Shown here: positions 1-61,555 of the stretch, piece after piece | How positions within the stretch are numbered: the first letter of the stretch is position 1 | Layout of the letters: each line of letters begins with the position of its first letter | Source of the DNA: a virus | Reading direction: 5' to 3' (one strand) | Virus record (IMG/VR): IMGVR_UViG_3300032246_000804 | Span: 1 to 61,555 of that record | DNA: 61,555 nt | Translations under genes and position numbers: made by a program | The notes under the pieces: model-generated | Seen by the model: the letters and a program-made list of their open reading frames with translations, nothing else | Databases searched by the model: none | What the model was told of the DNA's origin: nothing

Positions 1-2
1 GT

Positions 3-3000
3 ACGACATGGACAACACAGGGGACATTTGCTCATACAAACGGAACAATAACACCATCTGTTAGTTTTGTAATAACTTCTGGTGCATATACACAAACCGG
101 AACATCCGTATTGAGCGCTGTTCCAACATTTACTCAAACGGCTGGCAATGTTACTTTTAGAAGTACATATTCGTTAACCGCGACTGGAACTTATACATTA
201 ACCGCTGGTACATTAACACTCGGTGGCGATTTAACAACTGGTATATTCAGTTCAACAAATACAAATACCCGTTCAATTGCTTTCAGTACATTCAATATTG
301 TATTGGCACATACGACAGCAGCTCAAACTGTTTTAGGTATGGATAACCTTACAGGGTTTACCTATACTGGTACTGGTGGTTTTACTTCTGCAATGTCTGT
401 AACAAGAACATTCCAGTCTGGTCAAACAGCAGGTGCTACGTCAACAAACGTACCAAATCTTTCACTTATTTCAGGCGCATCGATTCCAACTTTATCGTCA
501 GGTAGTGCTTTTAATAATCTAAACTTTAGTGGAAGTACATGCGCGCCAGCATCGACAACTGTATCTGTTTATGGCGATTTAATATTAGCTAGTGGTGGCA
601 CATATACCACATTTACTGTTAATATGGTTGGTTCATCAGGAAACGTAAATGGTGCTGGATCAACATCGTTACTTGGGTTGGTTATTAACAATACAGGAAC
701 AACAACACTAACAGCAGCTTTGACATTAACTGCACTTGGTGTTACAACATTAACATCAGGAACTTTAAACTTAGGTGGATTTACTTTAACTACAGGTAGA
801 TTTAGTTCCAACGGTACAGGTTTTTCTAGGTCAATCACGTTTGGTACAGCCAACATTATTTTAGCTACTACTGCTGCAGGTGCTGTAAACTTAGATATGG
901 CAGATGCAACTAGTTTTACATATACAAGTAGTGGCACATATGGTTCAGGTACAGGTTGTTTTCAAGCTACAATGAGTGCTACAAGAACGTTCCAGTTTGG
1001 AACATCAGCAGGTGGATCAGCAACAAATGCACCAAGACTTTATTTGGCAAGTGGTGCATCGATTGCAACATTAACAGCAGGTGGTTGGTTTAGTGAGATT
1101 GATTTTGGAACCACTGCTTATACAACAGCTGCAACCAATCTTAACTTAACTTCTTTGAAATCTGATTTAAGTACTAGTGTTCTTACATTACTAACAGCAA
1201 CAATGGTTGCATCTGGTTCTATTCGCACAAGCGCTTCTGCACAAATAGGTCCACTAGTTATTAATACATCTGGTATAACAACAACTCTTGTTGGTACAAC
1301 ACTTTGTACAACTGCTACGTTAACTCTAGGTACACTAGATTTGGCATCTCAAACACTAACATGTTCAAGCACGTTTACATGGAATGGCGGTAGTTTACTT
1401 AATTTTGGTACACTAAATTGTACAACATTTACATTAAATGGACCAACACTTAACTTAACCGCGGGTACTCTTAATCCTTCAACGAGTTTTGTGCTGACAA
1501 CAGGTTCTTTTACTTATGGTGGATCAGCAACATTAGGCGCAACAACAACATTTACACATACTGCTGGCTCAGCAACATTTAATAAGTCTTATGCATTAAA
1601 CACAGTAAGTACATATACGTTAACTTCAGGTAGTTTAACATTAGCAAATGGTGTTACACTATCAACAGGTATATTCAGTTCTAGTAGTGCAGCAACTCGT
1701 TCAATTGCATTTGGTAATACAATAGCTGGAAACATAAATCTTACGCATACCACAGCTGCTACTGTTGTTTTGAGTATGGCAGACCTTACCAATTATTCCT
1801 ATACTGGTCCTGGTGGATTTACAGTTGCTGACATGGGTAATACAAGAACCTTTTCATATGGAAACAGTGTTGGTTCTGCAGCAACAGCAATTAATTTAAC
1901 ATTTACAACAGGTGCTTCTGCTATTACAATCTCCAATGGTAGTTGGTTCAACACGCTTAATTATGGTACAACAACATCTACCTCTACTGGGACGAGCATC
2001 AATATTGTTGGAAGTTTATTATTGAACGGTACATATACCGCAATGACGCTTAGTATGTTAGGTACTGGCAATCTTAGTGGCGGTGCATCTTCTAGCTTAC
2101 TTAATTTAAATATTAATACTACCGGAACCATTACAATGACCGGTAACCTAACGATGTTGGCTACAGGAACAGTAACACTAACACAGGGAAGTTTAGTACT
2201 TAACGGTTTTACACTAACTACAGGTATATTTAACTCTAATGGCACTGGTTTTACAAGATCAGTCAATTTTGGTTCGACAAACATTGTTGTTAGTCATACC
2301 ACGGCAGCAACAGTTGCACTAGCTATAGCTGATGCTACAGGATTTAGTTGGACAGGAACAACAGGTGGATTTGCTAGCAGTTTGGGTGTAACACGTACAT
2401 TTCAATTTGGTTCAACAGCAGGTGGTTCATCATCAAACGCTGTTAATTTATATCTCAATGGCGGTGCAGCAATACCAACTATTACAACAGGCGGTTGGTA
2501 CAATATTCTCGATTTTACAGGTAACGCATCCACACCAGCAATCACAACATTAAATATTGTAGGAAATTTAACATTAGCAACGGGCGGTATATACACTAAC
2601 CTTTCCTTGAATATGTTAGGCACAAGTACAATCACACCAGTCGGCAAAACAATAGCGGCTTTTGTTGTCAACACATCAGGTACTATAACACTTGCTGCAG
2701 CTTTTGGTTGTACTACGTATGCTCAAACATTAGGTACAATGAATTTTGCTACGTTTAACATGACCTGTTCATCAACAGTAATATATACAGGCGGAACATT
2801 ATCAAACATTGGTACACTTACTTGTACATCATTTACAATTAATGGGCCTTCATTTACTTTTTCTAGCGGTACAATAACACCCTCTGTTAGTTTTATTTTA
2901 ACTTCAGGAGCTTTCACATATAGTAGTCCAGCGGTATTGAGTGCAGTATCCACATTTACACAAACAGCAGGTAACGTAACACTAAATCAAGCATACTCCT

Positions 3001-6000
3001 TAACTGCTACAGGTACATATACACATGCATCTGGTGCTTTATCATTAGGTGGAAACTTAACTACAGGTATATTCAATACAAACAGTCAATTGTTTAGGTC
3101 AATTGCTTTTAGTACGTTCAATATTGTTCTTGCTCATACTACAGCAGCACAGACAGTTTTGAATATGCCAGATATAGTTAATTTCTCATATACTGGAACA
3201 GGTGGTTTTACTACTGCAATGAGTGTCACAAGAACATTTACATCTGGTACACAAATGGGTATACCCGGTAGTATAAACTACCTTGGAAACCAATCATCAC
3301 TTATAGCAACAAATCCAGTATTTGCTTTTGGTACAAATATAGATTTCACATGGGAAGCTTGGGTATATACGACTAGTGTTACTGGTGGTGCAATATTTAA
3401 TAATCAAAATTCTGCGGTTGACACCTCAGGTGCATCTGCATTTGTTTCTGGCGGCCAAGCATATTGGTATAATCTAGGACTTAACGCTGGTGCTGGTGGA
3501 ACTTTTGGAACTACAGCAGCTGGTTCTATACCAGACAATACTTGGACTCATGTTGTTTTTCAAAGAAGAGGTACAGATTTTGAAATATACATTAACGGAA
3601 CATTAGCTAGTACATATACACCTTCTAGCCCAATTAACATGGGTGCAAGTTCACAAAGATTTTATATTGGTAGAGATAATAACGTTTTTTACACAGGTAG
3701 AATTACAAATATTCGTGTGGTTAAAAGCGTTGCGGTTTATACAGGTAATTTTACTTCATCAGCAATTCCACTTGCCGCAGCACAATCTTCTGGTACAAAC
3801 ATTAGTGCTCTTACAGGATTCAATACTTCACTGATGTTAAATGCGGCTAGAGGTGCTGCGTTTACAGATTCAAGTATAAATGCATTTGGTTTTACTCAAG
3901 TTGGTTCACCCACTACAAATACTTCTTCACCATTTCCTGATGCTTATTACGGACAATATCCAAATCTTTCACTTACATCTGGAGCATCTGTTTCTACGTT
4001 TAGTACAAGTAGTTTATTTAATACATTGAATTTTACTGGTAGTACTAGTGCTCCAACAGGAAGTGTTTCTATTAATAATCTGACATTAGATACTGCGCCA
4101 TCATATACCAATTTAGGTGTGATATGTGTAGGTACTGGTTCAATTATACAAAATAATAAAACATTATCTTCATTTGAAGTTAAAAATGGTTACGTTGGTG
4201 GTACAGTTACAATAGTAACAAATCCTCTTGCAACAGGCAGTTATACACAAACATCAGGAACAATAGATTTTTCTTCATTGACGTTAACAGTTTCTGGTAC
4301 ATATACTTACGTTGCCGGCACTCAGCTTAACATGTCGATTATAAATTGTGCTACATTAGCAGTTAATGGTACATATAATTTCTCATCAGGAACTGTTAAT
4401 CCATCAACAAGCGTTGTTGTAACTACACCTGGTGCATTTACTTATGGTGGTACAGCAACATTAGGTGCAACACCCACATTTACACACACTTCAGGAACAG
4501 TAACACTAAACAAAGATTATTCTTTAACTGCTACTGGTACATACACACTAACAGCTGGTGCATTGACATTAGGTGGTAATTTAACAACAGGTATATTTGC
4601 TTCTAATAATACCAATGTACGTTCAATTGGATTTAGTACATTCAATATTGTTCTTGCACACACCACAGCAGCAACAGTTGTGTTGAGTATGGCTGATTTG
4701 ACAAACTTTTCTTATACTGGTACTGGTGCTTTTACTTCAACAATGTCTGTTACAAGAACCTTTACTGTTGGAAGTTCTGTGGGTAGTTCAACAACTGCTC
4801 CAAACATATCAATCATATCAGGTGCTTCAATACCAACTTTTGCAAGCGGTAGCTGGATTAATAAATTAGATTTTACTGGAAGCACATGTACACCGGCTGC
4901 CTCAACAGTAAACATTAATAGTTTAACTCTGGCAACAGGTGGAACATATACCAACTTGAGCATTAATACTGTCGGTACTGGCGCAATAATACCTAACGGA
5001 AAAACATTATCTGCATTGGTTGTTAATAACGGAGCAGGAACAACAACACTATCAGGCGCTCTTGGTGTATCAACATATACACAAACAGCTGGCACAATTA
5101 ATTTTGCCTCATTCACTTTAACTTGCAGTAGTACAGTTTTGTTTACGGCAGGAACATTAAGTAATATTGGAACAATCACTTGTACAACATTTAATGTTAA
5201 TGGAACATTTGCTCATTCAACAGGAACAATTACTCCGTCTGTCAGTTTTACCGTAGGTAATAGTGGTTCATACACACAAAGCGGAACATCAGTACTAAGT
5301 TCTGTTGCAACATTCTTACAAAATATAGGTGATGTCACATTCAGAAGTACATATTCACTAACAGCTACAGGAACATACACACTAACAGCTGGTACTTTGA
5401 CATTAGGTGGTAATTTAACAACAGGTATATTCAGCACTGTTGGCTATGTTGGTTATTATTCAATAGCTTTCGGCACATTTAATATTGTATTGGCGCATAC
5501 TACTGCTGGAACAACTGTTCTTAATATGCCAGATTCAAGTCTTCTCACACCAACAGGTAGTGGCGGATTTGTAGCAGATGCATCTATAACAAGAACATTT
5601 ACTTGTGGTACAACAAGTGGTTCTGCAACATCTTCACCTAATTTATCACTAACAGGTAGTGGAACAGCAATAGCAACTTTCACAACAGGTAGTTGGTTCA
5701 ACACTCTTAATTTTGGTACAACAGCTTTTGCAATAGCAACGACTGCTTTGAATTTAAATGGGTTAACATTATCCACTGGTGGAACATATACCAATTTAAC
5801 TCCTACCGCTAGAGGAACAGGAACATTTACTAGCAATGGTAAAAGTCTTTCTACTCTTATAATAAATGCGCCGGCCGCAACTGTTACAACTGCTGATGCA
5901 CTAACAATTACTGGTGCATTGACTTTAACAGCAGGAACATTATCTACCCCATATAATATAACTAGTGCATCATTTGCTAGTTCAGGACCATACGCGCGAT

Positions 6001-7196
6001 CAATTACAGGAACAAGCACTACTTATACAGTTAACGGCGCGGGCGCAACAGCATGGAGCCTTGGCTCAGCAACTGGTAGTTTATCACTAAATGGTTCTCA
6101 ATATGTAAACACACCTACAAGTGCAGCGTTCACACTTGGTACAGGTGATTTTACAATTGAGTATTGGATTTATATGACCAATGTAACAACTACCAAACGT
6201 ATCTGTGGAAATGTTACAGCAGCTGACAATTCGGGATTTGCCATGGATACCAACGGCACTGGTATTAGTATAGGCAGTTGGGCAACAGCTACATATTACA
6301 CAGTGACACCAAGTTTGAGTTCAGTTTTCCTTAATAAATGGGTACATGTTGCCTGGGTAAGAATCAGTGGTGTTGAATACTTGTATTTGAATGGTACACT
6401 ATTGGCTTCAGTCACAAGATCAATAAATTTTTCTGGAACAGGTGGTGTATATCTTGGTGTGGCAGGGGCATTTAATACTAATTTTCCAATGGTAGGAAAT
6501 ATTACTAATTTTCGTGTTGTAAAGGGTGTTGGAGTATATACCGGTAACTTCACATCGCCAACAACACCGTTGTTGATAACACAGAGTGCAGGCACAAACA
6601 TAAGCGCCATTGCCAGTTCACAAACTTCTTTGTTGTTATCAACTCCTTCTACTAATTTTTTAACAGATTACTCAATCAATAACTTTACCTTAACAAACAC
6701 TGGAACAGCAACAGCTAACACACTTTCACCGTTTACGGGATATTCACCGGCGATAACATTTACTGGATTTACAATCAGTATGACTAATGCTGCTGCAAAA
6801 ACATTTGCTGGCGGCGGCGCCACTTACCCAGTGTTAAATCAAGGCGGTTCTGGTCTATTAACTATATCTGATAATAATTCTTTTGCAAATATAACCGCAA
6901 CAACAAGACCTAGTACGATTACATTTACAGCTGGCTCAACACAAACATTTACAGCTTTCACATTATCAGGAACTGCTGGTAATTATGTTACCATTAATAG
7001 TAGTTCTCCGAGTACAAGATTTAATTTGAGTAGTTCGAGCACAGTAAATGTTGATTATTTAAGTATTCAAGATTCTAATGCTACCGGTGGCGGTTCTTGG
7101 TATGCAGGAGCAAATTCAATAAATGCAGGTAATAATCTTGGATGGATATTTACAGTTGCTGTTCAAAACCTTGGTAACTTTTTCCTATTCTTTTAA
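3..7196 (+). CDS. Giant repetitive tail fibre/adhesin-like protein with two LamG-like domains (5' partial)
   Basis: The reading frame is open from base 3, so the gene starts upstream of the window; the visible part is about 2,397 residues. It is dominated by Thr, Ser, Gly and Ala in beta-rich modules. A recurring block (core like SIAFxTFNIVLAHTTAA) is recognisable about seven times, with linker modules between. Two inserted domains near residues 1085-1260 (bases ~3255-3780) and 2023-2196 (~6070-6590) have the concanavalin/LamG pattern: F-x-W/Y-E-A/Y-W, W-T/V-H-V-x-x-x-R, Y-x-N-G-T, and a final G-x-I-T-N-F/I-R-V-V-K. LamG-like domains often bind glycans. Its place directly before the neck genes and its composition suggest a tail fibre or surface adhesin; this is inference. 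The C-terminus ends in a short hydrophobic stretch. Confidence 0.7.
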   Translation, partial: TTWTTQGTFAHTNGTITPSVSFVITSGAYTQTGTSVLSAVPTFTQTAGNVTFRSTYSLTATGTYTLTAGTLTLGGDLTTGIFSSTNTNTRSIAFSTFNIVLAHTTAAQTVLGMDNLTGFTYTGTGGFTSAMSVTRTFQSGQTAGATSTNVPNLSLISGASIPTLSSGSAFNNLNFSGSTCAPASTTVSVYGDLILASGGTYTTFTVNMVGSSGNVNGAGSTSLLGLVINNTGTTTLTAALTLTALGVTTLTSGTLNLGGFTLTTGRFSSNGTGFSRSITFGTANIILATTAAGAVNLDMADATSFTYTSSGTYGSGTGCFQATMSATRTFQFGTSAGGSATNAPRLYLASGASIATLTAGGWFSEIDFGTTAYTTAATNLNLTSLKSDLSTSVLTLLTATMVASGSIRTSASAQIGPLVINTSGITTTLVGTTLCTTATLTLGTLDLASQTLTCSSTFTWNGGSLLNFGTLNCTTFTLNGPTLNLTAGTLNPSTSFVLTTGSFTYGGSATLGATTTFTHTAGSATFNKSYALNTVSTYTLTSGSLTLANGVTLSTGIFSSSSAATRSIAFGNTIAGNINLTHTTAATVVLSMADLTNYSYTGPGGFTVADMGNTRTFSYGNSVGSAATAINLTFTTGASAITISNGSWFNTLNYGTTTSTSTGTSINIVGSLLLNGTYTAMTLSMLGTGNLSGGASSSLLNLNINTTGTITMTGNLTMLATGTVTLTQGSLVLNGFTLTTGIFNSNGTGFTRSVNFGSTNIVVSHTTAATVALAIADATGFSWTGTTGGFASSLGVTRTFQFGSTAGGSSSNAVNLYLNGGAAIPTITTGGWYNILDFTGNASTPAITTLNIVGNLTLATGGIYTNLSLNMLGTSTITPVGKTIAAFVVNTSGTITLAAAFGCTTYAQTLGTMNFATFNMTCSSTVIYTGGTLSNIGTLTCTSFTINGPSFTFSSGTITPSVSFILTSGAFTYSSPAVLSAVSTFTQTAGNVTLNQAYSLTATGTYTHASGALSLGGNLTTGIFNTNSQLFRSIAFSTFNIVLAHTTAAQTVLNMPDIVNFSYTGTGGFTTAMSVTRTFTSGTQMGIPGSINYLGNQSSLIATNPVFAFGTNIDFTWEAWVYTTSVTGGAIFNNQNSAVDTSGASAFVSGGQAYWYNLGLNAGAGGTFGTTAAGSIPDNTWTHVVFQRRGTDFEIYINGTLASTYTPSSPINMGASSQRFYIGRDNNVFYTGRITNIRVVKSVAVYTGNFTSSAIPLAAAQSSGTNISALTGFNTSLMLNAARGAAFTDSSINAFGFTQVGSPTTNTSSPFPDAYYGQYPNLSLTSGASVSTFSTSSLFNTLNFTGSTSAPTGSVSINNLTLDTAPSYTNLGVICVGTGSIIQNNKTLSSFEVKNGYVGGTVTIVTNPLATGSYTQTSGTIDFSSLTLTVSGTYTYVAGTQLNMSIINCATLAVNGTYNFSSGTVNPSTSVVVTTPGAFTYGGTATLGATPTFTHTSGTVTLNKDYSLTATGTYTLTAGALTLGGNLTTGIFASNNTNVRSIGFSTFNIVLAHTTAATVVLSMADLTNFSYTGTGAFTSTMSVTRTFTVGSSVGSSTTAPNISIISGASIPTFASGSWINKLDFTGSTCTPAASTVNINSLTLATGGTYTNLSINTVGTGAIIPNGKTLSALVVNNGAGTTTLSGALGVSTYTQTAGTINFASFTLTCSSTVLFTAGTLSNIGTITCTTFNVNGTFAHSTGTITPSVSFTVGNSGSYTQSGTSVLSSVATFLQNIGDVTFRSTYSLTATGTYTLTAGTLTLGGNLTTGIFSTVGYVGYYSIAFGTFNIVLAHTTAGTTVLNMPDSSLLTPTGSGGFVADASITRTFTCGTTSGSATSSPNLSLTGSGTAIATFTTGSWFNTLNFGTTAFAIATTALNLNGLTLSTGGTYTNLTPTARGTGTFTSNGKSLSTLIINAPAATVTTADALTITGALTLTAGTLSTPYNITSASFASSGPYARSITGTSTTYTVNGAGATAWSLGSATGSLSLNGSQYVNTPTSAAFTLGTGDFTIEYWIYMTNVTTTKRICGNVTAADNSGFAMDTNGTGISIGSWATATYYTVTPSLSSVFLNKWVHVAWVRISGVEYLYLNGTLLASVTRSINFSGTGGVYLGVAGAFNTNFPMVGNITNFRVVKGVGVYTGNFTSPTTPLLITQSAGTNISAIASSQTSLLLSTPSTNFLTDYSINNFTLTNTGTATANTLSPFTGYSPAITFTGFTISMTNAAAKTFAGGGATYPVLNQGGSGLLTISDNNSFANITATTRPSTITFTAGSTQTFTAFTLSGTAGNYVTINSSSPSTRFNLSSSSTVNVDYLSIQDSNATGGGSWYAGANSINAGNNLGWIFTVAVQNLGNFFLFF

Positions 7197-7211
7197 TCAT
7201 ATTTTCTGTCG

Positions 7212-7219
7212 GATAAATA
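7212..7219 (+). promoter_or_regulatory. Late promoter -10 motif GATAAATA
   Basis: It matches the T4 late consensus TATAAATA in 7 of 8 bases, with the TAAATA core, 22 bases before the gp13 start. The window encodes the late sigma factor gp55. Confidence 0.6.
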
Positions 7220-7240
7220 GAAGATACTAGGAGTTTCTCA

Positions 7241-8014
7241 ATGCCAACCATAAACAACAGACAAGAATTTATAGATTACTGCCTTCGTAGGTTAGGTGCA
7301 CCTGTTATTGATATTAATATGGATCCAGACCAGATTGAAGATAGAGTCGATGATGCAATTCAATATTGGCAAGATTATCATTTCGATGGAACTCAAAAGT
7401 TTTACTGGATTCATTCTGTAACACAAACAGATATTAACCATCAATATTTGGATGCATCAAATGTAAGAGATGAATCTAACAACCAAATAGAAATTGTTGG
7501 CATTTCTCGTATATTTCCAGTGTCTGACACTCAAGCAAATATCAACATGTTTGACTTGAGATACCAACTTCGTCTAAATGAGTTGTATGACTTTACTTCT
7601 GCATCCTATGTAAATTACACACTGACTCAACAACATTTGCGTTCTTTAGAATTGATGTTCACAGGATCGGTTCCTATTCGTTGGAATAGAATAACTAAAA
7701 GACTTCACATTGACTGGGCTTGGGGAGCACAAGAAGCACCAGCGGGAACAATAGTGGTTGCAGAAGCTTATGGTGGTATTAATCCATCAGTTTATCCTAC
7801 AATCTGGCAAGACCGTTGGTTGAAACTTTATGCGACTGCCCTAATCAAAAGAAATTGGGGAGAAAATATGAAGAAGTTTGGCGGAATCCAATTACCTGGT
7901 GGTATTACTCTGAATGGAAAAGAAGTGTTTGATGAAGCTGTTCAAGAAATAAACCAGTTACACCAAGAGATGGAAACAAATTACGGCGGCCCATTAGAAT
8001 TTATGATGAACTAA
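7241..8014 (+). CDS. gp13: Neck protein gp13
   Basis: A 257-residue protein, first of the neck triplet 13-14-15. In T4, gp13 and gp14 form the neck that closes the filled head and accepts the tail. It begins with a helical Arg/Asp-rich segment (RQEFIDYCLRRLGAP) followed by an Asp-rich stretch around residues 28-45 and an aromatic segment (IQYWQDYHFDG) typical of this family. It is slightly shorter than T4 gp13 (about 309 residues). The start has a good AGGAG site eleven bases upstream, and a late promoter motif lies in the short gap. One base separates its stop from gp14. Confidence 0.85.
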   Translation: MPTINNRQEFIDYCLRRLGAPVIDINMDPDQIEDRVDDAIQYWQDYHFDGTQKFYWIHSVTQTDINHQYLDASNVRDESNNQIEIVGISRIFPVSDTQANINMFDLRYQLRLNELYDFTSASYVNYTLTQQHLRSLELMFTGSVPIRWNRITKRLHIDWAWGAQEAPAGTIVVAEAYGGINPSVYPTIWQDRWLKLYATALIKRNWGENMKKFGGIQLPGGITLNGKEVFDEAVQEINQLHQEMETNYGGPLEFMMN

Positions 8015-8015
8015 T

Positions 8016-8900
8016 ATGGCAACCAGTAAATATTTTAATAATTATAACGCCAAATACAATGAGCAAAGACTCGTTGAGGACTTGATGTCCGAGTCTATTA
8101 AGATTCAGGGCTTTGATGCTTATTACATACCAAATGGAAATGCAGTTTCTAGAGACTTATTGTACGGTGAAGATCCGGTAAAGAAATTCAATTCTGCATC
8201 TCCTGTAGAAATGTATCTTTCTAGTGTTATGGGACATGAGGGCCAAAAAGATTTCTTTTCTAAATTTGGTTTAGAGATTCGTAATCAAGTTCATGTTCTT
8301 GTTTCTCGCAAAGCATTCTATCAAAGAGTTCCACAAACAACATATCTAAGACCTATAGAAGGTGATTTAGTTTATGTTCCATTCTTGAATGGTGGCGGTG
8401 AACTATATGAAATCAAATATGTTGACCAAAACAAAGATGGATTCACATTAGGAAGAAGAAATCCATATTACTATGAGTTGGAAATGGAGAAATTCAAATA
8501 CTCACAAGAAATTATTTCTACTGGTATGGCAAACATAGATGTTGCAGCTTCAGATTCTGCATACACATTACACTTAAATGTTGGCATAGGAACAGGAACT
8601 TACACACTTAAAGAATTAGTGTTCCAGTCGCCAGACAACACTTATGTTAATGCTACAGCAGTTGCAACAGTACAAACTTGGATACCATCTTCTAGTACAT
8701 TATCAGTAATAAATATTGCTGGTGAATTTGTGGATGGTCATGTTATTATTGGCAATTCAAGCAATGCAAGATATTCATTGAGTACATTTAATCCTTTAGA
8801 AAATCCTGCACACTTAGAACCTTATTCAAATAGTTTGTTACAAATTAGTGGAAATACGTATGTAAATATAACAGAAACTAATCCAATTGGTGGTCTATAA
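8016..8900 (+). CDS. gp14: Neck protein gp14
   Basis: A 294-residue protein immediately after gp13 and overlapping the next start by one base. The N-terminus (residues 1-110) carries the features of T4-like gp14: NYNAxYNEQRLVEDL, a YGEDP block and MGHEGQKDFFSKFGLE. It is expected to join gp13 in the neck, at the head-tail junction. The C-terminal third is richer in Thr/Ser and looks like a beta domain that T4 gp14 (about 256 residues) does not obviously have. The tight packing indicates translational coupling with gp13 and gp15. Confidence 0.85.
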   Translation: MATSKYFNNYNAKYNEQRLVEDLMSESIKIQGFDAYYIPNGNAVSRDLLYGEDPVKKFNSASPVEMYLSSVMGHEGQKDFFSKFGLEIRNQVHVLVSRKAFYQRVPQTTYLRPIEGDLVYVPFLNGGGELYEIKYVDQNKDGFTLGRRNPYYYELEMEKFKYSQEIISTGMANIDVAASDSAYTLHLNVGIGTGTYTLKELVFQSPDNTYVNATAVATVQTWIPSSSTLSVINIAGEFVDGHVIIGNSSNARYSLSTFNPLENPAHLEPYSNSLLQISGNTYVNITETNPIGGL

Positions 8901-9976
8901 TGGCAAACGTTTTTTACAACAGAATGATAAGAAAATTAACAGTTGCCTTTGGTGACCTGTTTAATAATATTACATTGGTTCGTTATAATCCAGATAACTC
9001 TGAACAAGAACGTTTTATTGTTCCTATCGAATATGCAACAAAAGAACTGTATGTGATGCGTCTTCAAGGTGACCCAAATCTAGATAAAAAAGTTATGATG
9101 ACTTTGCCTAGAATGTCATATGAGATGAACGGTCTAACTTATGATTCATCTAGAAAACAAATAACAAATATAAAATATTTTTCACAAAATGGACTTACAA
9201 CAAATTCTCAATATGTTCCTGTTCCTTATGATTTTGACTTTTCTTTATATCTATATGTAAGAAACATTGAAGATGGTAATCAAATTATTGAACACATATT
9301 ACCTTTCTTTGCACCAGACTATACTATTAAAGTCAACATGATTCCTGAAATGGGCATTGTTAAAGAAGTTCCAATCATATTAAAAGACACGAAATATGAT
9401 GTTACATATGAAGGCGATTACACTTCAGACACCAGAATGGTTGTTTGGACACTAAACTTTACGGTCAAAGGTTTTGTTTTTGGAGCAACTTCAACTGCGA
9501 ATATTATCAAAACATCAATTACCAATATCTATAACAAAATAACAGATAATGATATTGTCACATTTACGTTAGATGCATTAGGAGAAGGTGATTTCAAAAT
9601 TGGTGAGATGGTATATCAAGGTTCTACAGCAGCCGGGTCAATTGCCAATGGAAAAGTTGTATCTTGGGATAGTTTGAACAGAAAATTAACTTTAAATAGT
9701 TTAAATGGAAATTTTATTTCTGGTCAAAAAATGGTTGGTTTGTCAACAAATGCATCTTGGTTATTCATATCTTATACAACTTCACAAATAGAATATGTAA
9801 ATATTACCACAACACCAAATTATGGATCAGCAACAGAAGATTTATATACTGGCGTTGGATCAGAAGATATTATGACAGAAAATAATGCAGAAGATTTATT
9901 GACAGAAACAAACGATAATGGACCTGTCGATCCTTATACTTACAACACTGTTATAACAGAGTATCCAAATACTTAA
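8900..9976 (+). CDS. gp15: Proximal tail sheath stabilizer gp15
   Basis: A 358-residue protein. The first 230 residues match the gp15 family by pattern: FYNRMIRKLTVAFGDLFNNI at the start, RFIVPIEYATKE, MTLPRMSYEMNGL and PVPYDFDFSLYLYVRN. In T4, gp15 caps the head-proximal end of the contractile sheath and mediates head-tail joining. The roughly 120-residue C-terminal extension (acidic, ending with repeated Glu-Asp-Leu motifs) is absent from T4 gp15 (272 residues). The start overlaps the gp14 stop by one base. Confidence 0.88.
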   Translation: MANVFYNRMIRKLTVAFGDLFNNITLVRYNPDNSEQERFIVPIEYATKELYVMRLQGDPNLDKKVMMTLPRMSYEMNGLTYDSSRKQITNIKYFSQNGLTTNSQYVPVPYDFDFSLYLYVRNIEDGNQIIEHILPFFAPDYTIKVNMIPEMGIVKEVPIILKDTKYDVTYEGDYTSDTRMVVWTLNFTVKGFVFGATSTANIIKTSITNIYNKITDNDIVTFTLDALGEGDFKIGEMVYQGSTAAGSIANGKVVSWDSLNRKLTLNSLNGNFISGQKMVGLSTNASWLFISYTTSQIEYVNITTTPNYGSATEDLYTGVGSEDIMTENNAEDLLTETNDNGPVDPYTYNTVITEYPNT

Positions 9977-9991
9977 TTCAAAGGTTTAAAA

Positions 9992-10774
9992 ATGGCAAAA
10001 ACATTACAGTTTAAAAGATATACAACAAGCGTTTTAGCAAATACAACAGGTTCTATTGGAGAATTAATTGTAGATACTAATACAAGTACAATCACAGTAC
10101 ATGATGGAATTACAGCTGGCGGAAGATATACAGCAAATGCAATTATGTTGCAAGTTGCATTTAATCAAGCAAACGCTGCATACGCTCTAGCAAATGCAGA
10201 TTTAGCTTATATTACATCAAACGTGGCTTTAATTTTAGGCATAGATAGTACTCAAAATAATACAATTAATTTAGCTTTCACACGAGCCAATGTATCTTTT
10301 ACACAAGCTAACTTGGCATACACACAAGCTAACTTGGCATACACACAAGCTAACTCAGCATCTATAACTTCAAGTAATGCAAATGCTAACGCTATAACAT
10401 CTGGTGTATATGCAAACTCAGCTTTTGCTGCAGCTAATGCAGCAGCAACTATAGTACCACAAAACCCACAAACAACAAACTATGTTTTGCAATTGTCTGA
10501 TGCGGGCAAACACATTTATTATACTCAAGCATCTAATACAACATTGTATATTCCAACATCTTCGAATGTTGCATTTTCAAACGGCACAACAATTATGATT
10601 GTTTCCAAAACAACATCTGGTGCAAATGTAACAGTATCACCAAACACCGGCGTATCATTGTTTCTTGCAGGTAACACAACAAGTGATTCACGAAATGTTA
10701 CTACATATGGTATGGCTACATTAATCCAAGTTGCAGCAAATACATGGTTCATTCAAGGAACTGGAATTTTATAA
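9992..10774 (+). CDS. Putative virion fibre protein with tandem TQANLAY repeats
   Basis: A 260-residue protein between gp15 and gp16, an insertion relative to T4. The N-terminus (residues 20-45, IGELIVDTNTSTITVHDG) resembles the beta-hairpin module at the start of many phage tail-fibre proteins. Residues ~50-150 are Ala/Asn/Gln-rich heptad-like repeats, including exact 21-bp repeats at 10301-10360 that encode TQANLAY, which suggests a trimeric coiled coil. The C-terminal ~100 residues look like a beta head domain. Likely a short fibre or neck whisker-like protein; no precise homologue is claimed. Confidence 0.6.
   Translation: MAKTLQFKRYTTSVLANTTGSIGELIVDTNTSTITVHDGITAGGRYTANAIMLQVAFNQANAAYALANADLAYITSNVALILGIDSTQNNTINLAFTRANVSFTQANLAYTQANLAYTQANSASITSSNANANAITSGVYANSAFAAANAAATIVPQNPQTTNYVLQLSDAGKHIYYTQASNTTLYIPTSSNVAFSNGTTIMIVSKTTSGANVTVSPNTGVSLFLAGNTTSDSRNVTTYGMATLIQVAANTWFIQGTGIL
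10301..10360 (+). repeat. Tandem 21-bp coding repeat
   Basis: Two perfect 21-base copies start at 10301 and 10322, and a third diverging copy starts at 10343. Each encodes TQANLAY in the fibre-like protein. Copy number can change by slippage, altering the length of the predicted coiled coil. Confidence 0.9.
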
Positions 10775-10791
10775 TTTTAATATTTTAAACT

Positions 10792-11211
10792 ATGAGTACA
10801 TTTGAAAAAAACATGGAAGAAATATTTGATATTTCTCCTAAGGCAGAACTGCCAATTGTTCCAAAAAAAGAAACACCAGTTTCAACATTAGATTCAAATT
10901 TGGAAGAAGATTTGACGGATGCCTATGAGCAGACTAAAACTAATCTACAAGATTTGATTGACCAAGGTAAAGATGCAATGGAAGAAATACTCCAGATTGC
11001 AAAAGCAGGCCAACATCCAAGGGCGTTTGAAGTTTATGGAACACTACTGAAAAATGTTGTAGATGCAAATAAAGAACTTCTTGCGGTACAGAAACAGATG
11101 CGAGAAATGAACAAACAAAGTCCCGCATCAGGTTCTACACACATAGATAAAGCCATATTTGTTGGTTCTACTTCAGAATTAAACAAGTTAATAAAAGGTA
11201 AGAATGATTAA
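10792..11211 (+). CDS. gp16: Small terminase subunit gp16
   Basis: A 139-residue acidic, helical protein directly upstream of and overlapping the large terminase by 8 bases. The central helical region (residues ~40-115, DAYEQTKTNLQDLIDQGKDA and AKAGQHPRAFEVYGTLLKN) has the gp16 pattern of two long helices that form the oligomeric DNA-recognition ring. It is close to T4 gp16 (164 residues). It selects concatemeric DNA and stimulates the gp17 ATPase. Confidence 0.85.
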   Translation: MSTFEKNMEEIFDISPKAELPIVPKKETPVSTLDSNLEEDLTDAYEQTKTNLQDLIDQGKDAMEEILQIAKAGQHPRAFEVYGTLLKNVVDANKELLAVQKQMREMNKQSPASGSTHIDKAIFVGSTSELNKLIKGKND

Positions 11212-12877
11212 TAAAGATTCATATCGTGATAATCCACTGCTTAAAAAAGCAGGGGTACAAATTAAGTATTCTAAAGAACAAGTAGAAGAATACATGAAAT
11301 GTTCCAAAGATCCGGTATATTTTGCAGAAAAATACATCAAAATTGTTAACGTTGACCAAGGTCTTATGCCATTTAAGATGTGGCCATTTCAAAAAGACAT
11401 GATTCGATTATACCATGAAAATCGTTTTGCCATCACCAAATGTCCTCGTCAGGTTGGTAAGACAACAACCTCGGTCGCATATCTTCTTTGGCTGACACTG
11501 TTCACAGACTCACAGAACATTGCAGTCCTGGCGAACAAGGGATCACTTGCAAGAGACATTCTGGCCAAATATCAGTTAGCTTATGAGAATCTTCCGATAT
11601 GGTTGCAACAGGGTATCATCACATGGAATAAAGGTAATGTAGAACTTGAAAATGGTTCTAAGATTATTGCCGCTTCAACTTCATCATCCGCAGTTCGTGG
11701 AGGTTCTTTCAACGTAGTATTCTTGGATGAATTTGCTTTCGTTCCTGCAAATATTGCAAATGAGTTCTTTAACTCAGTTTATCCTGTTATTTCTTCTGGT
11801 AAATCAACCAAGATTATTATTGTATCTACGCCAAACGGCATGAATCTGTTCTATAAACTTTGGATGGATGCAATTGGTAAGAAAAACGGATATAAAACAT
11901 TCTCAATTCATTGGTCAATGGTACCAGGTCGTGATGAAAAGTGGAAAGAAGAAACAATTAAAAATACTTCTCTTGAACAGTTTAGACAAGAATTTGAATG
12001 TGAATTCTTAGGTTCAACAAACACTTTGATTTCTGGAGAAAAACTTCAACAGTTGGCATACATGGATGCAATCTATGAACACGATAAAGTTAAAATCTAT
12101 CAACAGCCAATAAAAGAAATCGACAACGGAAAAGACCATCTATATGCAATGACAGTTGACGTTTCAGAAGGTAAAAACATGGACTGCTCTGCATTCAGTG
12201 TTTTTGACATATCGAATATACCATACAAACAAGTTGCAACATACCACAGTTCGTCAATTTCACCTGTATTGTTTCCAACAATCATATACAATACTGCTAA
12301 ATTGTATAACGATGCATATGTTTTGGTAGAAATTAACAATACTCCACAAATAGCAGACACACTACACAACGATTTAGAATATGAAAACTTGTGGAAAGTA
12401 TTTACAGGCAATAAAAAACCACAGCAACTATCAGCTGGATTTGCAAGAGGCATTCAGTTAGGTCTGAAAATGTCACCTCAAGTAAAAAGAATTGGATGTT
12501 CTAATCTCAAAATGATGATTGAGGGTGACAAACTTTTGATTAATGATTTTGATACAATTTCAGAATTGACCACTTTTGTAGCAGAAAAGAATTCATTTGC
12601 GGCTGAAGAAGGTGCAAATGATGATTTGGTTATGAGTTTGGTTATTTTCTCATGGTTGACTACACAAACTTATTTCAAAGAGATTGTAAGTCATGATATT
12701 CGCAAACAGATTCAGTTAGAAACAATGAATCAAGTTGACGATGAAGGTTTGCCTGAAATGATTTTGGAAGATGGTTTACAAACGCAACTTGAATTATTGG
12801 ACGGTGATTTGTGGGATTCAAGTGTTGGAGGAGATACATATGGTTCCTTCATGCGAGATATGATGCGAAATCTATAA
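11204..12877 (+). CDS. gp17: Large terminase subunit gp17 (packaging ATPase and nuclease)
   Basis: A 557-residue protein. Walker A is CPRQVGKTT near residues 80-88 and Walker B is VVFLDEFAF near residues 171-179, giving the N-terminal ATPase motor. The C-terminal RNase H-like nuclease carries MTVDVSEGKNMDCSAF, VLVEINNT and NDDLVMSLVIFSW as its acidic motifs. It drives DNA into proheads through the portal and cuts concatemers. Length is close to T4 gp17 (610). Overlap with gp16 indicates coupled translation. Confidence 0.95.
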   Translation: MINKDSYRDNPLLKKAGVQIKYSKEQVEEYMKCSKDPVYFAEKYIKIVNVDQGLMPFKMWPFQKDMIRLYHENRFAITKCPRQVGKTTTSVAYLLWLTLFTDSQNIAVLANKGSLARDILAKYQLAYENLPIWLQQGIITWNKGNVELENGSKIIAASTSSSAVRGGSFNVVFLDEFAFVPANIANEFFNSVYPVISSGKSTKIIIVSTPNGMNLFYKLWMDAIGKKNGYKTFSIHWSMVPGRDEKWKEETIKNTSLEQFRQEFECEFLGSTNTLISGEKLQQLAYMDAIYEHDKVKIYQQPIKEIDNGKDHLYAMTVDVSEGKNMDCSAFSVFDISNIPYKQVATYHSSSISPVLFPTIIYNTAKLYNDAYVLVEINNTPQIADTLHNDLEYENLWKVFTGNKKPQQLSAGFARGIQLGLKMSPQVKRIGCSNLKMMIEGDKLLINDFDTISELTTFVAEKNSFAAEEGANDDLVMSLVIFSWLTTQTYFKEIVSHDIRKQIQLETMNQVDDEGLPEMILEDGLQTQLELLDGDLWDSSVGGDTYGSFMRDMMRNL

Positions 12878-12888
12878 AAATAACGATT

Positions 12889-12896
12889 CATAAATA
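12889..12896 (+). promoter_or_regulatory. Late promoter -10 motif CATAAATA
   Basis: The motif lies in the 72-base gap before gp18, 53 bases upstream of its start, and shares the TAAATA core with the other late motifs. Confidence 0.55.
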
Positions 12897-12949
12897 ATTC
12901 ATTGGTATAAACTGCCATATAACAGAATAAAATCAAGGAGAAGACACAA

Positions 12950-14719
12950 ATGGCGCAAATAGCTCAATTATCTCCAGGCGTAATTACAACAGAAACCAAC
13001 TTAACAACAGTTGTTCCTTCAGTTTTAACTACAGCCGGTGCGTATGCTGGAGCCTTTAACTGGGGTCCAGGAAAATCAATTACATCAGTTGACAGTGAAA
13101 GAACACTTATTAATGTTTTCAATCAACCAGATTCTAATACAGCTTCTTCTTTTTGGACAGCAGCTTCGTTCTTAGCTTATGGAAACAATCTTCAAGTTGT
13201 TCGTGCGGTTAATTCAGGCACATTGAATGCTGTTGCTGCAGGTGCAGGTTACCAAGTTCTTAACAAAGATGCATTCCAATATACATTGTTAAACTCTGGT
13301 GCAAGTAATTCTTATGGTGCTTTTATAGCACGTTATCCTGGTGCTTTAGGAAATTCATTAACTGTTTCCGTTATTGATGCTGGTGCTAGTGCTAATCAAT
13401 ATTCTTCTTGGAACATTGCATTGTATAATGTCACAGGTTCAAATTTTGCGAATGTTGCATTGGCGGGATTCTTCAATTCTATACCAAGCACAAGTTACAG
13501 TACTACTCAAGTTGGTGGTGCAAATGACCAAATCCATATTGCGGTTGTTGATACTGGCGGATTACTTTCAGGAACAAAAGGAACAGTTTTAGAAACATTT
13601 AGTTATCTTTCTAAAGCAGTTGATTCAGTAGATTCAACAGGTCAATCTAATTACTATAAAAATGCTATTTTTAATAATTCAAAATACATTTATGCAGTTG
13701 ATCCTGTAAATTTCATCTCAACAAATGGTACATGGGGCCAAAGAGCAGCGAATACAAACTTTGCAGTTTTATCTGGACCTGTCACTTTACCACTTTCTAA
13801 CGGTATAGATACAGCCGTAACAGATGGTGATATTATTTCTGCCATGGCGTATTTTACAGATACAGCACAAACATCAATTTCATTGATAATGACTGGTCCT
13901 TATACAAACACAACAGTACAAACAAGCGCTATTAATATGGCAGCAACTCGTAAAGATGCTGTTGCATTTGTTTCGCCGCCACAAAGTGCAGTTGTTAATA
14001 ATCCAGGAAACGAACAAGCTTCAGTTCTTTCTTGGATGTCAAGCCTTTCTTCATTATCTGGTGGCCCAACAGGTTCATATGGTTTCGCAGATTCAGGATG
14101 GAAATATCTATTTGATCGTTACAATAACAAATATGTTTGGGTTCCGTTGAATGGTGATATTGCAGGACTATGTGTTTATACAGATAATACAACCAATTCT
14201 TGGTATTCACCTGCCGGTTATAGCCGTGGCGTAATTAAGAATGTTATTAAACTTGCATGGAATCCAACGCAATCAAACCGCGATTCTTTGTATCAAGTTG
14301 CTGTTAATCCAATTTCTTCATTCCCAGGAGCAGGAACAGTTTTGTTTGGTGACAAAACAATGCAAACTCAACCTTCTGCATTTGATAGAATCAATGTTCG
14401 TAGATTGTTTATCACTATCGAACAAGCGATTGCAAAAGCTGCTAAGTTTTCATTGTTTGAATTTAATGATGCTTTTACACAAGCACAATTTGTTGCATTA
14501 ATAACTCCTTACTTACGTTCAGTACAAGCACAAAGAGGTATTACCGCATTCCAAGTTGTTTGTGATTCAACAAATAACACACCGTCAGTTGTTAATAATA
14601 ATCAGTTTGTTGGAGACATTTACATTCAACCTTCTCGTTCTATTAACTTTATACAGTTGAATTTTGTTGCAGTTGGTACTGGAGTTAGTTTTACAACAAT
14701 TACTAACACCACAGCGTAA
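12950..14719 (+). CDS. gp18: Tail sheath protein gp18
   Basis: A 589-residue contractile sheath subunit. Supporting features are the N-terminal LSPGVITTETNLTT segment, common to phage sheath proteins, the GAFNWGPG motif, and a conserved C-terminal block (RINVRRLFITIEQAIAKAAK then FxxNDxxTQxQF and LNFVAVGTG) that forms the sheath core fold. It polymerises around gp19 and contracts at infection. T4 gp18 has 659 residues. A strong AAGGAG site precedes the start. Confidence 0.95.
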   Translation: MAQIAQLSPGVITTETNLTTVVPSVLTTAGAYAGAFNWGPGKSITSVDSERTLINVFNQPDSNTASSFWTAASFLAYGNNLQVVRAVNSGTLNAVAAGAGYQVLNKDAFQYTLLNSGASNSYGAFIARYPGALGNSLTVSVIDAGASANQYSSWNIALYNVTGSNFANVALAGFFNSIPSTSYSTTQVGGANDQIHIAVVDTGGLLSGTKGTVLETFSYLSKAVDSVDSTGQSNYYKNAIFNNSKYIYAVDPVNFISTNGTWGQRAANTNFAVLSGPVTLPLSNGIDTAVTDGDIISAMAYFTDTAQTSISLIMTGPYTNTTVQTSAINMAATRKDAVAFVSPPQSAVVNNPGNEQASVLSWMSSLSSLSGGPTGSYGFADSGWKYLFDRYNNKYVWVPLNGDIAGLCVYTDNTTNSWYSPAGYSRGVIKNVIKLAWNPTQSNRDSLYQVAVNPISSFPGAGTVLFGDKTMQTQPSAFDRINVRRLFITIEQAIAKAAKFSLFEFNDAFTQAQFVALITPYLRSVQAQRGITAFQVVCDSTNNTPSVVNNNQFVGDIYIQPSRSINFIQLNFVAVGTGVSFTTITNTTA

Positions 14720-14725
14720 TAAATA
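14718..14725 (+). promoter_or_regulatory. Late promoter -10 motif AATAAATA
   Basis: It overlaps the gp18 stop codon and lies 22 bases upstream of gp19. It matches TATAAATA in 7 of 8 bases, consistent with separate late expression of the abundant tube protein. Confidence 0.5.
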
Positions 14726-14747
14726 TAACAACGAATAGGAGAAAAAA

Positions 14748-15332
14748 ATGGCTTTTCAAATTAGCGATTTTACGCAAAGACTAACAGGAGATGGTGCTCG
14801 TCCAAATCTATTTCAAGTTGTTATGTCTAATATACCAGGTATATCAGGAAACAAATTATCTTTCATGGCAAAATCTGCACAACTTCCAGGATCAACTCTT
14901 GGCACAGTTCCAATGTATTATTTTGGTAGAGAAATGAAATTTGCTGGAAATAGAACTTTTGCCGATTGGTCAATCACTATCATTAATGACGAAGATTTTA
15001 TGATTCGTAATGCAATGGAAGCATGGATGAATGCTATCAATAGTAATGAATCAAATCTAAGAGGAAATCCAGGTGTTTCAATATCTGCAACCGGTCAAAA
15101 TTATACCTCAGATGCACAAGTTTTTCAATATGGTAAAGTTGGTCCAGGTACAGCAAACGGTCCAAATGGTGCTATAAAAGGTTACAATTTTGTTGGTATG
15201 TTTCCTGTTGATTTGTCGCCAATTGATTTAGATTGGGGTACAAATGACCAAATTGAAGAATTTTCGGTAACATTTGCATATCAATACTGGACTACTGGAG
15301 TTAATGGACAAACAACAGGTTTAACTACCTAA
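14748..15332 (+). CDS. gp19: Tail tube protein gp19
   Basis: A 194-residue tube subunit after gp18, as in T4 (163 residues). It shows the family layout: RPNLFQVVMSNIP, AKSAQLPGSTLG, a FAGNRTFADWSITIINDEDF beta segment, then MFPVDLSPIDLDW and VTFAYQYW. Hexameric rings of this fold stack into the DNA-conducting tube. A Gly/Asn-rich insertion near residues 115-145 explains the extra length. An intrinsic terminator follows. Confidence 0.92.
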   Translation: MAFQISDFTQRLTGDGARPNLFQVVMSNIPGISGNKLSFMAKSAQLPGSTLGTVPMYYFGREMKFAGNRTFADWSITIINDEDFMIRNAMEAWMNAINSNESNLRGNPGVSISATGQNYTSDAQVFQYGKVGPGTANGPNGAIKGYNFVGMFPVDLSPIDLDWGTNDQIEEFSVTFAYQYWTTGVNGQTTGLTT

Positions 15333-15347
15333 TTTGGTCTACTATAT

Positions 15348-15380
15348 AAAGAGGGCTTCGGTCCTCTTTCTTATGATTTT
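15348..15380 (+). terminator. Intrinsic terminator after gp19
   Basis: AAAGAGGGC (15348-15356) pairs with GTCCTCTTT (15361-15369) around a TTCG tetraloop, followed by a T-rich tract to 15381. Confidence 0.85.
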
Positions 15381-15400
15381 TTTGAACGGACTTAAAATAA

Positions 15401-17074
15401 ATGGCAAATAAATTTTCACTTTTTGGTTTTACAATCTCTCGACAAGATAATGAAACTAAACAAGATACACAACAATCATTCTCACCGCCGAGTAATGATG
15501 ATGGTGCATTAACGATTACATCTGCTGCTTATTATGGAACTTATGTTGACTTAGATGGTACTGCAAAGAATGAAGTTGAGTTAATTTCTCGTTATCGTGA
15601 AATGGCAATGCAACCAGAAATCGAATCTGCAATTGATGACATTGTTAATGAAGCGATTTGCCAAGATGATGACGGTAAGATTATTCAAATTATTTTAGAT
15701 GACTTAGATCAACCTGATAAGATCAAGAAAGCCATCAAAGAAGAATTCGGTACTATTTTGCGTATGTTGAACTATACCAAAATGGCACAAGATATATTCC
15801 GTAGATATTACATTGACGGAAAATTATTTTATCATATTATTGTTGACAGAGATGAACCTACAAAAGGTATAAGAGAATTAAGATATATCGACCCACGAAA
15901 AATGCGTAAGATTCGTGAGGTCAAGAAACAAAAAGATGAACGCACTGGCGTAGAAGTTATGAATGTTGTGAATGAATATTACATTTATAATGATAAAGTA
16001 ACTACAGGGAGTTCAACAAGTTATGGCCCAGTTGGTACTAGAATTACTACTGATTCCGTGGTTTCTGTCGTTTCTGGTCTTATGGATTCTCGTAGGGCTG
16101 TTGTGTTATCTTATTTACATAAGGCAATCAAACCCTTAAATCAATTACGTATGATTGAAGATGCGACAGTTATCTATCGTATTTCAAGAGCACCAGAACG
16201 TAGAATTTTTTACATTGACGTTGGTAACTTACCAAAATTGAAAGCAGAACAATATCTACGCGACATTATGGTTAAGTACAAGAACAAGTTAGTGTATGAC
16301 GCTAACACAGGTGAAGTTCGTGATGACCGTAAGTTCTTGTCTATGATGGAAGACTTTTGGTTGCCACGTAGAGAAGGCGGCAAGGGCACAGAGATTACTA
16401 CACTACCAGGTGGACAGAACCTAGGTGAGTTGGAAGACGTTAAGTACTTTGAAAAGAAACTATATAAGTCATTGAATGTTCCAGTGTCCAGACTTGATCC
16501 TAATCAATCAGGGTTTTCTTTGGGACGTGTTGGTGAGATTACTCGTGATGAATTGAAGTTTGCTAAGTTTGTTGGCCGTCAACGTGCCAAGTTTTCTGAT
16601 TTGTTTGACCAATGTCTAAGAGTACAATGTGTACTTAAAGGTATTTGTACAGATGACGAATGGAAATCATTTAGAGAACACATTCATTATAACTTTATCA
16701 AAGACAATAATTTCACTGAGCTTAAAGAAGCTGAGTTGATGAAAGAAAGATTGTCTTTGTTGGGTGAGGTTGATCCATATACTGGTCGTTATTTCTCGCA
16801 AGCATGGATTCAACGTAATGTATTGCGTTTAAATGATGATGAAATTGGTGTTATGCAGAAAGAAATGGAAGAAGAAAAAGATGCTGGATTTGGTTTACCA
16901 GTAGCAGTAACAACAGATGTTGCATCACAACAAATGTTAGGACAACTAGATATGGAGAAGAATGCTCACCAAGCAGATTTGGATAAAAAAGTTAATCAGG
17001 CAAAGGAAAAAAATCCTCAAAAAGAAGATTTTAAACCTACATTAGAAATAGTAAAAAAAGTTTTAGGAGAATAA
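15401..17074 (+). CDS. gp20: Portal protein gp20
   Basis: A 557-residue protein in the position of the T4 portal (524 residues). Diagnostic stretches are LISRYREMAMQPEIESAIDD near residue 65, RELRYIDPRKMRKIR near 165, RIEDATVIYRISRAPERRIFYIDVGN-type region near 250 (split here by wording, not in the protein), and PVSRLDPNQSGFSLGR near 365. Twelve copies form the ring at the DNA entry vertex, which docks gp17 during packaging. The C-terminus is Lys/Glu-rich. It is followed after one base by the next gene. Confidence 0.95.
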   Translation: MANKFSLFGFTISRQDNETKQDTQQSFSPPSNDDGALTITSAAYYGTYVDLDGTAKNEVELISRYREMAMQPEIESAIDDIVNEAICQDDDGKIIQIILDDLDQPDKIKKAIKEEFGTILRMLNYTKMAQDIFRRYYIDGKLFYHIIVDRDEPTKGIRELRYIDPRKMRKIREVKKQKDERTGVEVMNVVNEYYIYNDKVTTGSSTSYGPVGTRITTDSVVSVVSGLMDSRRAVVLSYLHKAIKPLNQLRMIEDATVIYRISRAPERRIFYIDVGNLPKLKAEQYLRDIMVKYKNKLVYDANTGEVRDDRKFLSMMEDFWLPRREGGKGTEITTLPGGQNLGELEDVKYFEKKLYKSLNVPVSRLDPNQSGFSLGRVGEITRDELKFAKFVGRQRAKFSDLFDQCLRVQCVLKGICTDDEWKSFREHIHYNFIKDNNFTELKEAELMKERLSLLGEVDPYTGRYFSQAWIQRNVLRLNDDEIGVMQKEMEEEKDAGFGLPVAVTTDVASQQMLGQLDMEKNAHQADLDKKVNQAKEKNPQKEDFKPTLEIVKKVLGE

Positions 17075-17075
17075 A

Positions 17076-17468
17076 ATGGACGCAACAAGAAATCTAATCG
17101 ACTACGCAATGGATGATAATGGCGTAGAATTCCGTAGCCAACTTTACGCTACTATCCATGATAAGGTAACTGCTGCTATTGAAGCAAAGAAACAAGAAAT
17201 TGCTGGTAGTTTGATTCGCCAAGAAGAAAAAGAACATTCTGATGCAGCTGAAGATAAGAAAATGATTGATAAAGAAATCAAAAAGAAAATGAAAACAGAA
17301 GAATCTGATGAAGAAAAAGGTGAGAAAGCTGAAAAGAAAGAAGAAAGACCAAATCAATCTAAAGGTCCTTCTGCTTTAGGTTCTCATTTTGGAAGAAAAT
17401 CCAGTTCAGGTGGAAAAACAACAGAAACAAAAACTGGCCGCGTACATACAAGCGGTGACAGATACTAA
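17076..17468 (+). CDS. Putative prohead core protein (gp67/68-like position)
   Basis: A 130-residue, highly charged, low-complexity protein between portal and prohead protease. The first 45 residues form a helix (SQLYATIHDKVTAAIEAKKQ) and the rest is Lys/Glu-rich, ending in a Ser/Gly/Arg tail. T4 has the small core proteins gp67 and gp68 at this spot. Position and composition support a scaffold-core role, but the sequence itself is not decisive. Confidence 0.5.
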   Translation: MDATRNLIDYAMDDNGVEFRSQLYATIHDKVTAAIEAKKQEIAGSLIRQEEKEHSDAAEDKKMIDKEIKKKMKTEESDEEKGEKAEKKEERPNQSKGPSALGSHFGRKSSSGGKTTETKTGRVHTSGDRY

Positions 17469-17482
17469 AATTGGAATAAAAT

Positions 17483-18034
17483 ATGGCAAATGCATACTCA
17501 TATCAAGTTTTAAAAGATGATACACAACATGTGGTCATTAAAATAACAGGCAAGTTTGATGGTACAGGCCAAGAAGCTAATGCTGTAAGAATACAAGCAA
17601 ATTCTTTTTCCGGAGCATTAGCAACTAATGGTTATCCAGTAGCAAATACTCAACCAAGTGGAGTAGCTAATACTGCTTTGCCCTATTATGGTTTATCTGT
17701 TCATCGTATGTGGTTTGATTGTACAAATTCAAATTCAGCTGACGTTGAATTGTATTGGAACGCAGCAACTCCACAAACACTTATGATGTTAAGTGGTGTT
17801 GCTGAATATGATGGAAATGGTAATTGGATAACAATTCCAAATCCAACTATTGGAACTTCTGGCGCAAAAGGTGATATTGGAATTGCAACTAGAGGAATGG
17901 TAGCAAACAATTCCTACACAATCATTATGGAATTACGCAAACACAATGAATATTATTCTCGTGGACAATTTGCTGATCCTGCAGCATTCAACTATAAACC
18001 ATACGGTTTAACACCAGGTCCTAACGGAGCATAA
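17483..18034 (+). CDS. Conserved structural-type protein of unknown function
   Basis: A 183-residue beta-rich protein (SYQVLKDDTQHVVIKITG, then MWFDCTNSNSADVELYWN) between the core protein and the protease. It has no signal peptide or membrane segment. The C-terminus contains EYYSRGQF and a Pro/Gly tail. Its placement inside the head-assembly cluster and one-base spacing to gp21 suggest a virion or prohead component, perhaps a capsid decoration protein. I do not recognise a named family. Confidence 0.5.
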   Translation: MANAYSYQVLKDDTQHVVIKITGKFDGTGQEANAVRIQANSFSGALATNGYPVANTQPSGVANTALPYYGLSVHRMWFDCTNSNSADVELYWNAATPQTLMMLSGVAEYDGNGNWITIPNPTIGTSGAKGDIGIATRGMVANNSYTIIMELRKHNEYYSRGQFADPAAFNYKPYGLTPGPNGA

Positions 18035-18035
18035 A

Positions 18036-18680
18036 ATGAAGTTAATTAAAGAAATTCAAGAAACTGTCAATTATATTACTGAAGGTGCCGACGGTAAAAA
18101 AGAACTATACATTGAAGGACCATTTCTTGTTTCTGAAAAGAAAAACAAGAATGGCCGCTTGTATGAATACAATACGATGAAAAAAGAAGTTCATCGTTAT
18201 ACTACAGAATATATTAACAAGAATCGTGCTTTTGGTGAACTTGGACATCCAGATTCACCAACAATCAATTTAGACCGTGTATCTCACATGATTGTGGGTT
18301 TACGTGAAGACGGCACTCAATGGATTGGTAAAGCAAAGATTTTAGAAACTCCTATGGGTAACATCGCTCGTCAACTTATTGAAGGCGGTGCATCATTAGG
18401 TGTTTCATCAAGAGGCATGGGTTCATTGAAGAATGTTAACGGTGTTAATGTTGTTCAGAACGATTTTTATCTGGCCACAGCGGCGGATATTGTAGCAGAC
18501 CCTTCTGCGCCTGGAGCTTTTGTTCAAGGCATAATGGAAGGAAAAGAATGGATGTTGGTAAATGGTGTATGGACTGAAGTAGATCACGCCGAAGCAATTA
18601 GAGAAATCACAAAAGCTTCACAAGCGGATATCGAAGCAGTAAGTCTTCGCATATTTGAAAACTTCATGAAAAAACTTTAA
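18036..18680 (+). CDS. gp21: Prohead core protease gp21
   Basis: A 214-residue serine protease, nearly the same length as T4 gp21 (212). The catalytic His lies in GELGHPDSP (His71) and the Ser in GVSSRGMG (Ser124/125), as in the herpes-assemblin-like prohead protease fold. It degrades the scaffold and trims head proteins after L/I-x-E. Its own N-terminus contains YITEG, a plausible self-cleavage site. It directly precedes its substrates gp22 and gp23. Confidence 0.93.
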   Translation: MKLIKEIQETVNYITEGADGKKELYIEGPFLVSEKKNKNGRLYEYNTMKKEVHRYTTEYINKNRAFGELGHPDSPTINLDRVSHMIVGLREDGTQWIGKAKILETPMGNIARQLIEGGASLGVSSRGMGSLKNVNGVNVVQNDFYLATAADIVADPSAPGAFVQGIMEGKEWMLVNGVWTEVDHAEAIREITKASQADIEAVSLRIFENFMKKL

Positions 18681-18682
18681 AC

Positions 18683-18690
18683 TATAAATA
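18683..18690 (+). promoter_or_regulatory. Late promoter -10 motif TATAAATA
   Basis: A perfect match to the T4 late consensus, 28 bases before the gp22 start and just after the gp21 stop. The scaffold is needed in large amounts late in infection. Confidence 0.75.
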
Positions 18691-18717
18691 AATAATCTAA
18701 ATCAAGGAGATTTTTAA

Positions 18718-19920
18718 ATGACAACCAGATTTAAACTGTCAGAAGCCGCTACTGCTATTCTAGAAGGTGCTAAAGAAACTTTCGATTCAAATATTGCAGC
18801 AAAACGTGGCGCACAAGGACAAGACGCTCATAAAAACGGCGCAGTTGGTACTAATAGACTTTCAGCATCTACAGCATATGGCTCACATGATGCAGGTATT
18901 GTTGGACATTCACCAGAAGAAATGAATGATGATTTACCAGATTACTTAAAAGGTACACCATCAGCTACACCTCCAGGTGCAACACCTCCAGTTGGTGCTC
19001 AAAAAGATGGTGTTGGTGCTGCTAAACCAAAAAATCAACCGCAAGAAACAATGGGTCGTAAAGATGTTATGGCACCAGCACAATCTACTGCTGACCAATA
19101 CGATTCAATCCGTGACCGTGTTGCATCACCAAAAGCAAAACAAACTATGCAAGCAAATCCAGGCGCAACATTCCAATCTTATTCAGAAGATTTGGATATG
19201 TCTGATGACGTTAATGCATTGCTAGAAGGCGAAAATCTTTCAGAAGAATTCAAACAAAAAGCAACCACAATCTTTGAAGCAGCAGTTATGTCTCGCATTG
19301 AAGTTATTGCTGAACAAGTTGAACAACAACTAGTTGAACAATTCGAATCTGCTGTTGAAGAAATCAAAGAAGACCTAGCAGGTAAAGTTGATGAATATCT
19401 AAACTATATGGTTAATGAGTGGATGGAACAAAACGAATTGGCTGTTGATACAGGTCTACGTGCAGAAATTGCAGAAGACTTCATTGGTGGTCTAAAGAAT
19501 CTATTCATCGAACACTATATTGATATTCCAGAAGATAAAGTTGATGTTGTTTCAGAAATGGCACAAAAAGTTTCAGAACTTGAAGATGCTCTTAATGAAC
19601 AAATCACAAAAGGTATCGAGTTAACTAAACAGTTAAACGAACAAAAGAAAGTCGAAGCCGTTTATGAAGCGTGCGATGGCTTAACACAAACCCAAGTAGA
19701 AAAATTAAAATCACTCGCAGAGGGTGTGGAATTTACTACGGAAGATGAATTTGCAATTAAATTGGAAACTTTGAAATCTTCATATTTCAAAGAGTCAGTT
19801 GTTGTTGCTGAAGATTCAGCTTTAGATGAAGTGTTGATTGAAGAAGAAAAGAAGACACCGCGCTCTTCTGATCCAATGATTGACCAATATGTCCAAGGCA
19901 TTTCAAAATCACTAAAGTAA
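18718..19920 (+). CDS. gp22: Prohead core scaffold gp22
   Basis: A 400-residue acidic, helical protein with no predicted globular motif, between gp21 and gp23 as in T4. Residues ~165-350 form long Glu/Lys-rich coiled-coil segments (for example VIAEQVEQQLVEQFESAVEE), and residues ~20-160 are Gly/Pro/Ala-rich and disordered. It fills the prohead and is degraded by gp21; ILEG near residue 15 and LLEGE near 160 fit the L/I-x-E cleavage rule. It is longer than T4 gp22 (269). Confidence 0.88.
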   Translation: MTTRFKLSEAATAILEGAKETFDSNIAAKRGAQGQDAHKNGAVGTNRLSASTAYGSHDAGIVGHSPEEMNDDLPDYLKGTPSATPPGATPPVGAQKDGVGAAKPKNQPQETMGRKDVMAPAQSTADQYDSIRDRVASPKAKQTMQANPGATFQSYSEDLDMSDDVNALLEGENLSEEFKQKATTIFEAAVMSRIEVIAEQVEQQLVEQFESAVEEIKEDLAGKVDEYLNYMVNEWMEQNELAVDTGLRAEIAEDFIGGLKNLFIEHYIDIPEDKVDVVSEMAQKVSELEDALNEQITKGIELTKQLNEQKKVEAVYEACDGLTQTQVEKLKSLAEGVEFTTEDEFAIKLETLKSSYFKESVVVAEDSALDEVLIEEEKKTPRSSDPMIDQYVQGISKSLK

Positions 19921-19926
19921 TAAATA
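19919..19926 (+). promoter_or_regulatory. Late promoter -10 motif AATAAATA
   Basis: It overlaps the gp22 stop and lies 33 bases before the capsid gene. A strong AAGGAG site follows. Confidence 0.6.
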
Positions 19927-19959
19927 AAAAATCAATTTCACACTAAGGAGAAAACCCTC

Positions 19960-21297
19960 ATGTATATGACAGAAGAACTACAAAAGAAATGGGCTCCAGT
20001 TCTAGAACATTCAGAACTAACGTCCATTACCGACCCATACAAGAAAGCAGTTACTGCTCTTGTTTTGGAAAACCAACACCAAGCAATGCGTCAAGACCGT
20101 CAGGCTTTGAACGAAACTTTGTCTGACTCTGGTCCTACAAACGTTGCTGGTGGTATCTCTAACTTTGACCCAATCTTAATCAGCTTGGTTCGTCGTTCAT
20201 TGCCTAATCTAATTGCTTATGACGTTGCTGGTGTTCAACCAATGACTGGTCCTACAGGTTTGATTTTCGCAATGCGCGCTCGTTACAATGCTCAAGGTTC
20301 AGGCAATGCAGAAGCATTCTACAACGAAGCTAACACTGTATTCTCTGGCAGCAGCTCTGCACAAAACCCATACGGTTTCACAGGCAACACAACCACAGAT
20401 ACTGCAACTACTTTCCAAAACAACGTTCTTGCTGGTTCTAATACTACTACAGGTATTGCAATCCCAACAGCGAACGCTGAATTGTTAGGTTCAGAAGCAG
20501 GTGCAGCATTCCAACAAATGGCATTCTCTATTGAGAAAGTTACTGTTACTGCTCAAAGCCGTGCGTTGAAAGCTGAATACTCACTAGAACTTGCACAAGA
20601 CTTGAAAGCTATCCACGGTTTGGATGCTGAAACAGAATTGAGCAACATTCTTTCTACTGAGATTCTTGCTGAAATCAACCGTGAAGTTATCCGTACAATC
20701 TACAACGTAGCAAAAATTGGTGCTCAGTACGGTACAACAACCGCAGGTTACTTTGACTTAGATACAGACTCTAACGGCCGTTGGTCTGTAGAACGTTTCA
20801 AAGGTTTGATTTTCCAAGTTGAGCGTGATGCAAACGTAATTGCAAAACAAACTCGTCGCGGTAAAGGTAACGTAATGATCGTTTCTTCAGATGTTGCTTC
20901 TGCAATGGCAATGGCTGGCGTTCTTTCTTACACACCTGCTCTACAGGCTGATTTGCAAGTTGATGACACTGGTAATACCTTCGCAGGTTTGTTACACGGT
21001 CGTATCAAAGTGTACATCGATCCATACTATGGTGGTTACACATCTAACCAAGAGTTGGTGACAATCGGTTATAAGGGTTCTTCTCCTTATGACGCTGGTC
21101 TATTCTACTGCCCATACGTTCCTCTACAAATGGTTCGTGCAGTTGACCAGTTCACATTCCAACCAAAGATTGGTTTCAAGACTCGTTACGGCATGGTTGC
21201 AAACCCATTTGCTGAAGGTCTAACTGCTGGTAACGGCCGTTTGAACTCTCAGTCAAACGTGTACTACCGTTTGTTCGCAGTTAAGAACCTAATGTAA
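19960..21297 (+). CDS. gp23: Major capsid protein gp23
   Basis: A 445-residue HK97-fold capsid protein. The family signature VRRSLPNLIAYDVAGVQPMTGPTG-type block begins near residue 70, and the C-terminus has GFKTRYGMVANPF. The N-terminal ~52 residues look like the delta domain, with LNE at 50-52 fitting the gp21 L-x-E cleavage rule. It is shorter than T4 gp23 (521), as in many environmental T4-like phages. Codon use is visibly richer in C-ending codons than neighbours, as expected for the most highly expressed gene. A strong terminator follows. Confidence 0.97.
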   Translation: MYMTEELQKKWAPVLEHSELTSITDPYKKAVTALVLENQHQAMRQDRQALNETLSDSGPTNVAGGISNFDPILISLVRRSLPNLIAYDVAGVQPMTGPTGLIFAMRARYNAQGSGNAEAFYNEANTVFSGSSSAQNPYGFTGNTTTDTATTFQNNVLAGSNTTTGIAIPTANAELLGSEAGAAFQQMAFSIEKVTVTAQSRALKAEYSLELAQDLKAIHGLDAETELSNILSTEILAEINREVIRTIYNVAKIGAQYGTTTAGYFDLDTDSNGRWSVERFKGLIFQVERDANVIAKQTRRGKGNVMIVSSDVASAMAMAGVLSYTPALQADLQVDDTGNTFAGLLHGRIKVYIDPYYGGYTSNQELVTIGYKGSSPYDAGLFYCPYVPLQMVRAVDQFTFQPKIGFKTRYGMVANPFAEGLTAGNGRLNSQSNVYYRLFAVKNLM

Positions 21298-21331
21298 TTA
21301 GGACTTAAAGCCTCCATTAAGAGAGGCACTT

Positions 21332-21360
21332 AAAAAGGGACTTTCGAGTCCCTTTTTTTT
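21332..21360 (+). terminator. Strong intrinsic terminator after gp23
   Basis: AAAAAGGGACT (21332-21342) pairs perfectly with AGTCCCTTTTT (21347-21357) around TTCG, followed by more T. A smaller hairpin (GCCTC 21310-21314 / GAGGC 21323-21327) precedes it. Confidence 0.95.
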
Positions 21361-21364
21361 GGCG

Positions 21365-21372
21365 CCTAAATA
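21365..21372 (+). promoter_or_regulatory. Late promoter -10-like motif CCTAAATA
   Basis: It lies directly after the capsid terminator, 29 bases before the next gene, and has the TAAATA core. Confidence 0.5.
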
Positions 21373-21400
21373 GTTGTATGTTATTTTTTAAGGATGTCGA

Positions 21401-21607
21401 ATGTTTAAGTTTATCAAATCTTTTTTTACAAAAAAAACTCCAGAGGTTGCACCTATTGTAGAAGAACCAAAAGTTTTACCTGAAGTTTCAAATCCTATTA
21501 TTCATACTATGGTAATTACAGCAGAAGATTCTAAGCATATTGTTGCTGAACCTGCAAGGCCTGAAAAGAAAAAACGCAAATCAACTAAACCAAAACAAGA
21601 AAAATAA
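21401..21607 (+). CDS. Small basic protein of unknown function
   Basis: A 68-residue protein. The N-terminus is hydrophobic and basic (FKFIKSFFTKK) and the C-terminus is Lys-rich (KKKRKSTKPKQEK). It is preceded by AAGGA and its stop overlaps the next start (TAATG). It is probably a late gene because the late motif is its only visible promoter. Function is unknown. Confidence 0.6.
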   Translation: MFKFIKSFFTKKTPEVAPIVEEPKVLPEVSNPIIHTMVITAEDSKHIVAEPARPEKKKRKSTKPKQEK

Positions 21608-22134
21608 TGACTGCATTATTAAGAACTCCTAGTAATACAAACTTACTGCAACCTTCCAAGTTTATCTTGGCATTCAATCGTTTGCCAACGGTTCAGTTTT
21701 TTTGTCAAGAAGCTAATTTACCAGGAGTAACACTTGGTGCAACAGAGTTTGCAACGCCCTTACGTGATGTACCTATTGCAGGGAATAAATTGTCTTACAA
21801 TGAATTTGATATAACTTTTATGGTAGATGAAGAATTAAAATCTTGGAATGAACTGTATAAATGGTTGTTGGCAATTGGTTCTCCAAAAAGTATGAATGAG
21901 AGACAATCACTAAACAGTAAACAAAATGCAAATTCAACAGAATATAGTTATTATTCCGATTCGTCTTTAACGATTATGTCTGCCCTAAATAATCCGTTAT
22001 TGAGAGTAAACTTTCAAAGAATGTTTCCTATTTCTATTTCAGACATCAAATTTGATACACAATTAAGTGCTGATACGATTGTAACTGCAACTGCAACATT
22101 TCAATATGAGTTTTTTGAAATAACACCTGCTTAA
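21607..22134 (+). CDS. Tail-tube-fold protein in the gp3 position (tail completion candidate)
   Basis: A 175-residue protein that aligns by eye along its length with gp19 in this window: PSKFILAFNRLP / EANLPGVTLG / AGNKLSYNEFDITFMVDEEL / MFPISISDIKFD / ATFQYEFFE. It therefore seems to have the tail-tube fold. In T4-like relatives the gene after the capsid is often gp3, which caps the tube (T4 gp3, 176 residues). It could instead be a baseplate tube-initiator protein (gp48/54-like). Confidence 0.6.
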   Translation: MTALLRTPSNTNLLQPSKFILAFNRLPTVQFFCQEANLPGVTLGATEFATPLRDVPIAGNKLSYNEFDITFMVDEELKSWNELYKWLLAIGSPKSMNERQSLNSKQNANSTEYSYYSDSSLTIMSALNNPLLRVNFQRMFPISISDIKFDTQLSADTIVTATATFQYEFFEITPA

Positions 22135-22151
22135 CTTTAACTTTTTATATT

Positions 22152-22586
22152 ATGGAAAACCTTGAACAAATTTTAGAATACTGGACAGCCGATTCTGACA
22201 TAGACCAAACAGAACCAGGCAAAGAACTTTTAAAGATTCCAAAACTACACAACAAGTATTTGTCTTTACTTACTAAGCACAAAATTGCCTCAAAGAGGGT
22301 TCATTTTGATTACATGCGTATGCGTAAGATTAAATACGAATACTATTCTGGTAAAATGGACAAAGATGAATTGGAAAAGTACGGATGGCAACAGTTTGGT
22401 TATACACTCAAATCTGATATGCCGACTTATCTAGAATCTGACAATGACCTAATCAAGTTATTGGAAAAGAAAATTTACCATGAAGAAGTGGTATCTGTTG
22501 TTGAATCTATTATGGGTGAACTCAAACAAAGAACTTGGCAACTAAGAGAGTATATTGCATGGGAGAGATTCATTGGAGGACAATAA
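22152..22586 (+). CDS. uvsY: Recombination mediator UvsY
   Basis: A 144-residue protein (T4 UvsY 137) next to uvsW, as in T4. It shows the family pattern of a small helical, charged protein: LEQILEYWTADSDID at the start, HNKYLSLLTKHK, RMRKIKYEYYSGKMDKDELEK and a C-terminal QRTWQLREYIAWERFI helix needed for hexamerisation. UvsY loads UvsX recombinase onto gp32-covered single-stranded DNA. Its 3' end overlaps the longest form of uvsW. Confidence 0.9.
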   Translation: MENLEQILEYWTADSDIDQTEPGKELLKIPKLHNKYLSLLTKHKIASKRVHFDYMRMRKIKYEYYSGKMDKDELEKYGWQQFGYTLKSDMPTYLESDNDLIKLLEKKIYHEEVVSVVESIMGELKQRTWQLREYIAWERFIGGQ

Positions 22587-24090
22587 CCATGTATTTTTAT
22601 CCAAAGTAAATGAAGTTTACATGAGGATAAAATGTGAGAAGCACATTGCACAAGAGATTTCTGAATTTTTTACATTCTTTGTTCCAGGACACCAGTTCGT
22701 TCCTGCGTTTCGTAACAGAATATGGGATGGAAAGATTAGACTTTTTGATTTAAGAAATGGCCAGTTGTACATTGGCTTATTAAATTACTTAGAAGAATTT
22801 TGTGAGTCTAGAGATTACACAATTGGCTATCATGAGAATGCGGCATACTTGGGTATTGAAAATGAATTTTCTGTATATCATGCCAAAAAATTTGCATCTA
22901 ATTTAAACCTGCATTCTCGTGGTAAAAAGATTGAAATACGGGATCATCAGGTGGATGCATTATGCCATGCAATGCAGAAGCGTAGGACATTATTATTATC
23001 TCCAACAGCATCAGGTAAATCATTGATTATATACTTGTTAGTTAGACAGTTACTGGATTATAAAAACTTCAAAGGGTTGATTATTGTTCCAACAACATCT
23101 TTAGTTGAACAGTTATATTCAGACTTTGCAGATTATTCCAGTGAAAATGATTTTGATGTTACTCAAACAGTACATAGAATATATCAGGGCAAAGATAAAA
23201 ACTCAGAATCCGCAAAACTGTATATCTCTACATGGCAATCATTATATCAAATGCCTGCAAGTTATTTTGAACAATTTGATTATGTTATTGGTGATGAAGC
23301 GCATTTATTCAAAGCTCAATCACTTACATCGATACTAACATCATGTATTAACGCCCAATATCGTGTAGGACTAACTGGAACACTTGACGGCACCAAAACA
23401 CACAAGTTAGTACTAGAAGGACTTTTCGGTTCAACCAAGCGTGTTATAACGACAAAAGAATTAATAGACAAGAATGAATTATCTAAATTTGAAATAAAAT
23501 GTTTAATTTTGAAACATCCAGATGAGATTTGCCTAGAAATGAAGGACAAAGACTACCAGGCTGAAATACAATATCTAATTGCAAACGAACAGCGGAATAA
23601 ATTCATTAAGAATCTTGCGGTTAGTTTAGGTAATAATACACTTATATTATATCAAATGGTTGCCAAACATGGACAAATCCTCTATGATATGATTAAGAAC
23701 ACCGAGAAAATTGGTGATCGAAAAGTCTTTTTCATTTCAGGTAAAACGGAAACGGAAGACAGAGAAAGTATTCGTAAAATTATGGAGACAGAAAATGATG
23801 CTATCGTTGTTGCTTCTTTTGGCACTTTTAGTACCGGAATTAACATTAGGAATTTACATAACATTATATTTGCATCTCCTTCAAAGTCAAGGATTCGCAA
23901 TTTGCAATCAATTGGAAGAGGGCTTCGGCAATCTGAAGGTAAAGAAGTAGCCACACTATATGATATTGCAGATGATTTACGTTATAAGAAACATATGAAT
24001 TTTACATTAAAACACTTTGTTGAAAGAGTGAAAATATATACAGATGAAAAGTTTCCTTTTAAGACCTATAAAATAGGATTGAAAAAATGA
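22555..24090 (+). CDS. uvsW: DNA/RNA helicase UvsW
   Basis: A superfamily-2 helicase of up to 511 residues (T4 UvsW 587). Walker A is SPTASGKS near residue 148, motif II is DEAH near residue 245, motif III LTGT follows, and motif VI is QSIGRGLRQ near 460. The N-terminal DNA-binding domain has FxPxFRxxxWDGKIRLFDL. It unwinds R-loops and branched DNA and controls the switch in replication initiation. The start is uncertain: 22555 overlaps uvsY, 22621 is the next ATG, and a well-spaced ATG at 22589 is out of frame. Confidence 0.9.
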   Translation: MHGRDSLEDNNHVFLSKVNEVYMRIKCEKHIAQEISEFFTFFVPGHQFVPAFRNRIWDGKIRLFDLRNGQLYIGLLNYLEEFCESRDYTIGYHENAAYLGIENEFSVYHAKKFASNLNLHSRGKKIEIRDHQVDALCHAMQKRRTLLLSPTASGKSLIIYLLVRQLLDYKNFKGLIIVPTTSLVEQLYSDFADYSSENDFDVTQTVHRIYQGKDKNSESAKLYISTWQSLYQMPASYFEQFDYVIGDEAHLFKAQSLTSILTSCINAQYRVGLTGTLDGTKTHKLVLEGLFGSTKRVITTKELIDKNELSKFEIKCLILKHPDEICLEMKDKDYQAEIQYLIANEQRNKFIKNLAVSLGNNTLILYQMVAKHGQILYDMIKNTEKIGDRKVFFISGKTETEDRESIRKIMETENDAIVVASFGTFSTGINIRNLHNIIFASPSKSRIRNLQSIGRGLRQSEGKEVATLYDIADDLRYKKHMNFTLKHFVERVKIYTDEKFPFKTYKIGLKK

Positions 24091-24452
24091 TTAGAATAGC
24101 CAGACTAGTTGAAGGCAGCGATGTTGTGTCAGAAATAGAAGAAATCATGGAAGGCGAATTTCTATTTACTAATCCTATGGCATTCTCTATTCAAAATAGA
24201 GGAATTGCATCACATATAACTTTGGCTTTTTTCTTGCCTCAAGCATTTATAGAAAAAAATGAAATGATTTTGTCAAAAAAAGACATATTGTTTTTTCTTA
24301 GTCCAAAAGAAGAATTCTGCGAATATTATGAAAACTCTGTGAACCAATACTATGAAATGGAAAAAGAAGAAAGACCTATGTCTGAAAATTTAAAAGACAT
24401 AATGTTAAAAGCCTTTATTGATTTGGATCCAGAAGAAAAGGTAATTCATTAA
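24087..24452 (+). CDS. Small protein with an LSm-like N-terminal pattern
   Basis: A 121-residue protein overlapping uvsW by four bases (ATGA). The first ~55 residues read as a small beta barrel: ARLVEGSDVVSEI, then FLFTNPMAFSIQ and HITLAFFLPQAF, followed by an acidic helical tail with YYENSVNQYYE. The same layout occurs in the 102-residue protein at 42935, so the two may be paralogues. No Sm RNA-binding residues can be assigned with confidence. Confidence 0.5.
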   Translation: MIRIARLVEGSDVVSEIEEIMEGEFLFTNPMAFSIQNRGIASHITLAFFLPQAFIEKNEMILSKKDILFFLSPKEEFCEYYENSVNQYYEMEKEERPMSENLKDIMLKAFIDLDPEEKVIH

Positions 24453-24523
24453 TTTCAATGGTCAACACCGGGAGACTAACATTAGTCAAGCCCTTTTGTC
24501 AACACTTATTTTGGTATACTTAC

Positions 24524-25111
24524 ATGAGCTCTAAACATTACATTAACAACGCAACCTTTCTCCAAGAATTATTGGCATATAAAGAGAGAAAGAAAACTAA
24601 TCCAAAAGAACCAATACCAAACTATATTGGTGAATGCTGGATGAAAATTGCCGAAGGATTGTCACACAAGCCTAACTTCATCAGTTATTCCTACAGAGAT
24701 GAAATGATTTCCGATGGTATTGAAAACTGCCTCATGTACTTTGAGAATTTTGATCCATCTAAATCTTCGAATCCATTTGCATACTTCACGCAGATAATTT
24801 ACTTTGCGTTTCTAAGACGTATCCAAAAAGAGAAGAAACAACTGTATATCAAGTATAAATCTACTGCACAGATGGGCATTCTAGATGACCACGAAATGGT
24901 TGATGGTGACACAGGATCATCAAAACAGTTTGAACTTTATGATAACATTGCCGAATTTATTGAGACATATGAGATAAGTCAATCCAAAAAGAAAGCAGAC
25001 AAGAAACTTGCCAAGAAGCCAAAGGGAATCGAAGCTTTCTTAGAAGGACCAGGCGAATTGGAAATAAACTTATTGGAAAATGAATTTGTTAATTTTGAAG
25101 AAGAACTATAG
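24524..25111 (+). CDS. gp55: Late-transcription sigma factor gp55
   Basis: A 195-residue sigma70-related factor (T4 gp55 185). The recognisable core is IAEGLSHKPNFISYSYRDEM, SDGIENCLMYFENFDPSKS and NPFAYFTQIIYFAFLRRIQKE, i.e. the sigma region 2 helices that contact core RNA polymerase and the late -10 element. The C-terminus is acidic; in T4 the gp55 tail binds the clamp gp45. The ATG at 24524 was chosen because family similarity begins there, although the frame is open upstream to 24458. The TAAATA motifs across this window are its likely targets. Confidence 0.92.
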   Translation: MSSKHYINNATFLQELLAYKERKKTNPKEPIPNYIGECWMKIAEGLSHKPNFISYSYRDEMISDGIENCLMYFENFDPSKSSNPFAYFTQIIYFAFLRRIQKEKKQLYIKYKSTAQMGILDDHEMVDGDTGSSKQFELYDNIAEFIETYEISQSKKKADKKLAKKPKGIEAFLEGPGELEINLLENEFVNFEEEL

Positions 25112-25116
25112 AAATT

Positions 25117-25125
25117 TGGTATAAT
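25117..25125 (+). promoter_or_regulatory. Extended -10 promoter candidate TGGTATAAT
   Basis: A TGn extended -10 element lies 20 bases before the ATG at 25146. A weak -35 (TTGAAG, 25095-25100) has 19-base spacing. Confidence 0.4.
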
Positions 25126-25145
25126 TGAAAAAAAGAATTGACAAA

Positions 25146-25574
25146 ATGAATCTTTTAGATTACAATGAGCATAACCTTGCCATAATTTCTGGATTAATAC
25201 TTAAAAACCTAACCTATGACCTGTTACCTAGGAAATGGTGGGGTAAGAATTCAACCAATCCATTATTTGGACATTGCCATAATGCTACTGGTTGTTTATA
25301 TAAAGTTTTTGGTCATAAAGCAATGCACGCTTATAGGGCTTTAGACCAAGAAGGTATATGGCACTGGTGGGCAATAGATAAAGAGAACAAGATTATTGAT
25401 TTGACGGCTGCACAATATACAAGTAGAGGAAAGAATCCTCCTTATGCAGAGGGCAACAAAGCTAGTTTACTTGGTTTTGAATACCGTAAAAGAGTTGTAA
25501 GACTTACAGATAGGGTGATGTGTGAATATGAAGGCAGCGATAATAACGGATCAGCACTATGGAGCAAGGAATGA
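25146..25574 (+). CDS. Conserved protein of unknown function with possible Cys-His-Asp triad
   Basis: A 142-residue protein between gp55 and gp47. Notable spots are GHCHNATGCLYKVFGHKAMHAYRA, with Cys in an Asn/Ala-rich helix start, then GIWHWWAIDKENKIIDLTAAQY. The order Cys, His, Asp/Asn with an H-W-W-A-I-D strand resembles papain/transglutaminase-like folds, but this is inference only. ATG 25146 is preferred to the upstream TTG. The 3' end overlaps gp47. Confidence 0.5.
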   Translation: MNLLDYNEHNLAIISGLILKNLTYDLLPRKWWGKNSTNPLFGHCHNATGCLYKVFGHKAMHAYRALDQEGIWHWWAIDKENKIIDLTAAQYTSRGKNPPYAEGNKASLLGFEYRKRVVRLTDRVMCEYEGSDNNGSALWSKE

Positions 25575-26598
25575 CTCCATTCATTTTTTGGACTACTATG
25601 AAAAATTTTATAAAGATACTTTCTTTCCTACTATTGATGTTTGTGGCATACGAACTGTACTCATTCTTGGAGATACTTTTGACCGCAGAAAGTATATCAA
25701 CTTTTACTCCCTAAAAAGAACAAAAGAAATGTTCTTTGATCCTCTTGTAGAAAGAGGTATTGAAGTACACATGTTAGCAGGCAATCATGACACATACTTT
25801 AAAAATACCAATGATGTTAACTCTGTAGATTTGTTATTGAAAGAATATGGCAACATCAATGTGATTGATTCACCTTCTGAAATTTATGTTGGTCCACATA
25901 AGATTTGTATGATGCCTTGGATTTGTCCAGAGAATTATGGTGATTCTATGGATATGTTAAAAGAAACTGATGCAAGTATATGCATGGGTCATTTTGAAAT
26001 TGCAGGATTTGCCATGCATCGTGGCATGCCATCTGAAGAAGGATTAAATCGTGAATTATTCCGAAAGTTTACACATACTTTTAGTGGTCATTATCACCAT
26101 AAATCTAATGCTAACGACATATATTATCTTGGAAATCCGTACGAACTTACTTGGCAAGATTATAATGATGAAAGAGGTTTTCACATCTTTGATTTTGAAA
26201 GTAAAGAACTTGATTTCTATAAAAATCCTAACATAATGTTCCACAAAATTGTCTATGATGATAAAACACAATCAATCCAAGACATTATGACAAAAGACGT
26301 AAGTAAGTATACCAGCACATATGTGAAAGTTGTTGCTGTTAACAAAACGAATCCGTACTTGTTTGACCAACTTATGAACAAGTTGTATATGGTAAATCCA
26401 CTCGATATTACCATTGTAGAAGATGCATTAGACTTGACAGAAGGCGTGGAAAATGATAACATCGATGAAGCGGAAGACACAGTGACCATCATTAATAAGT
26501 ATGTTGATGCACTGGAGAATTCTGGTATTGATAACAATAAATTAAAAAATATGTTAAAAGAACTTTATGTTGAGGCATTGAATCTAGAGCAAACATGA
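25528..26598 (+). CDS. gp47: Recombination endonuclease subunit gp47 (Mre11-like)
   Basis: About 356 residues (T4 gp47 339). Metallophosphoesterase motifs are DQHYG near residue 9, GDTFDRRK near 48, AGNHD near 82, GHFE near 152 and SGHYHHK near 186. It forms the Mre11-Rad50-like nuclease with gp46, which resects DNA ends for recombination-dependent replication. A GTG at 25522 gives two more residues. Its stop overlaps the gp46 start (ATGA). Confidence 0.95.
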   Translation: MKAAIITDQHYGARNDSIHFLDYYEKFYKDTFFPTIDVCGIRTVLILGDTFDRRKYINFYSLKRTKEMFFDPLVERGIEVHMLAGNHDTYFKNTNDVNSVDLLLKEYGNINVIDSPSEIYVGPHKICMMPWICPENYGDSMDMLKETDASICMGHFEIAGFAMHRGMPSEEGLNRELFRKFTHTFSGHYHHKSNANDIYYLGNPYELTWQDYNDERGFHIFDFESKELDFYKNPNIMFHKIVYDDKTQSIQDIMTKDVSKYTSTYVKVVAVNKTNPYLFDQLMNKLYMVNPLDITIVEDALDLTEGVENDNIDEAEDTVTIINKYVDALENSGIDNNKLKNMLKELYVEALNLEQT

Positions 26599-28310
26599 TT
26601 ACTTTTCAGACCATCAGATGGAAGAACTTATTGTCCACAGGCAATAGCTTTACCGAAATCAAACTTGATAAATCTCCAAATACTTTAATCATCGGCAATA
26701 ATGGTGCAGGTAAAAGTACTATTTTGGATGCCTTATGTTTTGGTTTGTTCGGTAAGCCTTTTCGTAAAATTAACAAACCAAATCTTGTAAACTCAATTAA
26801 CAATACGGATGCTGTAGTAGAAGTTGAATTTACTATTGGTAAAAAATCATACAAGATTGTTCGTGGTATTAAACCAAATACATTCGAAATATATTGTAAT
26901 TCAGTTTTATTGAATCAAGATGCCAAGTCAAGAGACTATCAAGAATTTTTAGAAAAATCAATTCTAAAGTTTAACTATAAATCTTTTACTCAAATTGTTA
27001 TTCTTGGGTCTGCATCATTTGTTCCTTTCATGCAATTGTCTCCAGCTGACCGCAGGACAATCATAGAAGAGCTGCTTGATATACAAATTTTTACATCAAT
27101 GAATGGTATTATCAAGGACCGAATGGCCGGTATAAAAGAATCCACAACAAAAACAAAGTATGCAATTGAGTTGACTACAGAAAAGATAAAGTTACAAGAA
27201 CAAAACATTGAAGAACATAAGAAAAACAACGAAGAAGAAGTTGCAAAAAAACAACAAGAAATTGTTGAAAATGAACAAACAATGTTTAAATTGAACAAAG
27301 ACATTGAACTTATTTCTAGACATATTAGTAAACTATCTGATAAAATTATTGATAAATCAGATGTAGAAAAAAGAAACAAGAAGTTTGTACAGCTTGAAGC
27401 TAAAATGGCATCTACTTATTTAAAAGTGGAAAAAGACATTCAATTTTATGAACACAATGATGATTGTCCTACTTGTAAACAGGTTATTACGGCCGATTGG
27501 AAGACTTCACAAGTAGAAGAAAAACAAAAAAAGAAAACAGAAATAGAAGATGCTCTGAAAACTATTACAGATGAAATGTTCAAACTCACAACAAGGACTA
27601 ATCAGATTGCAAGTATTAACAAACATATTAATGAACATCAAAATGAAATTGTTAAACACAATTCCACAATTATAGCAATTAATCGTTATATCGTTAAGTT
27701 GAATAAAGAAATTTTGGAGTTGAGTAAACGAAAAGACAATCTAACAAATGAAGATGAAAAATTAAAGCAACTAGGATTAGAGTTGGCAAAATTAAACAAA
27801 GAACAAGAAGATTTGTCGATTGATAAACATTACCATGAGTACGCCGCTTCTTTGTTGAAAGACAATGGTATCAAAACCAAAATCATTAAACAATATTTGC
27901 CAATTATAAACAAGTTTGTGAACAAGTATTTGAAAGCTATGGACTTCTTTGTTAACTTTAATCTAAATGAAAATTTTGAAGAAACAATCAAGTCTAGGCA
28001 TCGTGATGAATTTAGTTACTCAAACTTTTCTGAAGGTGAAAAGATGCGTATAGATTTGGCTTTGTTATTCACTTGGCGACAAATAGCAAAGTTAAAGAAT
28101 TCAACCAATACAAATCTTTTAATACTAGATGAAGTGTTTGATTCTAGCCTAGATACTGTAGGTACAGATGAGTTTTTAAAATTGATACAAGAAATGGGAC
28201 AAGATACAAACATATTTGTTATCAGTCACAAAGGCGACCAACTCTTTGATAAGTTTAGGTCTATCGTTAAATTCGAGAAAAAGAATAACTTCTCACAGGT
28301 GGTAAAATGA
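26595..28310 (+). CDS. gp46: Recombination endonuclease subunit gp46 (Rad50-like)
   Basis: A 571-residue SMC-like ATPase (T4 gp46 560). Walker A is GNNGAGKST at residues 34-42, the Q-loop region is FTQIVILG near 131, the zinc hook is CPTC at residues 291-294 between two coiled coils, the ABC signature is SEGEKMR near 478 and Walker B is LLILDEVFDS near 508. It partners gp47; the four-base overlap implies equal, coupled synthesis. Confidence 0.96.
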   Translation: MITFQTIRWKNLLSTGNSFTEIKLDKSPNTLIIGNNGAGKSTILDALCFGLFGKPFRKINKPNLVNSINNTDAVVEVEFTIGKKSYKIVRGIKPNTFEIYCNSVLLNQDAKSRDYQEFLEKSILKFNYKSFTQIVILGSASFVPFMQLSPADRRTIIEELLDIQIFTSMNGIIKDRMAGIKESTTKTKYAIELTTEKIKLQEQNIEEHKKNNEEEVAKKQQEIVENEQTMFKLNKDIELISRHISKLSDKIIDKSDVEKRNKKFVQLEAKMASTYLKVEKDIQFYEHNDDCPTCKQVITADWKTSQVEEKQKKKTEIEDALKTITDEMFKLTTRTNQIASINKHINEHQNEIVKHNSTIIAINRYIVKLNKEILELSKRKDNLTNEDEKLKQLGLELAKLNKEQEDLSIDKHYHEYAASLLKDNGIKTKIIKQYLPIINKFVNKYLKAMDFFVNFNLNENFEETIKSRHRDEFSYSNFSEGEKMRIDLALLFTWRQIAKLKNSTNTNLLILDEVFDSSLDTVGTDEFLKLIQEMGQDTNIFVISHKGDQLFDKFRSIVKFEKKNNFSQVVK

Positions 28311-28921
28311 GTGAAATATTTAATTATAATACAGAAGAATTAATAAAACCAAAAGTAATACAACAAGAACCTTCCGTTTTTGATTTAGTTCCTGAAAATT
28401 CTCCAATACTTAAACAAGTGATGCCAGAATTTGATTTTACAAAACCTCCAGTTAACCCTAATGAATTTGCTTCTAAATTGGTAGAAACTTGTAAACATCA
28501 CAATGGTTACGGCCTATCTGCAAATCAATGTGGTTATCCATATCGTGTTTTTGTTATGGGCACAGGTGATGATTATGTGGCATTTTTTAATCCAAAGGTT
28601 GTAGAATCCATTGGAGAATCTCATATTGTAGAAGCTTGTTTATCCTTTCCACTGTTAGGTCTTAGAATTACCAGATCAAAAGAAATTGTGGTAGAATACC
28701 AAGATTTTGTTGGTGCCAAACATACCACAAGATTCGATGGCATATCTGCAAGATGTTTTCTCCATGAGCTTGACCACATGAATGGAATAGTGTATACTGA
28801 ACGTGTAAAACCGTTGGCACTAAAGTTTGGATTAGACAAACGCCAGAAAACAATGAAAACTTTTGTTAAGAATCACACCAAATATATGAACGCAATGAAA
28901 AATGGCAAAACCGCAAATTGA
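28307..28921 (+). CDS. def: Peptide deformylase
   Basis: A 204-residue metalloenzyme removing formyl groups from new N-termini. Motif 1 is GYGLSANQCG (residues 67-76), motif 2 is EACLS (109-113) with the metal-binding Cys, and motif 3 is HELDH (153-157) supplying two His ligands and the catalytic Glu. Motif 2 is usually EGCLS and motif 1 usually GLAA, so both vary here, although all ligands are present. Phage deformylases are generally smaller at the C-terminus. It overlaps gp46 by four bases and the next gene by twenty. Confidence 0.9.
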   Translation: MSEIFNYNTEELIKPKVIQQEPSVFDLVPENSPILKQVMPEFDFTKPPVNPNEFASKLVETCKHHNGYGLSANQCGYPYRVFVMGTGDDYVAFFNPKVVESIGESHIVEACLSFPLLGLRITRSKEIVVEYQDFVGAKHTTRFDGISARCFLHELDHMNGIVYTERVKPLALKFGLDKRQKTMKTFVKNHTKYMNAMKNGKTAN

Positions 28922-30173
28922 TCCTGTAGAAAAACAATGGGCAGATTGGTTAGAAAAAAACCCAACACATGAACACATCGACGTTGATAATCTAAAAAAG
29001 ATTTTGATTGAAGACTTGTCCTATGCATCGAAAATGGATGTAAAAGAATATACTTTGTATCAGAAATGGTGTGAAGTTAAAGAACGTTATCCTGTACATG
29101 AGTCTAATGGCCTGTCTATGATGTTGGGTGAAACTCCCGAAATGGTCAATGACGAACAAAGAATTCTTATCCATAATGTTAAGAAAAACTTTTGGATGCC
29201 AACTGGTCCTGATGACTATGAAAAACTACAACCAGTATTAGAACTATCCAATGGAGACTTAGCAGAAACTTGGAATGCCGTTCGTACTTTTTCGTCCACA
29301 ATGAAGAACAATTCAAACATTGGACGTAACCTATTTTATACAGTCAAAGATGGTGTGACAGGAAAGTATCTTGGTGTTATCTGCATCTCGTCTGACTTTC
29401 TTGACCTTACACCAAGAGATACTGCAATTGGATGGTCTAGGGATGTTAAGACACAACAAAGTATGATTAACCATACTGCAATTGGTTCTACCATTGTTCC
29501 TTTGCAACCTCTTGGTTATAGTTACATGGGTGGTAAATTGCTGGCACTTCTTTGTTTGGCAGATACAGTACAGAAAGATTGGAAAGAAAGATATGGAGAC
29601 ACTCTTGTTGGGGTTACTACAACGTCATTGTATGGAAAAACCAAGCTCAACGGACTTTCTCAGTATGATGGTTTGGAACATTGGCAAAAAATGGGATTTT
29701 CTTCTGGATCAGTTGCGTTTGAACCTTCTCGTTCTACTCGCAATATGGTATTTAAGTGGATCAAAGAAAACGAACCAAGAAAATACTTTGAATGGTGGGA
29801 AGCAAAAAATCCACAAGGACTTCCACTAAAACGTGACCATAAAAATAGGTCACTAAATTACGCATATTCTAAGCTTGGTATTCCAAAAGAATTGATTCGT
29901 ACCGAACATCAACGTGGAATTTATTTTTCTCCGTTGTACAATAACACAAATGAATTTTTGCGTAAAGAAATTGGTGACCCTGAGTTGATAAAGTCTTTTG
30001 ACACAAGTGAAGAAACTTTGTCTAACATATGGAAAACAAAGTATGCCAAAGGCAGAATTAGGCAATTACAGAAACAAAATAAAGTGTCGTATGAAAATCT
30101 TTTTTATGACGATTTGATATATTTGTCTTGGGAAGAAACCAAGGCCAAATATTTGCCACAAGTTGGCAGATGA
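28902..30173 (+). CDS. DUF4338/DruA-like protein (first of two paralogues)
   Basis: A 423-residue protein. Residues ~150-300 follow the DUF4338 pattern seen in DruA of Druantia defence systems: YxVxDGVTGKYLGVICISSD, TPRDTAIGWSRD, then a hydrophobic STIVPLQPLGYSYMGGKLLA segment, DWKERYGD, TTTSLYGKTKLNGLS and GFSSGSV. The flanking N- and C-terminal regions are not assigned. The gene at 49167 shares the same central block. Enzymatic activity and role are unknown. The start lies inside the deformylase gene. Confidence 0.6.
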   Translation: MAKPQIDPVEKQWADWLEKNPTHEHIDVDNLKKILIEDLSYASKMDVKEYTLYQKWCEVKERYPVHESNGLSMMLGETPEMVNDEQRILIHNVKKNFWMPTGPDDYEKLQPVLELSNGDLAETWNAVRTFSSTMKNNSNIGRNLFYTVKDGVTGKYLGVICISSDFLDLTPRDTAIGWSRDVKTQQSMINHTAIGSTIVPLQPLGYSYMGGKLLALLCLADTVQKDWKERYGDTLVGVTTTSLYGKTKLNGLSQYDGLEHWQKMGFSSGSVAFEPSRSTRNMVFKWIKENEPRKYFEWWEAKNPQGLPLKRDHKNRSLNYAYSKLGIPKELIRTEHQRGIYFSPLYNNTNEFLRKEIGDPELIKSFDTSEETLSNIWKTKYAKGRIRQLQKQNKVSYENLFYDDLIYLSWEETKAKYLPQVGR

Positions 30174-30195
30174 GTTAAGTATACCACAAATGTGC

Positions 30196-30224
30196 TTGAC
30201 AAACATCATATATAATAGTATGAT
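30196..30224 (+). promoter_or_regulatory. Sigma70-type promoter for the 30.3-kb helix-turn-helix gene
   Basis: TTGACA (30196-30201) and TATGAT (30219-30224) are 17 bases apart. A TATAAT at 30211 falls inside the spacer. Confidence 0.7.
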
Positions 30225-30230
30225 GTTGAT

Positions 30231-30253
30231 TCTCACGCAATGTGAGGTTTTTT
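30231..30253 (+). terminator. Possible leader attenuator hairpin
   Basis: CTCAC (30232-30236) pairs with GTGAG (30242-30246), followed by G and six T. It lies between the promoter and the coding start at 30274, so it could terminate early transcripts. The stem is only 5-6 bp. Confidence 0.4.
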
Positions 30254-30273
30254 AAATTATTAGGAGTTATATT

Positions 30274-30543
30274 ATGCAAAAGCTATCCGCAAAACAACGT
30301 ATGTTGAACACTTTGAAAAAATCTAGTGGCTACAACACATTCACAACCAAGCAAGCGCAAGCACGTTTTGGTATCAGCAATGTTGCTGCACGTATTGACG
30401 AATTGCGTCAAGAAGGTAATGTTATTTACACCAACACCAAGTATTTGGAAGATGGTCGTAAAATTTCTTTCTACCGTCTTGGTACACCAACCAAAGCTTT
30501 GGTTCAAGCCGCATTGAGCGCTGGTTACTCACTAACTGCTTAA
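30274..30543 (+). CDS. Small winged-helix DNA-binding protein
   Basis: An 89-residue protein. Residues ~5-70 read as a winged helix: AKQRMLNTLKKSSG, TTKQAQARFGISNVAARIDEL (helix-turn-helix) and EGNVIYTNTKYLEDGRKISFYRLG (wing). The codon usage is rich in high-expression codons. It is a monocistronic unit with its own sigma70-like promoter, a possible attenuator and a following terminator. It may be an abundant early transcription regulator or nucleoid-type protein. Confidence 0.75.
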   Translation: MQKLSAKQRMLNTLKKSSGYNTFTTKQAQARFGISNVAARIDELRQEGNVIYTNTKYLEDGRKISFYRLGTPTKALVQAALSAGYSLTA

Positions 30544-30556
30544 TCAAGCAATCCCT

Positions 30557-30590
30557 AAGCCACTCTTAGGGGTGGCTTTCCCTATTTTAT
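30557..30590 (+). terminator. Probable intrinsic terminator
   Basis: AAGCCAC (30557-30563) pairs with GTGGCTT (30572-30578), followed by TCCCTATTTTAT, a poor T tract. Confidence 0.55.
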
Positions 30591-30599
30591 GGAGTTTAC

Positions 30600-31397
30600 A
30601 TGGAAATAAGTATTAAAAAAGAAGAGCTTCAGAAGTACAGCATATTTGTTGCAACACCAATGTATGGTGGCATGAATCATGGATTGTACATGAAAGCATG
30701 TTTGGACTTACAAGGCCTTTGTATGCAATACGGAATCCAAGTAAAGTTTTCTTTCTTGTTCAATGAATCGTTAATCACACGAGCAAGAAATTATTTGGTC
30801 GATGAATTTTTGTATCGTTCCGAATGTACACATCTTTTGTTTATTGATTCGGATATTAACTTTAATCCGCAAGATGTTGTTGCCATGTTGGCACTTGACA
30901 AAGAAGTTATTGGCGGTCCTTATCCGAAAAAAGCAATCAAGTGGAAAGCTGTCAAGAAAGCTCTTGAAAAGAATCCCTCTATTGAAGCTAACATCTTAGA
31001 AAAAGTTGCAGGTGACTTTGTGTTTAATCCTGTTAAAGGAACTGCACAATTTTCTGTAACACAACCACTAGAAGTTTTGGAAATTGGAACTGGTTTCATG
31101 ATGGTCAAACGTGAAGTTTTTCCTAAGTTTGCTGCACAGTATCCTGAACTTAAATATAAACCTGACCATGTAGGTCAAGCAAACTTTGACGGCACTCGTT
31201 ACATCCATGCTTACTTTGATACTGTAATTGATAAAGAGTCTGAGCGTTATCTATCAGAAGATTACATGTTCTGTCAATGGTGGAGAAACATGGGTGGTTC
31301 AATTTGGTTATGTCCTTGGATGCGTACAGCACACATTGGAACTTATCACTTCCATGGAGATATGCCTGCTGTTGCAAATTATGTTGGAGAAATGTAA
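30600..31397 (+). CDS. Putative glycosyltransferase (GT-A fold)
   Basis: A 265-residue protein. FVATPMYGGMNHGLYMKA at the start, LITRARNYLVDEF near residue 60 and HLLFIDSDINFNP near 80 (DxD-type metal site) are typical of GT-A enzymes. GTGFMMVKREVF near 160 and SEDYMFCQWWRNMGG near 222 fit the acceptor side. The protein sits alone among replication genes, away from the glycan island at 49-56 kb, so its acceptor may be DNA or a virion protein; that is unknown. Confidence 0.65.
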   Translation: MEISIKKEELQKYSIFVATPMYGGMNHGLYMKACLDLQGLCMQYGIQVKFSFLFNESLITRARNYLVDEFLYRSECTHLLFIDSDINFNPQDVVAMLALDKEVIGGPYPKKAIKWKAVKKALEKNPSIEANILEKVAGDFVFNPVKGTAQFSVTQPLEVLEIGTGFMMVKREVFPKFAAQYPELKYKPDHVGQANFDGTRYIHAYFDTVIDKESERYLSEDYMFCQWWRNMGGSIWLCPWMRTAHIGTYHFHGDMPAVANYVGEM

Positions 31398-31735
31398 TGC
31401 CTGAAATGATAGAAGCTGGTCGTAAATATGATTCTAATAAATTAGAGTACGGTTTACTTCCGCCTCTAGCACTAGAAGAAACTGTTAGAGTTTTAACTTT
31501 TGGTGCTCAGAAATATGAACGTGATAACTGGAAAAAAGTACCTGATTCTAAACGCAGGTACTTTGATGCATTAGAAAGACATGTTTGGGCATGGAAAAAA
31601 GGTGAAGTTATGGATACCGAATCTGGTATTCATCACTTGGCTCATGCTATGTGCTGCTTGATGTTCCTTTACGAACATGATATAATGTATTCTAATGAAA
31701 ATTTTGTAATGGAGAAAAATGATGAAACTATCTAA
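31397..31735 (+). CDS. MazG-related dATP/dGTP diphosphohydrolase-like protein
   Basis: A 112-residue protein. The pattern GRKYDSNKLEYGLLPPLALE, VLTFGAQKYERDNW, RRYFDALERHVWAWKKGE and DTESGIHHLAHAMCCLMFL matches the small phage dNTP pyrophosphohydrolase family related to MazG (DUF5664-type). Such enzymes convert dATP/dGTP to dNMP and PPi; in some phages the activity supports 2-aminoadenine DNA, but no PurZ-like gene is in this window. ATG 31397 overlaps the previous stop; a longer frame from 31277 is unlikely. Confidence 0.7.
   Translation: MPEMIEAGRKYDSNKLEYGLLPPLALEETVRVLTFGAQKYERDNWKKVPDSKRRYFDALERHVWAWKKGEVMDTESGIHHLAHAMCCLMFLYEHDIMYSNENFVMEKNDETI
31658..31686 (+). promoter_or_regulatory. 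Sigma70-type promoter for the clamp gene
   Basis: TTGATG (31658-31663) and TATAAT (31681-31686) are 17 bases apart with an extended TGA just before the -10. It lies inside the end of the upstream gene. Confidence 0.65.
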
Positions 31736-32390
31736 TGAAACCCTAAATGTGTTGAAAAACTTTTCAGCAATCAATCAGGGTATTGAATTTAAACAAGGTA
31801 ATAAACTTACCACAATCTCAGCAGGTAAATCTGTACTTGCTCAAGCAACACTTAAAGATGATTTCCCTGAAAGTTTTTGTGTATATGATTTGAATCAGTT
31901 TTTGTCTGTGTATTCCTTATTCAAGGGTGCAACAGAGTTGGAATTTGATTCTGCAAATGTTATTTTTAGTTCTGGTCGCAGTAAGACTAAATTTCGCAAA
32001 GCTGCTAAAGAAATGATTATCACACCACCAAATAAAGAAATCAAATTGGATGATGTTGATTGTTCATTTACTTTAACCACTGAAGATTATGCTGACATTA
32101 TGAAGGCATCTTCTGTGTTATCTTCTCCAAACATTGCAGTACAATCTGATGGTAATTCTATCGAATTGGTATCTTATGATGCTAAAGATGATGCACAACA
32201 CACCAATTCAATTAATGTTGGTGAAGGTAATGGCAAATCATATAAGATTGTTTTCAAAACAGAAAACATTAAGATGGTTCCTGGTGAATATGCCGTGCAA
32301 ATTTCTTTCAAAGGTTTTGCACATTTTAAAAACACAAAAGATGATATTCAATATTGGGTAGCATTCGAAAAAAATGAAAGTATAATGTGA
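31722..32390 (+). CDS. gp45: Sliding clamp gp45
   Basis: A 222-residue clamp (T4 gp45 228). The start MKLSNETLNVLKNFSAINQG fits the T4 N-terminus closely, which decides ATG 31722 over 31719. FPESFCVYDLNQFLSVYSLF near residue 50 and IQYWVAFEKNES at the end are typical. The trimer tethers DNA polymerase and also activates late promoters with gp55. It has its own sigma70-like promoter in the upstream gene. Confidence 0.93.
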   Translation: MKLSNETLNVLKNFSAINQGIEFKQGNKLTTISAGKSVLAQATLKDDFPESFCVYDLNQFLSVYSLFKGATELEFDSANVIFSSGRSKTKFRKAAKEMIITPPNKEIKLDDVDCSFTLTTEDYADIMKASSVLSSPNIAVQSDGNSIELVSYDAKDDAQHTNSINVGEGNGKSYKIVFKTENIKMVPGEYAVQISFKGFAHFKNTKDDIQYWVAFEKNESIM

Positions 32391-32578
32391 TGTTGATTCC
32401 ATTTTTAGACGCTGAAACAGACGGCACAATCTTTGTAAATCCAAAACAAGTATCTGTTGTATTTGAAGGTAAAAATCCTGAAGGAATCCAACTAACAATG
32501 ATTAATTTGTTGAATGGTAATGTAGCAACACAAGAACCTCTATTAGAAGTTGTTGGTAAATTGCAGGCGGAAATGTAA
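32390..32578 (+). CDS. Small protein of unknown function
   Basis: A 62-residue protein in the clamp-clamp loader cluster; GTG at 32387 would add one residue. IPFLDAETDGTIFVNPKQVS and GIQLTMINLLNG suggest a small beta-rich fold with an acidic surface. The pattern FVNPxxVxxV resembles small phage proteins found beside replication genes. No function can be assigned. Confidence 0.55.
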   Translation: MLIPFLDAETDGTIFVNPKQVSVVFEGKNPEGIQLTMINLLNGNVATQEPLLEVVGKLQAEM

Positions 32579-32579
32579 A

Positions 32580-32858
32580 ATGACTAATGCAGTACATACA
32601 CTTTTTGGCACATTTGACGAAAAACAACTAAAAGCCCTTAGGGGTTATGTTGATGAAATCGTTCTTTGCATGAATCGTACAAAATCAAACAATGAATCAA
32701 TTGCAGATATTTTAGAAATGGCAAACGATGAATTAAAACTTCCTAAGAAGATTGTTCGTAAAATTGCCAACTACGAATTCAAACAATCTCTTTCTTCTGA
32801 CTTTGCCGAATTCAAAGAAGTTGAAGCCTTGATTGAAGGCATCAAAGACGCAAAATGA
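32580..32858 (+). CDS. DsbA-like double-strand DNA-binding protein
   Basis: A 92-residue helical protein. NESIADILEMANDELKLPKK followed by IVRKIANYEFKQS and an acidic end resembles T4 DsbA (89 residues), which binds DNA near late promoters. The start ATG 32580 fits this length; a longer frame begins at 32550. It lies between gp45 and gp44. The call rests on pattern similarity over about 60 residues. Confidence 0.55.
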   Translation: MTNAVHTLFGTFDEKQLKALRGYVDEIVLCMNRTKSNNESIADILEMANDELKLPKKIVRKIANYEFKQSLSSDFAEFKEVEALIEGIKDAK

Positions 32859-33040
32859 AAAATTCATCACCATACTTGGTAGATTCTAATTTATACACAG
32901 TTATTAGCAGTCCGCCTTGTGTGGGTTATTACCAAATTGGTGGTCAATACGGTCTTCGTATCGCATTCAGTAAAAAACCAATATGGTTACATCGTAAGAT
33001 GATGTTTCTATGTCTTGGTTGGATGTGGATTGACGCTTGA
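32855..33040 (+). CDS. Small basic aromatic protein of unknown function
   Basis: A 61-residue protein overlapping the previous gene by four bases (ATGA). The C-terminus is hydrophobic and aromatic (MMFLCLGWMWIDA), possibly membrane-associated. Two Cys residues lie in PPCVGYY and FLCLG. A strong promoter for gp44 follows directly. Confidence 0.5.
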   Translation: MKNSSPYLVDSNLYTVISSPPCVGYYQIGGQYGLRIAFSKKPIWLHRKMMFLCLGWMWIDA

Positions 33041-33049
33041 TTTTTTTAG

Positions 33050-33078
33050 TTGACACGAACAAAGTTTTGTGTTATACT
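33050..33078 (+). promoter_or_regulatory. Sigma70-type promoter for gp44
   Basis: TTGACA (33050-33055) and TATACT (33073-33078) have 17-base spacing, with a T-rich stretch upstream. It is 28 bases from the gp44 start. Confidence 0.85.
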
Positions 33079-33106
33079 ATATTTTTTTATATTATGGAGT
33101 TTGTGA

Positions 33107-34039
33107 ATGTCCGATCACATGTTGTGGGTTGAGAAGTATCGCCCAAAAACTATTGAAGATTGTATTCTTCCGGATTCACTGAAGGCAACATTTCAGGAAT
33201 TCGTCAACCATAAAGAGATTCCCAATCTCTTGTTGTCTGGCACCGCAGGTGTCGGTAAAACTACTGTTGCAAGAGCATTATGTTTGGAAGTTGGTTGTGA
33301 TTATATCGTAATCAATGGTTCTGATGAAAATGGTGTTGACACTATCCGCGTTAAGATTAAGAATTATGCTTCGTCTGTTTCACTCATGGGTGGCCGTAAA
33401 GTAATCATTCTTGATGAGGCAGATTATCTAACACCAAACGCACAAGCGATTCTACGTGCATCCATTGAAGAATTTGCATCTAACTGTTCGTTCATCTTTA
33501 CTTGTAACTTCAAGAACAGGATCATCGATCCAATTCATTCTCGTTGTACTTGTATCGACTTTAAACTGAATGGTTCTAAAGCTACTATGGCATCTAAGTT
33601 TTTCAAACGTGTGGAGAACATCCTTACATTAGAAAACATTAAGTATGACAAAGAAGTTGTCGCTGCATTAATCACCAAACACTTTCCTGATAATCGTAGG
33701 ATTCTAAATGAACTTCAACGTTTTTCTGTTTCAGGTGTTATTGATAAGGGAATTCTTGGTTCTGTTGCTGATGTTCAGATTACTGGACTAATTAAAGCAT
33801 TGAAAGAAAAAGACTTTGCAGCTGCACGTAAGTGGGTTACACAGAATATTGATAATGATGCGACTAAAATTTATCGTAAGATTTATGATAGTCTCTATGA
33901 ATTGTTGCAACCAAATTCTGTTCCACAGTTGGTTCTACATCTTGCAAAATATCAATATCAGTCTGCCTTTGTTGCTGACCACGAAATCAATATGATTGCT
34001 TGTCTGACAGAAATTATGGTGGACTGTTCTTTTAAATAA
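33107..34039 (+). CDS. gp44: Clamp loader large subunit gp44
   Basis: A 310-residue AAA+ ATPase (T4 gp44 319). LWVEKYRPKTIEDCILP at the start, Walker A GTAGVGKT at residues 45-52, Walker B VIILDEADYL near 104 and the SRC motif (IHSRCTCID) near 145 are all present. Four copies plus gp62 open and load the clamp gp45. Unusually, another gene lies between it and gp62. Confidence 0.96.
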   Translation: MSDHMLWVEKYRPKTIEDCILPDSLKATFQEFVNHKEIPNLLLSGTAGVGKTTVARALCLEVGCDYIVINGSDENGVDTIRVKIKNYASSVSLMGGRKVIILDEADYLTPNAQAILRASIEEFASNCSFIFTCNFKNRIIDPIHSRCTCIDFKLNGSKATMASKFFKRVENILTLENIKYDKEVVAALITKHFPDNRRILNELQRFSVSGVIDKGILGSVADVQITGLIKALKEKDFAAARKWVTQNIDNDATKIYRKIYDSLYELLQPNSVPQLVLHLAKYQYQSAFVADHEINMIACLTEIMVDCSFK

Positions 34040-34054
34040 TGATGGAGAATTGGT

Positions 34055-34522
34055 ATGAAGTGGATGACACAAGAAGAAAAGATGAATGAACTCGGACTTG
34101 CTGGTGAAAAGATTGTTACCAACATGTTGAATTCTCTTGGTTCAAATCTGAATATTGAACATTCTGTAGACAAGTATGACCGTGAAAAAGATATGCTTGT
34201 CAATGGATATAAAGTTGAAGTTAAGACACAAGTTCCTTTTGTTATGAAGAATGCTTTCACATTTTTACCCAAACAACTTAATAAGTGTCGGGGTGTGGAC
34301 GTTCTTTATTTTGTTTCTGTTCCTCCACCAAGGAATGAAGATAAGTGGGCAGGATGGATCTTTAGAGCAGATCCAAAAAACTTTAAAACAACATCTTATA
34401 CCACTAAAGATGGTCGTAATATGATTTTAGTTCCCCGTGGACAAGAAGCTTTGATTCCAATCCAAAAGATGTCAGATGAAGAAATAAAAGTCTTGATGCA
34501 ATATACAGTTTCGAATTTTTAA
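34055..34522 (+). CDS. Putative PD-(D/E)XK nuclease-like protein
   Basis: A 155-residue protein inserted between the two clamp loader genes. LAGEKIVTNMLNSLGS supplies an N-terminal Glu helix and YDREKDMLVNGYKVEVKTQ gives the D...E-x-K core expected of PD-(D/E)XK enzymes, such as Holliday-junction resolvases or restriction-like nucleases. The C-terminal half (DVLYFVSVPPPR, GWIFRADPKNF) fits the remaining beta strands. Catalytic assignment is by pattern only. Confidence 0.6.
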   Translation: MKWMTQEEKMNELGLAGEKIVTNMLNSLGSNLNIEHSVDKYDREKDMLVNGYKVEVKTQVPFVMKNAFTFLPKQLNKCRGVDVLYFVSVPPPRNEDKWAGWIFRADPKNFKTTSYTTKDGRNMILVPRGQEALIPIQKMSDEEIKVLMQYTVSNF

Positions 34523-34523
34523 T

Positions 34524-34931
34524 ATGCCAGATTTATTCAAAGAGATTATTCCTTCCATTCTCCAGACTAAGAAGAATGTGTTTGAAGGTCAGTACTATGA
34601 CGATTATAAACCCTTCTTGATTAATCGTTCTTTATCTTATCACATGGATTGTGTACTGTATGCCAGTGAAATGAATAATTATCCAGAACTTGATAAAGAT
34701 ATGCAATATCACTATTTTCTAAATACTATTAGACCAATGAAACGGAAATTTCAACCGTGGCAAAAATCAGAGGTCCTAAAAGATTTAGAATGCGTGAAGA
34801 TACATTTTGGTTATTCAAATGAAAAAGCCAAAGAAGCCCTCCGTATCCTTAATGAAGAACAACTCGCTGAAATAAGAGCAAAAACAAATAAAGGCGGAAT
34901 TAATAATGATAGGAATACAGGACTTAGTTGA
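34524..34931 (+). CDS. gp62: Clamp loader small subunit gp62
   Basis: A 135-residue helical protein (T4 gp62 187). Support comes from FKEIIPSILQTKKN near the start, FLINRSLSYHMDCVLYASEMN and a position between gp44 and regA, as in T4. It is shorter at the C-terminus, as in many T4-like relatives. It overlaps regA by 26 bases. Confidence 0.85.
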   Translation: MPDLFKEIIPSILQTKKNVFEGQYYDDYKPFLINRSLSYHMDCVLYASEMNNYPELDKDMQYHYFLNTIRPMKRKFQPWQKSEVLKDLECVKIHFGYSNEKAKEALRILNEEQLAEIRAKTNKGGINNDRNTGLS

Positions 34932-35310
34932 AGTAACTTTAACACAACCAGACGATTTTCTAAAAGTACGTGAGACATTAACTAGAATAGGTGTCGCTTC
35001 TAAGAAGGACCAAACATTATTCCAATCTTGCCACATATTGCACAAACAAGGCAAATATTACATTGTACATTTTAAAGAATTATTTGCATTAGACGGTAAA
35101 CCAACAGACTTATCAGAAAACGATTTAGCTCGTAGAAATGCAATTGCAATACTTTTGGAAGATTGGGGATTAATTAAGATTGTAAATGAATCTCAAGTCC
35201 AACAACCTGAACCAATTTACATTTCACAAATTAAAATTTTATCACATAAAGATAAAAATGATTGGCAATTAATACCAAAATATAACATTGGTTCTAAGAA
35301 AAAGATATAA
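34906..35310 (+). CDS. regA: Translational repressor RegA
   Basis: A 134-residue RNA-binding repressor (T4 RegA 122). DDFLKVRETLTRIG, QSCHILHKQGKYYIVHFKE, ARRNAIAILLEDWGLI and LIPKYNIG match T4 RegA closely. It represses translation of early mRNAs, including its own and those of clamp and clamp loader genes, by binding start regions. The late promoter for the following structured region overlaps its stop. Confidence 0.95.
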   Translation: MIGIQDLVEVTLTQPDDFLKVRETLTRIGVASKKDQTLFQSCHILHKQGKYYIVHFKELFALDGKPTDLSENDLARRNAIAILLEDWGLIKIVNESQVQQPEPIYISQIKILSHKDKNDWQLIPKYNIGSKKKI

Positions 35311-35313
35311 ATA
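35306..35313 (+). promoter_or_regulatory. Late promoter -10 motif TATAAATA
   Basis: A perfect late consensus overlapping the regA stop. A start about six bases downstream would place the 5' end at ~35319-35321, exactly where the structured leader begins. Confidence 0.75.
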
Positions 35314-35319
35314 CTAATA

Positions 35320-35498
35320 ACACGGCGGGTGCCCATGCGGACCCGTTCTTCAAACCCACCTTAGGGCCGTTTGATGCTACGGTAAAAGGCGTCCGGGCAA
35401 TTGCACTGCCACCCGTTAGTTGGCCCTGTATTAAGTAAGCAGGATTATCGTTGCGCCTTCGGGGTAACAAATTATTAACTCGCTTTTAGGAGAAAAAT
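35320..35498 (+). ncRNA. Structured 5' leader upstream of Hsp20 (unknown RNA)
   Basis: About 180 nt with much higher GC than its surroundings. Visible helices are CGGGT/ACCCG (~35326-35345), AGGGCC (35363-35368) with GGCCCT (35422-35427), CCGT (35367-35370) with ACGG (35379-35382) as an alternative, GGCA/TGCC (~35396-35410), and a hairpin GTTGCGCC-TTCG-GGGTAAC near 35450-35467. No ORF is evident. The ribosome site TTTAGGAG follows at the 3' end. It matches no riboswitch family that I know; it could be a regulatory leader or a separate small RNA. Confidence 0.65.
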
Positions 35499-35939
35499 AT
35501 GACATACATTAAAGATGTATTTGGTAATGACCTTTTTGGTAAACTTCAACCTTTCACGGTTGGATTTGACGAAACAATGGAACTGTTACGCAAAACAGCT
35601 GAACAAACACAGAAATCCGTTGGATATCCTCCATATAATATCAAGCAAGTAAAAGAAAACAAGTACGTCATTGAAATGGCTGTTGCTGGTTTTGCTAAGA
35701 CTGACCTTGAAATTACCATGGACGGAAATAAACTTCTTGTCAAAGGTGCAACAAAAGATGATGATGGTGAAGAATTCCTGTACAAAGGTATTGCTAACCG
35801 TGCATTTGAACGTGCATTTACTTTGAACGACAAAGTTGAAATCAAAGACGCTGAATTGGTAAATGGTATGTTGAAAATTTGGTTGGAAAACATTGTGAAA
35901 ACTCAAGACGCCATTAAGAAAATTGGCATCAAGGAGTAA
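35499..35939 (+). CDS. Small heat-shock protein Hsp20
   Basis: A 146-residue chaperone of the alpha-crystallin/IbpA type. The domain spans residues ~45-140: YPPYNIKQVKENKYVIEMAVAGF, ITMDGNKLLVKGATKDD, YKGIANRAFERAFTLND and VNGMLKIWLEN. Hsp20 is common in T4-like aquatic phages and is thought to hold folding intermediates, possibly of virion proteins. Expression probably starts at the late promoter 35306 and passes through a long structured leader. Confidence 0.93.
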   Translation: MTYIKDVFGNDLFGKLQPFTVGFDETMELLRKTAEQTQKSVGYPPYNIKQVKENKYVIEMAVAGFAKTDLEITMDGNKLLVKGATKDDDGEEFLYKGIANRAFERAFTLNDKVEIKDAELVNGMLKIWLENIVKTQDAIKKIGIKE

Positions 35940-35944
35940 TCAAA

Positions 35945-36115
35945 ATGAAATCAATTTTATCTTATTTCCAAAAAATATTTGGAGATTTCAATAAGCCACA
36001 AACTTATGGATCCGCGTTAGAAGAATATATTATGAGACATTCACCACAAACTTCATGTGATGTGGATCGTTTGACTCGTCAATTTGAAATTCGACATTCC
36101 GGAAGAGGCTGGTAA
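35945..36115 (+). CDS. Small protein of unknown function
   Basis: A 56-residue protein five bases after the Hsp20 stop, with AAGGAG fourteen bases before the ATG. The C-terminal half (SALEEYIMRHSPQTSCDVDR, then TRQFEIRHSGRGW) resembles short proteins seen in phages and proteobacteria with a DVxxLxRxF motif. Probably cotranscribed with Hsp20. No function known. Confidence 0.6.
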   Translation: MKSILSYFQKIFGDFNKPQTYGSALEEYIMRHSPQTSCDVDRLTRQFEIRHSGRGW

Positions 36116-36122
36116 CTTGACG

Positions 36123-36150
36123 GGAGGGGCTTGACAAAGCTCCTCCTTTG
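36123..36150 (+). terminator. Terminator-like hairpin overlapping the next promoter
   Basis: GGAGGGGCTT (36123-36132) pairs with AAGCTCCTCC (36137-36146) through ten base pairs including one G-U, with loop GACA, followed by TTTG. The -35 box TTGACA lies across the loop. Confidence 0.6.
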
Positions 36151-36159
36151 TGTTATAGT
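36131..36159 (+). promoter_or_regulatory. Sigma70-type promoter
   Basis: TTGACA (36131-36136) and TATAGT (36154-36159) have 17-base spacing. The ATG at 36169 is only about 3 bases beyond the expected start, implying a leaderless or nearly leaderless mRNA. Confidence 0.7.
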
Positions 36160-36168
36160 GTGTACATC

Positions 36169-36372
36169 ATGAAAAAACTTGAACAAAAACCAATCAAACT
36201 ACGTAACAAATTGAACCCGTTAGAGTTCTACTGGACCTTTTCGTCTTGGGGTATGGAACAAATTGACGGTGTTGATTTCTTACCTGTAACTAAATTCGAC
36301 CCGTCGGATAATAAAACCCATCAATTATATCGGATTCGTAAAGACTCCTTGGAGAAAGTGAAAAATGGCTGA
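36169..36372 (+). CDS. Small protein of unknown function
   Basis: A 67-residue basic protein. LRNKLNPLEFYWTFSSWG, then QIDGVDFLPVTKFD and HQLYRIRKDSLEKVK, is a pattern shared by small phage proteins whose role is unknown. The start at 36169 is preferred over an in-frame GTG/ATG upstream at 36148 because the latter would lie inside the promoter. It overlaps the next gene by eight bases. Confidence 0.6.
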   Translation: MKKLEQKPIKLRNKLNPLEFYWTFSSWGMEQIDGVDFLPVTKFDPSDNKTHQLYRIRKDSLEKVKNG

Positions 36373-36655
36373 TAAAAAATTATACATTGTTGAAACTATT
36401 TCTATGTTTCGTATGCGTTATGTTGTAGAAGCTTTAGAAGAAGAACATGCACAAGATGAAGTTGTTTGCGGAGTTGGAAATACTGATTTTCAGGAATTTT
36501 CACAACATCATGTTGATGAAGTGATTACAAGTAGCCGTGAAATTTCAAAAGAAGAATATATAAAAATGTTTGATAAAGACAATGATTATATGCAATCATG
36601 GTCAGAAGAACAAAAAATGTCTCTTATCAATAAAATTGATTACGACAAGGGATAA
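36365..36655 (+). CDS. Small acidic protein of unknown function (DpnD/PcfM-like pattern)
   Basis: A 96-residue protein. LYIVETISMFRMRYVVEALEEEHAQDEVV resembles the N-terminal strand-helix of DpnD/PcfM-like small domains, followed by an acidic helical C-terminus (EEYIKMFDKDNDYMQSWSEE). It overlaps the previous gene. A late promoter motif and the tRNA genes follow directly. Confidence 0.5.
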   Translation: MADKKLYIVETISMFRMRYVVEALEEEHAQDEVVCGVGNTDFQEFSQHHVDEVITSSREISKEEYIKMFDKDNDYMQSWSEEQKMSLINKIDYDKG

Positions 36656-36658
36656 ATA
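36651..36658 (+). promoter_or_regulatory. Late promoter -10 motif GATAAATA
   Basis: It overlaps the stop of the upstream gene and would start transcription a few bases before the first tRNA. Confidence 0.55.
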
Positions 36659-36663
36659 ATTCT

Positions 36664-36739
36664 CCTGGCGTTCGTTCAACGGATAGGACATGATTCTTCT
36701 AAAGTCATTATAGAGGTTCGATTCCTCTACGCCGGACCA
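36664..36739 (+). tRNA. tRNA-Arg (anticodon TCT)
   Basis: CCA is encoded. Anticodon loop CTTCTAA sits on stem TGATT/AGTCA, and the T arm is GAGG-TTCGATT-CCTC. The acceptor stem pairs fully only if the T at 36666 is bulged out, which is unusual; it is either a real bulge or an indel. Confidence 0.85.
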
Positions 36740-36744
36740 GATAA

Positions 36745-36819
36745 GCGACTGTAGCATAGCGGTAGTGCCGGGAACTCATAATTCCTACGGGGGAGGTTCG
36801 AATCCTCTCGGTCGCACCA
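36745..36819 (+). tRNA. tRNA with anticodon CAT (Met or Ile2)
   Basis: Acceptor GCGACTG/CGGTCGC, anticodon loop CTCATAA, encoded CCA. CAT could read AUG, or AUA if C34 is converted to lysidine. Confidence 0.9.
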
Positions 36820-36833
36820 TTAATATTAAAAAT

Positions 36834-37247
36834 ATGAGACAAAAATTTATTGATGCGTACATGGATGTTGCAAAAAGATTTGCCGCATTATCGTCCGCAA
36901 AGCGCCTACAAGTAGGTGCTATTATTGTGAAAGATGATAGAATCATTTCTATTGGTTATAATGGAATGCCTGCTGGATGGACAAATGAATGTGAAGATGA
37001 AGAAGGTGTGACTAAGCTTGAAGTGATTCATGCAGAAGCAAATGCTATTGCAAAATTGGCTAAGTCTTCCGAGTCTGGTGATGGTGCCACGATGTTCTTA
37101 ACGCACGCTCCTTGCATTCATTGTGCTAAACAGATATACACAGCAGGCATCAAACAAGTTTACTTTGGAATACCTTATCGTGATGAATCTGGAATTGCTT
37201 TTTTATTAAAATGTGGAGTAAATGTTTGGTCAGACCATAAGACTTAA
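36834..37247 (+). CDS. dCMP deaminase (cytidine/deoxycytidylate deaminase family)
   Basis: A 137-residue zinc deaminase. The catalytic HAEANAI lies near residue 70 and the zinc ligands PCIHC near 100, both in the ComEB/dCMP-deaminase order. The N-terminus (FIDAYMDVAKRFAALSSAKR) and VGAIIVKDDRIISIGYNGMPAG are typical. It makes dUMP for thymidylate synthesis. The start at 36834 lies 14 bases after the tRNA; a longer frame would begin within the tRNA and is rejected. Confidence 0.9.
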   Translation: MRQKFIDAYMDVAKRFAALSSAKRLQVGAIIVKDDRIISIGYNGMPAGWTNECEDEEGVTKLEVIHAEANAIAKLAKSSESGDGATMFLTHAPCIHCAKQIYTAGIKQVYFGIPYRDESGIAFLLKCGVNVWSDHKT

Positions 37248-37250
37248 ATA
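37243..37250 (+). promoter_or_regulatory. Late promoter -10-like motif CTTAAATA
   Basis: It overlaps the deaminase stop and lies 22 bases before the next start. It has the TAAATA core. Confidence 0.45.
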
Positions 37251-37272
37251 AATACAAATAAAAGGGCCCGTT

Positions 37273-37779
37273 ATGTTTTTAAAAATTATTGGTTGTCCTG
37301 ATCCAGAATTTAAGCCGTTTTTGACTCGGTCTGCACACTATTTTGCTGAAAAATTATTCAGTAAACAATTATCACCACACATATTTGTCGTTGTTAAGTT
37401 TGATAAAAAGATGATAGACCATGGTAGTTGTGAAGTTACTGGCGATAATATAAAAAATAAACCTAGAGAGTTTTTAATTCACATAAAAGAAGGCCTTGGT
37501 GCTCCTTCAACATTTAGAACCATGGCTCATGAATTGGTTCATGTGAAACAATTTGCTTATGGTCATACTAATGATACTTTGACTGTCTGGCATAAGAAAG
37601 AAATAGATTCAGAAAATTTAGATTATTGGTTTCATCCTTGGGAAATTGAAGCTTATGGGTTAGAAACCTGTTTGGTTTCAAAGTTTGCAATTAAAGAAAA
37701 GTTGTGGGAAGTTTTTGAAGAATTTAAAAATCCAGATGATCCTGAAAAATATCAAGAAATAAAATGGAAAATTTCATAA
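37273..37779 (+). CDS. Putative zinc metallopeptidase (HExxH)
   Basis: A 168-residue protein. The zinc site HELVHVKQF lies near residue 87, and the third ligand is probably Glu in HPWEIEAYG near 121-130. FLIHIKEGLG precedes it, as in SprT/ImmA-like small peptidases. The region between tRNAs and its likely late promoter suggests late expression. Substrate unknown; it could act in lysis or head maturation, but nothing in the sequence decides this. Confidence 0.65.
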   Translation: MFLKIIGCPDPEFKPFLTRSAHYFAEKLFSKQLSPHIFVVVKFDKKMIDHGSCEVTGDNIKNKPREFLIHIKEGLGAPSTFRTMAHELVHVKQFAYGHTNDTLTVWHKKEIDSENLDYWFHPWEIEAYGLETCLVSKFAIKEKLWEVFEEFKNPDDPEKYQEIKWKIS

Positions 37780-37782
37780 TCC

Positions 37783-37790
37783 ACTAAATA
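37783..37790 (+). promoter_or_regulatory. Late promoter -10-like motif ACTAAATA
   Basis: It lies just after the peptidase stop and 43 bases before the small GTG-initiated frame at 37833. Confidence 0.45.
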
Positions 37791-37832
37791 AGTTGTATAT
37801 ATAATTTTATAGATTAAATTTTCGGAGTTATA

Positions 37833-37940
37833 GTGTCCCAGTTCCTCAAATCCTTATCGTCAACATGTGAGTATCGCACACCCTTTATTGGTAGCGATAA
37901 TCAACCATGGGCGCATGTAGGAGGTTGTGGAGTACGGTAA
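37833..37940 (+). CDS. Possible 35-residue microprotein
   Basis: GTG start with TCGGAG seven bases upstream. The product begins MSQFLKSLSS and ends WAHVGGCGVR; it contains two Cys, a Trp and several Gly. A strong terminator ends the unit 29 bases later and a late motif lies upstream, so a short transcript carrying only this frame is expected. It may be a real small protein, or the region may act as RNA. Confidence 0.45.
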   Translation: MSQFLKSLSSTCEYRTPFIGSDNQPWAHVGGCGVR

Positions 37941-37968
37941 CAGACTAGAAAACTAAACCAGATTCCAC

Positions 37969-38000
37969 AAACCTCACAACGAAAGTTCTGAGGTTTTTTT
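37969..38000 (+). terminator. Strong intrinsic terminator
   Basis: AAACCTCA (37969-37976) pairs with TGAGGTTT (37989-37996); inside it AAC/GTT closes a GAAA tetraloop. A T run ends at 38000. It isolates the tRNA operon from upstream genes. Confidence 0.9.
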
Positions 38001-38023
38001 GTTGTTCCTATACAACAAATGTA

Positions 38024-38052
38024 TTGACAGAGGCATCGACTTCTGTTATACT
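38024..38052 (+). promoter_or_regulatory. Sigma70-type promoter of the main tRNA block
   Basis: TTGACA (38024-38029) and TATACT (38047-38052) with 17-base spacing, right after the terminator. Confidence 0.85.
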
Positions 38053-38060
38053 CGGTTTTC

Positions 38061-38091
38061 GGTTGAGAAATCAACCAAATGTTCTTTAACA
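38061..38091 (+). promoter_or_regulatory. rrn-like boxB-boxA antitermination leader (copy 1)
   Basis: A perfect hairpin GGTTGA-GAAA-TCAACC (38061-38076, GNRA tetraloop) is followed after three bases by TGTTCTTTAACA (38080-38091). E. coli rrn boxA is TGCTCTTTAACA, so 11 of 12 bases agree. BoxA binds NusB-NusE and lets RNA polymerase read through structured stable-RNA operons. Confidence 0.75.
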
Positions 38092-38106
38092 AGTTAAGTG
38101 TAATTT

Positions 38107-38180
38107 ACGGGTGTTGTGTAATGGTAGCACATCAGACTTTGACTCTGAGAGCAGAGGTTCGATACCTTTCACCCGTTCCA
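38107..38180 (+). tRNA. tRNA-Gln (anticodon TTG)
   Basis: Acceptor ACGGGTG/CACCCGT, loop CTTTGAC on stem TCAGA/TCTGA, encoded CCA. Confidence 0.93.
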
Positions 38181-38258
38181 TATAAAAACACATTGTCCTA
38201 GGCTGTGACCTAGTCCATCAGAAGTCCTTAGAGACAGAAACAATGTGTTTCTATATGG
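38178..38258 (+). ncRNA. Inter-tRNA structured module 1
   Basis: CCATATAAAAACACATTGT (38178-38196) pairs with 38240-38258 with a single A-C mismatch in 19 positions. The stem starts in the CCA end of tRNA-Gln. The 43-nt interior contains CTAGG/CCTAG (38198-38202/38209-38213). It lacks T-loop and anticodon features, so it is not a tRNA. Confidence 0.7.
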
Positions 38259-38265
38259 TATTTTT

Positions 38266-38353
38266 GGAAGAGTGGGTGAGTGGTTTAAACCAGCAGTCTT
38301 GAAAACTGCCGACTGTAAAAGGTCCCTGAGTTCGAATCTCAGTTCTTCCACCA
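38266..38353 (+). tRNA. tRNA-Ser (anticodon TGA)
   Basis: Type II tRNA with a long variable arm. Loop CTTGAAA on GCAGT/ACTGC, T loop TTCGAAT, encoded CCA. Confidence 0.95.
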
Positions 38354-38359
38354 AACATT

Positions 38360-38446
38360 GGAGAGTGGGCTGGATGGTAAGGCACCGGATTGCTAATCCG
38401 ACGCTGCGAAAGTGGCGAGTGGGTTCGACTCCCACACTCTCCGCCA
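38360..38446 (+). tRNA. tRNA-Ser (anticodon GCT)
   Basis: Type II tRNA; loop TTGCTAA, variable arm CGCTGCGAAAGTGGCG, acceptor GGAGAGT/ACTCTCC, encoded CCA. Confidence 0.94.
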
Positions 38447-38451
38447 AATAT

Positions 38452-38527
38452 GTACGTGTGACCCGAACGGTGAGGGAGGTGATTGCAAACCACCAGTATG
38501 CAGGTTCGAGCCCTGTCACGTACTCCA
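38452..38527 (+). tRNA. tRNA-Cys (anticodon GCA)
   Basis: Acceptor GTACGTG/CACGTAC, discriminator T, loop TTGCAAA, encoded CCA. The last anticodon-stem pair is an A-C mismatch. Confidence 0.92.
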
Positions 38528-38581
38528 TTCTCTATTTGCGAATGGCGAATGTTGTTTTTTGCAACACTATGAAAATAGTTG

Positions 38582-38609
38582 TTGACAAATTGTATGGTTG
38601 TGATATACT
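38582..38609 (+). promoter_or_regulatory. Second sigma70-type promoter in the tRNA block
   Basis: TTGACA (38582-38587) and TATACT (38604-38609) with 16-base spacing, 56 bases before tRNA-Glu. Confidence 0.8.
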
Positions 38610-38619
38610 CCATGCATAC

Positions 38620-38646
38620 GTTGAGAAATCAACATGTTCTTTAACA
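38620..38646 (+). promoter_or_regulatory. rrn-like boxB-boxA antitermination leader (copy 2)
   Basis: GTTGA-GAAA-TCAAC (38620-38633), one base, then TGTTCTTTAACA (38635-38646). The 17 bases at 38645-38661 are identical to those at 38090-38106 in copy 1. Confidence 0.75.
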
Positions 38647-38664
38647 AGTTAAGTGTAATTTTGT

Positions 38665-38739
38665 GCTCCTGTCGTCTACTGGCTAGGACGCTGCCCTTTC
38701 AAGGCGGAAAAGACGGATCGAAACCGTTCAGGAGTACCA
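38665..38739 (+). tRNA. tRNA-Glu (anticodon TTC)
   Basis: Acceptor GCTCCTG/CAGGAGT, loop CTTTCAA on CTGCC/GGCGG, encoded CCA. Confidence 0.93.
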
Positions 38740-38848
38740 TATTAAAGCATACTACAGGTTGGGTTAGATTCGCGGTCTAACTATTTGGGTGTCATAGACT
38801 AGGTAATTACTAGTACCGGCACTAAGATACGCAGTGTGTTTTAATATG
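38738..38848 (+). ncRNA. Inter-tRNA structured module 2
   Basis: CATATTAAAGCATACT (38738-38753) pairs with AGTGTGTTTTAATATG (38833-38848) over 16 positions with two G-U pairs. The stem begins in the CCA end of tRNA-Glu. Inside are GTTAGA/TCTAAC around TTCGCGG and ACTAG/CTAGT around GTAATTA, giving a multibranched fold of ~111 nt. Confidence 0.7.
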
Positions 38849-38855
38849 GTAATAT

Positions 38856-38929
38856 GGGGGTATAACTTAGTGGTAAAGTAGTAGGCTTTTAACCTATTAA
38901 CCAGAGTTCAATTCTCTGTGCCCCTACCA
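38856..38929 (+). tRNA. tRNA-Lys (anticodon TTT)
   Basis: Acceptor GGGGGTA/TGCCCCT, loop CTTTTAA on TAGG/CCTA, T arm CAGAG-TTCAATT-CTCTG, encoded CCA. Confidence 0.94.
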
Positions 38930-38938
38930 AAGATTTTT

Positions 38939-39015
38939 GCCTTGGTGACGGAATTGGTATACGTACTGGTCTTAGAAACCAGGTTTTGCGAGTTCGAGTC
39001 TCGCCTAAGGCACCA
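38939..39015 (+). tRNA. tRNA-Leu (anticodon TAG) lacking the long variable arm
   Basis: Acceptor GCCTTGG/CTAAGGC, loop CTTAGAA on CTGGT/ACCAG, encoded CCA. The variable region is only GTTTT, although bacterial tRNA-Leu is normally type II. The D arm still looks Leu-like. Confidence 0.9.
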
Positions 39016-39216
39016 AATTCTCGTTACTACTTTCGTTAAAGTAGCGTTTGATTAGCGAGAGAGATCCGGTGGCAGAAAACCGTTAGCGAGTGTAACCCAC
39101 TCAGACTCTGATAGGCAGTTATCTTTCTGCACACAGGTACCAGATAAAAAAGATGGACAGAGTAACCGCTCAATTAAGGGCTGGCGTGGAAAACCAGTAG
39201 CTTATCCTAATTTGGT
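39012..39216 (+). ncRNA. Inter-tRNA structured module 3
   Basis: ACCAAATT (39012-39019), including the CCA of tRNA-Leu, pairs with AATTTGGT (39209-39216), which runs into the next tRNA. Inside, CTCGTTA/TAGCGAG (39020-39026/39053-39059) closes CTACTTT-CGTT-AAAGTAG (39027-39044). GAGTG/CACTC and GCTGG/CCAG-type stems follow. No ORF or complete tRNA was found in these ~190 bases. Confidence 0.55.
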
Positions 39217-39289
39217 CTTAAAGTGTTCATGGACGCACGACGGCTTGTCACGCCGTAAGAGTGGGGATCGTTACCCCCTAAGACCGCCA
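39214..39289 (+). tRNA. tRNA-Asp (anticodon GTC)
   Basis: Acceptor GGTCTTA/TAAGACC, discriminator G, loop TTGTCAC on ACGGC/GCCGT, encoded CCA. Confidence 0.94.
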
Positions 39290-39295
39290 ATTTAT

Positions 39296-39330
39296 GGAGA
39301 AGCGGATGCTACGGCATCTGTTATCCACCA
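39296..39330 (+). other. CCA-ended minihelix between tRNA-Asp and tRNA-Ile
   Basis: GGATGC-TACG-GCATCT closes a hairpin inside GGA...TCC, and the segment ends in ACCA like a tRNA. It has the size of an acceptor-T-arm minihelix but lacks tRNA arms; it may be a tRNA remnant or a small stable RNA. Confidence 0.45.
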
Positions 39331-39336
39331 AGTTTT

Positions 39337-39411
39337 GCTGATGTAGCTCAGAGGAAGAGCATTCGCTTGATAAGCGAAAGGCCGACATTTCGAAATTGTC
39401 CATCAGTACCA
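39337..39411 (+). tRNA. tRNA-Ile (anticodon GAT)
   Basis: Acceptor GCTGATG/CATCAGT, loop TTGATAA on TTCGC/GCGAA, encoded CCA. Confidence 0.94.
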
Positions 39412-39418
39412 AGTTTTA

Positions 39419-39502
39419 GGAGTGGATGCTCTAATGGTAGGGCAGCAGGCTGTAACCCTGTGGCCGCAAGGCAAGTAGGTTCGATCCCTACCCACTCCAC
39501 CA
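39419..39502 (+). tRNA. tRNA-Tyr (anticodon GTA)
   Basis: Type II tRNA; acceptor GGAGTGG/CCACTCC, loop CTGTAAC on CAGG/CCTG, encoded CCA. Confidence 0.95.
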
Positions 39503-39509
39503 AGTTTTA

Positions 39510-39583
39510 GCCCTATTAGTATAATGGTATTACACCTGTTTTGTAATCAGGTTACGGCAGTTCGATTCTGTCATGGGGCACCA
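39510..39583 (+). tRNA. tRNA-Thr (anticodon TGT)
   Basis: Acceptor GCCCTAT/ATGGGGC, loop TTTGTAA, encoded CCA. The innermost anticodon-stem pair is T-T. Confidence 0.92.
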
Positions 39584-39592
39584 AGTTTTTAT

Positions 39593-39659
39593 GCGGTAAG
39601 GTATTAACTGTCTGAGGGTCCACCTTAGAAGTGTTGTGAAAATCAATATTACCGCTCCA
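39593..39659 (+). other. tRNA-like sequence without D arm (Gly-like TCC)
   Basis: A perfect seven-pair acceptor GCGGTAA/TTACCGC with T discriminator and CCA. CTGAG/CTTAG holds a seven-base loop GGTCCAC (anticodon position TCC, but base 33 is G). The T-arm position pairs TGTTG/CAATA with loop TGAAAAT instead of TTCGANN. Only 12 bases replace the D arm. Probably a degenerate or special tRNA. Confidence 0.5.
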
Positions 39660-39666
39660 GTTTTAT

Positions 39667-39744
39667 CCGTGTGTAGCGCAGTCTGGTTAGCGCATCTGCT
39701 TTGGGAGCAGAGGGTCGGGAGTTCGAATCTCTCCACACGGACCA
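39667..39744 (+). tRNA. tRNA-Pro (anticodon TGG)
   Basis: Acceptor CCGTGTG/CACACGG, loop TTTGGGA on TCTGC/GCAGA, encoded CCA. Confidence 0.95.
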
Positions 39745-39759
39745 AGTTTTTTTGAATAT

Positions 39760-39835
39760 TCCGGTGAAGCAAACTAGGTGTGGGCAGAGGACTGTTAATC
39801 CTTGAAGCCAGGTTCGAATCCTGGGACCGGAGCCA
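39760..39835 (+). tRNA. tRNA-Asn (anticodon GTT)
   Basis: Acceptor TCCGGTG/GACCGGA with a G-G mismatch at the inner pair, loop CTGTTAA on AGGA/TCCT, encoded CCA. Confidence 0.9.
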
Positions 39836-39840
39836 ATTAT

Positions 39841-39915
39841 GGGCTGTTAGTGATAGTGGTAGCACAGGGGCTTTGCAAGCCTTAGGCGGGAGTTCGATTC
39901 TCCCACGGTCCACCA
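39841..39915 (+). tRNA. tRNA-Ala (anticodon TGC)
   Basis: Acceptor GGGCTGT/ACGGTCC including a G-U at position 3-70, the classic alanine identity element; loop TTTGCAA; encoded CCA. Confidence 0.95.
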
Positions 39916-39922
39916 TTTTTTA

Positions 39923-39997
39923 GGTGATATGACGTAGATGGATGCGTAGCGGTTTCATAAGCCGATGAGGAAGGCTCGGTACCTTCTATCACCACCA
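39923..39997 (+). tRNA. tRNA with anticodon CAT (second; Met or Ile2)
   Basis: Acceptor GGTGATA/TATCACC, loop TTCATAA on CGGT/GCCG, T arm GAAGG-CTCGGTA-CCTTC, encoded CCA. Confidence 0.88.
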
Positions 39998-39999
39998 GT

Positions 40000-40159
40000 T
40001 TTGTAGTAGGAGCAGTGCCTAGTGGGAAGGGCAATCAGAGGCCTTTAAAAACAAAGTAGTAAAAGTCTTTATATCAAAAAGATGAGTATCGAAAAGCCTT
40101 TATGATACACGGAGTAGCGGGAGGGGGTGATGCCCTGATGTGTCTACACCGGCTACAAA
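40000..40159 (+). ncRNA. Inter-tRNA structured module 4
   Basis: TTTGTAG (40000-40006) pairs with CTACAAA (40153-40159). Inside are TGCC/GGCA and GTATC/GATAC helices and a GC-rich 3' part. No tRNA or convincing ORF is present in this ~160-base stretch. Confidence 0.5.
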
Positions 40160-40166
40160 TTTATTT

Positions 40167-40244
40167 GCGCCTTTAGTTCAACTGGATAGAACACCGGGCT
40201 ACGAACCCGTGAGGTTGGGAGTTCAAATCTCTCAGGGCGCACCA
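40167..40244 (+). tRNA. tRNA-Arg (anticodon ACG)
   Basis: Acceptor GCGCCTT/AGGGCGC, loop CTACGAA on CGGG/CCCG, encoded CCA. A34 is normally edited to inosine by host TadA. Confidence 0.94.
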
Positions 40245-40260
40245 TTTTTAGGAGTTAAAT

Positions 40261-40434
40261 ATGAATGAAGCAGGTAAAGGATCTTCACCTAGACCAAAAA
40301 ATGTTTCTGATGAAGAATATGCAAATCGTTGGGATGCAATCTTTCAAAGAGACAAACGTGTAGAAGAAGACCAACAAAATGAAGATGAAGAATTTGATCG
40401 TATTAGTTTAAATTCAAAAAAATTAAGTCAGTAA
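40261..40434 (+). CDS. Small conserved phage protein (GKGSSPRP motif)
   Basis: A 57-residue protein between two tRNAs, with AGGAG nine bases before ATG. The start MNEAGKGSSPRP followed by EYANRWDAIF is a pattern seen in many phage small proteins (GKGSxPRP...xNWDxIF). The C-terminal half is acidic. Function unknown. Confidence 0.75.
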   Translation: MNEAGKGSSPRPKNVSDEEYANRWDAIFQRDKRVEEDQQNEDEEFDRISLNSKKLSQ

Positions 40435-40435
40435 T

Positions 40436-40509
40436 GTCTCTCTGGTGTAATGGCAGCACTACGGTCTCCAAAATCGTAAGTGAGGGTTCGAGTCCTTCGG
40501 GGGATGCCA
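40436..40509 (+). tRNA. tRNA-Trp (anticodon CCA)
   Basis: Acceptor GTCTCTC/GGGGGAT (three G-U pairs), discriminator G, loop CTCCAAA on ACGGT/ATCGT, encoded CCA. Confidence 0.92.
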
Positions 40510-40525
40510 ATAAAAGAAAGTTAAT

Positions 40526-41017
40526 ATGAAAAAATTTAATTTGGATGAAGTAAAATCATTTATTACGAAACAAGGACCTGATACTAAAGTTTATCTTGGT
40601 GCAGACTCCGAACGTATGCGTATTGATGGTGTATGGTATGCAGATTACGCTTTAGCAGTTGTTGTTCATATTGATGGCCGTCATGGTTGTAAGATTTTTG
40701 GTTTTGTTGACCGTGAATTGGATTATGACCACAAGAAAAGCAAACCTGCAATGCGTCTGATGACAGAAGTTTATAAAGTTTCTGCTTTGTTCCAAGAAAT
40801 GCAAGATGTATTAGAAGACCGTCATGTTGAAGTTCATTTGGACCTAAACAAATCTGACGAACACGGTTCTTCTTGTGTCGTTCAACAAGCAATTGGTTAT
40901 ATCAAAGGTACATGTAACATGACACCAATGGTTAAACCAGATGCTCCTGCTGCTTCTTTCTGTGCAGACCGTTTAAAACGGATTCTAGCAGAACAAGAAT
41001 TAGCAGAAGCTCAGTAA
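40526..41017 (+). CDS. RNase H-like YkuK/DUF458-type protein
   Basis: A 163-residue protein between tRNA-Trp and tRNA-Gly. VYLGADSERM near residue 23, KIFGFVDRELDYDHKKSKPAMR near 55, VEVHLDLNKSDEHGS near 100 and GYIKGTCNMTPMVKPDAPAAS near 122, then CADR, give the conserved Asp residues of the RNase H fold. In bacteria this family is uncharacterised but predicted to cleave RNA. Its placement within the tRNA array invites a role in tRNA processing or turnover, which is inference. Confidence 0.75.
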   Translation: MKKFNLDEVKSFITKQGPDTKVYLGADSERMRIDGVWYADYALAVVVHIDGRHGCKIFGFVDRELDYDHKKSKPAMRLMTEVYKVSALFQEMQDVLEDRHVEVHLDLNKSDEHGSSCVVQQAIGYIKGTCNMTPMVKPDAPAASFCADRLKRILAEQELAEAQ

Positions 41018-41023
41018 GTATAA

Positions 41024-41097
41024 GCGGGTATGATGTAAAGGTAGCCTGTGACCTTGCCAAGGTTAGTGTGAGAGTTCGATTCTCTCTACCCGCTCCA
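41024..41097 (+). tRNA. tRNA-Gly (anticodon GCC)
   Basis: Acceptor GCGGGTA/TACCCGC, discriminator T, loop TTGCCAA, encoded CCA. Confidence 0.94.
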
Positions 41098-41105
41098 GTT
41101 TTTAT

Positions 41106-41180
41106 GTGGTTGTTAGTTTAGTGGCAAAACCGCGGGTTGTGATTCCGCTATCACGGGTTCGATTCCCGTACATCCACCCA
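41106..41180 (+). tRNA. tRNA-His (anticodon GTG)
   Basis: G at 41106 serves as the histidine-specific G-1 opposite C73. Loop TTGTGAT on GCGGG/TCCGC; encoded CCA. The fourth acceptor pair is T-T. Confidence 0.92.
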
Positions 41181-41182
41181 AT

Positions 41183-41256
41183 GCCTTGTTAGCTCAGCGG
41201 TAGAGCGCCCTCCTTACAAGTGGGATGTCGGCGGTTCGATCCCGTCACAAGGTACC
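41183..41256 (+). tRNA. tRNA-Val (anticodon TAC)
   Basis: Acceptor GCCTTGT/ACAAGGT, loop CTTACAA, encoded CCA. One T-T mismatch in the anticodon stem. Confidence 0.93.
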
Positions 41257-41272
41257 AATAATCGCCTTTGTT

Positions 41273-41301
41273 GACGGCGTACAATGAGATAAATTGTCAA
41301 C
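41273..41301 (+). other. Inverted repeat between tRNA-Val and tRNA-Thr
   Basis: GTTGAC (41273-41278) and GTCAAC (41296-41301) flank a nested ACAAT/ATTGT hairpin. It may be another processing or regulatory hairpin; no promoter is convincing here. Confidence 0.45.
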
Positions 41302-41306
41302 AACTT

Positions 41307-41380
41307 GCTCTTATAGTATAATGGCATTACACGTCCTTGGTAAGGATGAAACACAAGTTCAATTCTTGTTAAGAGCACCA
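41307..41380 (+). tRNA. tRNA-Thr (anticodon GGT)
   Basis: Acceptor GCTCTTA/TAAGAGC, loop TTGGTAA on CGTCC/GGATG, encoded CCA. Confidence 0.94.
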
Positions 41381-41385
41381 ATTTA

Positions 41386-41461
41386 GCAACTTTAGCTGAT
41401 GTGGTCATAGCGGCGGTCTGAAGAACCGTTGAAAGAGGTTCGATTCCTCTAGGTTGCACCA
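41386..41461 (+). tRNA. tRNA-Phe (anticodon GAA)
   Basis: Acceptor GCAACTT/AGGTTGC, loop CTGAAGA on GCGGT/ACCGT, encoded CCA. Confidence 0.93.
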
Positions 41462-41462
41462 A

Positions 41463-41537
41463 GTCTTTGTAGTTCAACGGATAGAACGCATTCCTCCTAA
41501 GAATGAGATACAGGCTCGATTCCTGTCGGAGACACCA
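41463..41537 (+). tRNA. tRNA-Arg (anticodon CCT)
   Basis: Acceptor GTCTTTG/CGGAGAC, loop CTCCTAA on CATTC/GAATG, encoded CCA. Confidence 0.94.
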
Positions 41538-41559
41538 ATGGTATTAATATAAAATATAC

Positions 41560-41588
41560 TTGACAAATTACACTTAACTTGATATAAT
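41560..41588 (+). promoter_or_regulatory. Third sigma70-type promoter in the tRNA block
   Basis: TTGACA (41560-41565) and TATAAT (41583-41588), 17-base spacing. The spacer region 41565-41581 is the exact reverse complement of the 17-base leader repeat at 38090 and 38645. The tRNA starts only ten bases after the -10. Confidence 0.82.
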
Positions 41589-41597
41589 GTACGAAAT

Positions 41598-41684
41598 GCG
41601 ACTGTGGCGTAATTGGTAGCCGCAACAGACTTAAAATCTGTCGCTCGAGAGGGCGTACCGGTTCGAGTCCGGTCAGTCGCACCA
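41598..41684 (+). tRNA. tRNA-Leu (anticodon TAA)
   Basis: Type II tRNA with a normal long variable arm; acceptor GCGACTG/CAGTCGC, loop CTTAAAA on CAGA/TCTG, encoded CCA. Confidence 0.95.
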
Positions 41685-41702
41685 AAGTCACATATATAAT
41701 AT

Positions 41703-41779
41703 AGCAGAGTATGGAAGAGGTCTATCCGCTTGGTCTCATAAGCCAAGAATCGCAGGTTCAAATCCTGCCTCTGCAACCA
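41703..41779 (+). tRNA. tRNA with anticodon CAT (third; unpaired 1-72)
   Basis: GCAGAG/CTCTGC pairs, but A1 faces A72, an unpaired end like that of initiator tRNAs. Loop CTCATAA on TTGGT/GCCAA; the stem lacks the three G-C pairs of standard initiators. Encoded CCA. Confidence 0.88.
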
Positions 41780-41783
41780 ACAT

Positions 41784-41857
41784 GCGGGATTAGTTTAATG
41801 GTAAAATTAGAGATTTCCAATCTCCAGTCATCAGTTCGATTCTGATATCCCGCTCCA
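41784..41857 (+). tRNA. tRNA-Gly (anticodon TCC)
   Basis: Acceptor GCGGGAT/ATCCCGC, discriminator T, loop TTTCCAA on GAGA/TCTC, encoded CCA. Confidence 0.94.
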
Positions 41858-41873
41858 TTAAAGTGTTTAACCA

Positions 41874-41881
41874 TATAAATA
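41874..41881 (+). promoter_or_regulatory. Late promoter -10 motif TATAAATA
   Basis: A perfect match after the last tRNA. It sits in the loop of an inverted repeat (TTAAAGTG 41858-41865 / CACTTTAA 41889-41896). Confidence 0.5.
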
Positions 41882-41885
41882 ATGG

Positions 41886-42005
41886 ATGCACTTTAACATA
41901 ATCATCACGTTTAACGATTTATTATTCCTACTTGGGTGTGTACCCTTAGTAATGATATTTTGGGTATTGTTCAAAGATTGGTCAAACGATAGAAACCGAC
42001 ATTAA
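41886..42005 (+). CDS. Possible 39-residue single-span membrane protein
   Basis: ATG at 41886 after the late motif. The product has one hydrophobic segment (DLLFLLGCVPLVMIFWVLF) and a charged C-terminus (KDWSNDRNRH), like small phage membrane or lysis-accessory proteins. No ribosome site is obvious and the expected late transcript would start about at the ATG. It overlaps the end of the minus-strand gene by four bases. Confidence 0.45.
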   Translation: MHFNIIITFNDLLFLLGCVPLVMIFWVLFKDWSNDRNRH

Positions 42006-42619
42006 GCTCCATTTTTTGCAGCCGCATCTAATTGTTTCTTTTGTTCTTGTTCTCTAGCCCATTGTTGTTCTCTAATGATTTTTGCACGCTTTATCTGTGC
42101 AGCTTCAAACGCTTTTTGTTCTTCAGCCATGCTGTAAAACTGGACGCCTAACATAACAAATGCAGAAATAACAAGTCCAAATGCTATAGTGTACAAGCTT
42201 ATCATCATATACTTAGCCATCTTTTCTTTATGTGCTTGTTTGGCTTTTGCAACCGCTTCTTCACCTTCACGTTTTTCTTTCATTAATCTGGTACGTTCTT
42301 TAATCATGTCTTCCCAGATTTGTGGCTTACCTAATTGCCAATAAATCATATCTTTCAATGCTCTTTCATCTTCACGTAATTTATTGCTATGCATAGCAAA
42401 CTCAAGTGCTTGGCGACTAAGTTGAGCATCTGTTTTTCCAATGGAATTATGTTTAGCTTTAATGCTAGCTACGTGGACCGCATCAGCTGATTCAAAGAAG
42501 TGACCAACTTGGCCAATAATACTATTAATGTCTTTGCCCATGGCTATGGCTTGTTTAATGCCACTAATTGCTGATTGTGCCGCAGAGAAAGCAAGACTTA
42601 TGCTAATTGGATCAATCAT
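42002..42619 (-). CDS. Conserved T4-like phage membrane protein of unknown function
   Basis: A 205-residue protein on the opposite strand. The N-terminus (MIDPISISLAFSAAQSAISG) is an Ala/Ser-rich helix; residues ~60-125 are charged helices with WEDMIKERTRLMKEKREGEE; one membrane segment lies near residues 140-165 (MMISLYTIAFGLVISAFVML); the C-terminus is a charged Gln/Lys/Ala helix. Similar minus-strand genes occur in marine T4-like phages. A holin-like or membrane-anchoring role is possible but not shown. Confidence 0.7.
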   Translation of the reverse strand: MIDPISISLAFSAAQSAISGIKQAIAMGKDINSIIGQVGHFFESADAVHVASIKAKHNSIGKTDAQLSRQALEFAMHSNKLREDERALKDMIYWQLGKPQIWEDMIKERTRLMKEKREGEEAVAKAKQAHKEKMAKYMMISLYTIAFGLVISAFVMLGVQFYSMAEEQKAFEAAQIKRAKIIREQQWAREQEQKKQLDAAAKNGA

Positions 42620-42622
42620 ACT

Positions 42623-42844
42623 TTATCCGCCAAGTTTACAAATTTCAGGATATAGTCTATTAGAACAATCTTTCTTAGACCATTCAATACAGTTTACTTT
42701 ATTTTCTTGAGGCGTATTTGACCACTTCCATCTTACACAAATTAATACCTCATCCTTTTTTGGAGGTAAAATATTTTGGTCGGCTTCTATTGAACTAACT
42801 AGAAGTGTTGATGATAATGCGGCAACGAAAATAATTCTAAACAT
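42623..42844 (-). CDS. Small secreted Cys-containing protein
   Basis: A 73-residue product from the ATG at 42844; a 13-residue longer frame is possible. MFRIIFVAALSSTLLVSS is a signal peptide. The mature part has four Cys residues spaced as in a small disulphide-bonded domain (VLICVRW, VNCIEW, DCSNRLYPEICK). It lies three bases upstream of the membrane gene on the same strand. Probably exported; it could be a lysis or superinfection factor. Confidence 0.6.
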   Translation of the reverse strand: MFRIIFVAALSSTLLVSSIEADQNILPPKKDEVLICVRWKWSNTPQENKVNCIEWSKKDCSNRLYPEICKLGG

Positions 42845-42847
42845 TGT

Positions 42848-42873
42848 AATAAGTATACCAATAAATTGTTGAC
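42848..42873 (-). promoter_or_regulatory. Candidate promoter for the minus-strand pair
   Basis: On the minus strand an extended -10 TGGTATACT follows TTGTCAACA by a short A/T spacer, the same arrangement found on the plus strand at 24496-24520 before gp55. Confidence 0.4.
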
Positions 42874-42897
42874 AACATAACAAAAGAATGATATACT
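42869..42897 (+). promoter_or_regulatory. Sigma70-type promoter upstream of the gp43 operon
   Basis: TTGACA (42869-42874) and TATACT (42892-42897) with 17-base spacing, 38 bases before the LSm-like gene. It is divergent with the minus-strand candidate promoter and overlaps it. Confidence 0.85.
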
Positions 42898-42934
42898 AAC
42901 GCATCAAATCAACCATTATTTATAAGGAAGTATC

Positions 42935-43243
42935 ATGGTAATTATTGTTTTAAAATTAATCACAGGAGAAGAAGTTCTCGGAGAAGTACAATCTCAAACT
43001 GAAACTGAATGGATTTTAGAAAACCCAGTAGGTATTGCAGTTGTTCGTGGCCAAAACGGTCAGCCTAATGTAGGATTTGCACCTTTCCCAATCCATGCAC
43101 CACAGAAACCAGGAAGTATTGTTGTTTTAGCAAAGAAACATGTTGTATACTCTTATGTTCCTGCCGAGGACTTTATCACTAATTATAATCAAATCTTTGG
43201 TTCAGGCATTGTTCTTCCACCAACAAAACAACTTATCGTTTAA
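42935..43243 (+). CDS. Small LSm-like protein upstream of DNA polymerase
   Basis: A 102-residue protein. IIVLKLITGEEVLGEVQSQT, WILENPVGIAVV, FAPFPIHAP and HVVYSYVPAEDFITNYNQIFG give a five-strand barrel pattern like Sm/LSm proteins with a C-terminal helix. The protein at 24087 has the same order. It overlaps the polymerase start by one base, so the two are coupled. An RNA-binding or polymerase-regulatory role is speculation. Confidence 0.55.
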   Translation: MVIIVLKLITGEEVLGEVQSQTETEWILENPVGIAVVRGQNGQPNVGFAPFPIHAPQKPGSIVVLAKKHVVYSYVPAEDFITNYNQIFGSGIVLPPTKQLIV

Positions 43244-44529
43244 TGCAATTTTATACTAACGTACAATGTTTCGGTAATAGTATTCTTTACCGAGGTGTGA
43301 TGGATGGCAAAAGAGTCAAACAACGAATTGACTACTCGCCATCACTTTACATCAGAAGCAAAACTGGTCAATACAAAACGCTTGATGGTAAAACACTAGA
43401 CCGCAAGCGTTTTGATGACATTAATGGTGCCCGTGAATACATCAAAGATTTTAAAGATGTGTCCGGCGCACCTAAAATCTATGGAAACAATCGTTATGAG
43501 TATGCCTTTATCGGTGAACAACACAAACAAATGGTTGAATGGGATCAAGATAAAGTCGTTATTGCAGTTGTTGATATTGAAGTTGGTTCAGAGAATGGTT
43601 TCCCTGATCCATATCTCGCTAACGAACCTATTACTGCCATCTGTTTGAAATATATCAATGGTTTGACAGTCGTATTTGGCTGTGGTGATTATGTTGTCCA
43701 AGGTAATGAAGTTTATATTAAATGCAAAGATGAATGGACACTCTGCAAAAGATTCATCAAACAATGGACTAATAATTGTCCTGATGTGTTGACTGGATGG
43801 AACACCAAGTTCTTTGATATTCCATATTTGATTAATCGTTTTCGTAAAATCGTAGGCGAAGAAGAAACTAAACTCTTATCGCCATGGAAATATATTACTG
43901 AACGTAAGACTGTTATTAACGGCCGACCAATGACTGCATATGATATTGTCGGCGTTGCATCACTTGATTATATCGAACTGTATCGTTGGTATGCTCCTGA
44001 TGGTAAATCACAAGAATCATATCGTTTAGATGCAATTGCAACAGCTGAGATTGGTGAGACCAAACTGTCGTATGATGAATTTGATAACTTACATGAATTG
44101 TATCGTTTGAATTATCAAAAGTTTATTGAGTACAACATCAAAGACGTTGAACTGATTATTAAACTGGAAGAAAAACTAAAATTGTTGGAGTTGGGATTGA
44201 CTCTTGCATATGATACTAAGTGTAACTATGAAGATATATTTGCACAGACACGCATGTGGGATGCACTCACATATAATCGGTTGATGCAGGATAATATTGT
44301 TGTTCCTCCAAAAGAAACACAAGAAAAAGATGGTATGTTTGCCGGTGCATATGTTAAAGACCCACAAGTTGGACTACACGAATGGCTTGCATCATTTGAC
44401 TTGAATAGTTTGTATCCTCATTTGATGATGCAATATTCCATAAGTCCTGAAAATCTTGTGGAAAGAAGTTATATTGAAGATAGAAGACAAAAACTGATTG
44501 GGGAGTTAAAGTTGAGAAATACTAAATAA
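43243..44529 (+). CDS. gp43: DNA polymerase gp43, N-terminal part (split gene 43A)
   Basis: A 428-residue family B polymerase fragment holding the N-terminal domain, the 3'-5' exonuclease and palm motif A. Exo I is VVDIEVGS near residue 108, Exo II is TGWNTKFFDIPYL near 186 and Exo III is YNIKDVELI near 290. Motif A is FDLNSLYPHLM near 386. After ISPENL the sequence ends in a charged tail (YIEDRRQKLIGEL...). The rest of the polymerase is at 45092. The ATG overlaps the previous stop. Confidence 0.93.
   Translation: MQFYTNVQCFGNSILYRGVMDGKRVKQRIDYSPSLYIRSKTGQYKTLDGKTLDRKRFDDINGAREYIKDFKDVSGAPKIYGNNRYEYAFIGEQHKQMVEWDQDKVVIAVVDIEVGSENGFPDPYLANEPITAICLKYINGLTVVFGCGDYVVQGNEVYIKCKDEWTLCKRFIKQWTNNCPDVLTGWNTKFFDIPYLINRFRKIVGEEETKLLSPWKYITERKTVINGRPMTAYDIVGVASLDYIELYRWYAPDGKSQESYRLDAIATAEIGETKLSYDEFDNLHELYRLNYQKFIEYNIKDVELIIKLEEKLKLLELGLTLAYDTKCNYEDIFAQTRMWDALTYNRLMQDNIVVPPKETQEKDGMFAGAYVKDPQVGLHEWLASFDLNSLYPHLMMQYSISPENLVERSYIEDRRQKLIGELKLRNTK
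44521..44528 (+). promoter_or_regulatory. Late-like motif ACTAAATA before the HNH gene
   Basis: It overlaps the 43A stop and lies 31 bases before the endonuclease gene. It may give the endonuclease its own late expression. Confidence 0.4.
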
Positions 44530-44558
44530 GTGGATGTGGTTACTTATTAGGAAAATCA

Positions 44559-45092
44559 ATGAAATACAATATTACCAAAGATAAACTCTATGAATTGTTT
44601 ATTACCGAGAATATGAGAAGAAGCGAGGTTGCCGAATATTTTGGTTGTTCGGATGCCAACATTAAAAAATACCTACAAAAATTTGACATTAAGAAGCCTT
44701 TTGAGTTAGAATGTAAAAATAAAGAACGAAGGGCCTTGTTGAAGTGTTTACATTGTAATAATGAATATGAAACACAGAAGTTTCGGACTGAAAGTGTGAA
44801 ATATGATTCAAAATATTGTAGTTATTCTTGTGCTCAAAAAAGTAGGTATTTGGGTGAAGACCACAAACGTAGAATCAGAAATGAAATTGCCGCAAGGCGT
44901 AGAGCAAGAATACGGAATCAAACTCCAAAATTGAGTAAAGAAGAAAAGAGAAAGTTGCAAGAATATTATTTGATTTGTCCTAAAGGACATGAAGTAGACC
45001 ACATTCAAGCAATTGCAAAAGGTGGTTTACATCATCCAGACAACTTACAGATATTGACTGTGAATGAGAATAGAAAGAAGTGGTGTAAATAA
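44559..45092 (+). CDS. HNH homing endonuclease inserted in gene 43
   Basis: A 177-residue free-standing endonuclease. The N-terminal ~50 residues form a helix-turn-helix (RRSEVAEYFGCSDANIKKYL); then a zinc ribbon (CLHC...CSYSC) and a C-terminal HNH core (HEVDHIQAIAKGG, HHPDNLQIL, NENRKK). Such genes spread by cutting an uninterrupted copy. It lies exactly between the two polymerase parts, with its stop overlapping the 43B start (TAATG). Confidence 0.92.
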   Translation: MKYNITKDKLYELFITENMRRSEVAEYFGCSDANIKKYLQKFDIKKPFELECKNKERRALLKCLHCNNEYETQKFRTESVKYDSKYCSYSCAQKSRYLGEDHKRRIRNEIAARRRARIRNQTPKLSKEEKRKLQEYYLICPKGHEVDHIQAIAKGGLHHPDNLQILTVNENRKKWCK

Positions 45093-46459
45093 TGTTTCGT
45101 AATGTAAAAGAATTAACAACCGAAGAACTTGAAAAAGAACTTCAGGCCATAGAATTATTTGAAAAAGAAATTGGTAAAGTCAATGTTGAAAATATGTTGA
45201 ATAAATCAATTGACACATCCTTTCTTGGTCCATTGGAATGCACACTTACTCCCAACGGACAGCTGTTTAGGACCGACCGACAAGGTTTCTTACCAAAGAT
45301 GATGGATGAAATGTATCAAGACCGTAAGAAATTCAAAAAGATGATGTTGAATGCGAAACAGGACTATGAAAATGAGAAAGATGATTCTAAAAAGTATGAG
45401 ATTGAAAAACGAATTGCTAGACTCAATAATCTTCAGCTTGCAAAAAAGGTTTCTCTTAATTCTGCTTATGGTGCTTTAGGTTCTCAATATTTCAGATTCT
45501 ATGACTTGCGTATGGCCTTGGGTGTTACCACTGCCGGTCAATTGTCAATCAAATGGATTGAAAATAAGATTAACGGTTACATGAACAAGTTACTATCATC
45601 AGAAGAAAAAGATTATGTGATTGCATCCGATACAGATTCAATTTATTTGAAACTTGGTCCTTTGGTTAACAAAGTTTATGGTGATGCTGTAAAATCTATG
45701 CCAAAGACAAAGGTGATTGATTTCATGGACCGTGTTTGTAAGGACAAGATTGAGCCATACATCAACGAATCATACAATGAATTGGCTGAGTATGTACATG
45801 CATATGCACAGAAGATGCAAATGAAACGTGAAGCATTGGCTGACAAAGGCATCTGGACTGCCAAGAAGCGTTACATTATGAACGTGTATGACAATGAAGG
45901 TGTTCGTTACAATGAACCTGACTTGAAAGTTATGGGTCTTGAAATGATTAAGTCATCTACTCCTGCGGCAGTTCGTAGCAAGATGAAAGAATCTATTCAG
46001 ATTATGATTTCTGGAACAGAATTGGATATGCATAAGTTTATTGCCGATTTCAGAAAATACTTTACTGGTTTACCGCCTGAAGATATTTCTTTTCCTCGTG
46101 GAATTAATGGCCTAAGTAAGTATTCCGATAGCAATAGTTTATACAAATCTGGAACACCAATTCATGTCAAAGGTGCAATTCTTTACAACCATTACCTCAA
46201 AGAAATGAAGTTGACAAAGAAATATCCTTTGATTCAAGAAGGTGAGAAGATTAAGTTTTCATATTTGATTATGCCGAACCCCTTCAAAGATACCGTTATC
46301 TCTTATCCAACACGGTTGCCAAAAGAATTTGACATTTCAAAATATATCGACTATAATACACAATTCGAAAAGACTTTTCTGGAACCCATTAAAGTTATTT
46401 TAGATTGCATGGGCTGGTCGACCGAGAAACAGACTACACTAGATGACTTTTTTAATTGA
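45092..46459 (+). CDS. gp43: DNA polymerase gp43, C-terminal part (split gene 43B)
   Basis: A 455-residue fragment completing the polymerase. The first ~70 residues are a family-typical linker leading to LFRTDRQGFLPKMM. Motif B is KKVSLNSAYGALGS near residue 127 and motif C is IASDTDSIYL near 175. The C-terminus WSTEKQTTLDDFF ends in a clamp-binding-like TLDDFF peptide. Together with 43A all catalytic motifs are present, so a two-chain enzyme can be active. Confidence 0.93.
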   Translation: MFRNVKELTTEELEKELQAIELFEKEIGKVNVENMLNKSIDTSFLGPLECTLTPNGQLFRTDRQGFLPKMMDEMYQDRKKFKKMMLNAKQDYENEKDDSKKYEIEKRIARLNNLQLAKKVSLNSAYGALGSQYFRFYDLRMALGVTTAGQLSIKWIENKINGYMNKLLSSEEKDYVIASDTDSIYLKLGPLVNKVYGDAVKSMPKTKVIDFMDRVCKDKIEPYINESYNELAEYVHAYAQKMQMKREALADKGIWTAKKRYIMNVYDNEGVRYNEPDLKVMGLEMIKSSTPAAVRSKMKESIQIMISGTELDMHKFIADFRKYFTGLPPEDISFPRGINGLSKYSDSNSLYKSGTPIHVKGAILYNHYLKEMKLTKKYPLIQEGEKIKFSYLIMPNPFKDTVISYPTRLPKEFDISKYIDYNTQFEKTFLEPIKVILDCMGWSTEKQTTLDDFFN

Positions 46460-46467
46460 GGAACATT

Positions 46468-47502
46468 ATGAGTATATTAGACAAAATCAAAAAGAACAGC
46501 AGCATTAAAGATTCTGCAATTCTATCCAAATCAAAATTCTTCACACAGAAGGATATGATTCCAACAGCTGTGCCGATTATCAATGTTGCATTGTCAGGCA
46601 AACTTGATGGAGGCTTAACACCTGGTCTCACAATGTGGGCAGGTCCGTCAAAACACTTCAAGACTGCATTCTCACTGCTAATGGCCAAATCTTACATGGA
46701 CAAATATGAAGATGCAGCACTTCTGTTTTATGATTCTGAGTTTGGTACTCCACAATCTTATTTTGATTCATTTGGAATCGATACAGAACGTGTACTTCAC
46801 ACACCACTTATGGATATTGAACAGTTGAAGTTTGATATTATGAAACAGTTAACCGAATTGGAACGTGGTGAACACCTCATCATTGTTATTGATTCTATTG
46901 GTAATCTTGCTTCAAAGAAAGAAGTAGAAGATGCTTTGAGTGAAAAATCTGTTGCTGATATGTCTAGAGCAAAACAAGTTAAATCTTTGTTTAGAATGGT
47001 TACTCCACATCTATCACTTAAAGATATTCCAATGATTGTAGTGAATCACACTTACAAAGAAATTGGTATGTTTCCTAAAGATATTGTTGGCGGTGGTACA
47101 GGTTCTTATTATTCAGCTGATAACATTTTTATCCTTGGCCGCCAACAAGAAAAAGAAGGCACCGAGATTGTCGGTTACAATTTTATTATCAATGTAGAAA
47201 AATCTCGTTATGTTAAAGAAAAATCTAAAATTCCTGTCACTGTATCTTTTGACGGTGGTATTAGCAAGTGGTCTGGCTTACTTGACATTGCCGTTGAATC
47301 TAAACACGTAGTAAAACCTAGCAATGGTTGGTATTCAAAAGTCAATCCTGAAACTGGTGAAGTTGAAGATAAAAAATATCGTATTAAAGATACAGATACG
47401 AAAGATTTTTGGACTTCTATTTTGGCTGATCCAACTTTCTTAAAATATGTTGAAGAAAAATATAGTGTTACCTCTGGCAACATTATGCAAGAGTCAGAAT
47501 GA
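46468..47502 (+). CDS. uvsX: RecA-like recombinase UvsX
   Basis: A 344-residue strand-exchange protein (T4 UvsX 391). Walker A is GPSKHFKTA at residues 59-67, similar to T4; DSEFG near 88 and LIIVIDSIGNLASKKE near 135 form the ATP core; VVNHTYKEIGMFPKDIVGGG near 195 is the loop region. The ATG at 46468 follows GAGGA, while the frame also continues to a TTG at 46456. It works with UvsY, gp46/47 and gp41. Confidence 0.95.
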   Translation: MSILDKIKKNSSIKDSAILSKSKFFTQKDMIPTAVPIINVALSGKLDGGLTPGLTMWAGPSKHFKTAFSLLMAKSYMDKYEDAALLFYDSEFGTPQSYFDSFGIDTERVLHTPLMDIEQLKFDIMKQLTELERGEHLIIVIDSIGNLASKKEVEDALSEKSVADMSRAKQVKSLFRMVTPHLSLKDIPMIVVNHTYKEIGMFPKDIVGGGTGSYYSADNIFILGRQQEKEGTEIVGYNFIINVEKSRYVKEKSKIPVTVSFDGGISKWSGLLDIAVESKHVVKPSNGWYSKVNPETGEVEDKKYRIKDTDTKDFWTSILADPTFLKYVEEKYSVTSGNIMQESE

Positions 47503-47834
47503 TTGAAGGTATAGACTACTGTTTCATTTATCCTAAAGACGATAAAGAAACCGCACATATCAAAATTTTGGTGGGAAAGTACAAAGATACCTTATACAAA
47601 TATGGTAGGGTATCTTTTAAAGAGTATGCCGATGGGCCCCATTTACTTTTTGCTTATTATGTGTTAGAATGTCCTGTAATGAAGCCGAAGCTTTTAGAAA
47701 AAGATTCGGATTTTAAACAATATGCAGGCGATTTGTTGGTAGAACTAATGTCTGCCAATATAGATGAGGAAATAATTGATGAAACTGGAACAGACGATAC
47801 TGAAGCACCTGATTTACTCGGACGAATTTCTTAG
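47499..47834 (+). CDS. Protein of unknown function between uvsX and gp41
   Basis: A 111-residue acidic protein that overlaps uvsX by four bases and the helicase by 56. MIEGIDYCFIYPKDDKETAH, then GRVSFKEYADGPHLLFAYYV and DSDFKQYAGDLLVELM, suggest a small alpha/beta domain with an acidic disordered tail. Other T4-like phages carry a small gene here, and its location suggests a helicase or recombination accessory role. Confidence 0.6.
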   Translation: MIEGIDYCFIYPKDDKETAHIKILVGKYKDTLYKYGRVSFKEYADGPHLLFAYYVLECPVMKPKLLEKDSDFKQYAGDLLVELMSANIDEEIIDETGTDDTEAPDLLGRIS

Positions 47835-49170
47835 AAAAGTTCTTCCGTTTCTAAAAGAAGAATACTTTTCAGATAGAACAGAGAAAGCAATTTTTAATGA
47901 AATTACATCATTCACTAATACTTACAATACAACACCTTCACTTGAAGCAATTGTATTGGCCGTCAAAGAAAGGCGTGATATTACGGATGTTGAAGTTGAG
48001 AAATCAGAAACTTATCTTAAAGAGGTTGAACAATCTAAGTCAGAAATATCCCAGATTCAATGGCTTGTTGACAAGACCGAAAAATTCTGCCAAGAGAAAG
48101 CAATATACAATGCAGTATTGGGGTCTATTTCTATACTCGATGGGAAAGATAAGACCAACGATAAAGGTCAAATTCCCAAGATACTATCGGACGCCTTGGG
48201 AGTAAGTTTTGATACATCTGTTGGACACGATTATTTGGAGAATGCCGATGAGCGATATGAATTCTATCACAGAAAAGAAGAACGAATCCCATTTGACCTT
48301 GACTACTTCAACAAAATCACCAAGGGCGGCCTTCCTGCCAAAACACTTAATATCGCCTTGGCTGGTACTGGTGTTGGTAAGTCCCTTTTTATGTGTCATG
48401 TTGCTGCTGGTGCTATGTCTCAGGGTCGTAATGTATTGTATATTACAATGGAAATGGCTGAAGAAAAAATAGCAGAACGTATTGATGCAAATTTGTTGAA
48501 TGTTTCGTTAGATGATTTGACAGATTTGTCCAAAGAAATGTATGATAAGAAAGTTGCTAAAGTTAAATCTAAAACAACCGGTAAACTTATCATCAAAGAG
48601 TATCCAACTGCATCAGCCTCTGCAACACATTTTAGAACACTATTGAATGAACTCTATCTTAAAAAGTCTTTTAGGCCTGACATTATTTTTATTGATTATC
48701 TTAATATTTGTTGTTCCGCTAGAATCAAACCAGGAGCAAATATTAATTCCTATACCTATGTCAAGTCAATCGCTGAAGAACTGCGAGGTCTTGCAGTTGA
48801 ATTCGGAGTACCAGTTGTATCTGCGACACAAACAACAAGAAGTGGATTTACTTCTTCCGACCCAGGACTCGAAGATACAAGTGAATCTTTTGGTTTGCCA
48901 GCGACAGCTGATTTGATGTTTGCTTTGATTACATCCGAAGAATTGGAAGAACTAGGCCAAATTATGGTCAAGCAATTGAAGAACAGATATAACGATCCTA
49001 CATATTACAAACGATTCACTGTCGGTGTTGATAGGAGTAAGATGAGATTATATGATGTTGAACAATCTGGACAAGATGGACTGGCAGATTCTGGCCACGA
49101 TAAACCATTGAATACTTTTGGTGACAGAGAACAGAAATCTAAAAAATCATTTGATGGTTTTAAAATATGA
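47779..49170 (+). CDS. gp41: Replicative helicase gp41 (DnaB-like)
   Basis: A 463-residue DnaB-family helicase (T4 gp41 475). Walker A is GTGVGKSLF near residue 196, preceded by FNKITKGGLPAKTLNIALAG; DIIFIDYLNI near 296 is Walker B; VVSATQTTRSG near 340 and KNRYNDP near 410 are the later DnaB motifs. The N-terminal helical domain is short. ATG 47779 is preferred to the adjacent TTG. The stop overlaps the next gene. Confidence 0.95.
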   Translation: MKLEQTILKHLIYSDEFLRKVLPFLKEEYFSDRTEKAIFNEITSFTNTYNTTPSLEAIVLAVKERRDITDVEVEKSETYLKEVEQSKSEISQIQWLVDKTEKFCQEKAIYNAVLGSISILDGKDKTNDKGQIPKILSDALGVSFDTSVGHDYLENADERYEFYHRKEERIPFDLDYFNKITKGGLPAKTLNIALAGTGVGKSLFMCHVAAGAMSQGRNVLYITMEMAEEKIAERIDANLLNVSLDDLTDLSKEMYDKKVAKVKSKTTGKLIIKEYPTASASATHFRTLLNELYLKKSFRPDIIFIDYLNICCSARIKPGANINSYTYVKSIAEELRGLAVEFGVPVVSATQTTRSGFTSSDPGLEDTSESFGLPATADLMFALITSEELEELGQIMVKQLKNRYNDPTYYKRFTVGVDRSKMRLYDVEQSGQDGLADSGHDKPLNTFGDREQKSKKSFDGFKI

Positions 49171-50273
49171 TGTTGACTAAAGAAGATGCACTTCATTGTG
49201 CCAAAGTTTTTGAAGATTACTTTGGTAACTTTGAACGCATCGATGATTACATGCGTGACCAGAAGTTGGCTTCGTTGTCTGAAATGACAACAAATCCATT
49301 ATTTCCTGTTGAAGAAGATTTGTTCTCTGACTTTTCTATGCATCCACAAGACATGGAAATTGATGTTATTGAATGTAACACCAATACGTGGGAAACTCTA
49401 CTGAACATAACATCTTCACACATCAATATTTCACCTGTTGGTCGCCAAATTCGTTTAGGTGTCAAAGAAAAAAAGACAAATAAGTTTCTAGGTTTTATTC
49501 GTATTGGTTCTCCTGTTATCAACTGTAAACCACGTAATGAAATGCTTGGTCAAGTCTTTACACAGAAACCAGAAACGGCCAAAGCATTTAACAAAACAAC
49601 AATGATGGGTTTTGTTATTGTGCCAGCGCAACCTTTTGGTTTCAATTACTTGGGTGGAAAGTTACTTGCAGGTATCTGTTGTTCACACCAAGTCAGGAAA
49701 ATGATTAACAAGAAATATGATATGAACTTGTGCATGTTTGAAACCACAAGTCTCTACGGTTCATCCAAGTCATCCTCTCAGTATGATGGAATGAAGCCAT
49801 ACATAAGACACAAAGGTGAAACTGAAAGTGATTTTCTTCCAATGATGCACGGCAAACCTTATGAAGATTTACGTAATTTTGTTGAGTCTAGGGTTGGTAA
49901 AATTGTCGAAGATGATATATCAAGCAAGAAGTTAAAAACAAGTATGAGAATTATAGCTTTAACAAAAGCAGGATTAAAAGGCACAGAAGAAATTAAAAGA
50001 TTTAATGAAGTAATTGAGAATGCAAAAAATTTAACTGAACAAAAGAGATACTACATATCTAACTACGGTTTCAAAAACTTTATTGATGTTGTAAATGGAA
50101 AAACTGATGTATTGATTAAAGATGAGAACTATGATAAGTTTGAACTTAAAAACATTATTTCATGGTGGAAAAACAAAGCAACAAATCGTTATGAAACACT
50201 CTGCAAAGAAAATAGATTACGAACAGAACTTGAAGTATGGACTTCAGGAAAAGATATTGATATTATGAGGTGA
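49167..50273 (+). CDS. DUF4338/DruA-like protein (second paralogue)
   Basis: A 368-residue protein overlapping gp41 by four bases. Residues ~100-215 mirror the 28902 protein: KEKKTNKFLGFIRIGSP, NEMLGQ, FNKTTMMGFVIVPAQPFGFN, YLGGKLLAGICCS and METTSLYGSSKS-like SQYDGM. The RD of the first copy (TPRDTAIGW) is replaced by KPRNEMLGQ, so a likely important residue differs. The C-terminal ~100 residues are charged and helical (NLTEQKRYYISNYGFKNFID). Confidence 0.55.
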   Translation: MMLTKEDALHCAKVFEDYFGNFERIDDYMRDQKLASLSEMTTNPLFPVEEDLFSDFSMHPQDMEIDVIECNTNTWETLLNITSSHINISPVGRQIRLGVKEKKTNKFLGFIRIGSPVINCKPRNEMLGQVFTQKPETAKAFNKTTMMGFVIVPAQPFGFNYLGGKLLAGICCSHQVRKMINKKYDMNLCMFETTSLYGSSKSSSQYDGMKPYIRHKGETESDFLPMMHGKPYEDLRNFVESRVGKIVEDDISSKKLKTSMRIIALTKAGLKGTEEIKRFNEVIENAKNLTEQKRYYISNYGFKNFIDVVNGKTDVLIKDENYDKFELKNIISWWKNKATNRYETLCKENRLRTELEVWTSGKDIDIMR

Positions 50274-50276
50274 TGT

Positions 50277-50984
50277 ATGACAGCAACAGTGATTATACCA
50301 ACAACAGGCGCACCTGAACTCCGCAAAGCTCTTGAAAGTGTTTTAACTCAAAAATACAACACACAATGTTATGTTGTCTGTGATGGTGAACAATATGAGG
50401 GCAAAGTTAAAGTTATTACTGATGAATTTCGTGGTAATCAAAATTTAAAAATAACAACATTACCAATCAATGTTGGTGCCAATGGTTTTTACGGTCACCG
50501 AATCTATGCAGCTTTCACACACTTAATCAACACAGACTATGTACTTTATCTCGACCAGGATTGTTGGTTTGAACCTAATCATGTACTGTCTTGTATAGAA
50601 AAGATTGAAAAAGATAAACTTGACTGGTCTTATTCTTTAAGACTAATCACAGACAAAAATGGTAACTACATATGTGAAGATAATTGTGAATCTTTAGGTA
50701 AATGGCAAACTTATCATGGAATCAATCATATAGATACTAATAACTATTGCATTCCTACTAAAACTGCGATAAGATTATCTTCTGTTTGGCATGGCGGATG
50801 GGGACAAGATAGAGTATGGTTTCAAACATTGGCAACATACTTTAAAAACTTTGATTGCACTGGTGAATATACAGTCAATTATCGCGTAGATGGTAATGCT
50901 GGTTCCGTAAATGCCGATTTCTTTAAGAATGGTAATAAGATAATGTATGAGAAATACAAAGGTGTTTTTCCTTGGAAAAAATGA
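50277..50984 (+). CDS. Glycosyltransferase family 2-like protein
   Basis: A 235-residue GT-A enzyme. TVIIPTTGAPELRKALESVL at the start, PINVGANGFYGHRIYAAF near residue 62, and YVLYLDQDCWFEP near 88 (DxD) define the fold; SVWHGGWGQDRVWFQTL near 168 fits the acceptor/catalytic region. First enzyme of the sugar island; it starts three bases after the DruA-like gene. Confidence 0.8.
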   Translation: MTATVIIPTTGAPELRKALESVLTQKYNTQCYVVCDGEQYEGKVKVITDEFRGNQNLKITTLPINVGANGFYGHRIYAAFTHLINTDYVLYLDQDCWFEPNHVLSCIEKIEKDKLDWSYSLRLITDKNGNYICEDNCESLGKWQTYHGINHIDTNNYCIPTKTAIRLSSVWHGGWGQDRVWFQTLATYFKNFDCTGEYTVNYRVDGNAGSVNADFFKNGNKIMYEKYKGVFPWKK

Positions 50985-50994
50985 TAGGAGTATT

Positions 50995-51843
50995 ATGAAA
51001 AATTTGATTATAGGTGGATGCACAAACTATGGAATTGACCAACTAAAACCTTGGGTGCTTTCAGTTAATGAAACAATGCCTGATGCAGATAAAGTAATGT
51101 GTGTTGGTAATGCATCCGATGAAACTAGGAAATGGCTTGTTGATAATAATTTTAAATTGATTAACATACCACAAATGAATGTTCCTGTTCATGTATTAAG
51201 ATTCTTATCGATTTATGAATATCTAAGAGAACATTGGCAAGAGTATGTATATGTTGTTACAACTGATGTGAAAGATGTTTATTTCCAAAAAAATCCATTT
51301 GCAATGTTGGAAAGAAAGATACATTATAAATTAATTGCTGGATCGGAAGGTATGTTATACAAAGACGAACCTTGGGGTAATGATAACCTAATGCAAGCTT
51401 ATGGACCTTATGTACATGATTTGAATAAAAACAACAAAATCTATAATGTTGGAACGATAGGTGGTTCTTCAGAATATGTTAAGGACTTAGTATTCAATAT
51501 ATTTACAAATGCAATACACAGACCTATTGCTATTTGTGACCAAGCAGTATATAATGTTCTGATACAAACTCAACCATATAAAGATTGTACATTTTTTGCT
51601 GACCAAAGTGATGCATGGGCATGCCAAGCTGGAACAACAGTTGATCCATCAAAAATTGCCAGTTTTAGACCTTTTCTTACCGAGAAAGAACCAATATTTG
51701 AAAATGGTTTAGTTAAGACATGTGATGGTGTTACTTTTAGTATTGTACACCAATATGATAGAGTTCCTCAATGGAAGAAGTTTGTACAAGGAAAGTATGG
51801 ACAAAATGATGAAACAGAATTTTTTACTTATAGGACAACATAA
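50995..51843 (+). CDS. Putative glycosyltransferase of unknown specificity
   Basis: A 282-residue protein. NLIIGGCTNYGIDQLKPWVLS at the start, DADKVMCVGNAS and YVVTTDVKDVYFQKNPF near residue 95 resemble nucleotide-sugar transferases (DxxD metal site). VGTIGGSSEYVKDLV and ICDQAVYNVLI near 170 are common in such enzymes. ATG 50995 has TAGGAG upstream; the frame also opens earlier. It ends one base over the methyltransferase start. Confidence 0.6.
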   Translation: MKNLIIGGCTNYGIDQLKPWVLSVNETMPDADKVMCVGNASDETRKWLVDNNFKLINIPQMNVPVHVLRFLSIYEYLREHWQEYVYVVTTDVKDVYFQKNPFAMLERKIHYKLIAGSEGMLYKDEPWGNDNLMQAYGPYVHDLNKNNKIYNVGTIGGSSEYVKDLVFNIFTNAIHRPIAICDQAVYNVLIQTQPYKDCTFFADQSDAWACQAGTTVDPSKIASFRPFLTEKEPIFENGLVKTCDGVTFSIVHQYDRVPQWKKFVQGKYGQNDETEFFTYRTT

Positions 51844-52412
51844 TGAGCGATACAATTACTTTTAATACTGAAACACAAGCTTTTGGAATGCAACAACCAG
51901 TATTCAAATGTTCTGGTTTTGGATTAGGAAATCTAATCAAAGATATGGTAGATGCAAAAGGTCTTGAGATTGGTTGCGATATTGGCGATACTTCTAATTT
52001 TTTACTAGATGTTAATCCAACATTACATTTAACCTCTATTGATCCATATGTTAACTATGTTGATTGGAATGGTAATCCATTAAATGAACGTGAAGAAATT
52101 TTCAATAGGGCAATGAATAGATTGGCAGGTTACAGTAATCGTTTCGACCTTGTTCGTCAATATTCTGATGAATCTGTTACTCTATTTGATGATGAACAAT
52201 TTGATTTCATCTTTATTGATGGCCTACATACTTACGACCAGTTAAGCAAAGATTGTGATAACTATTATTCCAAATTAAAAACTGGCGGTATCTTTGCAGG
52301 ACATGATTATACTGCAATCGAAGGTGTGAATCGTGCCTGTAAAGAGTTTGCTGAAAAAATGGGCAAACAAATTTTAACAACAGAATGTGATGTATGGTAT
52401 TGGTATAAATGA
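51843..52412 (+). CDS. SAM-dependent class I methyltransferase
   Basis: A 189-residue enzyme. Motif I is GLEIGCDIGDTSNFL near residue 40, the acidic loop is TSIDPYVNY near 65, and FDFIFIDGLHTYDQLSKDCD near 120 followed by LKTGGIFAGHDY is typical of the Methyltransf_24 type associated with glycan and small-molecule modification. It lies inside the sugar-transfer genes and overlaps both neighbours. Confidence 0.85.
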   Translation: MSDTITFNTETQAFGMQQPVFKCSGFGLGNLIKDMVDAKGLEIGCDIGDTSNFLLDVNPTLHLTSIDPYVNYVDWNGNPLNEREEIFNRAMNRLAGYSNRFDLVRQYSDESVTLFDDEQFDFIFIDGLHTYDQLSKDCDNYYSKLKTGGIFAGHDYTAIEGVNRACKEFAEKMGKQILTTECDVWYWYK

Positions 52413-53098
52413 AAAATTGTATAGTATTGTCTGGTCAATATAGGACCTTTGCGAAAACGAAAACTAACATCAAAAATTTTATTGATGTTAACGAAATGGA
52501 TGTATTCTGCCACCTATGGTCAACCGACCCGGCAGAGTATGTTGACATTGTTGATACTTTAAAACCAAAATCAATCATCGTAGAGGACTGGACAAAATAT
52601 GAAGATGAATTTCTTCTTATAGAAGAAAGAGCAAAAGTTGCTAATCCAAAACCAATGACAATCGATAGCATTTCCAAAAATGCATCAATGAACTATAGCC
52701 GTAAGATTGCTTTTGAATCTGTTATTGGTGAATATGATACTTTAACTTATTGTCGGTATGATATTGGTTTTAGTTACATTTTTAAATTTGATAAAGTTGA
52801 TAGAGTGTTAACACCTGAAGCCGAATCGTACAATTTGATTTCTGACATCTTTGCAATAATGCCTTTTGGAGATGCTAAAGGTTATTTCTTATATGATAAT
52901 TATGAAAAGATACATTCAACACAGTTTGATTCAGATTTTGAGAATTGGTTAAAAATGGTTAAAGAATATCCAGAAAAAGATATTATAACACATAAAGAAC
53001 AAAGATATTGTCCACACATGACACTATTGAGAAACTTACACAATAATGGTGTTAAGTATAATACAATGGCAAACTTACCAGTGTTTTTACAAAGATGA
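52409..53098 (+). CDS. Putative glycosyltransferase (SGQ-R family, copy 1)
   Basis: A 229-residue protein. CIVLSGQYRTFAKTKTNIKN, MDVFCHLWSTDP and YDTLTYCRYDIGFS follow the pattern of a phage and bacterial family annotated as glycosyltransferase-like. The next gene has the same plan: SGQxR, then H-x-W, then Y-D-x-x-x-x-R-x-D, indicating an old tandem duplication. Metal-binding acidic residues fit the R-Y-D site. Donor and acceptor unknown. Confidence 0.6.
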   Translation: MKNCIVLSGQYRTFAKTKTNIKNFIDVNEMDVFCHLWSTDPAEYVDIVDTLKPKSIIVEDWTKYEDEFLLIEERAKVANPKPMTIDSISKNASMNYSRKIAFESVIGEYDTLTYCRYDIGFSYIFKFDKVDRVLTPEAESYNLISDIFAIMPFGDAKGYFLYDNYEKIHSTQFDSDFENWLKMVKEYPEKDIITHKEQRYCPHMTLLRNLHNNGVKYNTMANLPVFLQR

Positions 53099-53784
53099 AA
53101 ATAGCATTATGTTTTTCTGGCCAAGCACGTTCAGTGAAATCTGGTTATGAGTATTATAAAAAGAATCTACTAAACAGATGTGATGTTGATGTTTATTTCC
53201 ATACTTGGGACTGTGATGACGTAAAAGATTTGCGGAATTTGTATCAACCTGTACACTATCTTTATGAAAAATCATTTGATAATGGTGCAGATGCAAAATA
53301 TACAAAAACACCTAATGCTCAAAAATATCCTCCAAGATTCACATACAATATGTTTTATTCTATGTCGAAAGTTAATCAGTTATTGAAAAACACTGATAGA
53401 CATTATGATTGGGTAATTCGTAGTAGAACAGACTATGCATTGAATGTGCAAATACCTTTTGAAGAATTAGACAATACTAAATTATACATTCCAAATTGCA
53501 GAATGGTTCCTGAAAGAGATTTTGGAAATGACCAGTTTGCATTTGGTTCACTCAACACAATGTTGAAATATATGTCAACCTTTGATAATATAGATAAGTA
53601 TTATGATGCAGGTGCTCAATTTATTGGTGAAGATTTGATGCAAGCTAACTTACATGAATATGACTTGCGTGGAGAAAATCTTGTCTATGTTAATATGAAT
53701 AATCCTTTTCCACCAGGACTACACAATGGAACTTGGCATTCTCTAATTCGTGATGATTATGACAAGTGGACCAAAACTAATTAA
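53095..53784 (+). CDS. Putative glycosyltransferase (SGQ-R family, copy 2)
   Basis: A 229-residue protein, the same length as its upstream neighbour. IALCFSGQARSVKSGYEYYK, VDVYFHTWDCDDV and YDWVIRSRTDYALN give the shared family layout. The middle (TYNMFYSMSKVNQLL) and GNDQFAFGSLNTMLKYMS fit capsular-type transferases. It overlaps the previous gene by four bases and the next by about 26. Confidence 0.6.
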   Translation: MKIALCFSGQARSVKSGYEYYKKNLLNRCDVDVYFHTWDCDDVKDLRNLYQPVHYLYEKSFDNGADAKYTKTPNAQKYPPRFTYNMFYSMSKVNQLLKNTDRHYDWVIRSRTDYALNVQIPFEELDNTKLYIPNCRMVPERDFGNDQFAFGSLNTMLKYMSTFDNIDKYYDAGAQFIGEDLMQANLHEYDLRGENLVYVNMNNPFPPGLHNGTWHSLIRDDYDKWTKTN

Positions 53785-54511
53785 AGAACTTTCAGGACAT
53801 TCAGGCAGTAAAATATATCTCATGGAAGATGATACTGGCCTATTTGTTCGTAAAGTTGGAAACACAAACAGAAATTTTGAAAGATTGAAAACTCTTGATG
53901 AGTTTCTGCGTGTTCCTAAGATTTACAATTATCATTCAGATATACTCGACATGGAGTATATACATGGATTAGACATAAAAACATATTTGTTATCCAACAA
54001 CACAAAATCATTAGAGAAGTTTTTACTCAAGACAATAAACACACTGAAAGCTTTCAGTTATGGTTCTTTTGATTTTACTGAAGTGTACAATAAAAAACTT
54101 TCTTGGATAGATTCTGCAACAGATTTACCTTTCACGAAAGAAGAATTGATTGACAGACTTCCTAAGATTCTTCCTAAAACTTTATATCACGGCGATTTAA
54201 CATTAGAGAACATCATATATTCAGAAGATGGTTTTTATACAATAGACCCTGTAACAATTGAATATGAATCTTATGTGTTCGATATTGCCAAATTGAGACA
54301 GGATTTAGAGTGCCGTTGGTTTCTGAGGAAAGAAAAGATTAGACTAGGTGCAAAGTTAAAAGATTTACAAAACAAAATCCTTGAACTTTATCCTGAATCC
54401 AATGATGACAACCTACTGATATTGATGTTGTTGAGGGTGTACCTACATACAGAAAAGAATGATTTAAATTATGAATTCATTATGAAAGAGATTAATAGAT
54501 TATGGAAATAA
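53759..54511 (+). CDS. APH/choline-kinase-like small-molecule kinase
   Basis: About 250 residues; in-frame GTG 53750 and ATG 53753 are alternative starts. The Brenner-type loop HGDLTLENIIYSED near residue 145 and FYTIDPVTIEYESYVFDIAKL near 160 supply catalytic Asp, Asn and the D-P metal site. Such kinases phosphorylate choline, ethanolamine, sugars or aminoglycosides. Being next to a nucleotidyltransferase suggests production of an activated phospho-substituent. Confidence 0.75.
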   Translation: MTSGPKLIKELSGHSGSKIYLMEDDTGLFVRKVGNTNRNFERLKTLDEFLRVPKIYNYHSDILDMEYIHGLDIKTYLLSNNTKSLEKFLLKTINTLKAFSYGSFDFTEVYNKKLSWIDSATDLPFTKEELIDRLPKILPKTLYHGDLTLENIIYSEDGFYTIDPVTIEYESYVFDIAKLRQDLECRWFLRKEKIRLGAKLKDLQNKILELYPESNDDNLLILMLLRVYLHTEKNDLNYEFIMKEINRLWK

Positions 54512-55527
54512 TTGTACCTGCTGCTGGTCTTTCTAGTAGATTTCCTGGAATGAAACCAAAATATCTTCTATATGATTATAATCATAGGTTGATGTTACAA
54601 TCGGCATTAGAACCTTATTCAGAATACAATATCACAATTGGTATTTTAAAGGATCATGATATTGCACACCATGCTTCAGACTTCATTAAACATGAATTTG
54701 GTGACCGCATAAAAATTGTAGTCTTAGATGAAGTTACTAATGGACCTGCTGATACTGTTTATCAAATTTTGAAACGTGCAAACATTCCAGACACCGAAGA
54801 ATTCTTAATTAAAGACTGTGATAGTTTCTTTGAACATGAGATAACCAAAGGTAATTATGTTTGCGTTTCTGATATTTCAGAACATGAAGTTTTGAATAAA
54901 CTTGGTTCTAAGAGTTTTATCACTTCTAATGAACAAGGCATTATTACCAATATTATTGAAAAGAAAGTTGTTTCTAATAAGTTTTGTGTTGGTGGTTATA
55001 AGTTTGATTCTGTCGGCCACTACAAAACAACATTTGAATCCATTTCATCAGAAAAAGAAATATTTGTTTCCGATGTCATCTCCATGATGTTGCAAAGCAA
55101 TATAGTATTTACTGAAAAACTAGTAACTGATTATGTTGATGTTGGGACTGCACAAGAATGGTTCAAGTATAATGATAAACCAGTAATCTTCTGTGATATT
55201 GATGGAACTATCGTCAAAGCACAATCTAGAGTTGGTGTTAACACATATGCTGATGAACCTATTCCATTGGAAAAGAATGTCAAAAGATTATTACAACTCC
55301 AAGAAGATGGTGCTCAATTTGTTTTTACGACAGCAAGAAAGTATGAATATGTGAGACAAACAAGACATATGTTACATAAGTTGGGATTTTTAGAATACAT
55401 TCTAATCATGGAACTACAGAACTCTAAACGTATATTGATAAATGACTTTAATAGATCAAATCCTTTTCCAAGGGCTGAAGCAATCAATCTCGAACGGAAT
55501 AGTGACACACTAGATTTTTACATATGA
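54502..55527 (+). CDS. Nucleotidyltransferase fused to HAD phosphatase
   Basis: A 341-residue two-domain enzyme. Residues 1-~225 form a sugar/phospho-alcohol nucleotidyltransferase: IIVPAAGLSSRFPGMKPKYLL, EFLIKDCDSFF near 94 and VDVGTAQEW near 213. Residues ~226-341 are a HAD domain: IFCDIDGTIVKAQ near 229, FVFTTARKYEYV near 270 and RILINDF near 309. It likely activates the product of the upstream kinase. Overlaps both neighbours. Confidence 0.8.
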   Translation: MEIIVPAAGLSSRFPGMKPKYLLYDYNHRLMLQSALEPYSEYNITIGILKDHDIAHHASDFIKHEFGDRIKIVVLDEVTNGPADTVYQILKRANIPDTEEFLIKDCDSFFEHEITKGNYVCVSDISEHEVLNKLGSKSFITSNEQGIITNIIEKKVVSNKFCVGGYKFDSVGHYKTTFESISSEKEIFVSDVISMMLQSNIVFTEKLVTDYVDVGTAQEWFKYNDKPVIFCDIDGTIVKAQSRVGVNTYADEPIPLEKNVKRLLQLQEDGAQFVFTTARKYEYVRQTRHMLHKLGFLEYILIMELQNSKRILINDFNRSNPFPRAEAINLERNSDTLDFYI

Positions 55528-56216
55528 ATATTATACCAGATAAGAACCTATTCTTAGTCACATCTGCAATTAAACCTTTAGATAGTGTATTCTTTACGGA
55601 TGAACAAAGATTTCAACAAACAATTGATACATTGATTTCAATTAGAAAAAAGATACCAGAATCTATAATCGTTTTAGCTGAAGCTTCATTTAATCCACTA
55701 TCGGATGATGAGAAAATTAAATTACAACAATTCTGCAACGGATACATAGATTTATCTACACAACCGGATGTTAAAGGATTTTCTGGTTTAAAATTAAAAT
55801 CACAAGCTGAAACTGCTTTACTCTTTCACAGCCTTCTGACACTGAAACAACAACCATTCATGCGAGAAGTTAAAAGAATTTTCAAATTTTCAGGCAGAAC
55901 AATTTTAGATGATAGTTTTAATTTAAGTGACTATGATAGTTTGTTTGGTAAATATGTGTTCAAAAAACGCATTCCAACTTGGATGCCTAAAGTAATTTAT
56001 AGTGCCAGTGACCTACTAATCACTAGAATGTATTCGTTCTGTCCTTCTCTAATTGATAATTATCTAGAAGTTTTAAGTAAAAATTTTGATATGTTGAACC
56101 ATATGGACACAGAACATGCTCATTTTGTCAATATTCCAAAAAAATACTTAGTGGAGTTTGATAGAATACATTGTACAGGATGGTTATCAGGCAACGGCCA
56201 AACCGAAAGTTATTGA
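55524..56216 (+). CDS. Glycosyltransferase-like protein, end of sugar island
   Basis: A 230-residue protein. FLVTSAIKPLDSVFFTDEQR, RFQQTIDTLISIRKKIPES and IIVLAEASFNPLS at the start recall glycosyltransferase-like proteins of T4-like phages. The motif order SGxxxL and FKFSGRTILDDSFN follows near residues 95-135. No DxD site is clear. It overlaps the fusion gene by four bases and is the last of the run of overlapping genes. Confidence 0.5.
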   Translation: MNIIPDKNLFLVTSAIKPLDSVFFTDEQRFQQTIDTLISIRKKIPESIIVLAEASFNPLSDDEKIKLQQFCNGYIDLSTQPDVKGFSGLKLKSQAETALLFHSLLTLKQQPFMREVKRIFKFSGRTILDDSFNLSDYDSLFGKYVFKKRIPTWMPKVIYSASDLLITRMYSFCPSLIDNYLEVLSKNFDMLNHMDTEHAHFVNIPKKYLVEFDRIHCTGWLSGNGQTESY

Positions 56217-56268
56217 CTATGTATTCTCCTCAATCTTTGTAAATTCAAAACTGTGAACTAAAAAGTTG

Positions 56269-56276
56269 TATAAATA
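56269..56276 (+). promoter_or_regulatory. Late promoter -10 motif TATAAATA
   Basis: A perfect late consensus in the 102-base gap before the His-rich gene cluster, 43 bases upstream of its first start. It indicates that the cluster is expressed late. Confidence 0.75.
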
Positions 56277-56318
56277 ACGTATGGTAACCAAAGTGTGTTA
56301 CAATTCTAAGGGTATTCA

Positions 56319-56765
56319 ATGAAAAGTTTTATCTCATTTTTAAAAGAAGAAGCGGAATCAGAAGGTTCGGCTTTAAAGCATATCCATCATGCAGAAGACC
56401 GTCCATTAATGCACGGCGCCGAAGGATTCGAACACGCACATGGCGCACTCATGCAAGCTCACGAACACATGAAAGCTAAGGCGCAAAATAGTAATTTGAC
56501 TATGAAATATGATGGTTCACCTGCAATTGTCTTTGGTCATCATCCAAAAACAGGTAAATTCTTTGTTGCTAGTAAGTCTGCATTCAACAAGACACCAAAA
56601 ATCAATCACACAGAAAAAGATATTGACAGAAACCATGGCCATGCGCCTGGACTTGCAGCAAAACTTAAAGCTGCTTTGAAACATTTACCTAAAGTAACAC
56701 CTAAGACTGGTGTATACCAAGGCGATATGATGCATTCTTCAGAGGATTTACACCACCATGACTAA
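56319..56765 (+). CDS. Nucleotidyltransferase/ligase-like protein, N-terminal frame
   Basis: A 148-residue frame. NLTMKYDGSPAIVFGHHPKTG near residue 59 contains KYDG, the KxDG lysine motif of ATP-dependent DNA/RNA ligases and capping enzymes, followed by GKFFVASKSAFNK and a GVYQGDMMHS strand. The next frame (56758) appears to continue the same protein. The N-terminus MKSFISFLKEEAESEG resembles T4 capsid-targeting sequences. Probably a late, packaged protein. Confidence 0.65.
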   Translation: MKSFISFLKEEAESEGSALKHIHHAEDRPLMHGAEGFEHAHGALMQAHEHMKAKAQNSNLTMKYDGSPAIVFGHHPKTGKFFVASKSAFNKTPKINHTEKDIDRNHGHAPGLAAKLKAALKHLPKVTPKTGVYQGDMMHSSEDLHHHD

Positions 56766-57513
56766 AAAAGTATCGTTTACTCCAAACACAATCACCTACA
56801 CTGCCAAAGGCGATGAGGCTAAAAAGATTGGTGCATCTAAAGTTGGTGTAGTAGTTCACACAAAATATCATGGTTCCGACATTGGTAATATGTCTGCACA
56901 CCATGATGTTGACCTTCATAACTTTAAACAACAAAAAGATGTTCATCACCACGGTGCAGAACACGATACTGCAAAAGTTGATTATCCATCACATGCACAA
57001 GATGAATTCCATAAGCACATGGCTGCAGCAAAAGCAATCCATGATACACATGGTGAGAAAATGTATCCTGCGACTGATAGGCACAGAGGCGAAAACACAC
57101 ATCTAACGACATACATCAACAAGACGGTTGACACTGGAGAAGTTCCTAGTGTGTCTGGATTAAAGAATCACATCACGACACAACATGCAAAGATGGCAGA
57201 TAAGGTTAAGACTGATAAATCCAAACAGGCAAAAATTGATGCAGGCAAAGAACACAATTCTCATATTGAGAAAAATAAAGAACATTATCAGAATCTTTTA
57301 ACTATGCATCACCACTTGGCGCAAGCTAAGAATACACTAGTTAAGCATTTAGAAGGCCATGAAGGCCACTATGAACATCACATTGGTGGTGTGAAATCTA
57401 AACCAGAAGGATTTGTGATTCACCATACACCAGAAGGTGGAAAAACTGAACCAACAAAGCTAGTAAATAGAGCAGAATTTGCAAAACAAAACAGACTAAA
57501 GGTGAGAAAATGA
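56758..57513 (+). CDS. Ligase-like protein, C-terminal frame
   Basis: A 251-residue His/Lys-rich protein whose ATG overlaps the end of the previous frame by eight bases in a different frame. KVSFTPNTITYTAKGDEA and KVGVVVHTKYHG continue the nucleotidyltransferase beta core expected after the KYDG part. The rest is helical and His-rich. It may be a separate chain made by coupled translation, or one gene joined by a +1 shift at GAC-TAA. Confidence 0.6.
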   Translation: MTKKVSFTPNTITYTAKGDEAKKIGASKVGVVVHTKYHGSDIGNMSAHHDVDLHNFKQQKDVHHHGAEHDTAKVDYPSHAQDEFHKHMAAAKAIHDTHGEKMYPATDRHRGENTHLTTYINKTVDTGEVPSVSGLKNHITTQHAKMADKVKTDKSKQAKIDAGKEHNSHIEKNKEHYQNLLTMHHHLAQAKNTLVKHLEGHEGHYEHHIGGVKSKPEGFVIHHTPEGGKTEPTKLVNRAEFAKQNRLKVRK

Positions 57514-58511
57514 TTTCACTACAGAGGAAAATTTGGTTAGATAGAGCTGGAATAGTAGAGCAAATCAATCAAATAAATGAAGCAAAAAGTGGTGTAAGTT
57601 ATAATGATGAACATGCTCATGCCAATATTTGGAACCATATGGTGGGTAAAGGAATTGCTCACGATAAACCTGCTATGATGAGAGAATTGGAAAAATCAAA
57701 AACAGATAAAACTCATCCTTTACATTTCAACAATGCTGAGGATAAAGGTTTCACTGGCGGTAAAAAAACAAAAGAAGCGGAACATAGTTATCATTCAGAA
57801 CATGAAACAGCTGTTCATACGATTCACGCTTTAGCTAGTCATCCAGATTTCAAAAAAGCTATAAAAGAAAAACATAAAGCAAAAGTTATGGGTGGAGAAA
57901 GAGGAACTGTATCAGATACATGGAAAAAACATGGAGCAACTAAAGGTGCAACATCTAAAGCCGATGTTTCAATCCATAATCCAAATGATAATAATCATGC
58001 AGGCCTTAAACTATCAATGAAAAAGGGCGGTGGTTCGCAATTAATGTCAGGTGGACCAGAAGAAAATAATGCAGTACATGACCATGCGGCTAGGGAAATG
58101 TTAAACAACCATCCAAAATATAAAAATTTACCGCAAAAAAAGAAAGATGAAATTCATTCGGGTATTATGAAAGATATGCATACAGTATCTAAACATTTGA
58201 ATGCTATGAAAACTTCTTCTAGGTCTGAAATGGAACACCATCGTGATATGGCTCAAAAAGCTATGAATTCAGCTCATGATAGACATCCTGAATTGAATCA
58301 TTTTGTTAGAAAAGAAGCTACTACAGGTGAAGGTAAATTTGGAAAAGGTTCAGCTCAAGCAGCTTCTCATTTAGTAAAATCATCAACTGCGGGTAAAGAA
58401 GCAAAAGTTTCACATGTGGATCAACAAAACTATGAGGGACCTCGTCCTAGAATTGCACTACCTAAGGGTGAAGGAAGATCCGGAAATGTAAAATCGGACG
58501 AAAGGGCATAA
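57510..58511 (+). CDS. His/Lys-rich protein with a nuclease-like core
   Basis: A 333-residue protein overlapping the previous gene by four bases. The centre has GTVSDTWKKHG, SKADVSIHNPND and GLKLSMKKGGGSQLMSGG, a D...K-x-S-x-K pattern similar to PD-(D/E)XK-like proteins of T4-like phages. The N-terminus (IWLDRAGIVEQINQINEAKSG) ends in I-N-E-A, a candidate gp21 site. The rest is disordered and charged. Confidence 0.45.
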   Translation: MISLQRKIWLDRAGIVEQINQINEAKSGVSYNDEHAHANIWNHMVGKGIAHDKPAMMRELEKSKTDKTHPLHFNNAEDKGFTGGKKTKEAEHSYHSEHETAVHTIHALASHPDFKKAIKEKHKAKVMGGERGTVSDTWKKHGATKGATSKADVSIHNPNDNNHAGLKLSMKKGGGSQLMSGGPEENNAVHDHAAREMLNNHPKYKNLPQKKKDEIHSGIMKDMHTVSKHLNAMKTSSRSEMEHHRDMAQKAMNSAHDRHPELNHFVRKEATTGEGKFGKGSAQAASHLVKSSTAGKEAKVSHVDQQNYEGPRPRIALPKGEGRSGNVKSDERA

Positions 58512-58513
58512 AA

Positions 58514-59551
58514 ATGATAGACATTCAAAAGAAACTTTATTGGGAAAGAGCCGGCATATCTTTAGGTGAAGATGGTTTGCCAATCTTATCTGAAGGCCGC
58601 GGTAAAATTTCTGCTTCAGGTGCAGATGCTGAATCTCATATTAAAAAATACATAATGCCGCATGTTGGTTCAAAAACTCCCACTCACACATTAGCTTCTG
58701 AACATGATGATTTACCTAAAGGCTCACATGTAAAGATTCACGGTGTTGAAAAACATTATAATCTTGTCACAGGTAAACATCAAACTCATGTTCATGTTGA
58801 AGATGAAGTTGGTAATCATCACACAATGCTTGCTTCAAAATTGCATAAACCAGGTGAAGCTCCAGAAAATAAGGGACATGATTATGAGAACAAATTTGTT
58901 GCAAGACTAAAACATCATGGTATTATGCCACACCACATGTCTGGTGCAGGATCCACCGGCGGTACAGATTTTGCTGTGCATAATAAGAAAAAAGGTAAAT
59001 TTCATGCAGGTTCAGTTACCGGTGGATTACTTAATGGTGAAACCAAAAACGGTGTTACAGCTGCAATGGGCCAACTAACAATTCATCACACAAAAGAAAA
59101 AGGTTGGCATGTTGGTGATGCAGCTAGAAAGAAAAGACCTGAATATGCAAAACATATTGAAAAATCAGGTGTTCTTGCTCACATGAACAAACATGAACCA
59201 GAACCTGAAAAATCTGCATCAACAGAATCTGGCCGAGCAAAAACAACTGTAATCAAACATCCAAATTTGCACCCAGCTGAAGCTTATTTGAAAGACCATC
59301 ATGTACATGTGTTGCAAGTTGGCGGCCATGGTACTTACCGAGTTGGCGAAAAAGATGAAACCGGCCATGGTTTACCTAAGATTTCAGGTAAAGGTGAATG
59401 GAGAATCAGAGAAAAACAAAAAGGTAACAAGTCTGCTCGTACGGTAGCTTTCCATCCTGAAGGTAAAAAAGGTTTAAATAAGAGTCATGTTGATTTAGAT
59501 AATGACCAACATATGGAAAAATTCAAGAAAACTTTGGGCCACACAAACTAA
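58514..59551 (+). CDS. His-rich protein with PD-(D/E)XK-like core
   Basis: A 345-residue protein. Residues ~117-190 have KGHDYENKFVARLKHHG (Glu helix), GAGSTGGTDFAVHNKKKG and GLLNGETKNGVTAAMGQL, giving D...E-T-K, the classic nuclease core. The N-terminus (LYWERAGISLGEDGLPILSEGRG) has L-S-E-G, fitting the gp21 cleavage rule. The C-terminus is basic and Gly-rich. Likely expressed late and possibly carried in the head. Confidence 0.5.
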   Translation: MIDIQKKLYWERAGISLGEDGLPILSEGRGKISASGADAESHIKKYIMPHVGSKTPTHTLASEHDDLPKGSHVKIHGVEKHYNLVTGKHQTHVHVEDEVGNHHTMLASKLHKPGEAPENKGHDYENKFVARLKHHGIMPHHMSGAGSTGGTDFAVHNKKKGKFHAGSVTGGLLNGETKNGVTAAMGQLTIHHTKEKGWHVGDAARKKRPEYAKHIEKSGVLAHMNKHEPEPEKSASTESGRAKTTVIKHPNLHPAEAYLKDHHVHVLQVGGHGTYRVGEKDETGHGLPKISGKGEWRIREKQKGNKSARTVAFHPEGKKGLNKSHVDLDNDQHMEKFKKTLGHTN

Positions 59552-61309
59552 ATGAAATCATTTTTAGAAGTTATATTAGAAAAAAAAACTGGTGATGTTC
59601 ACCATGTAATGTCTTTTGGTCGGATGAATCCTCCGACCACTGGTCATTTGAAACTTATCGACAAAGTAAAAGACGTTGCAAAGAAACAAGGTGCAGACCA
59701 TTCTGTTGTCGTTTCACATTCACAAGACAAAAAGAAGAATCCTCTTTCTGATGTACAGAAATTGAAACATTTGAAACGTTATTCTCCAGATACAAATTTT
59801 GAAGCATCTTCTAAAGAGAAACCAACATTCTTACAACATGCAGCACACTTACACAAACAAGGTGTAACACACTTACATATGGTTGTGGGTTCCGATCGTG
59901 TTAAAGAAATGCATAACAAGTTACACCAGTACAATGGAACACATCCTGGTGCTCTATATAATTTCAAGAAAATAACTGTTCATTCTGCTGGTCAGAGAGA
60001 CCCGGACGCCGAAGGAACAGAAGGAATGTCAGGCACCAAGATGCGTGAACATGCCAAGAATAATGATTTAAAATCATTTAGAAAAGGTGTTCCAGCGCAT
60101 GTACCTGAACATCACGCAAAAGAATTAATGCATGATGTTCGTAAGGGCATGGGATTACATGAAGATTATAGTTATGGTCGACATAAAGCAATTTTCGTGA
60201 CCGGTGGTCCAGGTTCAGGCAAAGACATTATTGTCCGTGAATGTATTGCTTCACAAAAGATTGTTGAACACAATTTCTCACAAGTTTTGGATATTTTAAA
60301 TGATAAACACAAGCTTGCAATGAGGTCTATGAATCCAAAATATGAATCAGTAAGAACTCGTGGTCCATTGATTGTTAATGGACCAGCAGACGATTTGGAA
60401 AAAATTGGCCGCATCAAAGAAGAACTAGAAGAACTTGGATATAAAACAATGATGGTGTTTGTTGATACAACCGACACAGTAAGTAAAGAAAGAAACACAT
60501 TCTTATCTAAGATGATGATGGAGTCTATTCGCCAAGACAAATGGCAAAAAGCACAACAGAATGCAAAACAACTTTCAGAAATGTTTACTGATTTCGTAAA
60601 GTTTGATAACTCTGGTGACTTGGAATCAAAAGAAGAAGATATTACAGAAACTTACAAACTGACAAAAGAGTTTTTATCTTCCAGTTCCATTATACAATCT
60701 TTGCAAAACGGCAATCGTTTCAAAGGTTTATATGAAAGTTCTAAGACTAAATTTAAAGTATTGAAAGACAATAACAGTCCATTCATGCAGTTTCAAAAGA
60801 AATTAGGTAAACAAGATGATGTGCGTGATGGTGATGAAAAATCAAATAGCACATATGCGTTTAGAACATACGCAGAAGCTAATTTCAATAAAGACAAAGA
60901 AACTGATAAGAAAAAAACTGCACTATCTGCTGGTCGCGTTGGTGATCCTGGAGGAATAGGACCAACAATGAATACAAGAAGTGGTGGCGGTTCTAGTTCC
61001 GCTTCAATTGGTGGTGCTGGATTAGGAAATCAAACATATAATGAAGCAGAAGAATTTGATAATAAGAATGTTGCTGCACCAGGTTTAGATTCAAAACCAA
61101 AAAATGTTAATCCAAATCCATTAGGCGAAAAGAAAAGAATTAAAGGTTTTAAAGAATCTGTATATTCAGGTGAAACTGGAAATGAAATGGGAGTTGTAGG
61201 TGTTATGAGTGGTGCGATGAACAAAGAACCTCTAGTTAAACCTACAGATAAATATATACAATCGGGTATTACGATTAAAAAATCAAAAGAAAAATCAGGA
61301 GCAAAATAA
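59552..61309 (+). CDS. Bifunctional nucleotidyltransferase and P-loop kinase
   Basis: A 585-residue protein. Residues ~15-175 form an HxGH-type nucleotidyltransferase: SFGRMNPPTTGH at 21-32 and MSGTKMRE at 159-166 (the ISxTxxR-type motif). Residues ~211-380 form a P-loop kinase with GGPGSGKD at 218-225. The arrangement resembles NadR (NMN adenylyltransferase plus nucleoside kinase), although the substrate is not evident. The C-terminal 200 residues are Gly/Ser/Lys-rich and disordered. The N-terminus is MKSFLEVILEKK. Confidence 0.75.
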   Translation: MKSFLEVILEKKTGDVHHVMSFGRMNPPTTGHLKLIDKVKDVAKKQGADHSVVVSHSQDKKKNPLSDVQKLKHLKRYSPDTNFEASSKEKPTFLQHAAHLHKQGVTHLHMVVGSDRVKEMHNKLHQYNGTHPGALYNFKKITVHSAGQRDPDAEGTEGMSGTKMREHAKNNDLKSFRKGVPAHVPEHHAKELMHDVRKGMGLHEDYSYGRHKAIFVTGGPGSGKDIIVRECIASQKIVEHNFSQVLDILNDKHKLAMRSMNPKYESVRTRGPLIVNGPADDLEKIGRIKEELEELGYKTMMVFVDTTDTVSKERNTFLSKMMMESIRQDKWQKAQQNAKQLSEMFTDFVKFDNSGDLESKEEDITETYKLTKEFLSSSSIIQSLQNGNRFKGLYESSKTKFKVLKDNNSPFMQFQKKLGKQDDVRDGDEKSNSTYAFRTYAEANFNKDKETDKKKTALSAGRVGDPGGIGPTMNTRSGGGSSSASIGGAGLGNQTYNEAEEFDNKNVAAPGLDSKPKNVNPNPLGEKKRIKGFKESVYSGETGNEMGVVGVMSGAMNKEPLVKPTDKYIQSGITIKKSKEKSGAK

Positions 61310-61555
61310 TGTTTTCAAAAAATAACGTAACACAATCAATGATAGATGCAGTACAGTCTGTTTTAGTCGAAGACAAGAAATTGCTTCTTGAACCTGAAAA
61401 GAAAAAAGAAGAAAAAGAAGATTTAAAAGGCAACCAAGGAAAATTGGACAAGAATCACAATGGTAAAATAGATCCAGAAGACTTCAAACTTCTAAGAATG
61501 AAAAAAGAAGAAAAAGATGATGATAGTATGTACACAACTAAAGCACAAGCAAAGA
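61309..61555 (+). CDS. EF-hand-like phage protein (3' partial)
   Basis: The frame starts with ATG overlapping the previous stop and runs off the window; 82 residues are visible. It contains LDKNHNGKIDPEDFKLLR, an EF-hand/dockerin-like calcium loop (D-x-N-x-N-G-x-I-x-x-x-D). The N-terminus is helical and followed by a Glu/Lys-rich stretch. Such loops occur in T4-like phage proteins of unknown role. Confidence 0.7.
   Translation, partial: MFSKNNVTQSMIDAVQSVLVEDKKLLLEPEKKKEEKEDLKGNQGKLDKNHNGKIDPEDFKLLRMKKEEKDDDSMYTTKAQAK

What the first reader, a model, noticed from the sequence alone, without database searches (positions are those of the whole stretch)
38738..38848. Module 2: multibranched RNA with a 16-bp closing stem after tRNA-Glu
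The module repeats the design of module 1 (stem CATAT.../...ATATG starting within CCA) but has a different interior with two more hairpins. The stem keeps pairing through G-U changes, a hint of selection on structure rather than sequence.
Basis: partly seen in the sequence, partly recalled or inferred. Interest (0 to 1): 0.72.

Follow-up and report, generated by a model that had tools for sequence, protein, structure and literature searches.

The report
Self-pairing small RNA beside phage tRNAs
Between two tRNA genes of an uncultured freshwater-type phage lies a conserved folded RNA, found in about 65 other viral contigs and in one isolated phage, whose hairpin loop always reads the same on both strands although its letters change, which suggests that two copies of the RNA dock onto each other.

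Summary
Module 2 (38735-38851) is closed by a 19-bp helix that starts inside the CCA of tRNA-Glu. Its fold is far more stable than shuffles (z -6.3). It belongs to an RNA family absent from Rfam and found in about 65 viral contigs. Limnohabitans phage DC31, an isolate, also carries it. On 37 sequences, 94.8% of base-pair cells hold (shuffled 73%, slid 34-42%) and 24 of 31 pairs show double compensatory changes.

New finding: the P2 loop core is a self-complementary 4-mer in 37 of 37 sequences, although it switches among CGCG, ACGT, TGCA, CCGG, GTAC and CATG. No complement exists elsewhere in the same RNA, apart from extra copies in one sequence. That is the signature of a symmetric kissing loop, as argued for OLE and GOLLD.

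The closing stem belongs to a wider cassette class. Of 342 tRNA-adjacent elements, 337 start exactly in the CCA, with 17-24 bp stems around at least 20 unrelated interiors. At least three other interiors also switch palindromes.

Best reading: a small structured RNA, cut out of the tRNA transcript and acting as a homodimer. Fold and family are shown by comparison. Dimerisation is inferred from covariation. Excision and cellular role are inference.

The parts
38735..38755 (+). P1, 5' arm of the closing helix; its first 5 nt (TACCA) are the 3' end of tRNA-Glu
   Evidence: Inverted repeat; 15 of 21 pairs with double changes, 96.1% of cells paired
38831..38851 (+). P1, 3' arm of the closing helix; tRNA-Lys starts at 38856
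   Evidence: inner C-G to U-A in L226, L262-L268
38756..38762 (+). J1/2, conserved junction strand (AGGTTGG of CAGGTTGGG)
   Evidence: Invariant columns in 37 sequences
38763..38781 (+). P2 hairpin (GTTAGA / TCTAAC) with a 7-nt loop
   Evidence: 99.1% of cells paired; 5 of 6 pairs with double changes
38771..38774 (+). Self-complementary loop core CGCG, proposed symmetric kissing-loop site
   Evidence: Palindromic in 37/37 sequences with 6 different palindromes, the only such column set in the alignment; not present elsewhere in the same RNA in 36 of 37
38782..38828 (+). P3 arm: base ATTTGGG/CTAAGAT (invariant), variable inner helix and distal hairpin
   Evidence: RNAalifold pairs columns 51-57 with 116-122; inner four pairs all with double changes, 81.1% of cells paired
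38829..38830 (+). J3/1 (AC), invariant
38665..38739 (+). tRNA-Glu (TTC), whose CCA is the start of the closing helix
38856..38929 (+). tRNA-Lys (TTT), 4 nt after the helix
38582..38661 (+). Promoter-like TTGACA-16-TATACT (38582-38609), boxB-like hairpin (38620-38633) and boxA-like TGTTCTTTAACA (38635-38646) just upstream of tRNA-Glu
38178..38258 (+). Module 1: sister cassette after tRNA-Gln with the same kind of closing helix and an unrelated interior

Best explanation
Module 2 is a gene for a small structured non-coding RNA of about 115 nt, carried as a cassette in the spacer between tRNA-Glu and tRNA-Lys. Shown by comparison: it folds as a three-way junction (P1 closing helix, P2 hairpin, P3 arm) with an invariant junction; the same RNA recurs after many different tRNAs and in one non-tRNA setting with different arms; and its P2 loop keeps a self-complementary 4-mer while changing sequence. 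Inferred: it is transcribed with the tRNAs from the promoter at 38582; the two-turn P1 helix, which hides the tRNA-Glu CCA, is cut by an RNase III-type enzyme, and RNase P cuts at the tRNA-Lys 5' end, so that both tRNAs and the module are released; and the released RNA pairs with a second copy through its P2 loop (CGCG to CGCG) and acts as a homodimer. The cellular role is not shown. The likeliest one, by analogy with the phage tRNA-linked RNAs GOLLD and ROOL, is an RNA assembly acting in trans during infection.
For: Fold and selection: z -6.25, 94.8% of cells paired against 73.1% shuffled and 34-42% slid, 24/31 pairs with double changes. Separate family: CM hits split cleanly, whole members at 72 bits or more (plus three truncated at contig ends at about 53), stem-only elements at 44 or less. 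Kissing loop: 37/37 palindromic with 6 different palindromes, further distinct hairpins also palindromic, no complement elsewhere in the molecule in 36/37. The same behaviour in other interiors: CTGCAG/TGGCCA/TTGCAA in 15/16, TTCGAA/TGGCCA/TGTACA in 7/7, GATC/CATG/AATT/AGCT in 6/6; 1 of 3983 windows passed in the shuffled control. Interior conserved while arms change: leader-type arms TTATAGTTCAG against CCATAT. Exact fit to tRNA processing: 337 of 342 tRNA-adjacent elements start at the same base of the CCA, with stems of 17-24 bp. The covariation logic for symmetric loops is that of Kretsch et al. 2025, PMC12286853.
Against: No expression, cleavage or dimer data exist. The P3 loop is palindromic in some members only, so just one self-pairing contact is supported. 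Only 4 of 22 interior families with five or more members have a clear palindrome switch, so dimerisation is not a general property of the cassettes. The 37 sequences are related, and the number of independent palindrome switches is at least five, not 37. RNase III cleavage rests on stem length alone.
Confidence: 0.6

Rival explanations
1. A processing insulator: only the long closing helix matters, as a cleavage site that separates neighbouring tRNAs; the interior is filler that keeps the helix open.
For: Very many unrelated interiors share one stem type; stems are 17-24 bp and start exactly in the CCA; L069 keeps the arms with only a 17-nt loop at the same tRNA-Glu slot.
Against: The module 2 interior is among the most conserved parts (about 30 invariant positions) and persists in a setting with quite different arms. 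Loop palindromes are maintained. Filler would not do this.
Confidence: 0.2
2. A selfish DNA cassette: the arms are terminal inverted repeats that let unrelated small elements move between tRNA ends.
For: Same arms with unrelated cargo at the ends of 17 kinds of tRNA, and the same cargo at different slots; arrays of cassettes in L139 and L136.
Against: No coding capacity and no target-site duplication was noticed (not searched systematically); always on the tRNA strand in the cases examined; double compensatory changes in P1 and the retained conserved A-C mismatch point to RNA-level selection; DC31-type phages hold module 2 in one fixed slot.
Confidence: 0.1
3. A cis-regulatory element (riboswitch-like) that controls a downstream gene, secondarily copied into tRNA clusters.
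For: In DC31-type phages it sits right before the Shine-Dalgarno of a DUF7275 gene.
Against: 30 of 48 distinct copies lie between tRNAs, and among the leader-type copies L130 is followed directly by tRNA-Met and L122/L131/L132 by other sequence. No alternative terminator or SD-sequestering partner was seen. No Rfam riboswitch matches.
Confidence: 0.06
4. A decayed tRNA or a chance fold.
For: The cluster contains odd and degenerate tRNA-like spacers.
Against: ARAGORN and Rfam tRNA models do not match it; 0 of 200 shuffles fold as well; conserved in about 65 contigs with covariation.
Confidence: 0.01

Closest known systems
GOLLD and ROOL RNAs (phage/prophage, near tRNA islands; PMC12286853)
   Same: Phage-borne, near tRNAs, structured, no protein partner known, homo-oligomers with symmetric kissing loops whose palindromes covary
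   Different: Module 2 is about 115 nt rather than 500-800 nt, has a different fold, lies inside the tRNA spacer starting in the CCA, and matches no Rfam model
OLE RNA loop L9.3 (PMC12286853)
   Same: An internal tetranucleotide switches between palindromes (GGCC, GAUC, AGCU), as the P2 loop does here
   Different: Unrelated large RNA of bacterial chromosomes
Phage T4 RNA C and RNA D (species 1 and 2 stable RNAs)
   Same: Small stable RNAs of unknown function in the T4 tRNA region; they show that such RNAs can accumulate (late RNAs, PMC9697503)
   Different: No sequence or structure relation shown here; no palindromic loop class known for them to my knowledge
Leader-trailer helices of rRNA operons (PMC10250234)
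   Same: A long helix of more than 17 bp encloses an RNA, in transcripts with a boxB-boxA leader; the helix is an RNase III site in E. coli rRNA
   Different: The enclosed RNA is a small phage RNA and the helix uses the CCA of the neighbouring tRNA; cleavage untested
HIV-1 DIS and MoMuLV GACG kissing loops; phi29 pRNA (PMC7357161)
   Same: Self-complementary (or complementary) loops that join copies of the RNA; in module 2 the 3' flank of the palindrome is always a purine, as in DIS
   Different: Different folds, sizes and biology
manA and wcaG RNA motifs of cyanophages (PMC2864571)
   Same: Structured RNAs of T4-like phages from aquatic metagenomes
   Different: These lie in 5' UTRs; no match in the window

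Membership tests
GOLLD / ROOL / OLE RNA | Match to the Rfam covariance model | tested here: not met
   cmscan of the window at gathering and at E up to 5 on 37780-40170: only tRNA-type and spurious hits
GOLLD / ROOL / OLE RNA | Palindromic loop that switches sequence (symmetric kissing loop) | tested here: met
   37/37, six palindromes; a working similarity, not homology
GOLLD / ROOL / OLE RNA | Homo-oligomer in solution | not testable with these tools
   Needs mass photometry or native gels
T4 RNA C / RNA D | Encoded in a phage tRNA cluster | tested here: met
T4 RNA C / RNA D | Sequence or structural homology | not tested
   No model at hand; the module's own blastn against 50,697 phage records found nothing, T4 included
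T4 RNA C / RNA D | Accumulates as a stable RNA in infection | not testable with these tools
   No RNA data
Riboswitch / cis-regulatory leader | Located in the 5' UTR of a regulated gene in most members | tested here: not met
   30 of 48 distinct copies lie in tRNA clusters; leader-type copies are also followed by tRNA-Met (L130)
rRNA-type leader-trailer helix (RNase III site) | Helix of more than 17 bp enclosing the RNA | tested here: met
   17-24 bp, mode 19-20, in 342 tRNA-adjacent elements
rRNA-type leader-trailer helix (RNase III site) | Cleavage by RNase III | not testable with these tools
   Needs enzyme or infection RNA
tRNA | tRNA fold / model match | tested here: not met
   No ARAGORN or Rfam hit in 38740-38855
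Known self-cleaving ribozymes | Match to an Rfam ribozyme model | tested here: not met

The most novel reading that the evidence does not exclude
Module 2 is one member of a large, undescribed class of phage small RNAs: CCA-anchored cassettes in tRNA operons, excised through a common two-turn helix, several of which assemble with copies of themselves through palindromic loops and act in trans as RNA-only complexes during infection.
Probability: 0.35. Interest if true: 0.9.

Novelty: new variant of a known kind. Interest (0 to 1): 0.74.

Why it matters
Large phage RNAs beside tRNA islands (GOLLD, ROOL) were recently shown to build RNA-only cages, but they are hard to study and their role is unknown. 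A 115-nt RNA of comparable setting with a covarying self-complementary loop would be a far simpler test case, and the isolate Limnohabitans phage DC31 carries it, so expression, dimerisation and loss of function can be tested directly. The cassette class also bears on a simpler question: why phage tRNA clusters have structured spacers, and how their tRNAs are released when a helix covers the CCA.

Tried and rejected
Rfam at gathering and at E up to 5 gave nothing but tRNAs and chance hits; the scan of 13 relatives showed only tRNAs in the 150 rows printed. blastn of the module against INPHARED phages at E up to 1 found nothing; the DC31 member is too diverged for blastn and was found through the neighbouring protein and the covariance model. 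The single genome contigs match (Staphylococcus) is chance: no CM hit. Three of the 58 first pattern hits (L085, L094, L111) look like chance matches and give no CM hit. I considered self-cleaving ribozyme, riboswitch, decayed tRNA and pRNA-like readings and rejected or ranked them low. P3 loops were tested for palindromes by eye and are not consistent. A palindrome property of all cassettes was tested and is not supported: 6-mer palindromes in 7-9 nt loops are enriched (15 against 4.0 shuffled), but several of those are tRNA T-loop remnants (TTCGAAT).

Full report
The window is a 61,555-base viral record with 28 tRNA genes between 36665 and 41857. The finding lies in the spacer between tRNA-Glu (38665-38739) and tRNA-Lys (38856-38929). 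The inverted repeat is real: arms 38735-38753 and 38833-38851, 19 nt, 89% complementary without G-U. The first five bases of the 5' arm, TACCA, are the 3' end of tRNA-Glu. The folding energy is -44.3 kcal/mol, z -6.25 against dinucleotide shuffles.

Relatives were gathered in two ways. First, the 163-aa RNase H-like protein encoded inside the cluster (Pfam PF04308) brought 80 related loci. blastn placed module 2 at the same slot in L005, L012 and L048, and in L031/L056 at another place. L069 keeps both arms and lacks the interior. Second, a pattern for the interior core brought 58 stretches and a looser one ten more loci. A covariance model built on 37 sequences separates members from other elements: 55 of the 58 stretches score from 52.6 (three truncated at contig ends) to 124 bits, while elements that share only the stem score 44 or less. 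The family is thus present in about 65 viral contigs plus the window.

Structure. On 37 distinct sequences, P1 (21 pairs), P2 (6) and the inner P3 (4) keep 94.8% of cells paired. Shuffles give 73.1%, slid partners 34-42%. 24 of 31 pairs show changes on both sides. RNAalifold extends P3 by an invariant helix ATTTGGG/CTAAGAT with one internal G-A position. The result is a three-way junction with a conserved J1/2 (AGGTTGG), an almost absent J2/3 and J3/1 = AC. The innermost P1 pair is C-G in 37 sequences and U-A in the later ones. I call the fold and the family shown by comparison.

The loop. The P2 loop is 7 nt long. Its bases 3-6 (window 38771-38774, CGCG) are a perfect palindrome in all 37 sequences, although six different palindromes occur: CGCG, ACGT, TGCA, CCGG, GTAC, CATG. 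No other four columns in the alignment behave so. New distinct hairpins from the looser search are also palindromic. These positions are too close to pair within one loop, and in 36 of 37 RNAs the palindrome occurs nowhere else in the molecule, which leaves pairing between two copies. Kretsch et al. used the same argument for OLE and GOLLD, where a tetranucleotide switches between palindromes (PMC12286853). The base 3' of the palindrome is a purine in every loop seen, as in the HIV-1 DIS, where flanking purines are needed (PMC7357161). I take dimerisation as likely (about 0.8) but not shown.

Two settings. Of 48 distinct copies, 30 have CCATAT-type arms and lie in tRNA clusters, after Glu, Lys, Pro, Leu, Thr and others. 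18 have quite different arms (TTATAGTTCAGTATATTTC) and lie downstream of tRNA-Arg, in most cases directly before the Shine-Dalgarno of a gene with domain DUF7275. One of the latter is in an isolated phage, Limnohabitans phage DC31 (PQ492658): 110 bits, L269 2368-2492, without annotation there. Because the same leader-type copy is followed by tRNA-Met in L130 and by other sequence in L122, L131 and L132, control of one gene does not explain it.

The cassette class. Elements with the same kind of closing helix are common in these phages. In 377 loci I found 564 distinct elements near tRNAs. Of the 342 directly after a tRNA, 337 have the CAT of the arm at the same place, overlapping the last two bases of the CCA, and stems of 17-24 bp. 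The interiors fall into 266 similarity clusters, 22 with five or more members. Four of these 22, module 2 included, have a palindromic window that switches sequence with permutation counts of 0-4 in 1000. Three more are suggestive. A shuffled control gave one passing window in 3983. One further family has an invariant GACG tetraloop on a covarying stem in 17 of 17, the loop known to self-pair in MoMuLV (PMC7357161).

How it most likely works. Transcription starts at the promoter-like site 38582-38609 (11 of 12 matches), followed by boxB- and boxA-like elements. The P1 helix covers the CCA of tRNA-Glu, so 3' trimming cannot proceed until the helix is cut. Its length of about two turns fits a double-strand-specific RNase such as RNase III (established knowledge; precedent in rRNA leader-trailer helices, PMC10250234). 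RNase P at tRNA-Lys would finish the release. The freed RNA then pairs with a second copy. Processing and role are inference. The main rival, a mere insulator helix, fails to explain why the interior is more conserved than the arms and survives a change of arms.

Place among known things. It matches no Rfam family. It works like the symmetric kissing-loop RNAs OLE and GOLLD in one respect and is not a member of either. It is placed like T4 RNA C/D, for which homology was not tested. I therefore call it a new variant of a known kind: small structured RNAs of phage tRNA regions, here as interchangeable CCA-anchored cassettes.

Noticed in passing
window 38061-38106 and 38620-38661; 377 loci: rRNA-type boxA leader (TGTTCTTTAA[AC]A, with a boxB-like hairpin in the window) before the tRNA operons: 125 copies in 3.46 Mb, 104 of them within 60 nt upstream of a tRNA on the same strand, mostly 16-19 nt; chance expectation about 0.8. 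Suggests that phage tRNA operons borrow the host antitermination machinery; a literature search found no report of it.
   Followed up: partly
window 39016-39213: Another structured-looking spacer, between tRNA-Leu and tRNA-Asp, conserved at 83-94% identity in 27 of the loci.
   Followed up: no
window 37780-38010: Non-coding stretch conserved in 16 loci, ending in a terminator-like hairpin with a T run.
   Followed up: no
L139 7900-9510, L136 6797-8308, L070 642-1146: Arrays of several cassettes in a row, interleaved with very degenerate tRNA-like sequences.
   Followed up: partly
cargo family of L002, L006, L013, L033, L064 (tRNA-Glu to tRNA-Lys slot): Invariant GACG tetraloop on a covarying stem in 17 of 17 sequences, the loop that self-pairs in MoMuLV.
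   Followed up: partly
window 39290-39336: Very short stable hairpin (z -4.3) that ends in CCA like a minimal tRNA acceptor, conserved in L002-L004.
   Followed up: no
window 43243-46459: DNA polymerase is split into two reading frames with a 177-aa ORF of no known family between them.
   Followed up: no
L270 1673-2330 (Curvibacter phage P26059A): An isolated phage with several long-stem elements in a row after tRNA-Arg, with other arm sequences that again end in ATGG; ARAGORN calls one of them tRNA-Pyl.
   Followed up: no

What the first reader, a model, noticed from the sequence alone, without database searches (positions are those of the whole stretch)
56319..61309. Late His-rich enzymes with T4-like capsid-targeting N-termini
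T4 internal head proteins begin with short helices (MKTYQEFIAE-like) cut by gp21 after L/I-x-E. Here consecutive late genes start MKSFISFLKEEA, ...QINEAKSG, ...PILSEGRG and MKSFLEVILEKK. They encode ligase-like, nuclease-like and nucleotidyltransferase-kinase proteins. This suggests a set of DNA/RNA or nucleotide enzymes packaged in the head and injected with DNA.
Basis: partly seen in the sequence, partly recalled or inferred. Interest (0 to 1): 0.8.

Follow-up and report, generated by a model that had tools for sequence, protein, structure and literature searches.

The report
Capsid-packaged enzyme set with cleavable tags
This T4-like phage has a block of late genes for predicted DNA/RNA-cutting and joining enzymes, most of which begin with a short removable tag of the kind T4 uses to load proteins into its head, so the phage probably delivers these enzymes ready-made together with its DNA.

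Summary
The two canonical leaders (MKSFISFLKE|E, MKSFLEVILE|K) match the T4 IPIII capsid-targeting sequence at the four residues shown by mutation to control targeting (4, 7) and gp21 cleavage (8, 10). A strict pattern built on these finds 25 starts in nine T4-like genomes against 1.7-2.6 expected. In cyanophage S-CREM2 the only three matching genes (SAM hydrolase, kinase, cytidylyltransferase) were all detected in published virion proteomics; in S-SM1 the only matching annotated gene, a p5 homologue, was too. In families p3 and p4 unrelated leaders are swapped in front of the conserved body while the [LI]xE cut motif stays at the junction (27/27 in p3).

Enzymes: p1+p2 are one DUF6267 protein with RNA-ligase-like motifs, split into two genes in 11 contigs; p3 models as an MspI-like nuclease; p4 has D..ExK..Q; p5 is a cytidylyltransferase-kinase. 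p2 has no leader. The histidine-richness is real, lineage-restricted and unexplained.

Packaging is well supported by inference; injection, activity and target are untested. The packaging mechanism is known; the enzyme clients, leader swapping and split ligase-like gene are new.

The parts
56269..56276 (+). T4-type late promoter element TATAAATA, 50 nt upstream of p1
   Evidence: conserved in position in 8 close relatives and near it in 3 distant ones
56319..56765 (+). p1: DUF6267 N-terminal part (motifs KxDG and QGD), leader MKSFISFLKE|E
   Evidence: PF19782 E 1.3e-47; strict CTS pattern; homologues keep the leader pattern
56319..56348 (+). predicted capsid-targeting leader of p1, cut after E10
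   Evidence: F4, F7, L8, E10
56758..57513 (+). p2: DUF6267 C-terminal part (motifs EGxV and K), no leader, start overlaps p1 stop
   Evidence: PF19782 E 7.8e-45; junction the same in 11 contigs
57510..58511 (+). p3: predicted MspI-fold PD-(D/E)xK nuclease with a 24-residue leader ending INE|AKSG
   Evidence: model pLDDT 89, MspI E 7.4e-4; [LI]xE in 27/27 homologues
57510..57581 (+). predicted leader of p3, cut after E24
   Evidence: exchangeable leader, invariant E
58514..59551 (+). p4: predicted D..ExK..Q nuclease with a 27-residue leader ending LSE|GRGK
   Evidence: motif invariant in 18 sequences; phrog_26930 E 6.6e-12
58514..58594 (+). predicted leader of p4, cut after E27
   Evidence: homologues carry canonical or other leaders at the same junction
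59552..61309 (+). p5: cytidylyltransferase/NMNAT-like domain plus P-loop kinase-like region, leader MKSFLEVILE|K
   Evidence: PF01467, phrog_3041, phrog_12810; strict CTS pattern
59552..59581 (+). predicted capsid-targeting leader of p5, cut after E10
   Evidence: F4, V7, I8, E10
61309..61555 (+). p6 (runs off the window): EF-hand-like protein with LVE|D near its start, possible further client
   Evidence: relatives at G001 111707
17076..17468 (+). prohead core-like (gp67/68-like) protein
   Evidence: phrog_1064 E 0.0015
18036..18680 (+). gp21-type prohead protease that would cut the leaders
   Evidence: Peptidase_S77 E 4.9e-32
18718..19920 (+). gp22-type scaffold, expected docking partner of the leaders
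   Evidence: PF25623 E 6.2e-74
19960..21297 (+). gp23 major capsid protein with LxE site ALNE|T near the expected cut
   Evidence: PF07068 E 4e-142; alignment with T4, S-SM1 and S-CREM2

Best explanation
p1, p3, p4 and p5 are internal head proteins. Late in infection they are made as precursors whose N-terminal leader docks them in the gp22 scaffold core of the prohead. The phage's gp21 protease then removes the leader after [LI]xE, and the mature enzymes stay in the head with the DNA. On infection they most likely enter the host with the DNA, as T4 Alt and IPI do, and act before any phage gene is expressed. p2 has no leader and would be carried in by binding p1, rebuilding a two-chain ligase-like DUF6267 enzyme. 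The set (ligase-like protein, two predicted nucleases, nucleotidyltransferase-kinase) points to action on nucleic acid or nucleotides in the first minutes. Shown from sequence: the leaders, their conservation as a pattern, their exchange at the cut-motif junction, the protease, scaffold and gp23, and the domain families. Shown by others in relatives: virion presence of leader-bearing p5 homologues. Inferred: packaging and cleavage in this phage, injection, enzymatic activity and target.
For: CTS residues 4/7/8/10 mapped in T4 IPIII (PMC9026906) match p1 and p5. Pattern 25 observed against 1.7-2.6 expected, nominal P ~1e-16 to 1e-20 before allowing for shared ancestry. DUF6267: 15 of 24 clusters below 70% identity carry the leader. 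p3: [LI]xE in 27/27 at the junction, against 1.2% per body position. p4: unrelated leaders end at the same GRGK body; leader identity 40%, body 73%. S-CREM2: 3 of 3 pattern genes detected in virions, and its leaderless DUF6267 (gp87) is not in the detected list. S-SM1: cytidylyltransferase with leader detected. Predicted disorder at the leader or cut site. The window's seven least hydrophobic ORFs of 120 aa or more are p1-p5, the gp67/68-like protein and gp22. Late promoter.
Against: No proteomics on this phage. HTVC008M and P-HM2 orthologues lack the strict leader, so packaging by this route is not universal. The p3 and p4 leaders of this lineage are non-canonical. 9 of 24 DUF6267 and 21 of 29 cytidylyltransferase clusters do not match the strict pattern. 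S-CREM2 hits are few, and its authors could not exclude co-purification in CsCl. Packaged nucleases would sit next to the phage's own DNA, and no Dam, C5 or N6/N4 methyltransferase was found in window, G001 or G002.
Confidence: 0.82

Rival explanations
1. The proteins are head-resident core or DNA-condensing proteins: packaged by the leader, but their role is structural (volume, charge, DNA packing) and the enzyme domains are inactive or incidental.
For: Low hydrophobicity and high Lys/His like other prohead interior proteins of the window; T4 IPs are basic and touch DNA (PMC3012670); three divergent DUF6267 members have weakened motif I and III.
Against: Catalytic-type residues are among the invariant positions of DUF6267, p3 and p4 across large divergence; the cytidylyltransferase domain keeps its GRMNPPTTGH signature.
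Confidence: 0.1
2. The leader is a general interaction helix for another late complex or the membrane, not a head-targeting sequence, and virion detection in cyanophages reflects contamination.
For: S-CREM2 authors allow co-purification; no cleavage data for any non-T4 member.
Against: Only the leader-bearing fraction of non-structural proteins would have to contaminate: 3 of 3 strict matches are detected (P 0.013, or 0.002 among non-structural proteins). The [LI]xE at the junction is unexplained by a mere interaction helix.
Confidence: 0.05
3. Only p1 and p5 are packaged in this phage; p3 and p4 have lost targeting through their non-canonical leaders and are ordinary late cytoplasmic nucleases.
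For: Their leaders do not match the CTS positions.
Against: The same type of leader (QKK.YWERAG...[IL]xE) is shared by p3 and p4 and keeps the cut motif at the junction; IPI also has a long 19-residue propeptide.
Confidence: 0.12
4. The N-terminal resemblance to the T4 CTS is chance or plain common descent without function.
For: The motif is short; some hits belong to one family.
Against: Enrichment 25 against 1.7-2.6; exchange of unrelated leaders at a fixed junction; agreement with virion proteomics.
Confidence: 0.02

Closest known systems
T4 internal proteins IPI, IPII, IPIII with their capsid-targeting sequence (CTS) cut by gp21
   Same: 10-residue leader with aromatic at 4, hydrophobic at 7-8, E at 10; cut motif L/I-x-E; late expression; gp21/gp22/gp23 partners; optional, exchangeable cargo
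   Different: T4 IPs are small basic proteins, not large enzymes; here the cargo is a block of large enzyme families, and one client is split in two with a leader on one part only
T4 Alt (packaged, injected ADP-ribosyltransferase)
   Same: an enzyme carried in the head, processed by gp21 and delivered with the DNA
   Different: unrelated enzyme and leader; a single enzyme, not an operon of nucleic-acid enzymes
Virion-associated cytidylyltransferases of cyanophages S-SM1 (T4-GC190) and S-CREM2 (ORF154)
   Same: homologues of p5 with the same kind of leader, found in purified virions by mass spectrometry
   Different: the papers did not link virion presence to a leader in the passages read, and the S-CREM2 authors left contamination open; no p5-type kinase region was identified in them here
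T4 Rnl1/Pnkp RNA repair (ligase, kinase)
   Same: DUF6267 has KxDG, EGxV and Lys motifs in ligase order; p5 has a P-loop kinase-like region
   Different: fold search of DUF6267 gives no significant match (best ligase E 1.4); T4 repair enzymes are expressed after infection, not packaged (own knowledge)
MspI restriction endonuclease fold
   Same: best and only significant structural match of p3; similar D..(N/S)xK arrangement (MspI residues from own knowledge)
   Different: 9% identity, no known specificity, no partner methyltransferase found

Membership tests
T4-type CTS-bearing internal head protein | N-terminal leader with the residues that govern targeting (4, 7) and processing (8, 10) | tested here: met
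   p1 F4 F7 L8 E10; p5 F4 V7 I8 E10 (positions from PMC9026906)
T4-type CTS-bearing internal head protein (p3 and p4 of this lineage) | N-terminal leader with the residues that govern targeting (4, 7) | tested here: not met
   long non-canonical leaders in the window; relatives of both families have canonical ones, so only 'works like' is claimed for p3 and p4
T4-type CTS-bearing internal head protein | L/I-x-E cleavage motif at the end of the leader | tested here: met
   LKE, INE, LSE, ILE; 27/27 in p3 family
T4-type CTS-bearing internal head protein | gp21-type protease and gp22-type scaffold in the same phage | tested here: met
T4-type CTS-bearing internal head protein | late transcription | tested here: inconclusive
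   TATAAATA conserved 50 nt upstream of p1; no expression data, and the octamer is not enriched by count
T4-type CTS-bearing internal head protein | presence in the virion and cleavage after E | not testable with these tools
   only by analogy: p5 homologues detected in S-SM1 and S-CREM2 virions
T4-type CTS-bearing internal head protein | ejection into the host | not testable with these tools
   needs an infection experiment
Covalent nucleotidyltransferase (RNA/DNA ligase, capping enzyme): DUF6267 | motifs I (KxDG), III, IV (EGxV), V (K) in order | tested here: met
   K63, D65, Q134-G135, E363-G364-V366, K375 invariant in 28 sequences; three divergent members read KIDD and QGG
Covalent nucleotidyltransferase (RNA/DNA ligase, capping enzyme): DUF6267 | ligase/capping fold | tested here: inconclusive
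   model pLDDT 89 but no PDB match below E 1e-3; ligases and capping enzymes (1xdn, 9qw7, 4xrp, 4xru, 3rtx, 8w8e) recur in the top 50 at E 1.4-4
PD-(D/E)xK nuclease: p3 | restriction-endonuclease fold with D..(E/N/S)xK | tested here: met
   MspI match E 7.4e-4, prob 1.00, TM 0.33/0.40; D152, S169, K171 invariant
PD-(D/E)xK nuclease: p4 | D..ExK..Q motif and fold | tested here: inconclusive
   motif invariant in 18 sequences; fold not modelled; no PDB or Pfam hit
NMNAT/cytidylyltransferase: p5 | CTP_transf_like domain | tested here: met
   PF01467 above cut-off, phrog_3041 E 4.8e-66

The most novel reading that the evidence does not exclude
These phages carry a capsid-delivered RNA (tRNA) repair kit: a split RNA-ligase-like enzyme, a nucleotidyltransferase-kinase and partner nucleases that act on entry to undo or pre-empt host anticodon-nuclease defences, alongside the phage's 28 tRNA genes covering all 20 amino acids. 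Relatives tag a CCA-adding tRNA nucleotidyltransferase with the same kind of leader. The histidine enrichment and loss of hydrophobic residues would keep the cargo loosely folded so that it can pass the tail tube.
Probability: 0.15. Interest if true: 0.92.

Novelty: new variant of a known kind. Interest (0 to 1): 0.72.

Why it matters
Virion proteomics of cyanophages keeps finding enzymes in particles, and their authors could not tell cargo from contamination. A short leader readable from sequence, with mapped functional positions, gives a way to predict the injected enzyme repertoire of the abundant marine and freshwater T4-like phages. It also turns unknown families (DUF6267, p3, p4) into candidate first-minute effectors. 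If correct, it supplies natural, modular cargo tags and large natural cargo enzymes for protein delivery by phage heads.

Tried and rejected
Chance origin of the leaders: rejected. A looser leader pattern (R2) is not enriched enough to be useful (2 observed against 2.9 expected in the window) and was dropped. Counting TATAAATA alone: no enrichment in the window (5 against 5.9); its conserved position was used instead. Sequence searches of DUF6267, p3, p4 and p5 against the PDB: nothing credible. PADLOC: no defence-system match. Looking for a DNA methyltransferase that would protect the phage DNA from the packaged nucleases: none of three families in window, G001 or G002. T4 gene 61.1 as a known internal protein: no paper found; the text hit was a DOI. 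Co-occurrence counts of DUF6267 with p3, p4 and cytidylyltransferase were not used as evidence because the loci were fetched with those proteins. The two canonical leaders could reflect common descent rather than repeated selection; the exchange of unrelated leaders in p3 and p4 argues against descent alone. DUF6267 papers: none in the library. A programmed frameshift joining p1 and p2 was considered; the overlapping start with its own ribosome-binding-like site makes two separate chains more likely, but fusion is not excluded.
Full report
What was checked. The window is a 61,555-base linear IMG/VR virus record of a T4-like myophage. It carries the portal, a prohead core-like protein, the gp21 protease, the gp22 scaffold and gp23 at 15.4-21.3 kb. 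The finding lies in the last operon-like block of the window.

Anatomy. p1 (56319-56765) and p2 (56758-57513) match the first third and the rest of one Pfam family, DUF6267 (PF19782, E 1.3e-47 and 7.8e-45). The p2 start codon overlaps the p1 stop (ATGACTAA) behind an AGAGGA site. This junction is the same in the window and ten fetched contigs, and the split is present in long relatives G001, G002 and G004 but not in G003 or the cultured phages searched. It is therefore a real gene split in this lineage; a frameshifted fusion product is less likely but not excluded. p3 and p4 form an optional cassette: G002 goes straight from p2 to p5. A TATAAATA late-promoter element sits 50 nt before p1 and is kept at that position in close relatives although the sequence further upstream differs.

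The leaders. In T4 the first ten residues of IPIII (MKTYQEFIAE) suffice for targeting; residues 4 and 7 mainly govern targeting, 8 and 10 processing, and gp21 cuts after L/I-x-E (PMC9026906). p1 (MKSFISFLKE) and p5 (MKSFLEVILE) satisfy all four positions. A strict pattern on those positions gives 25 hits at start sites of nine T4-like genomes. The expectation is 1.7 from internal start-codon sites of the same genomes and 2.6 from shuffled N-termini; the nominal P ignores shared ancestry. In T4 itself it picks IPII, IPIII and the uncharacterised 61.1. In G001, G002, Melnitz and C48C1 the hits lie in or near the DUF6267-cytidylyltransferase neighbourhood, with one C48C1 exception; HTVC008M has no hit and P-HM2 one elsewhere.

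Leader swapping. In DUF6267, 15 of 24 clusters below 70% identity carry a strict leader, with changing letters (MIEFKQFITE, MLGFNSFLTE, MITFAEYLAE, MRTFTTFLTE, MDNFKTFVVE). In p4 the conserved body beginning GRG or GRA is preceded by canonical or near-canonical leaders in most relatives (MKTFKSFLITE, MITFKSYLLE, MITFKSFLINE). In this lineage it is preceded by an unrelated 27-residue leader MIDIQKKLYWERAGISLGEDGLPILSE. In p3 the invariant glutamate is E24: [LI]xE in 27 of 27 homologues down to about 20% identity, against 1.2% of body positions. The relative L013 reads MQKFRQFLLE|VKSGNYNDEHAH where the window reads MISLQ...INQINE|AKSGVSYNDEHAH. In the p3 model the only stretch below pLDDT 50 is residues 20-27, around the predicted cut. 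In the DUF6267 model residues 1-16 are the only such stretch reported.

Independent virion evidence. Sullivan et al. 2010 (PMC3037559) detected the cytidylyltransferase T4-GC190 in S-SM1 virions. That protein (SSM1_190) begins MKKFSAFLNE|AE and is the only annotated S-SM1 gene matching the strict pattern. In S-CREM2 (PMC10665884) 52 proteins were detected. The strict pattern finds exactly three genes in that genome, SAM hydrolase MKDFDSFLEE, APH/ChoK-like kinase MKRFDAFLTE (at an in-frame start that is the annotated one) and cytidylyltransferase MKNFSSFLTE, and all three are in the detected list (P 0.013, or 0.002 among non-structural proteins). Near misses ORF13 and ORF136 were detected too; the looser-pattern hit at 139029-139196 (gp175) was not. 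The S-CREM2 DUF6267 (gp87) has no leader and is not in the list.

What the enzymes are. DUF6267: the order KxDG, QGD, EGxV, K of conserved residues is that of covalent nucleotidyltransferases, and the EGxV-to-K spacing resembles T4 Rnl1 (own knowledge). A fold search gave no significant match, although ligases and capping enzymes recur in its top 50. Ligase-like is thus a motif-level call. In the window, motifs I and III lie in p1, IV and V in p2. p3 models at pLDDT 89 and matches MspI (E 7.4e-4, prob 1.00), with D152 and S169-x-K171 invariant. p4 has invariant D152, E176, K178 and Q187; this is a motif call only. p5 has a CTP_transf_like domain and a P-loop kinase-like region. Other leader-bearing families in relatives include a CCA-adding tRNA nucleotidyltransferase, an NT5C phosphatase and a HAD protein with weak similarity to RNA-repair HADs.

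Composition. p1-p4 are the four His-richest ORFs of at least 100 aa in the window and in G001. His-rich DUF6267 and p3 homologues have about 7 points more His and 9-10 points fewer ILVFMWY than low-His ones. Many of the His residues stand where the others have aromatic or aliphatic residues. p1-p5, the gp67/68-like protein and gp22 are the seven least hydrophobic ORFs of 120 aa or more in the window. I have no tested explanation. Easier unfolding for passage through the tail, or pH-dependent DNA binding in the head, are guesses.

Mechanism and limits. Best reading: precursors dock in the scaffold core by their leaders, gp21 trims them, and the mature enzymes travel with the DNA and act at once on entry. 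Cargo choice evolves by exchanging leaders and genes. Packaging is inferred strongly; injection follows by analogy from T4 IPs and Alt and is untested. The target is unknown. Nucleases stored with the phage's own DNA must be restrained or selective: no Dam, C5 or N6/N4 methyltransferase family was found in the window, G001 or G002. The presence of 28 tRNA genes for all 20 amino acids and leader-tagged tRNA enzymes in relatives makes a tRNA-repair role conceivable but unproven.

Novelty. The CTS-gp21 route and the virion presence of cyanophage cytidylyltransferases are known, and a review suggests CTS as a general route for T4-like phages. In the library searched, no paper mentions DUF6267, and the only paper naming both capsid targeting and cyanophages is that T4 review.

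Noticed in passing
36665-41857 (+): 28 tRNA genes covering all 20 amino acids, an unusually complete set; many ORFs listed in this stretch are probably spurious readings of tRNA genes.
   Followed up: partly
56319-59551, and G001 114304-117536: Lineage-specific histidine enrichment (8-13%) with loss of hydrophobic residues in the predicted packaged enzymes; low-His orthologues have 1-2% His. Unexplained.
   Followed up: partly
56742-56765: DUF6267 split into two overlapping genes (AGAGGA..ATGACTAA) in 11 contigs; only the first part has a leader.
   Followed up: partly
L093 18966-19130 (T4 gene 61.1): The uncharacterised 54-aa T4 protein 61.1 begins MKTFKEFIKE|D, a CTS-like leader; it may be an overlooked internal head protein.
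   Followed up: partly
L086:11741-13375: CCA-adding tRNA nucleotidyltransferase with a CTS-like leader (MKPFKKFLYE) in a contig with a DUF6267 block.
   Followed up: partly
L284 7704-10313 (S-CREM2 gp12): The virion-detected 'Cas9-like' nuclease carries a CTS-like stretch (LRFASFMAE|AA) at residues 17-25 of its annotated sequence; the true start may be downstream.
   Followed up: no
L220:3695-4900: Natural fusion of a p4-like N-terminal domain to a p3 nuclease body, behind a leader ending ISE.
   Followed up: no
50277-56216 (+): A run of overlapping genes upstream of the block, including a nucleotidyltransferase-like plus HAD protein at 54502-55527; the genes at this place differ in G001 and G002.
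   Followed up: no
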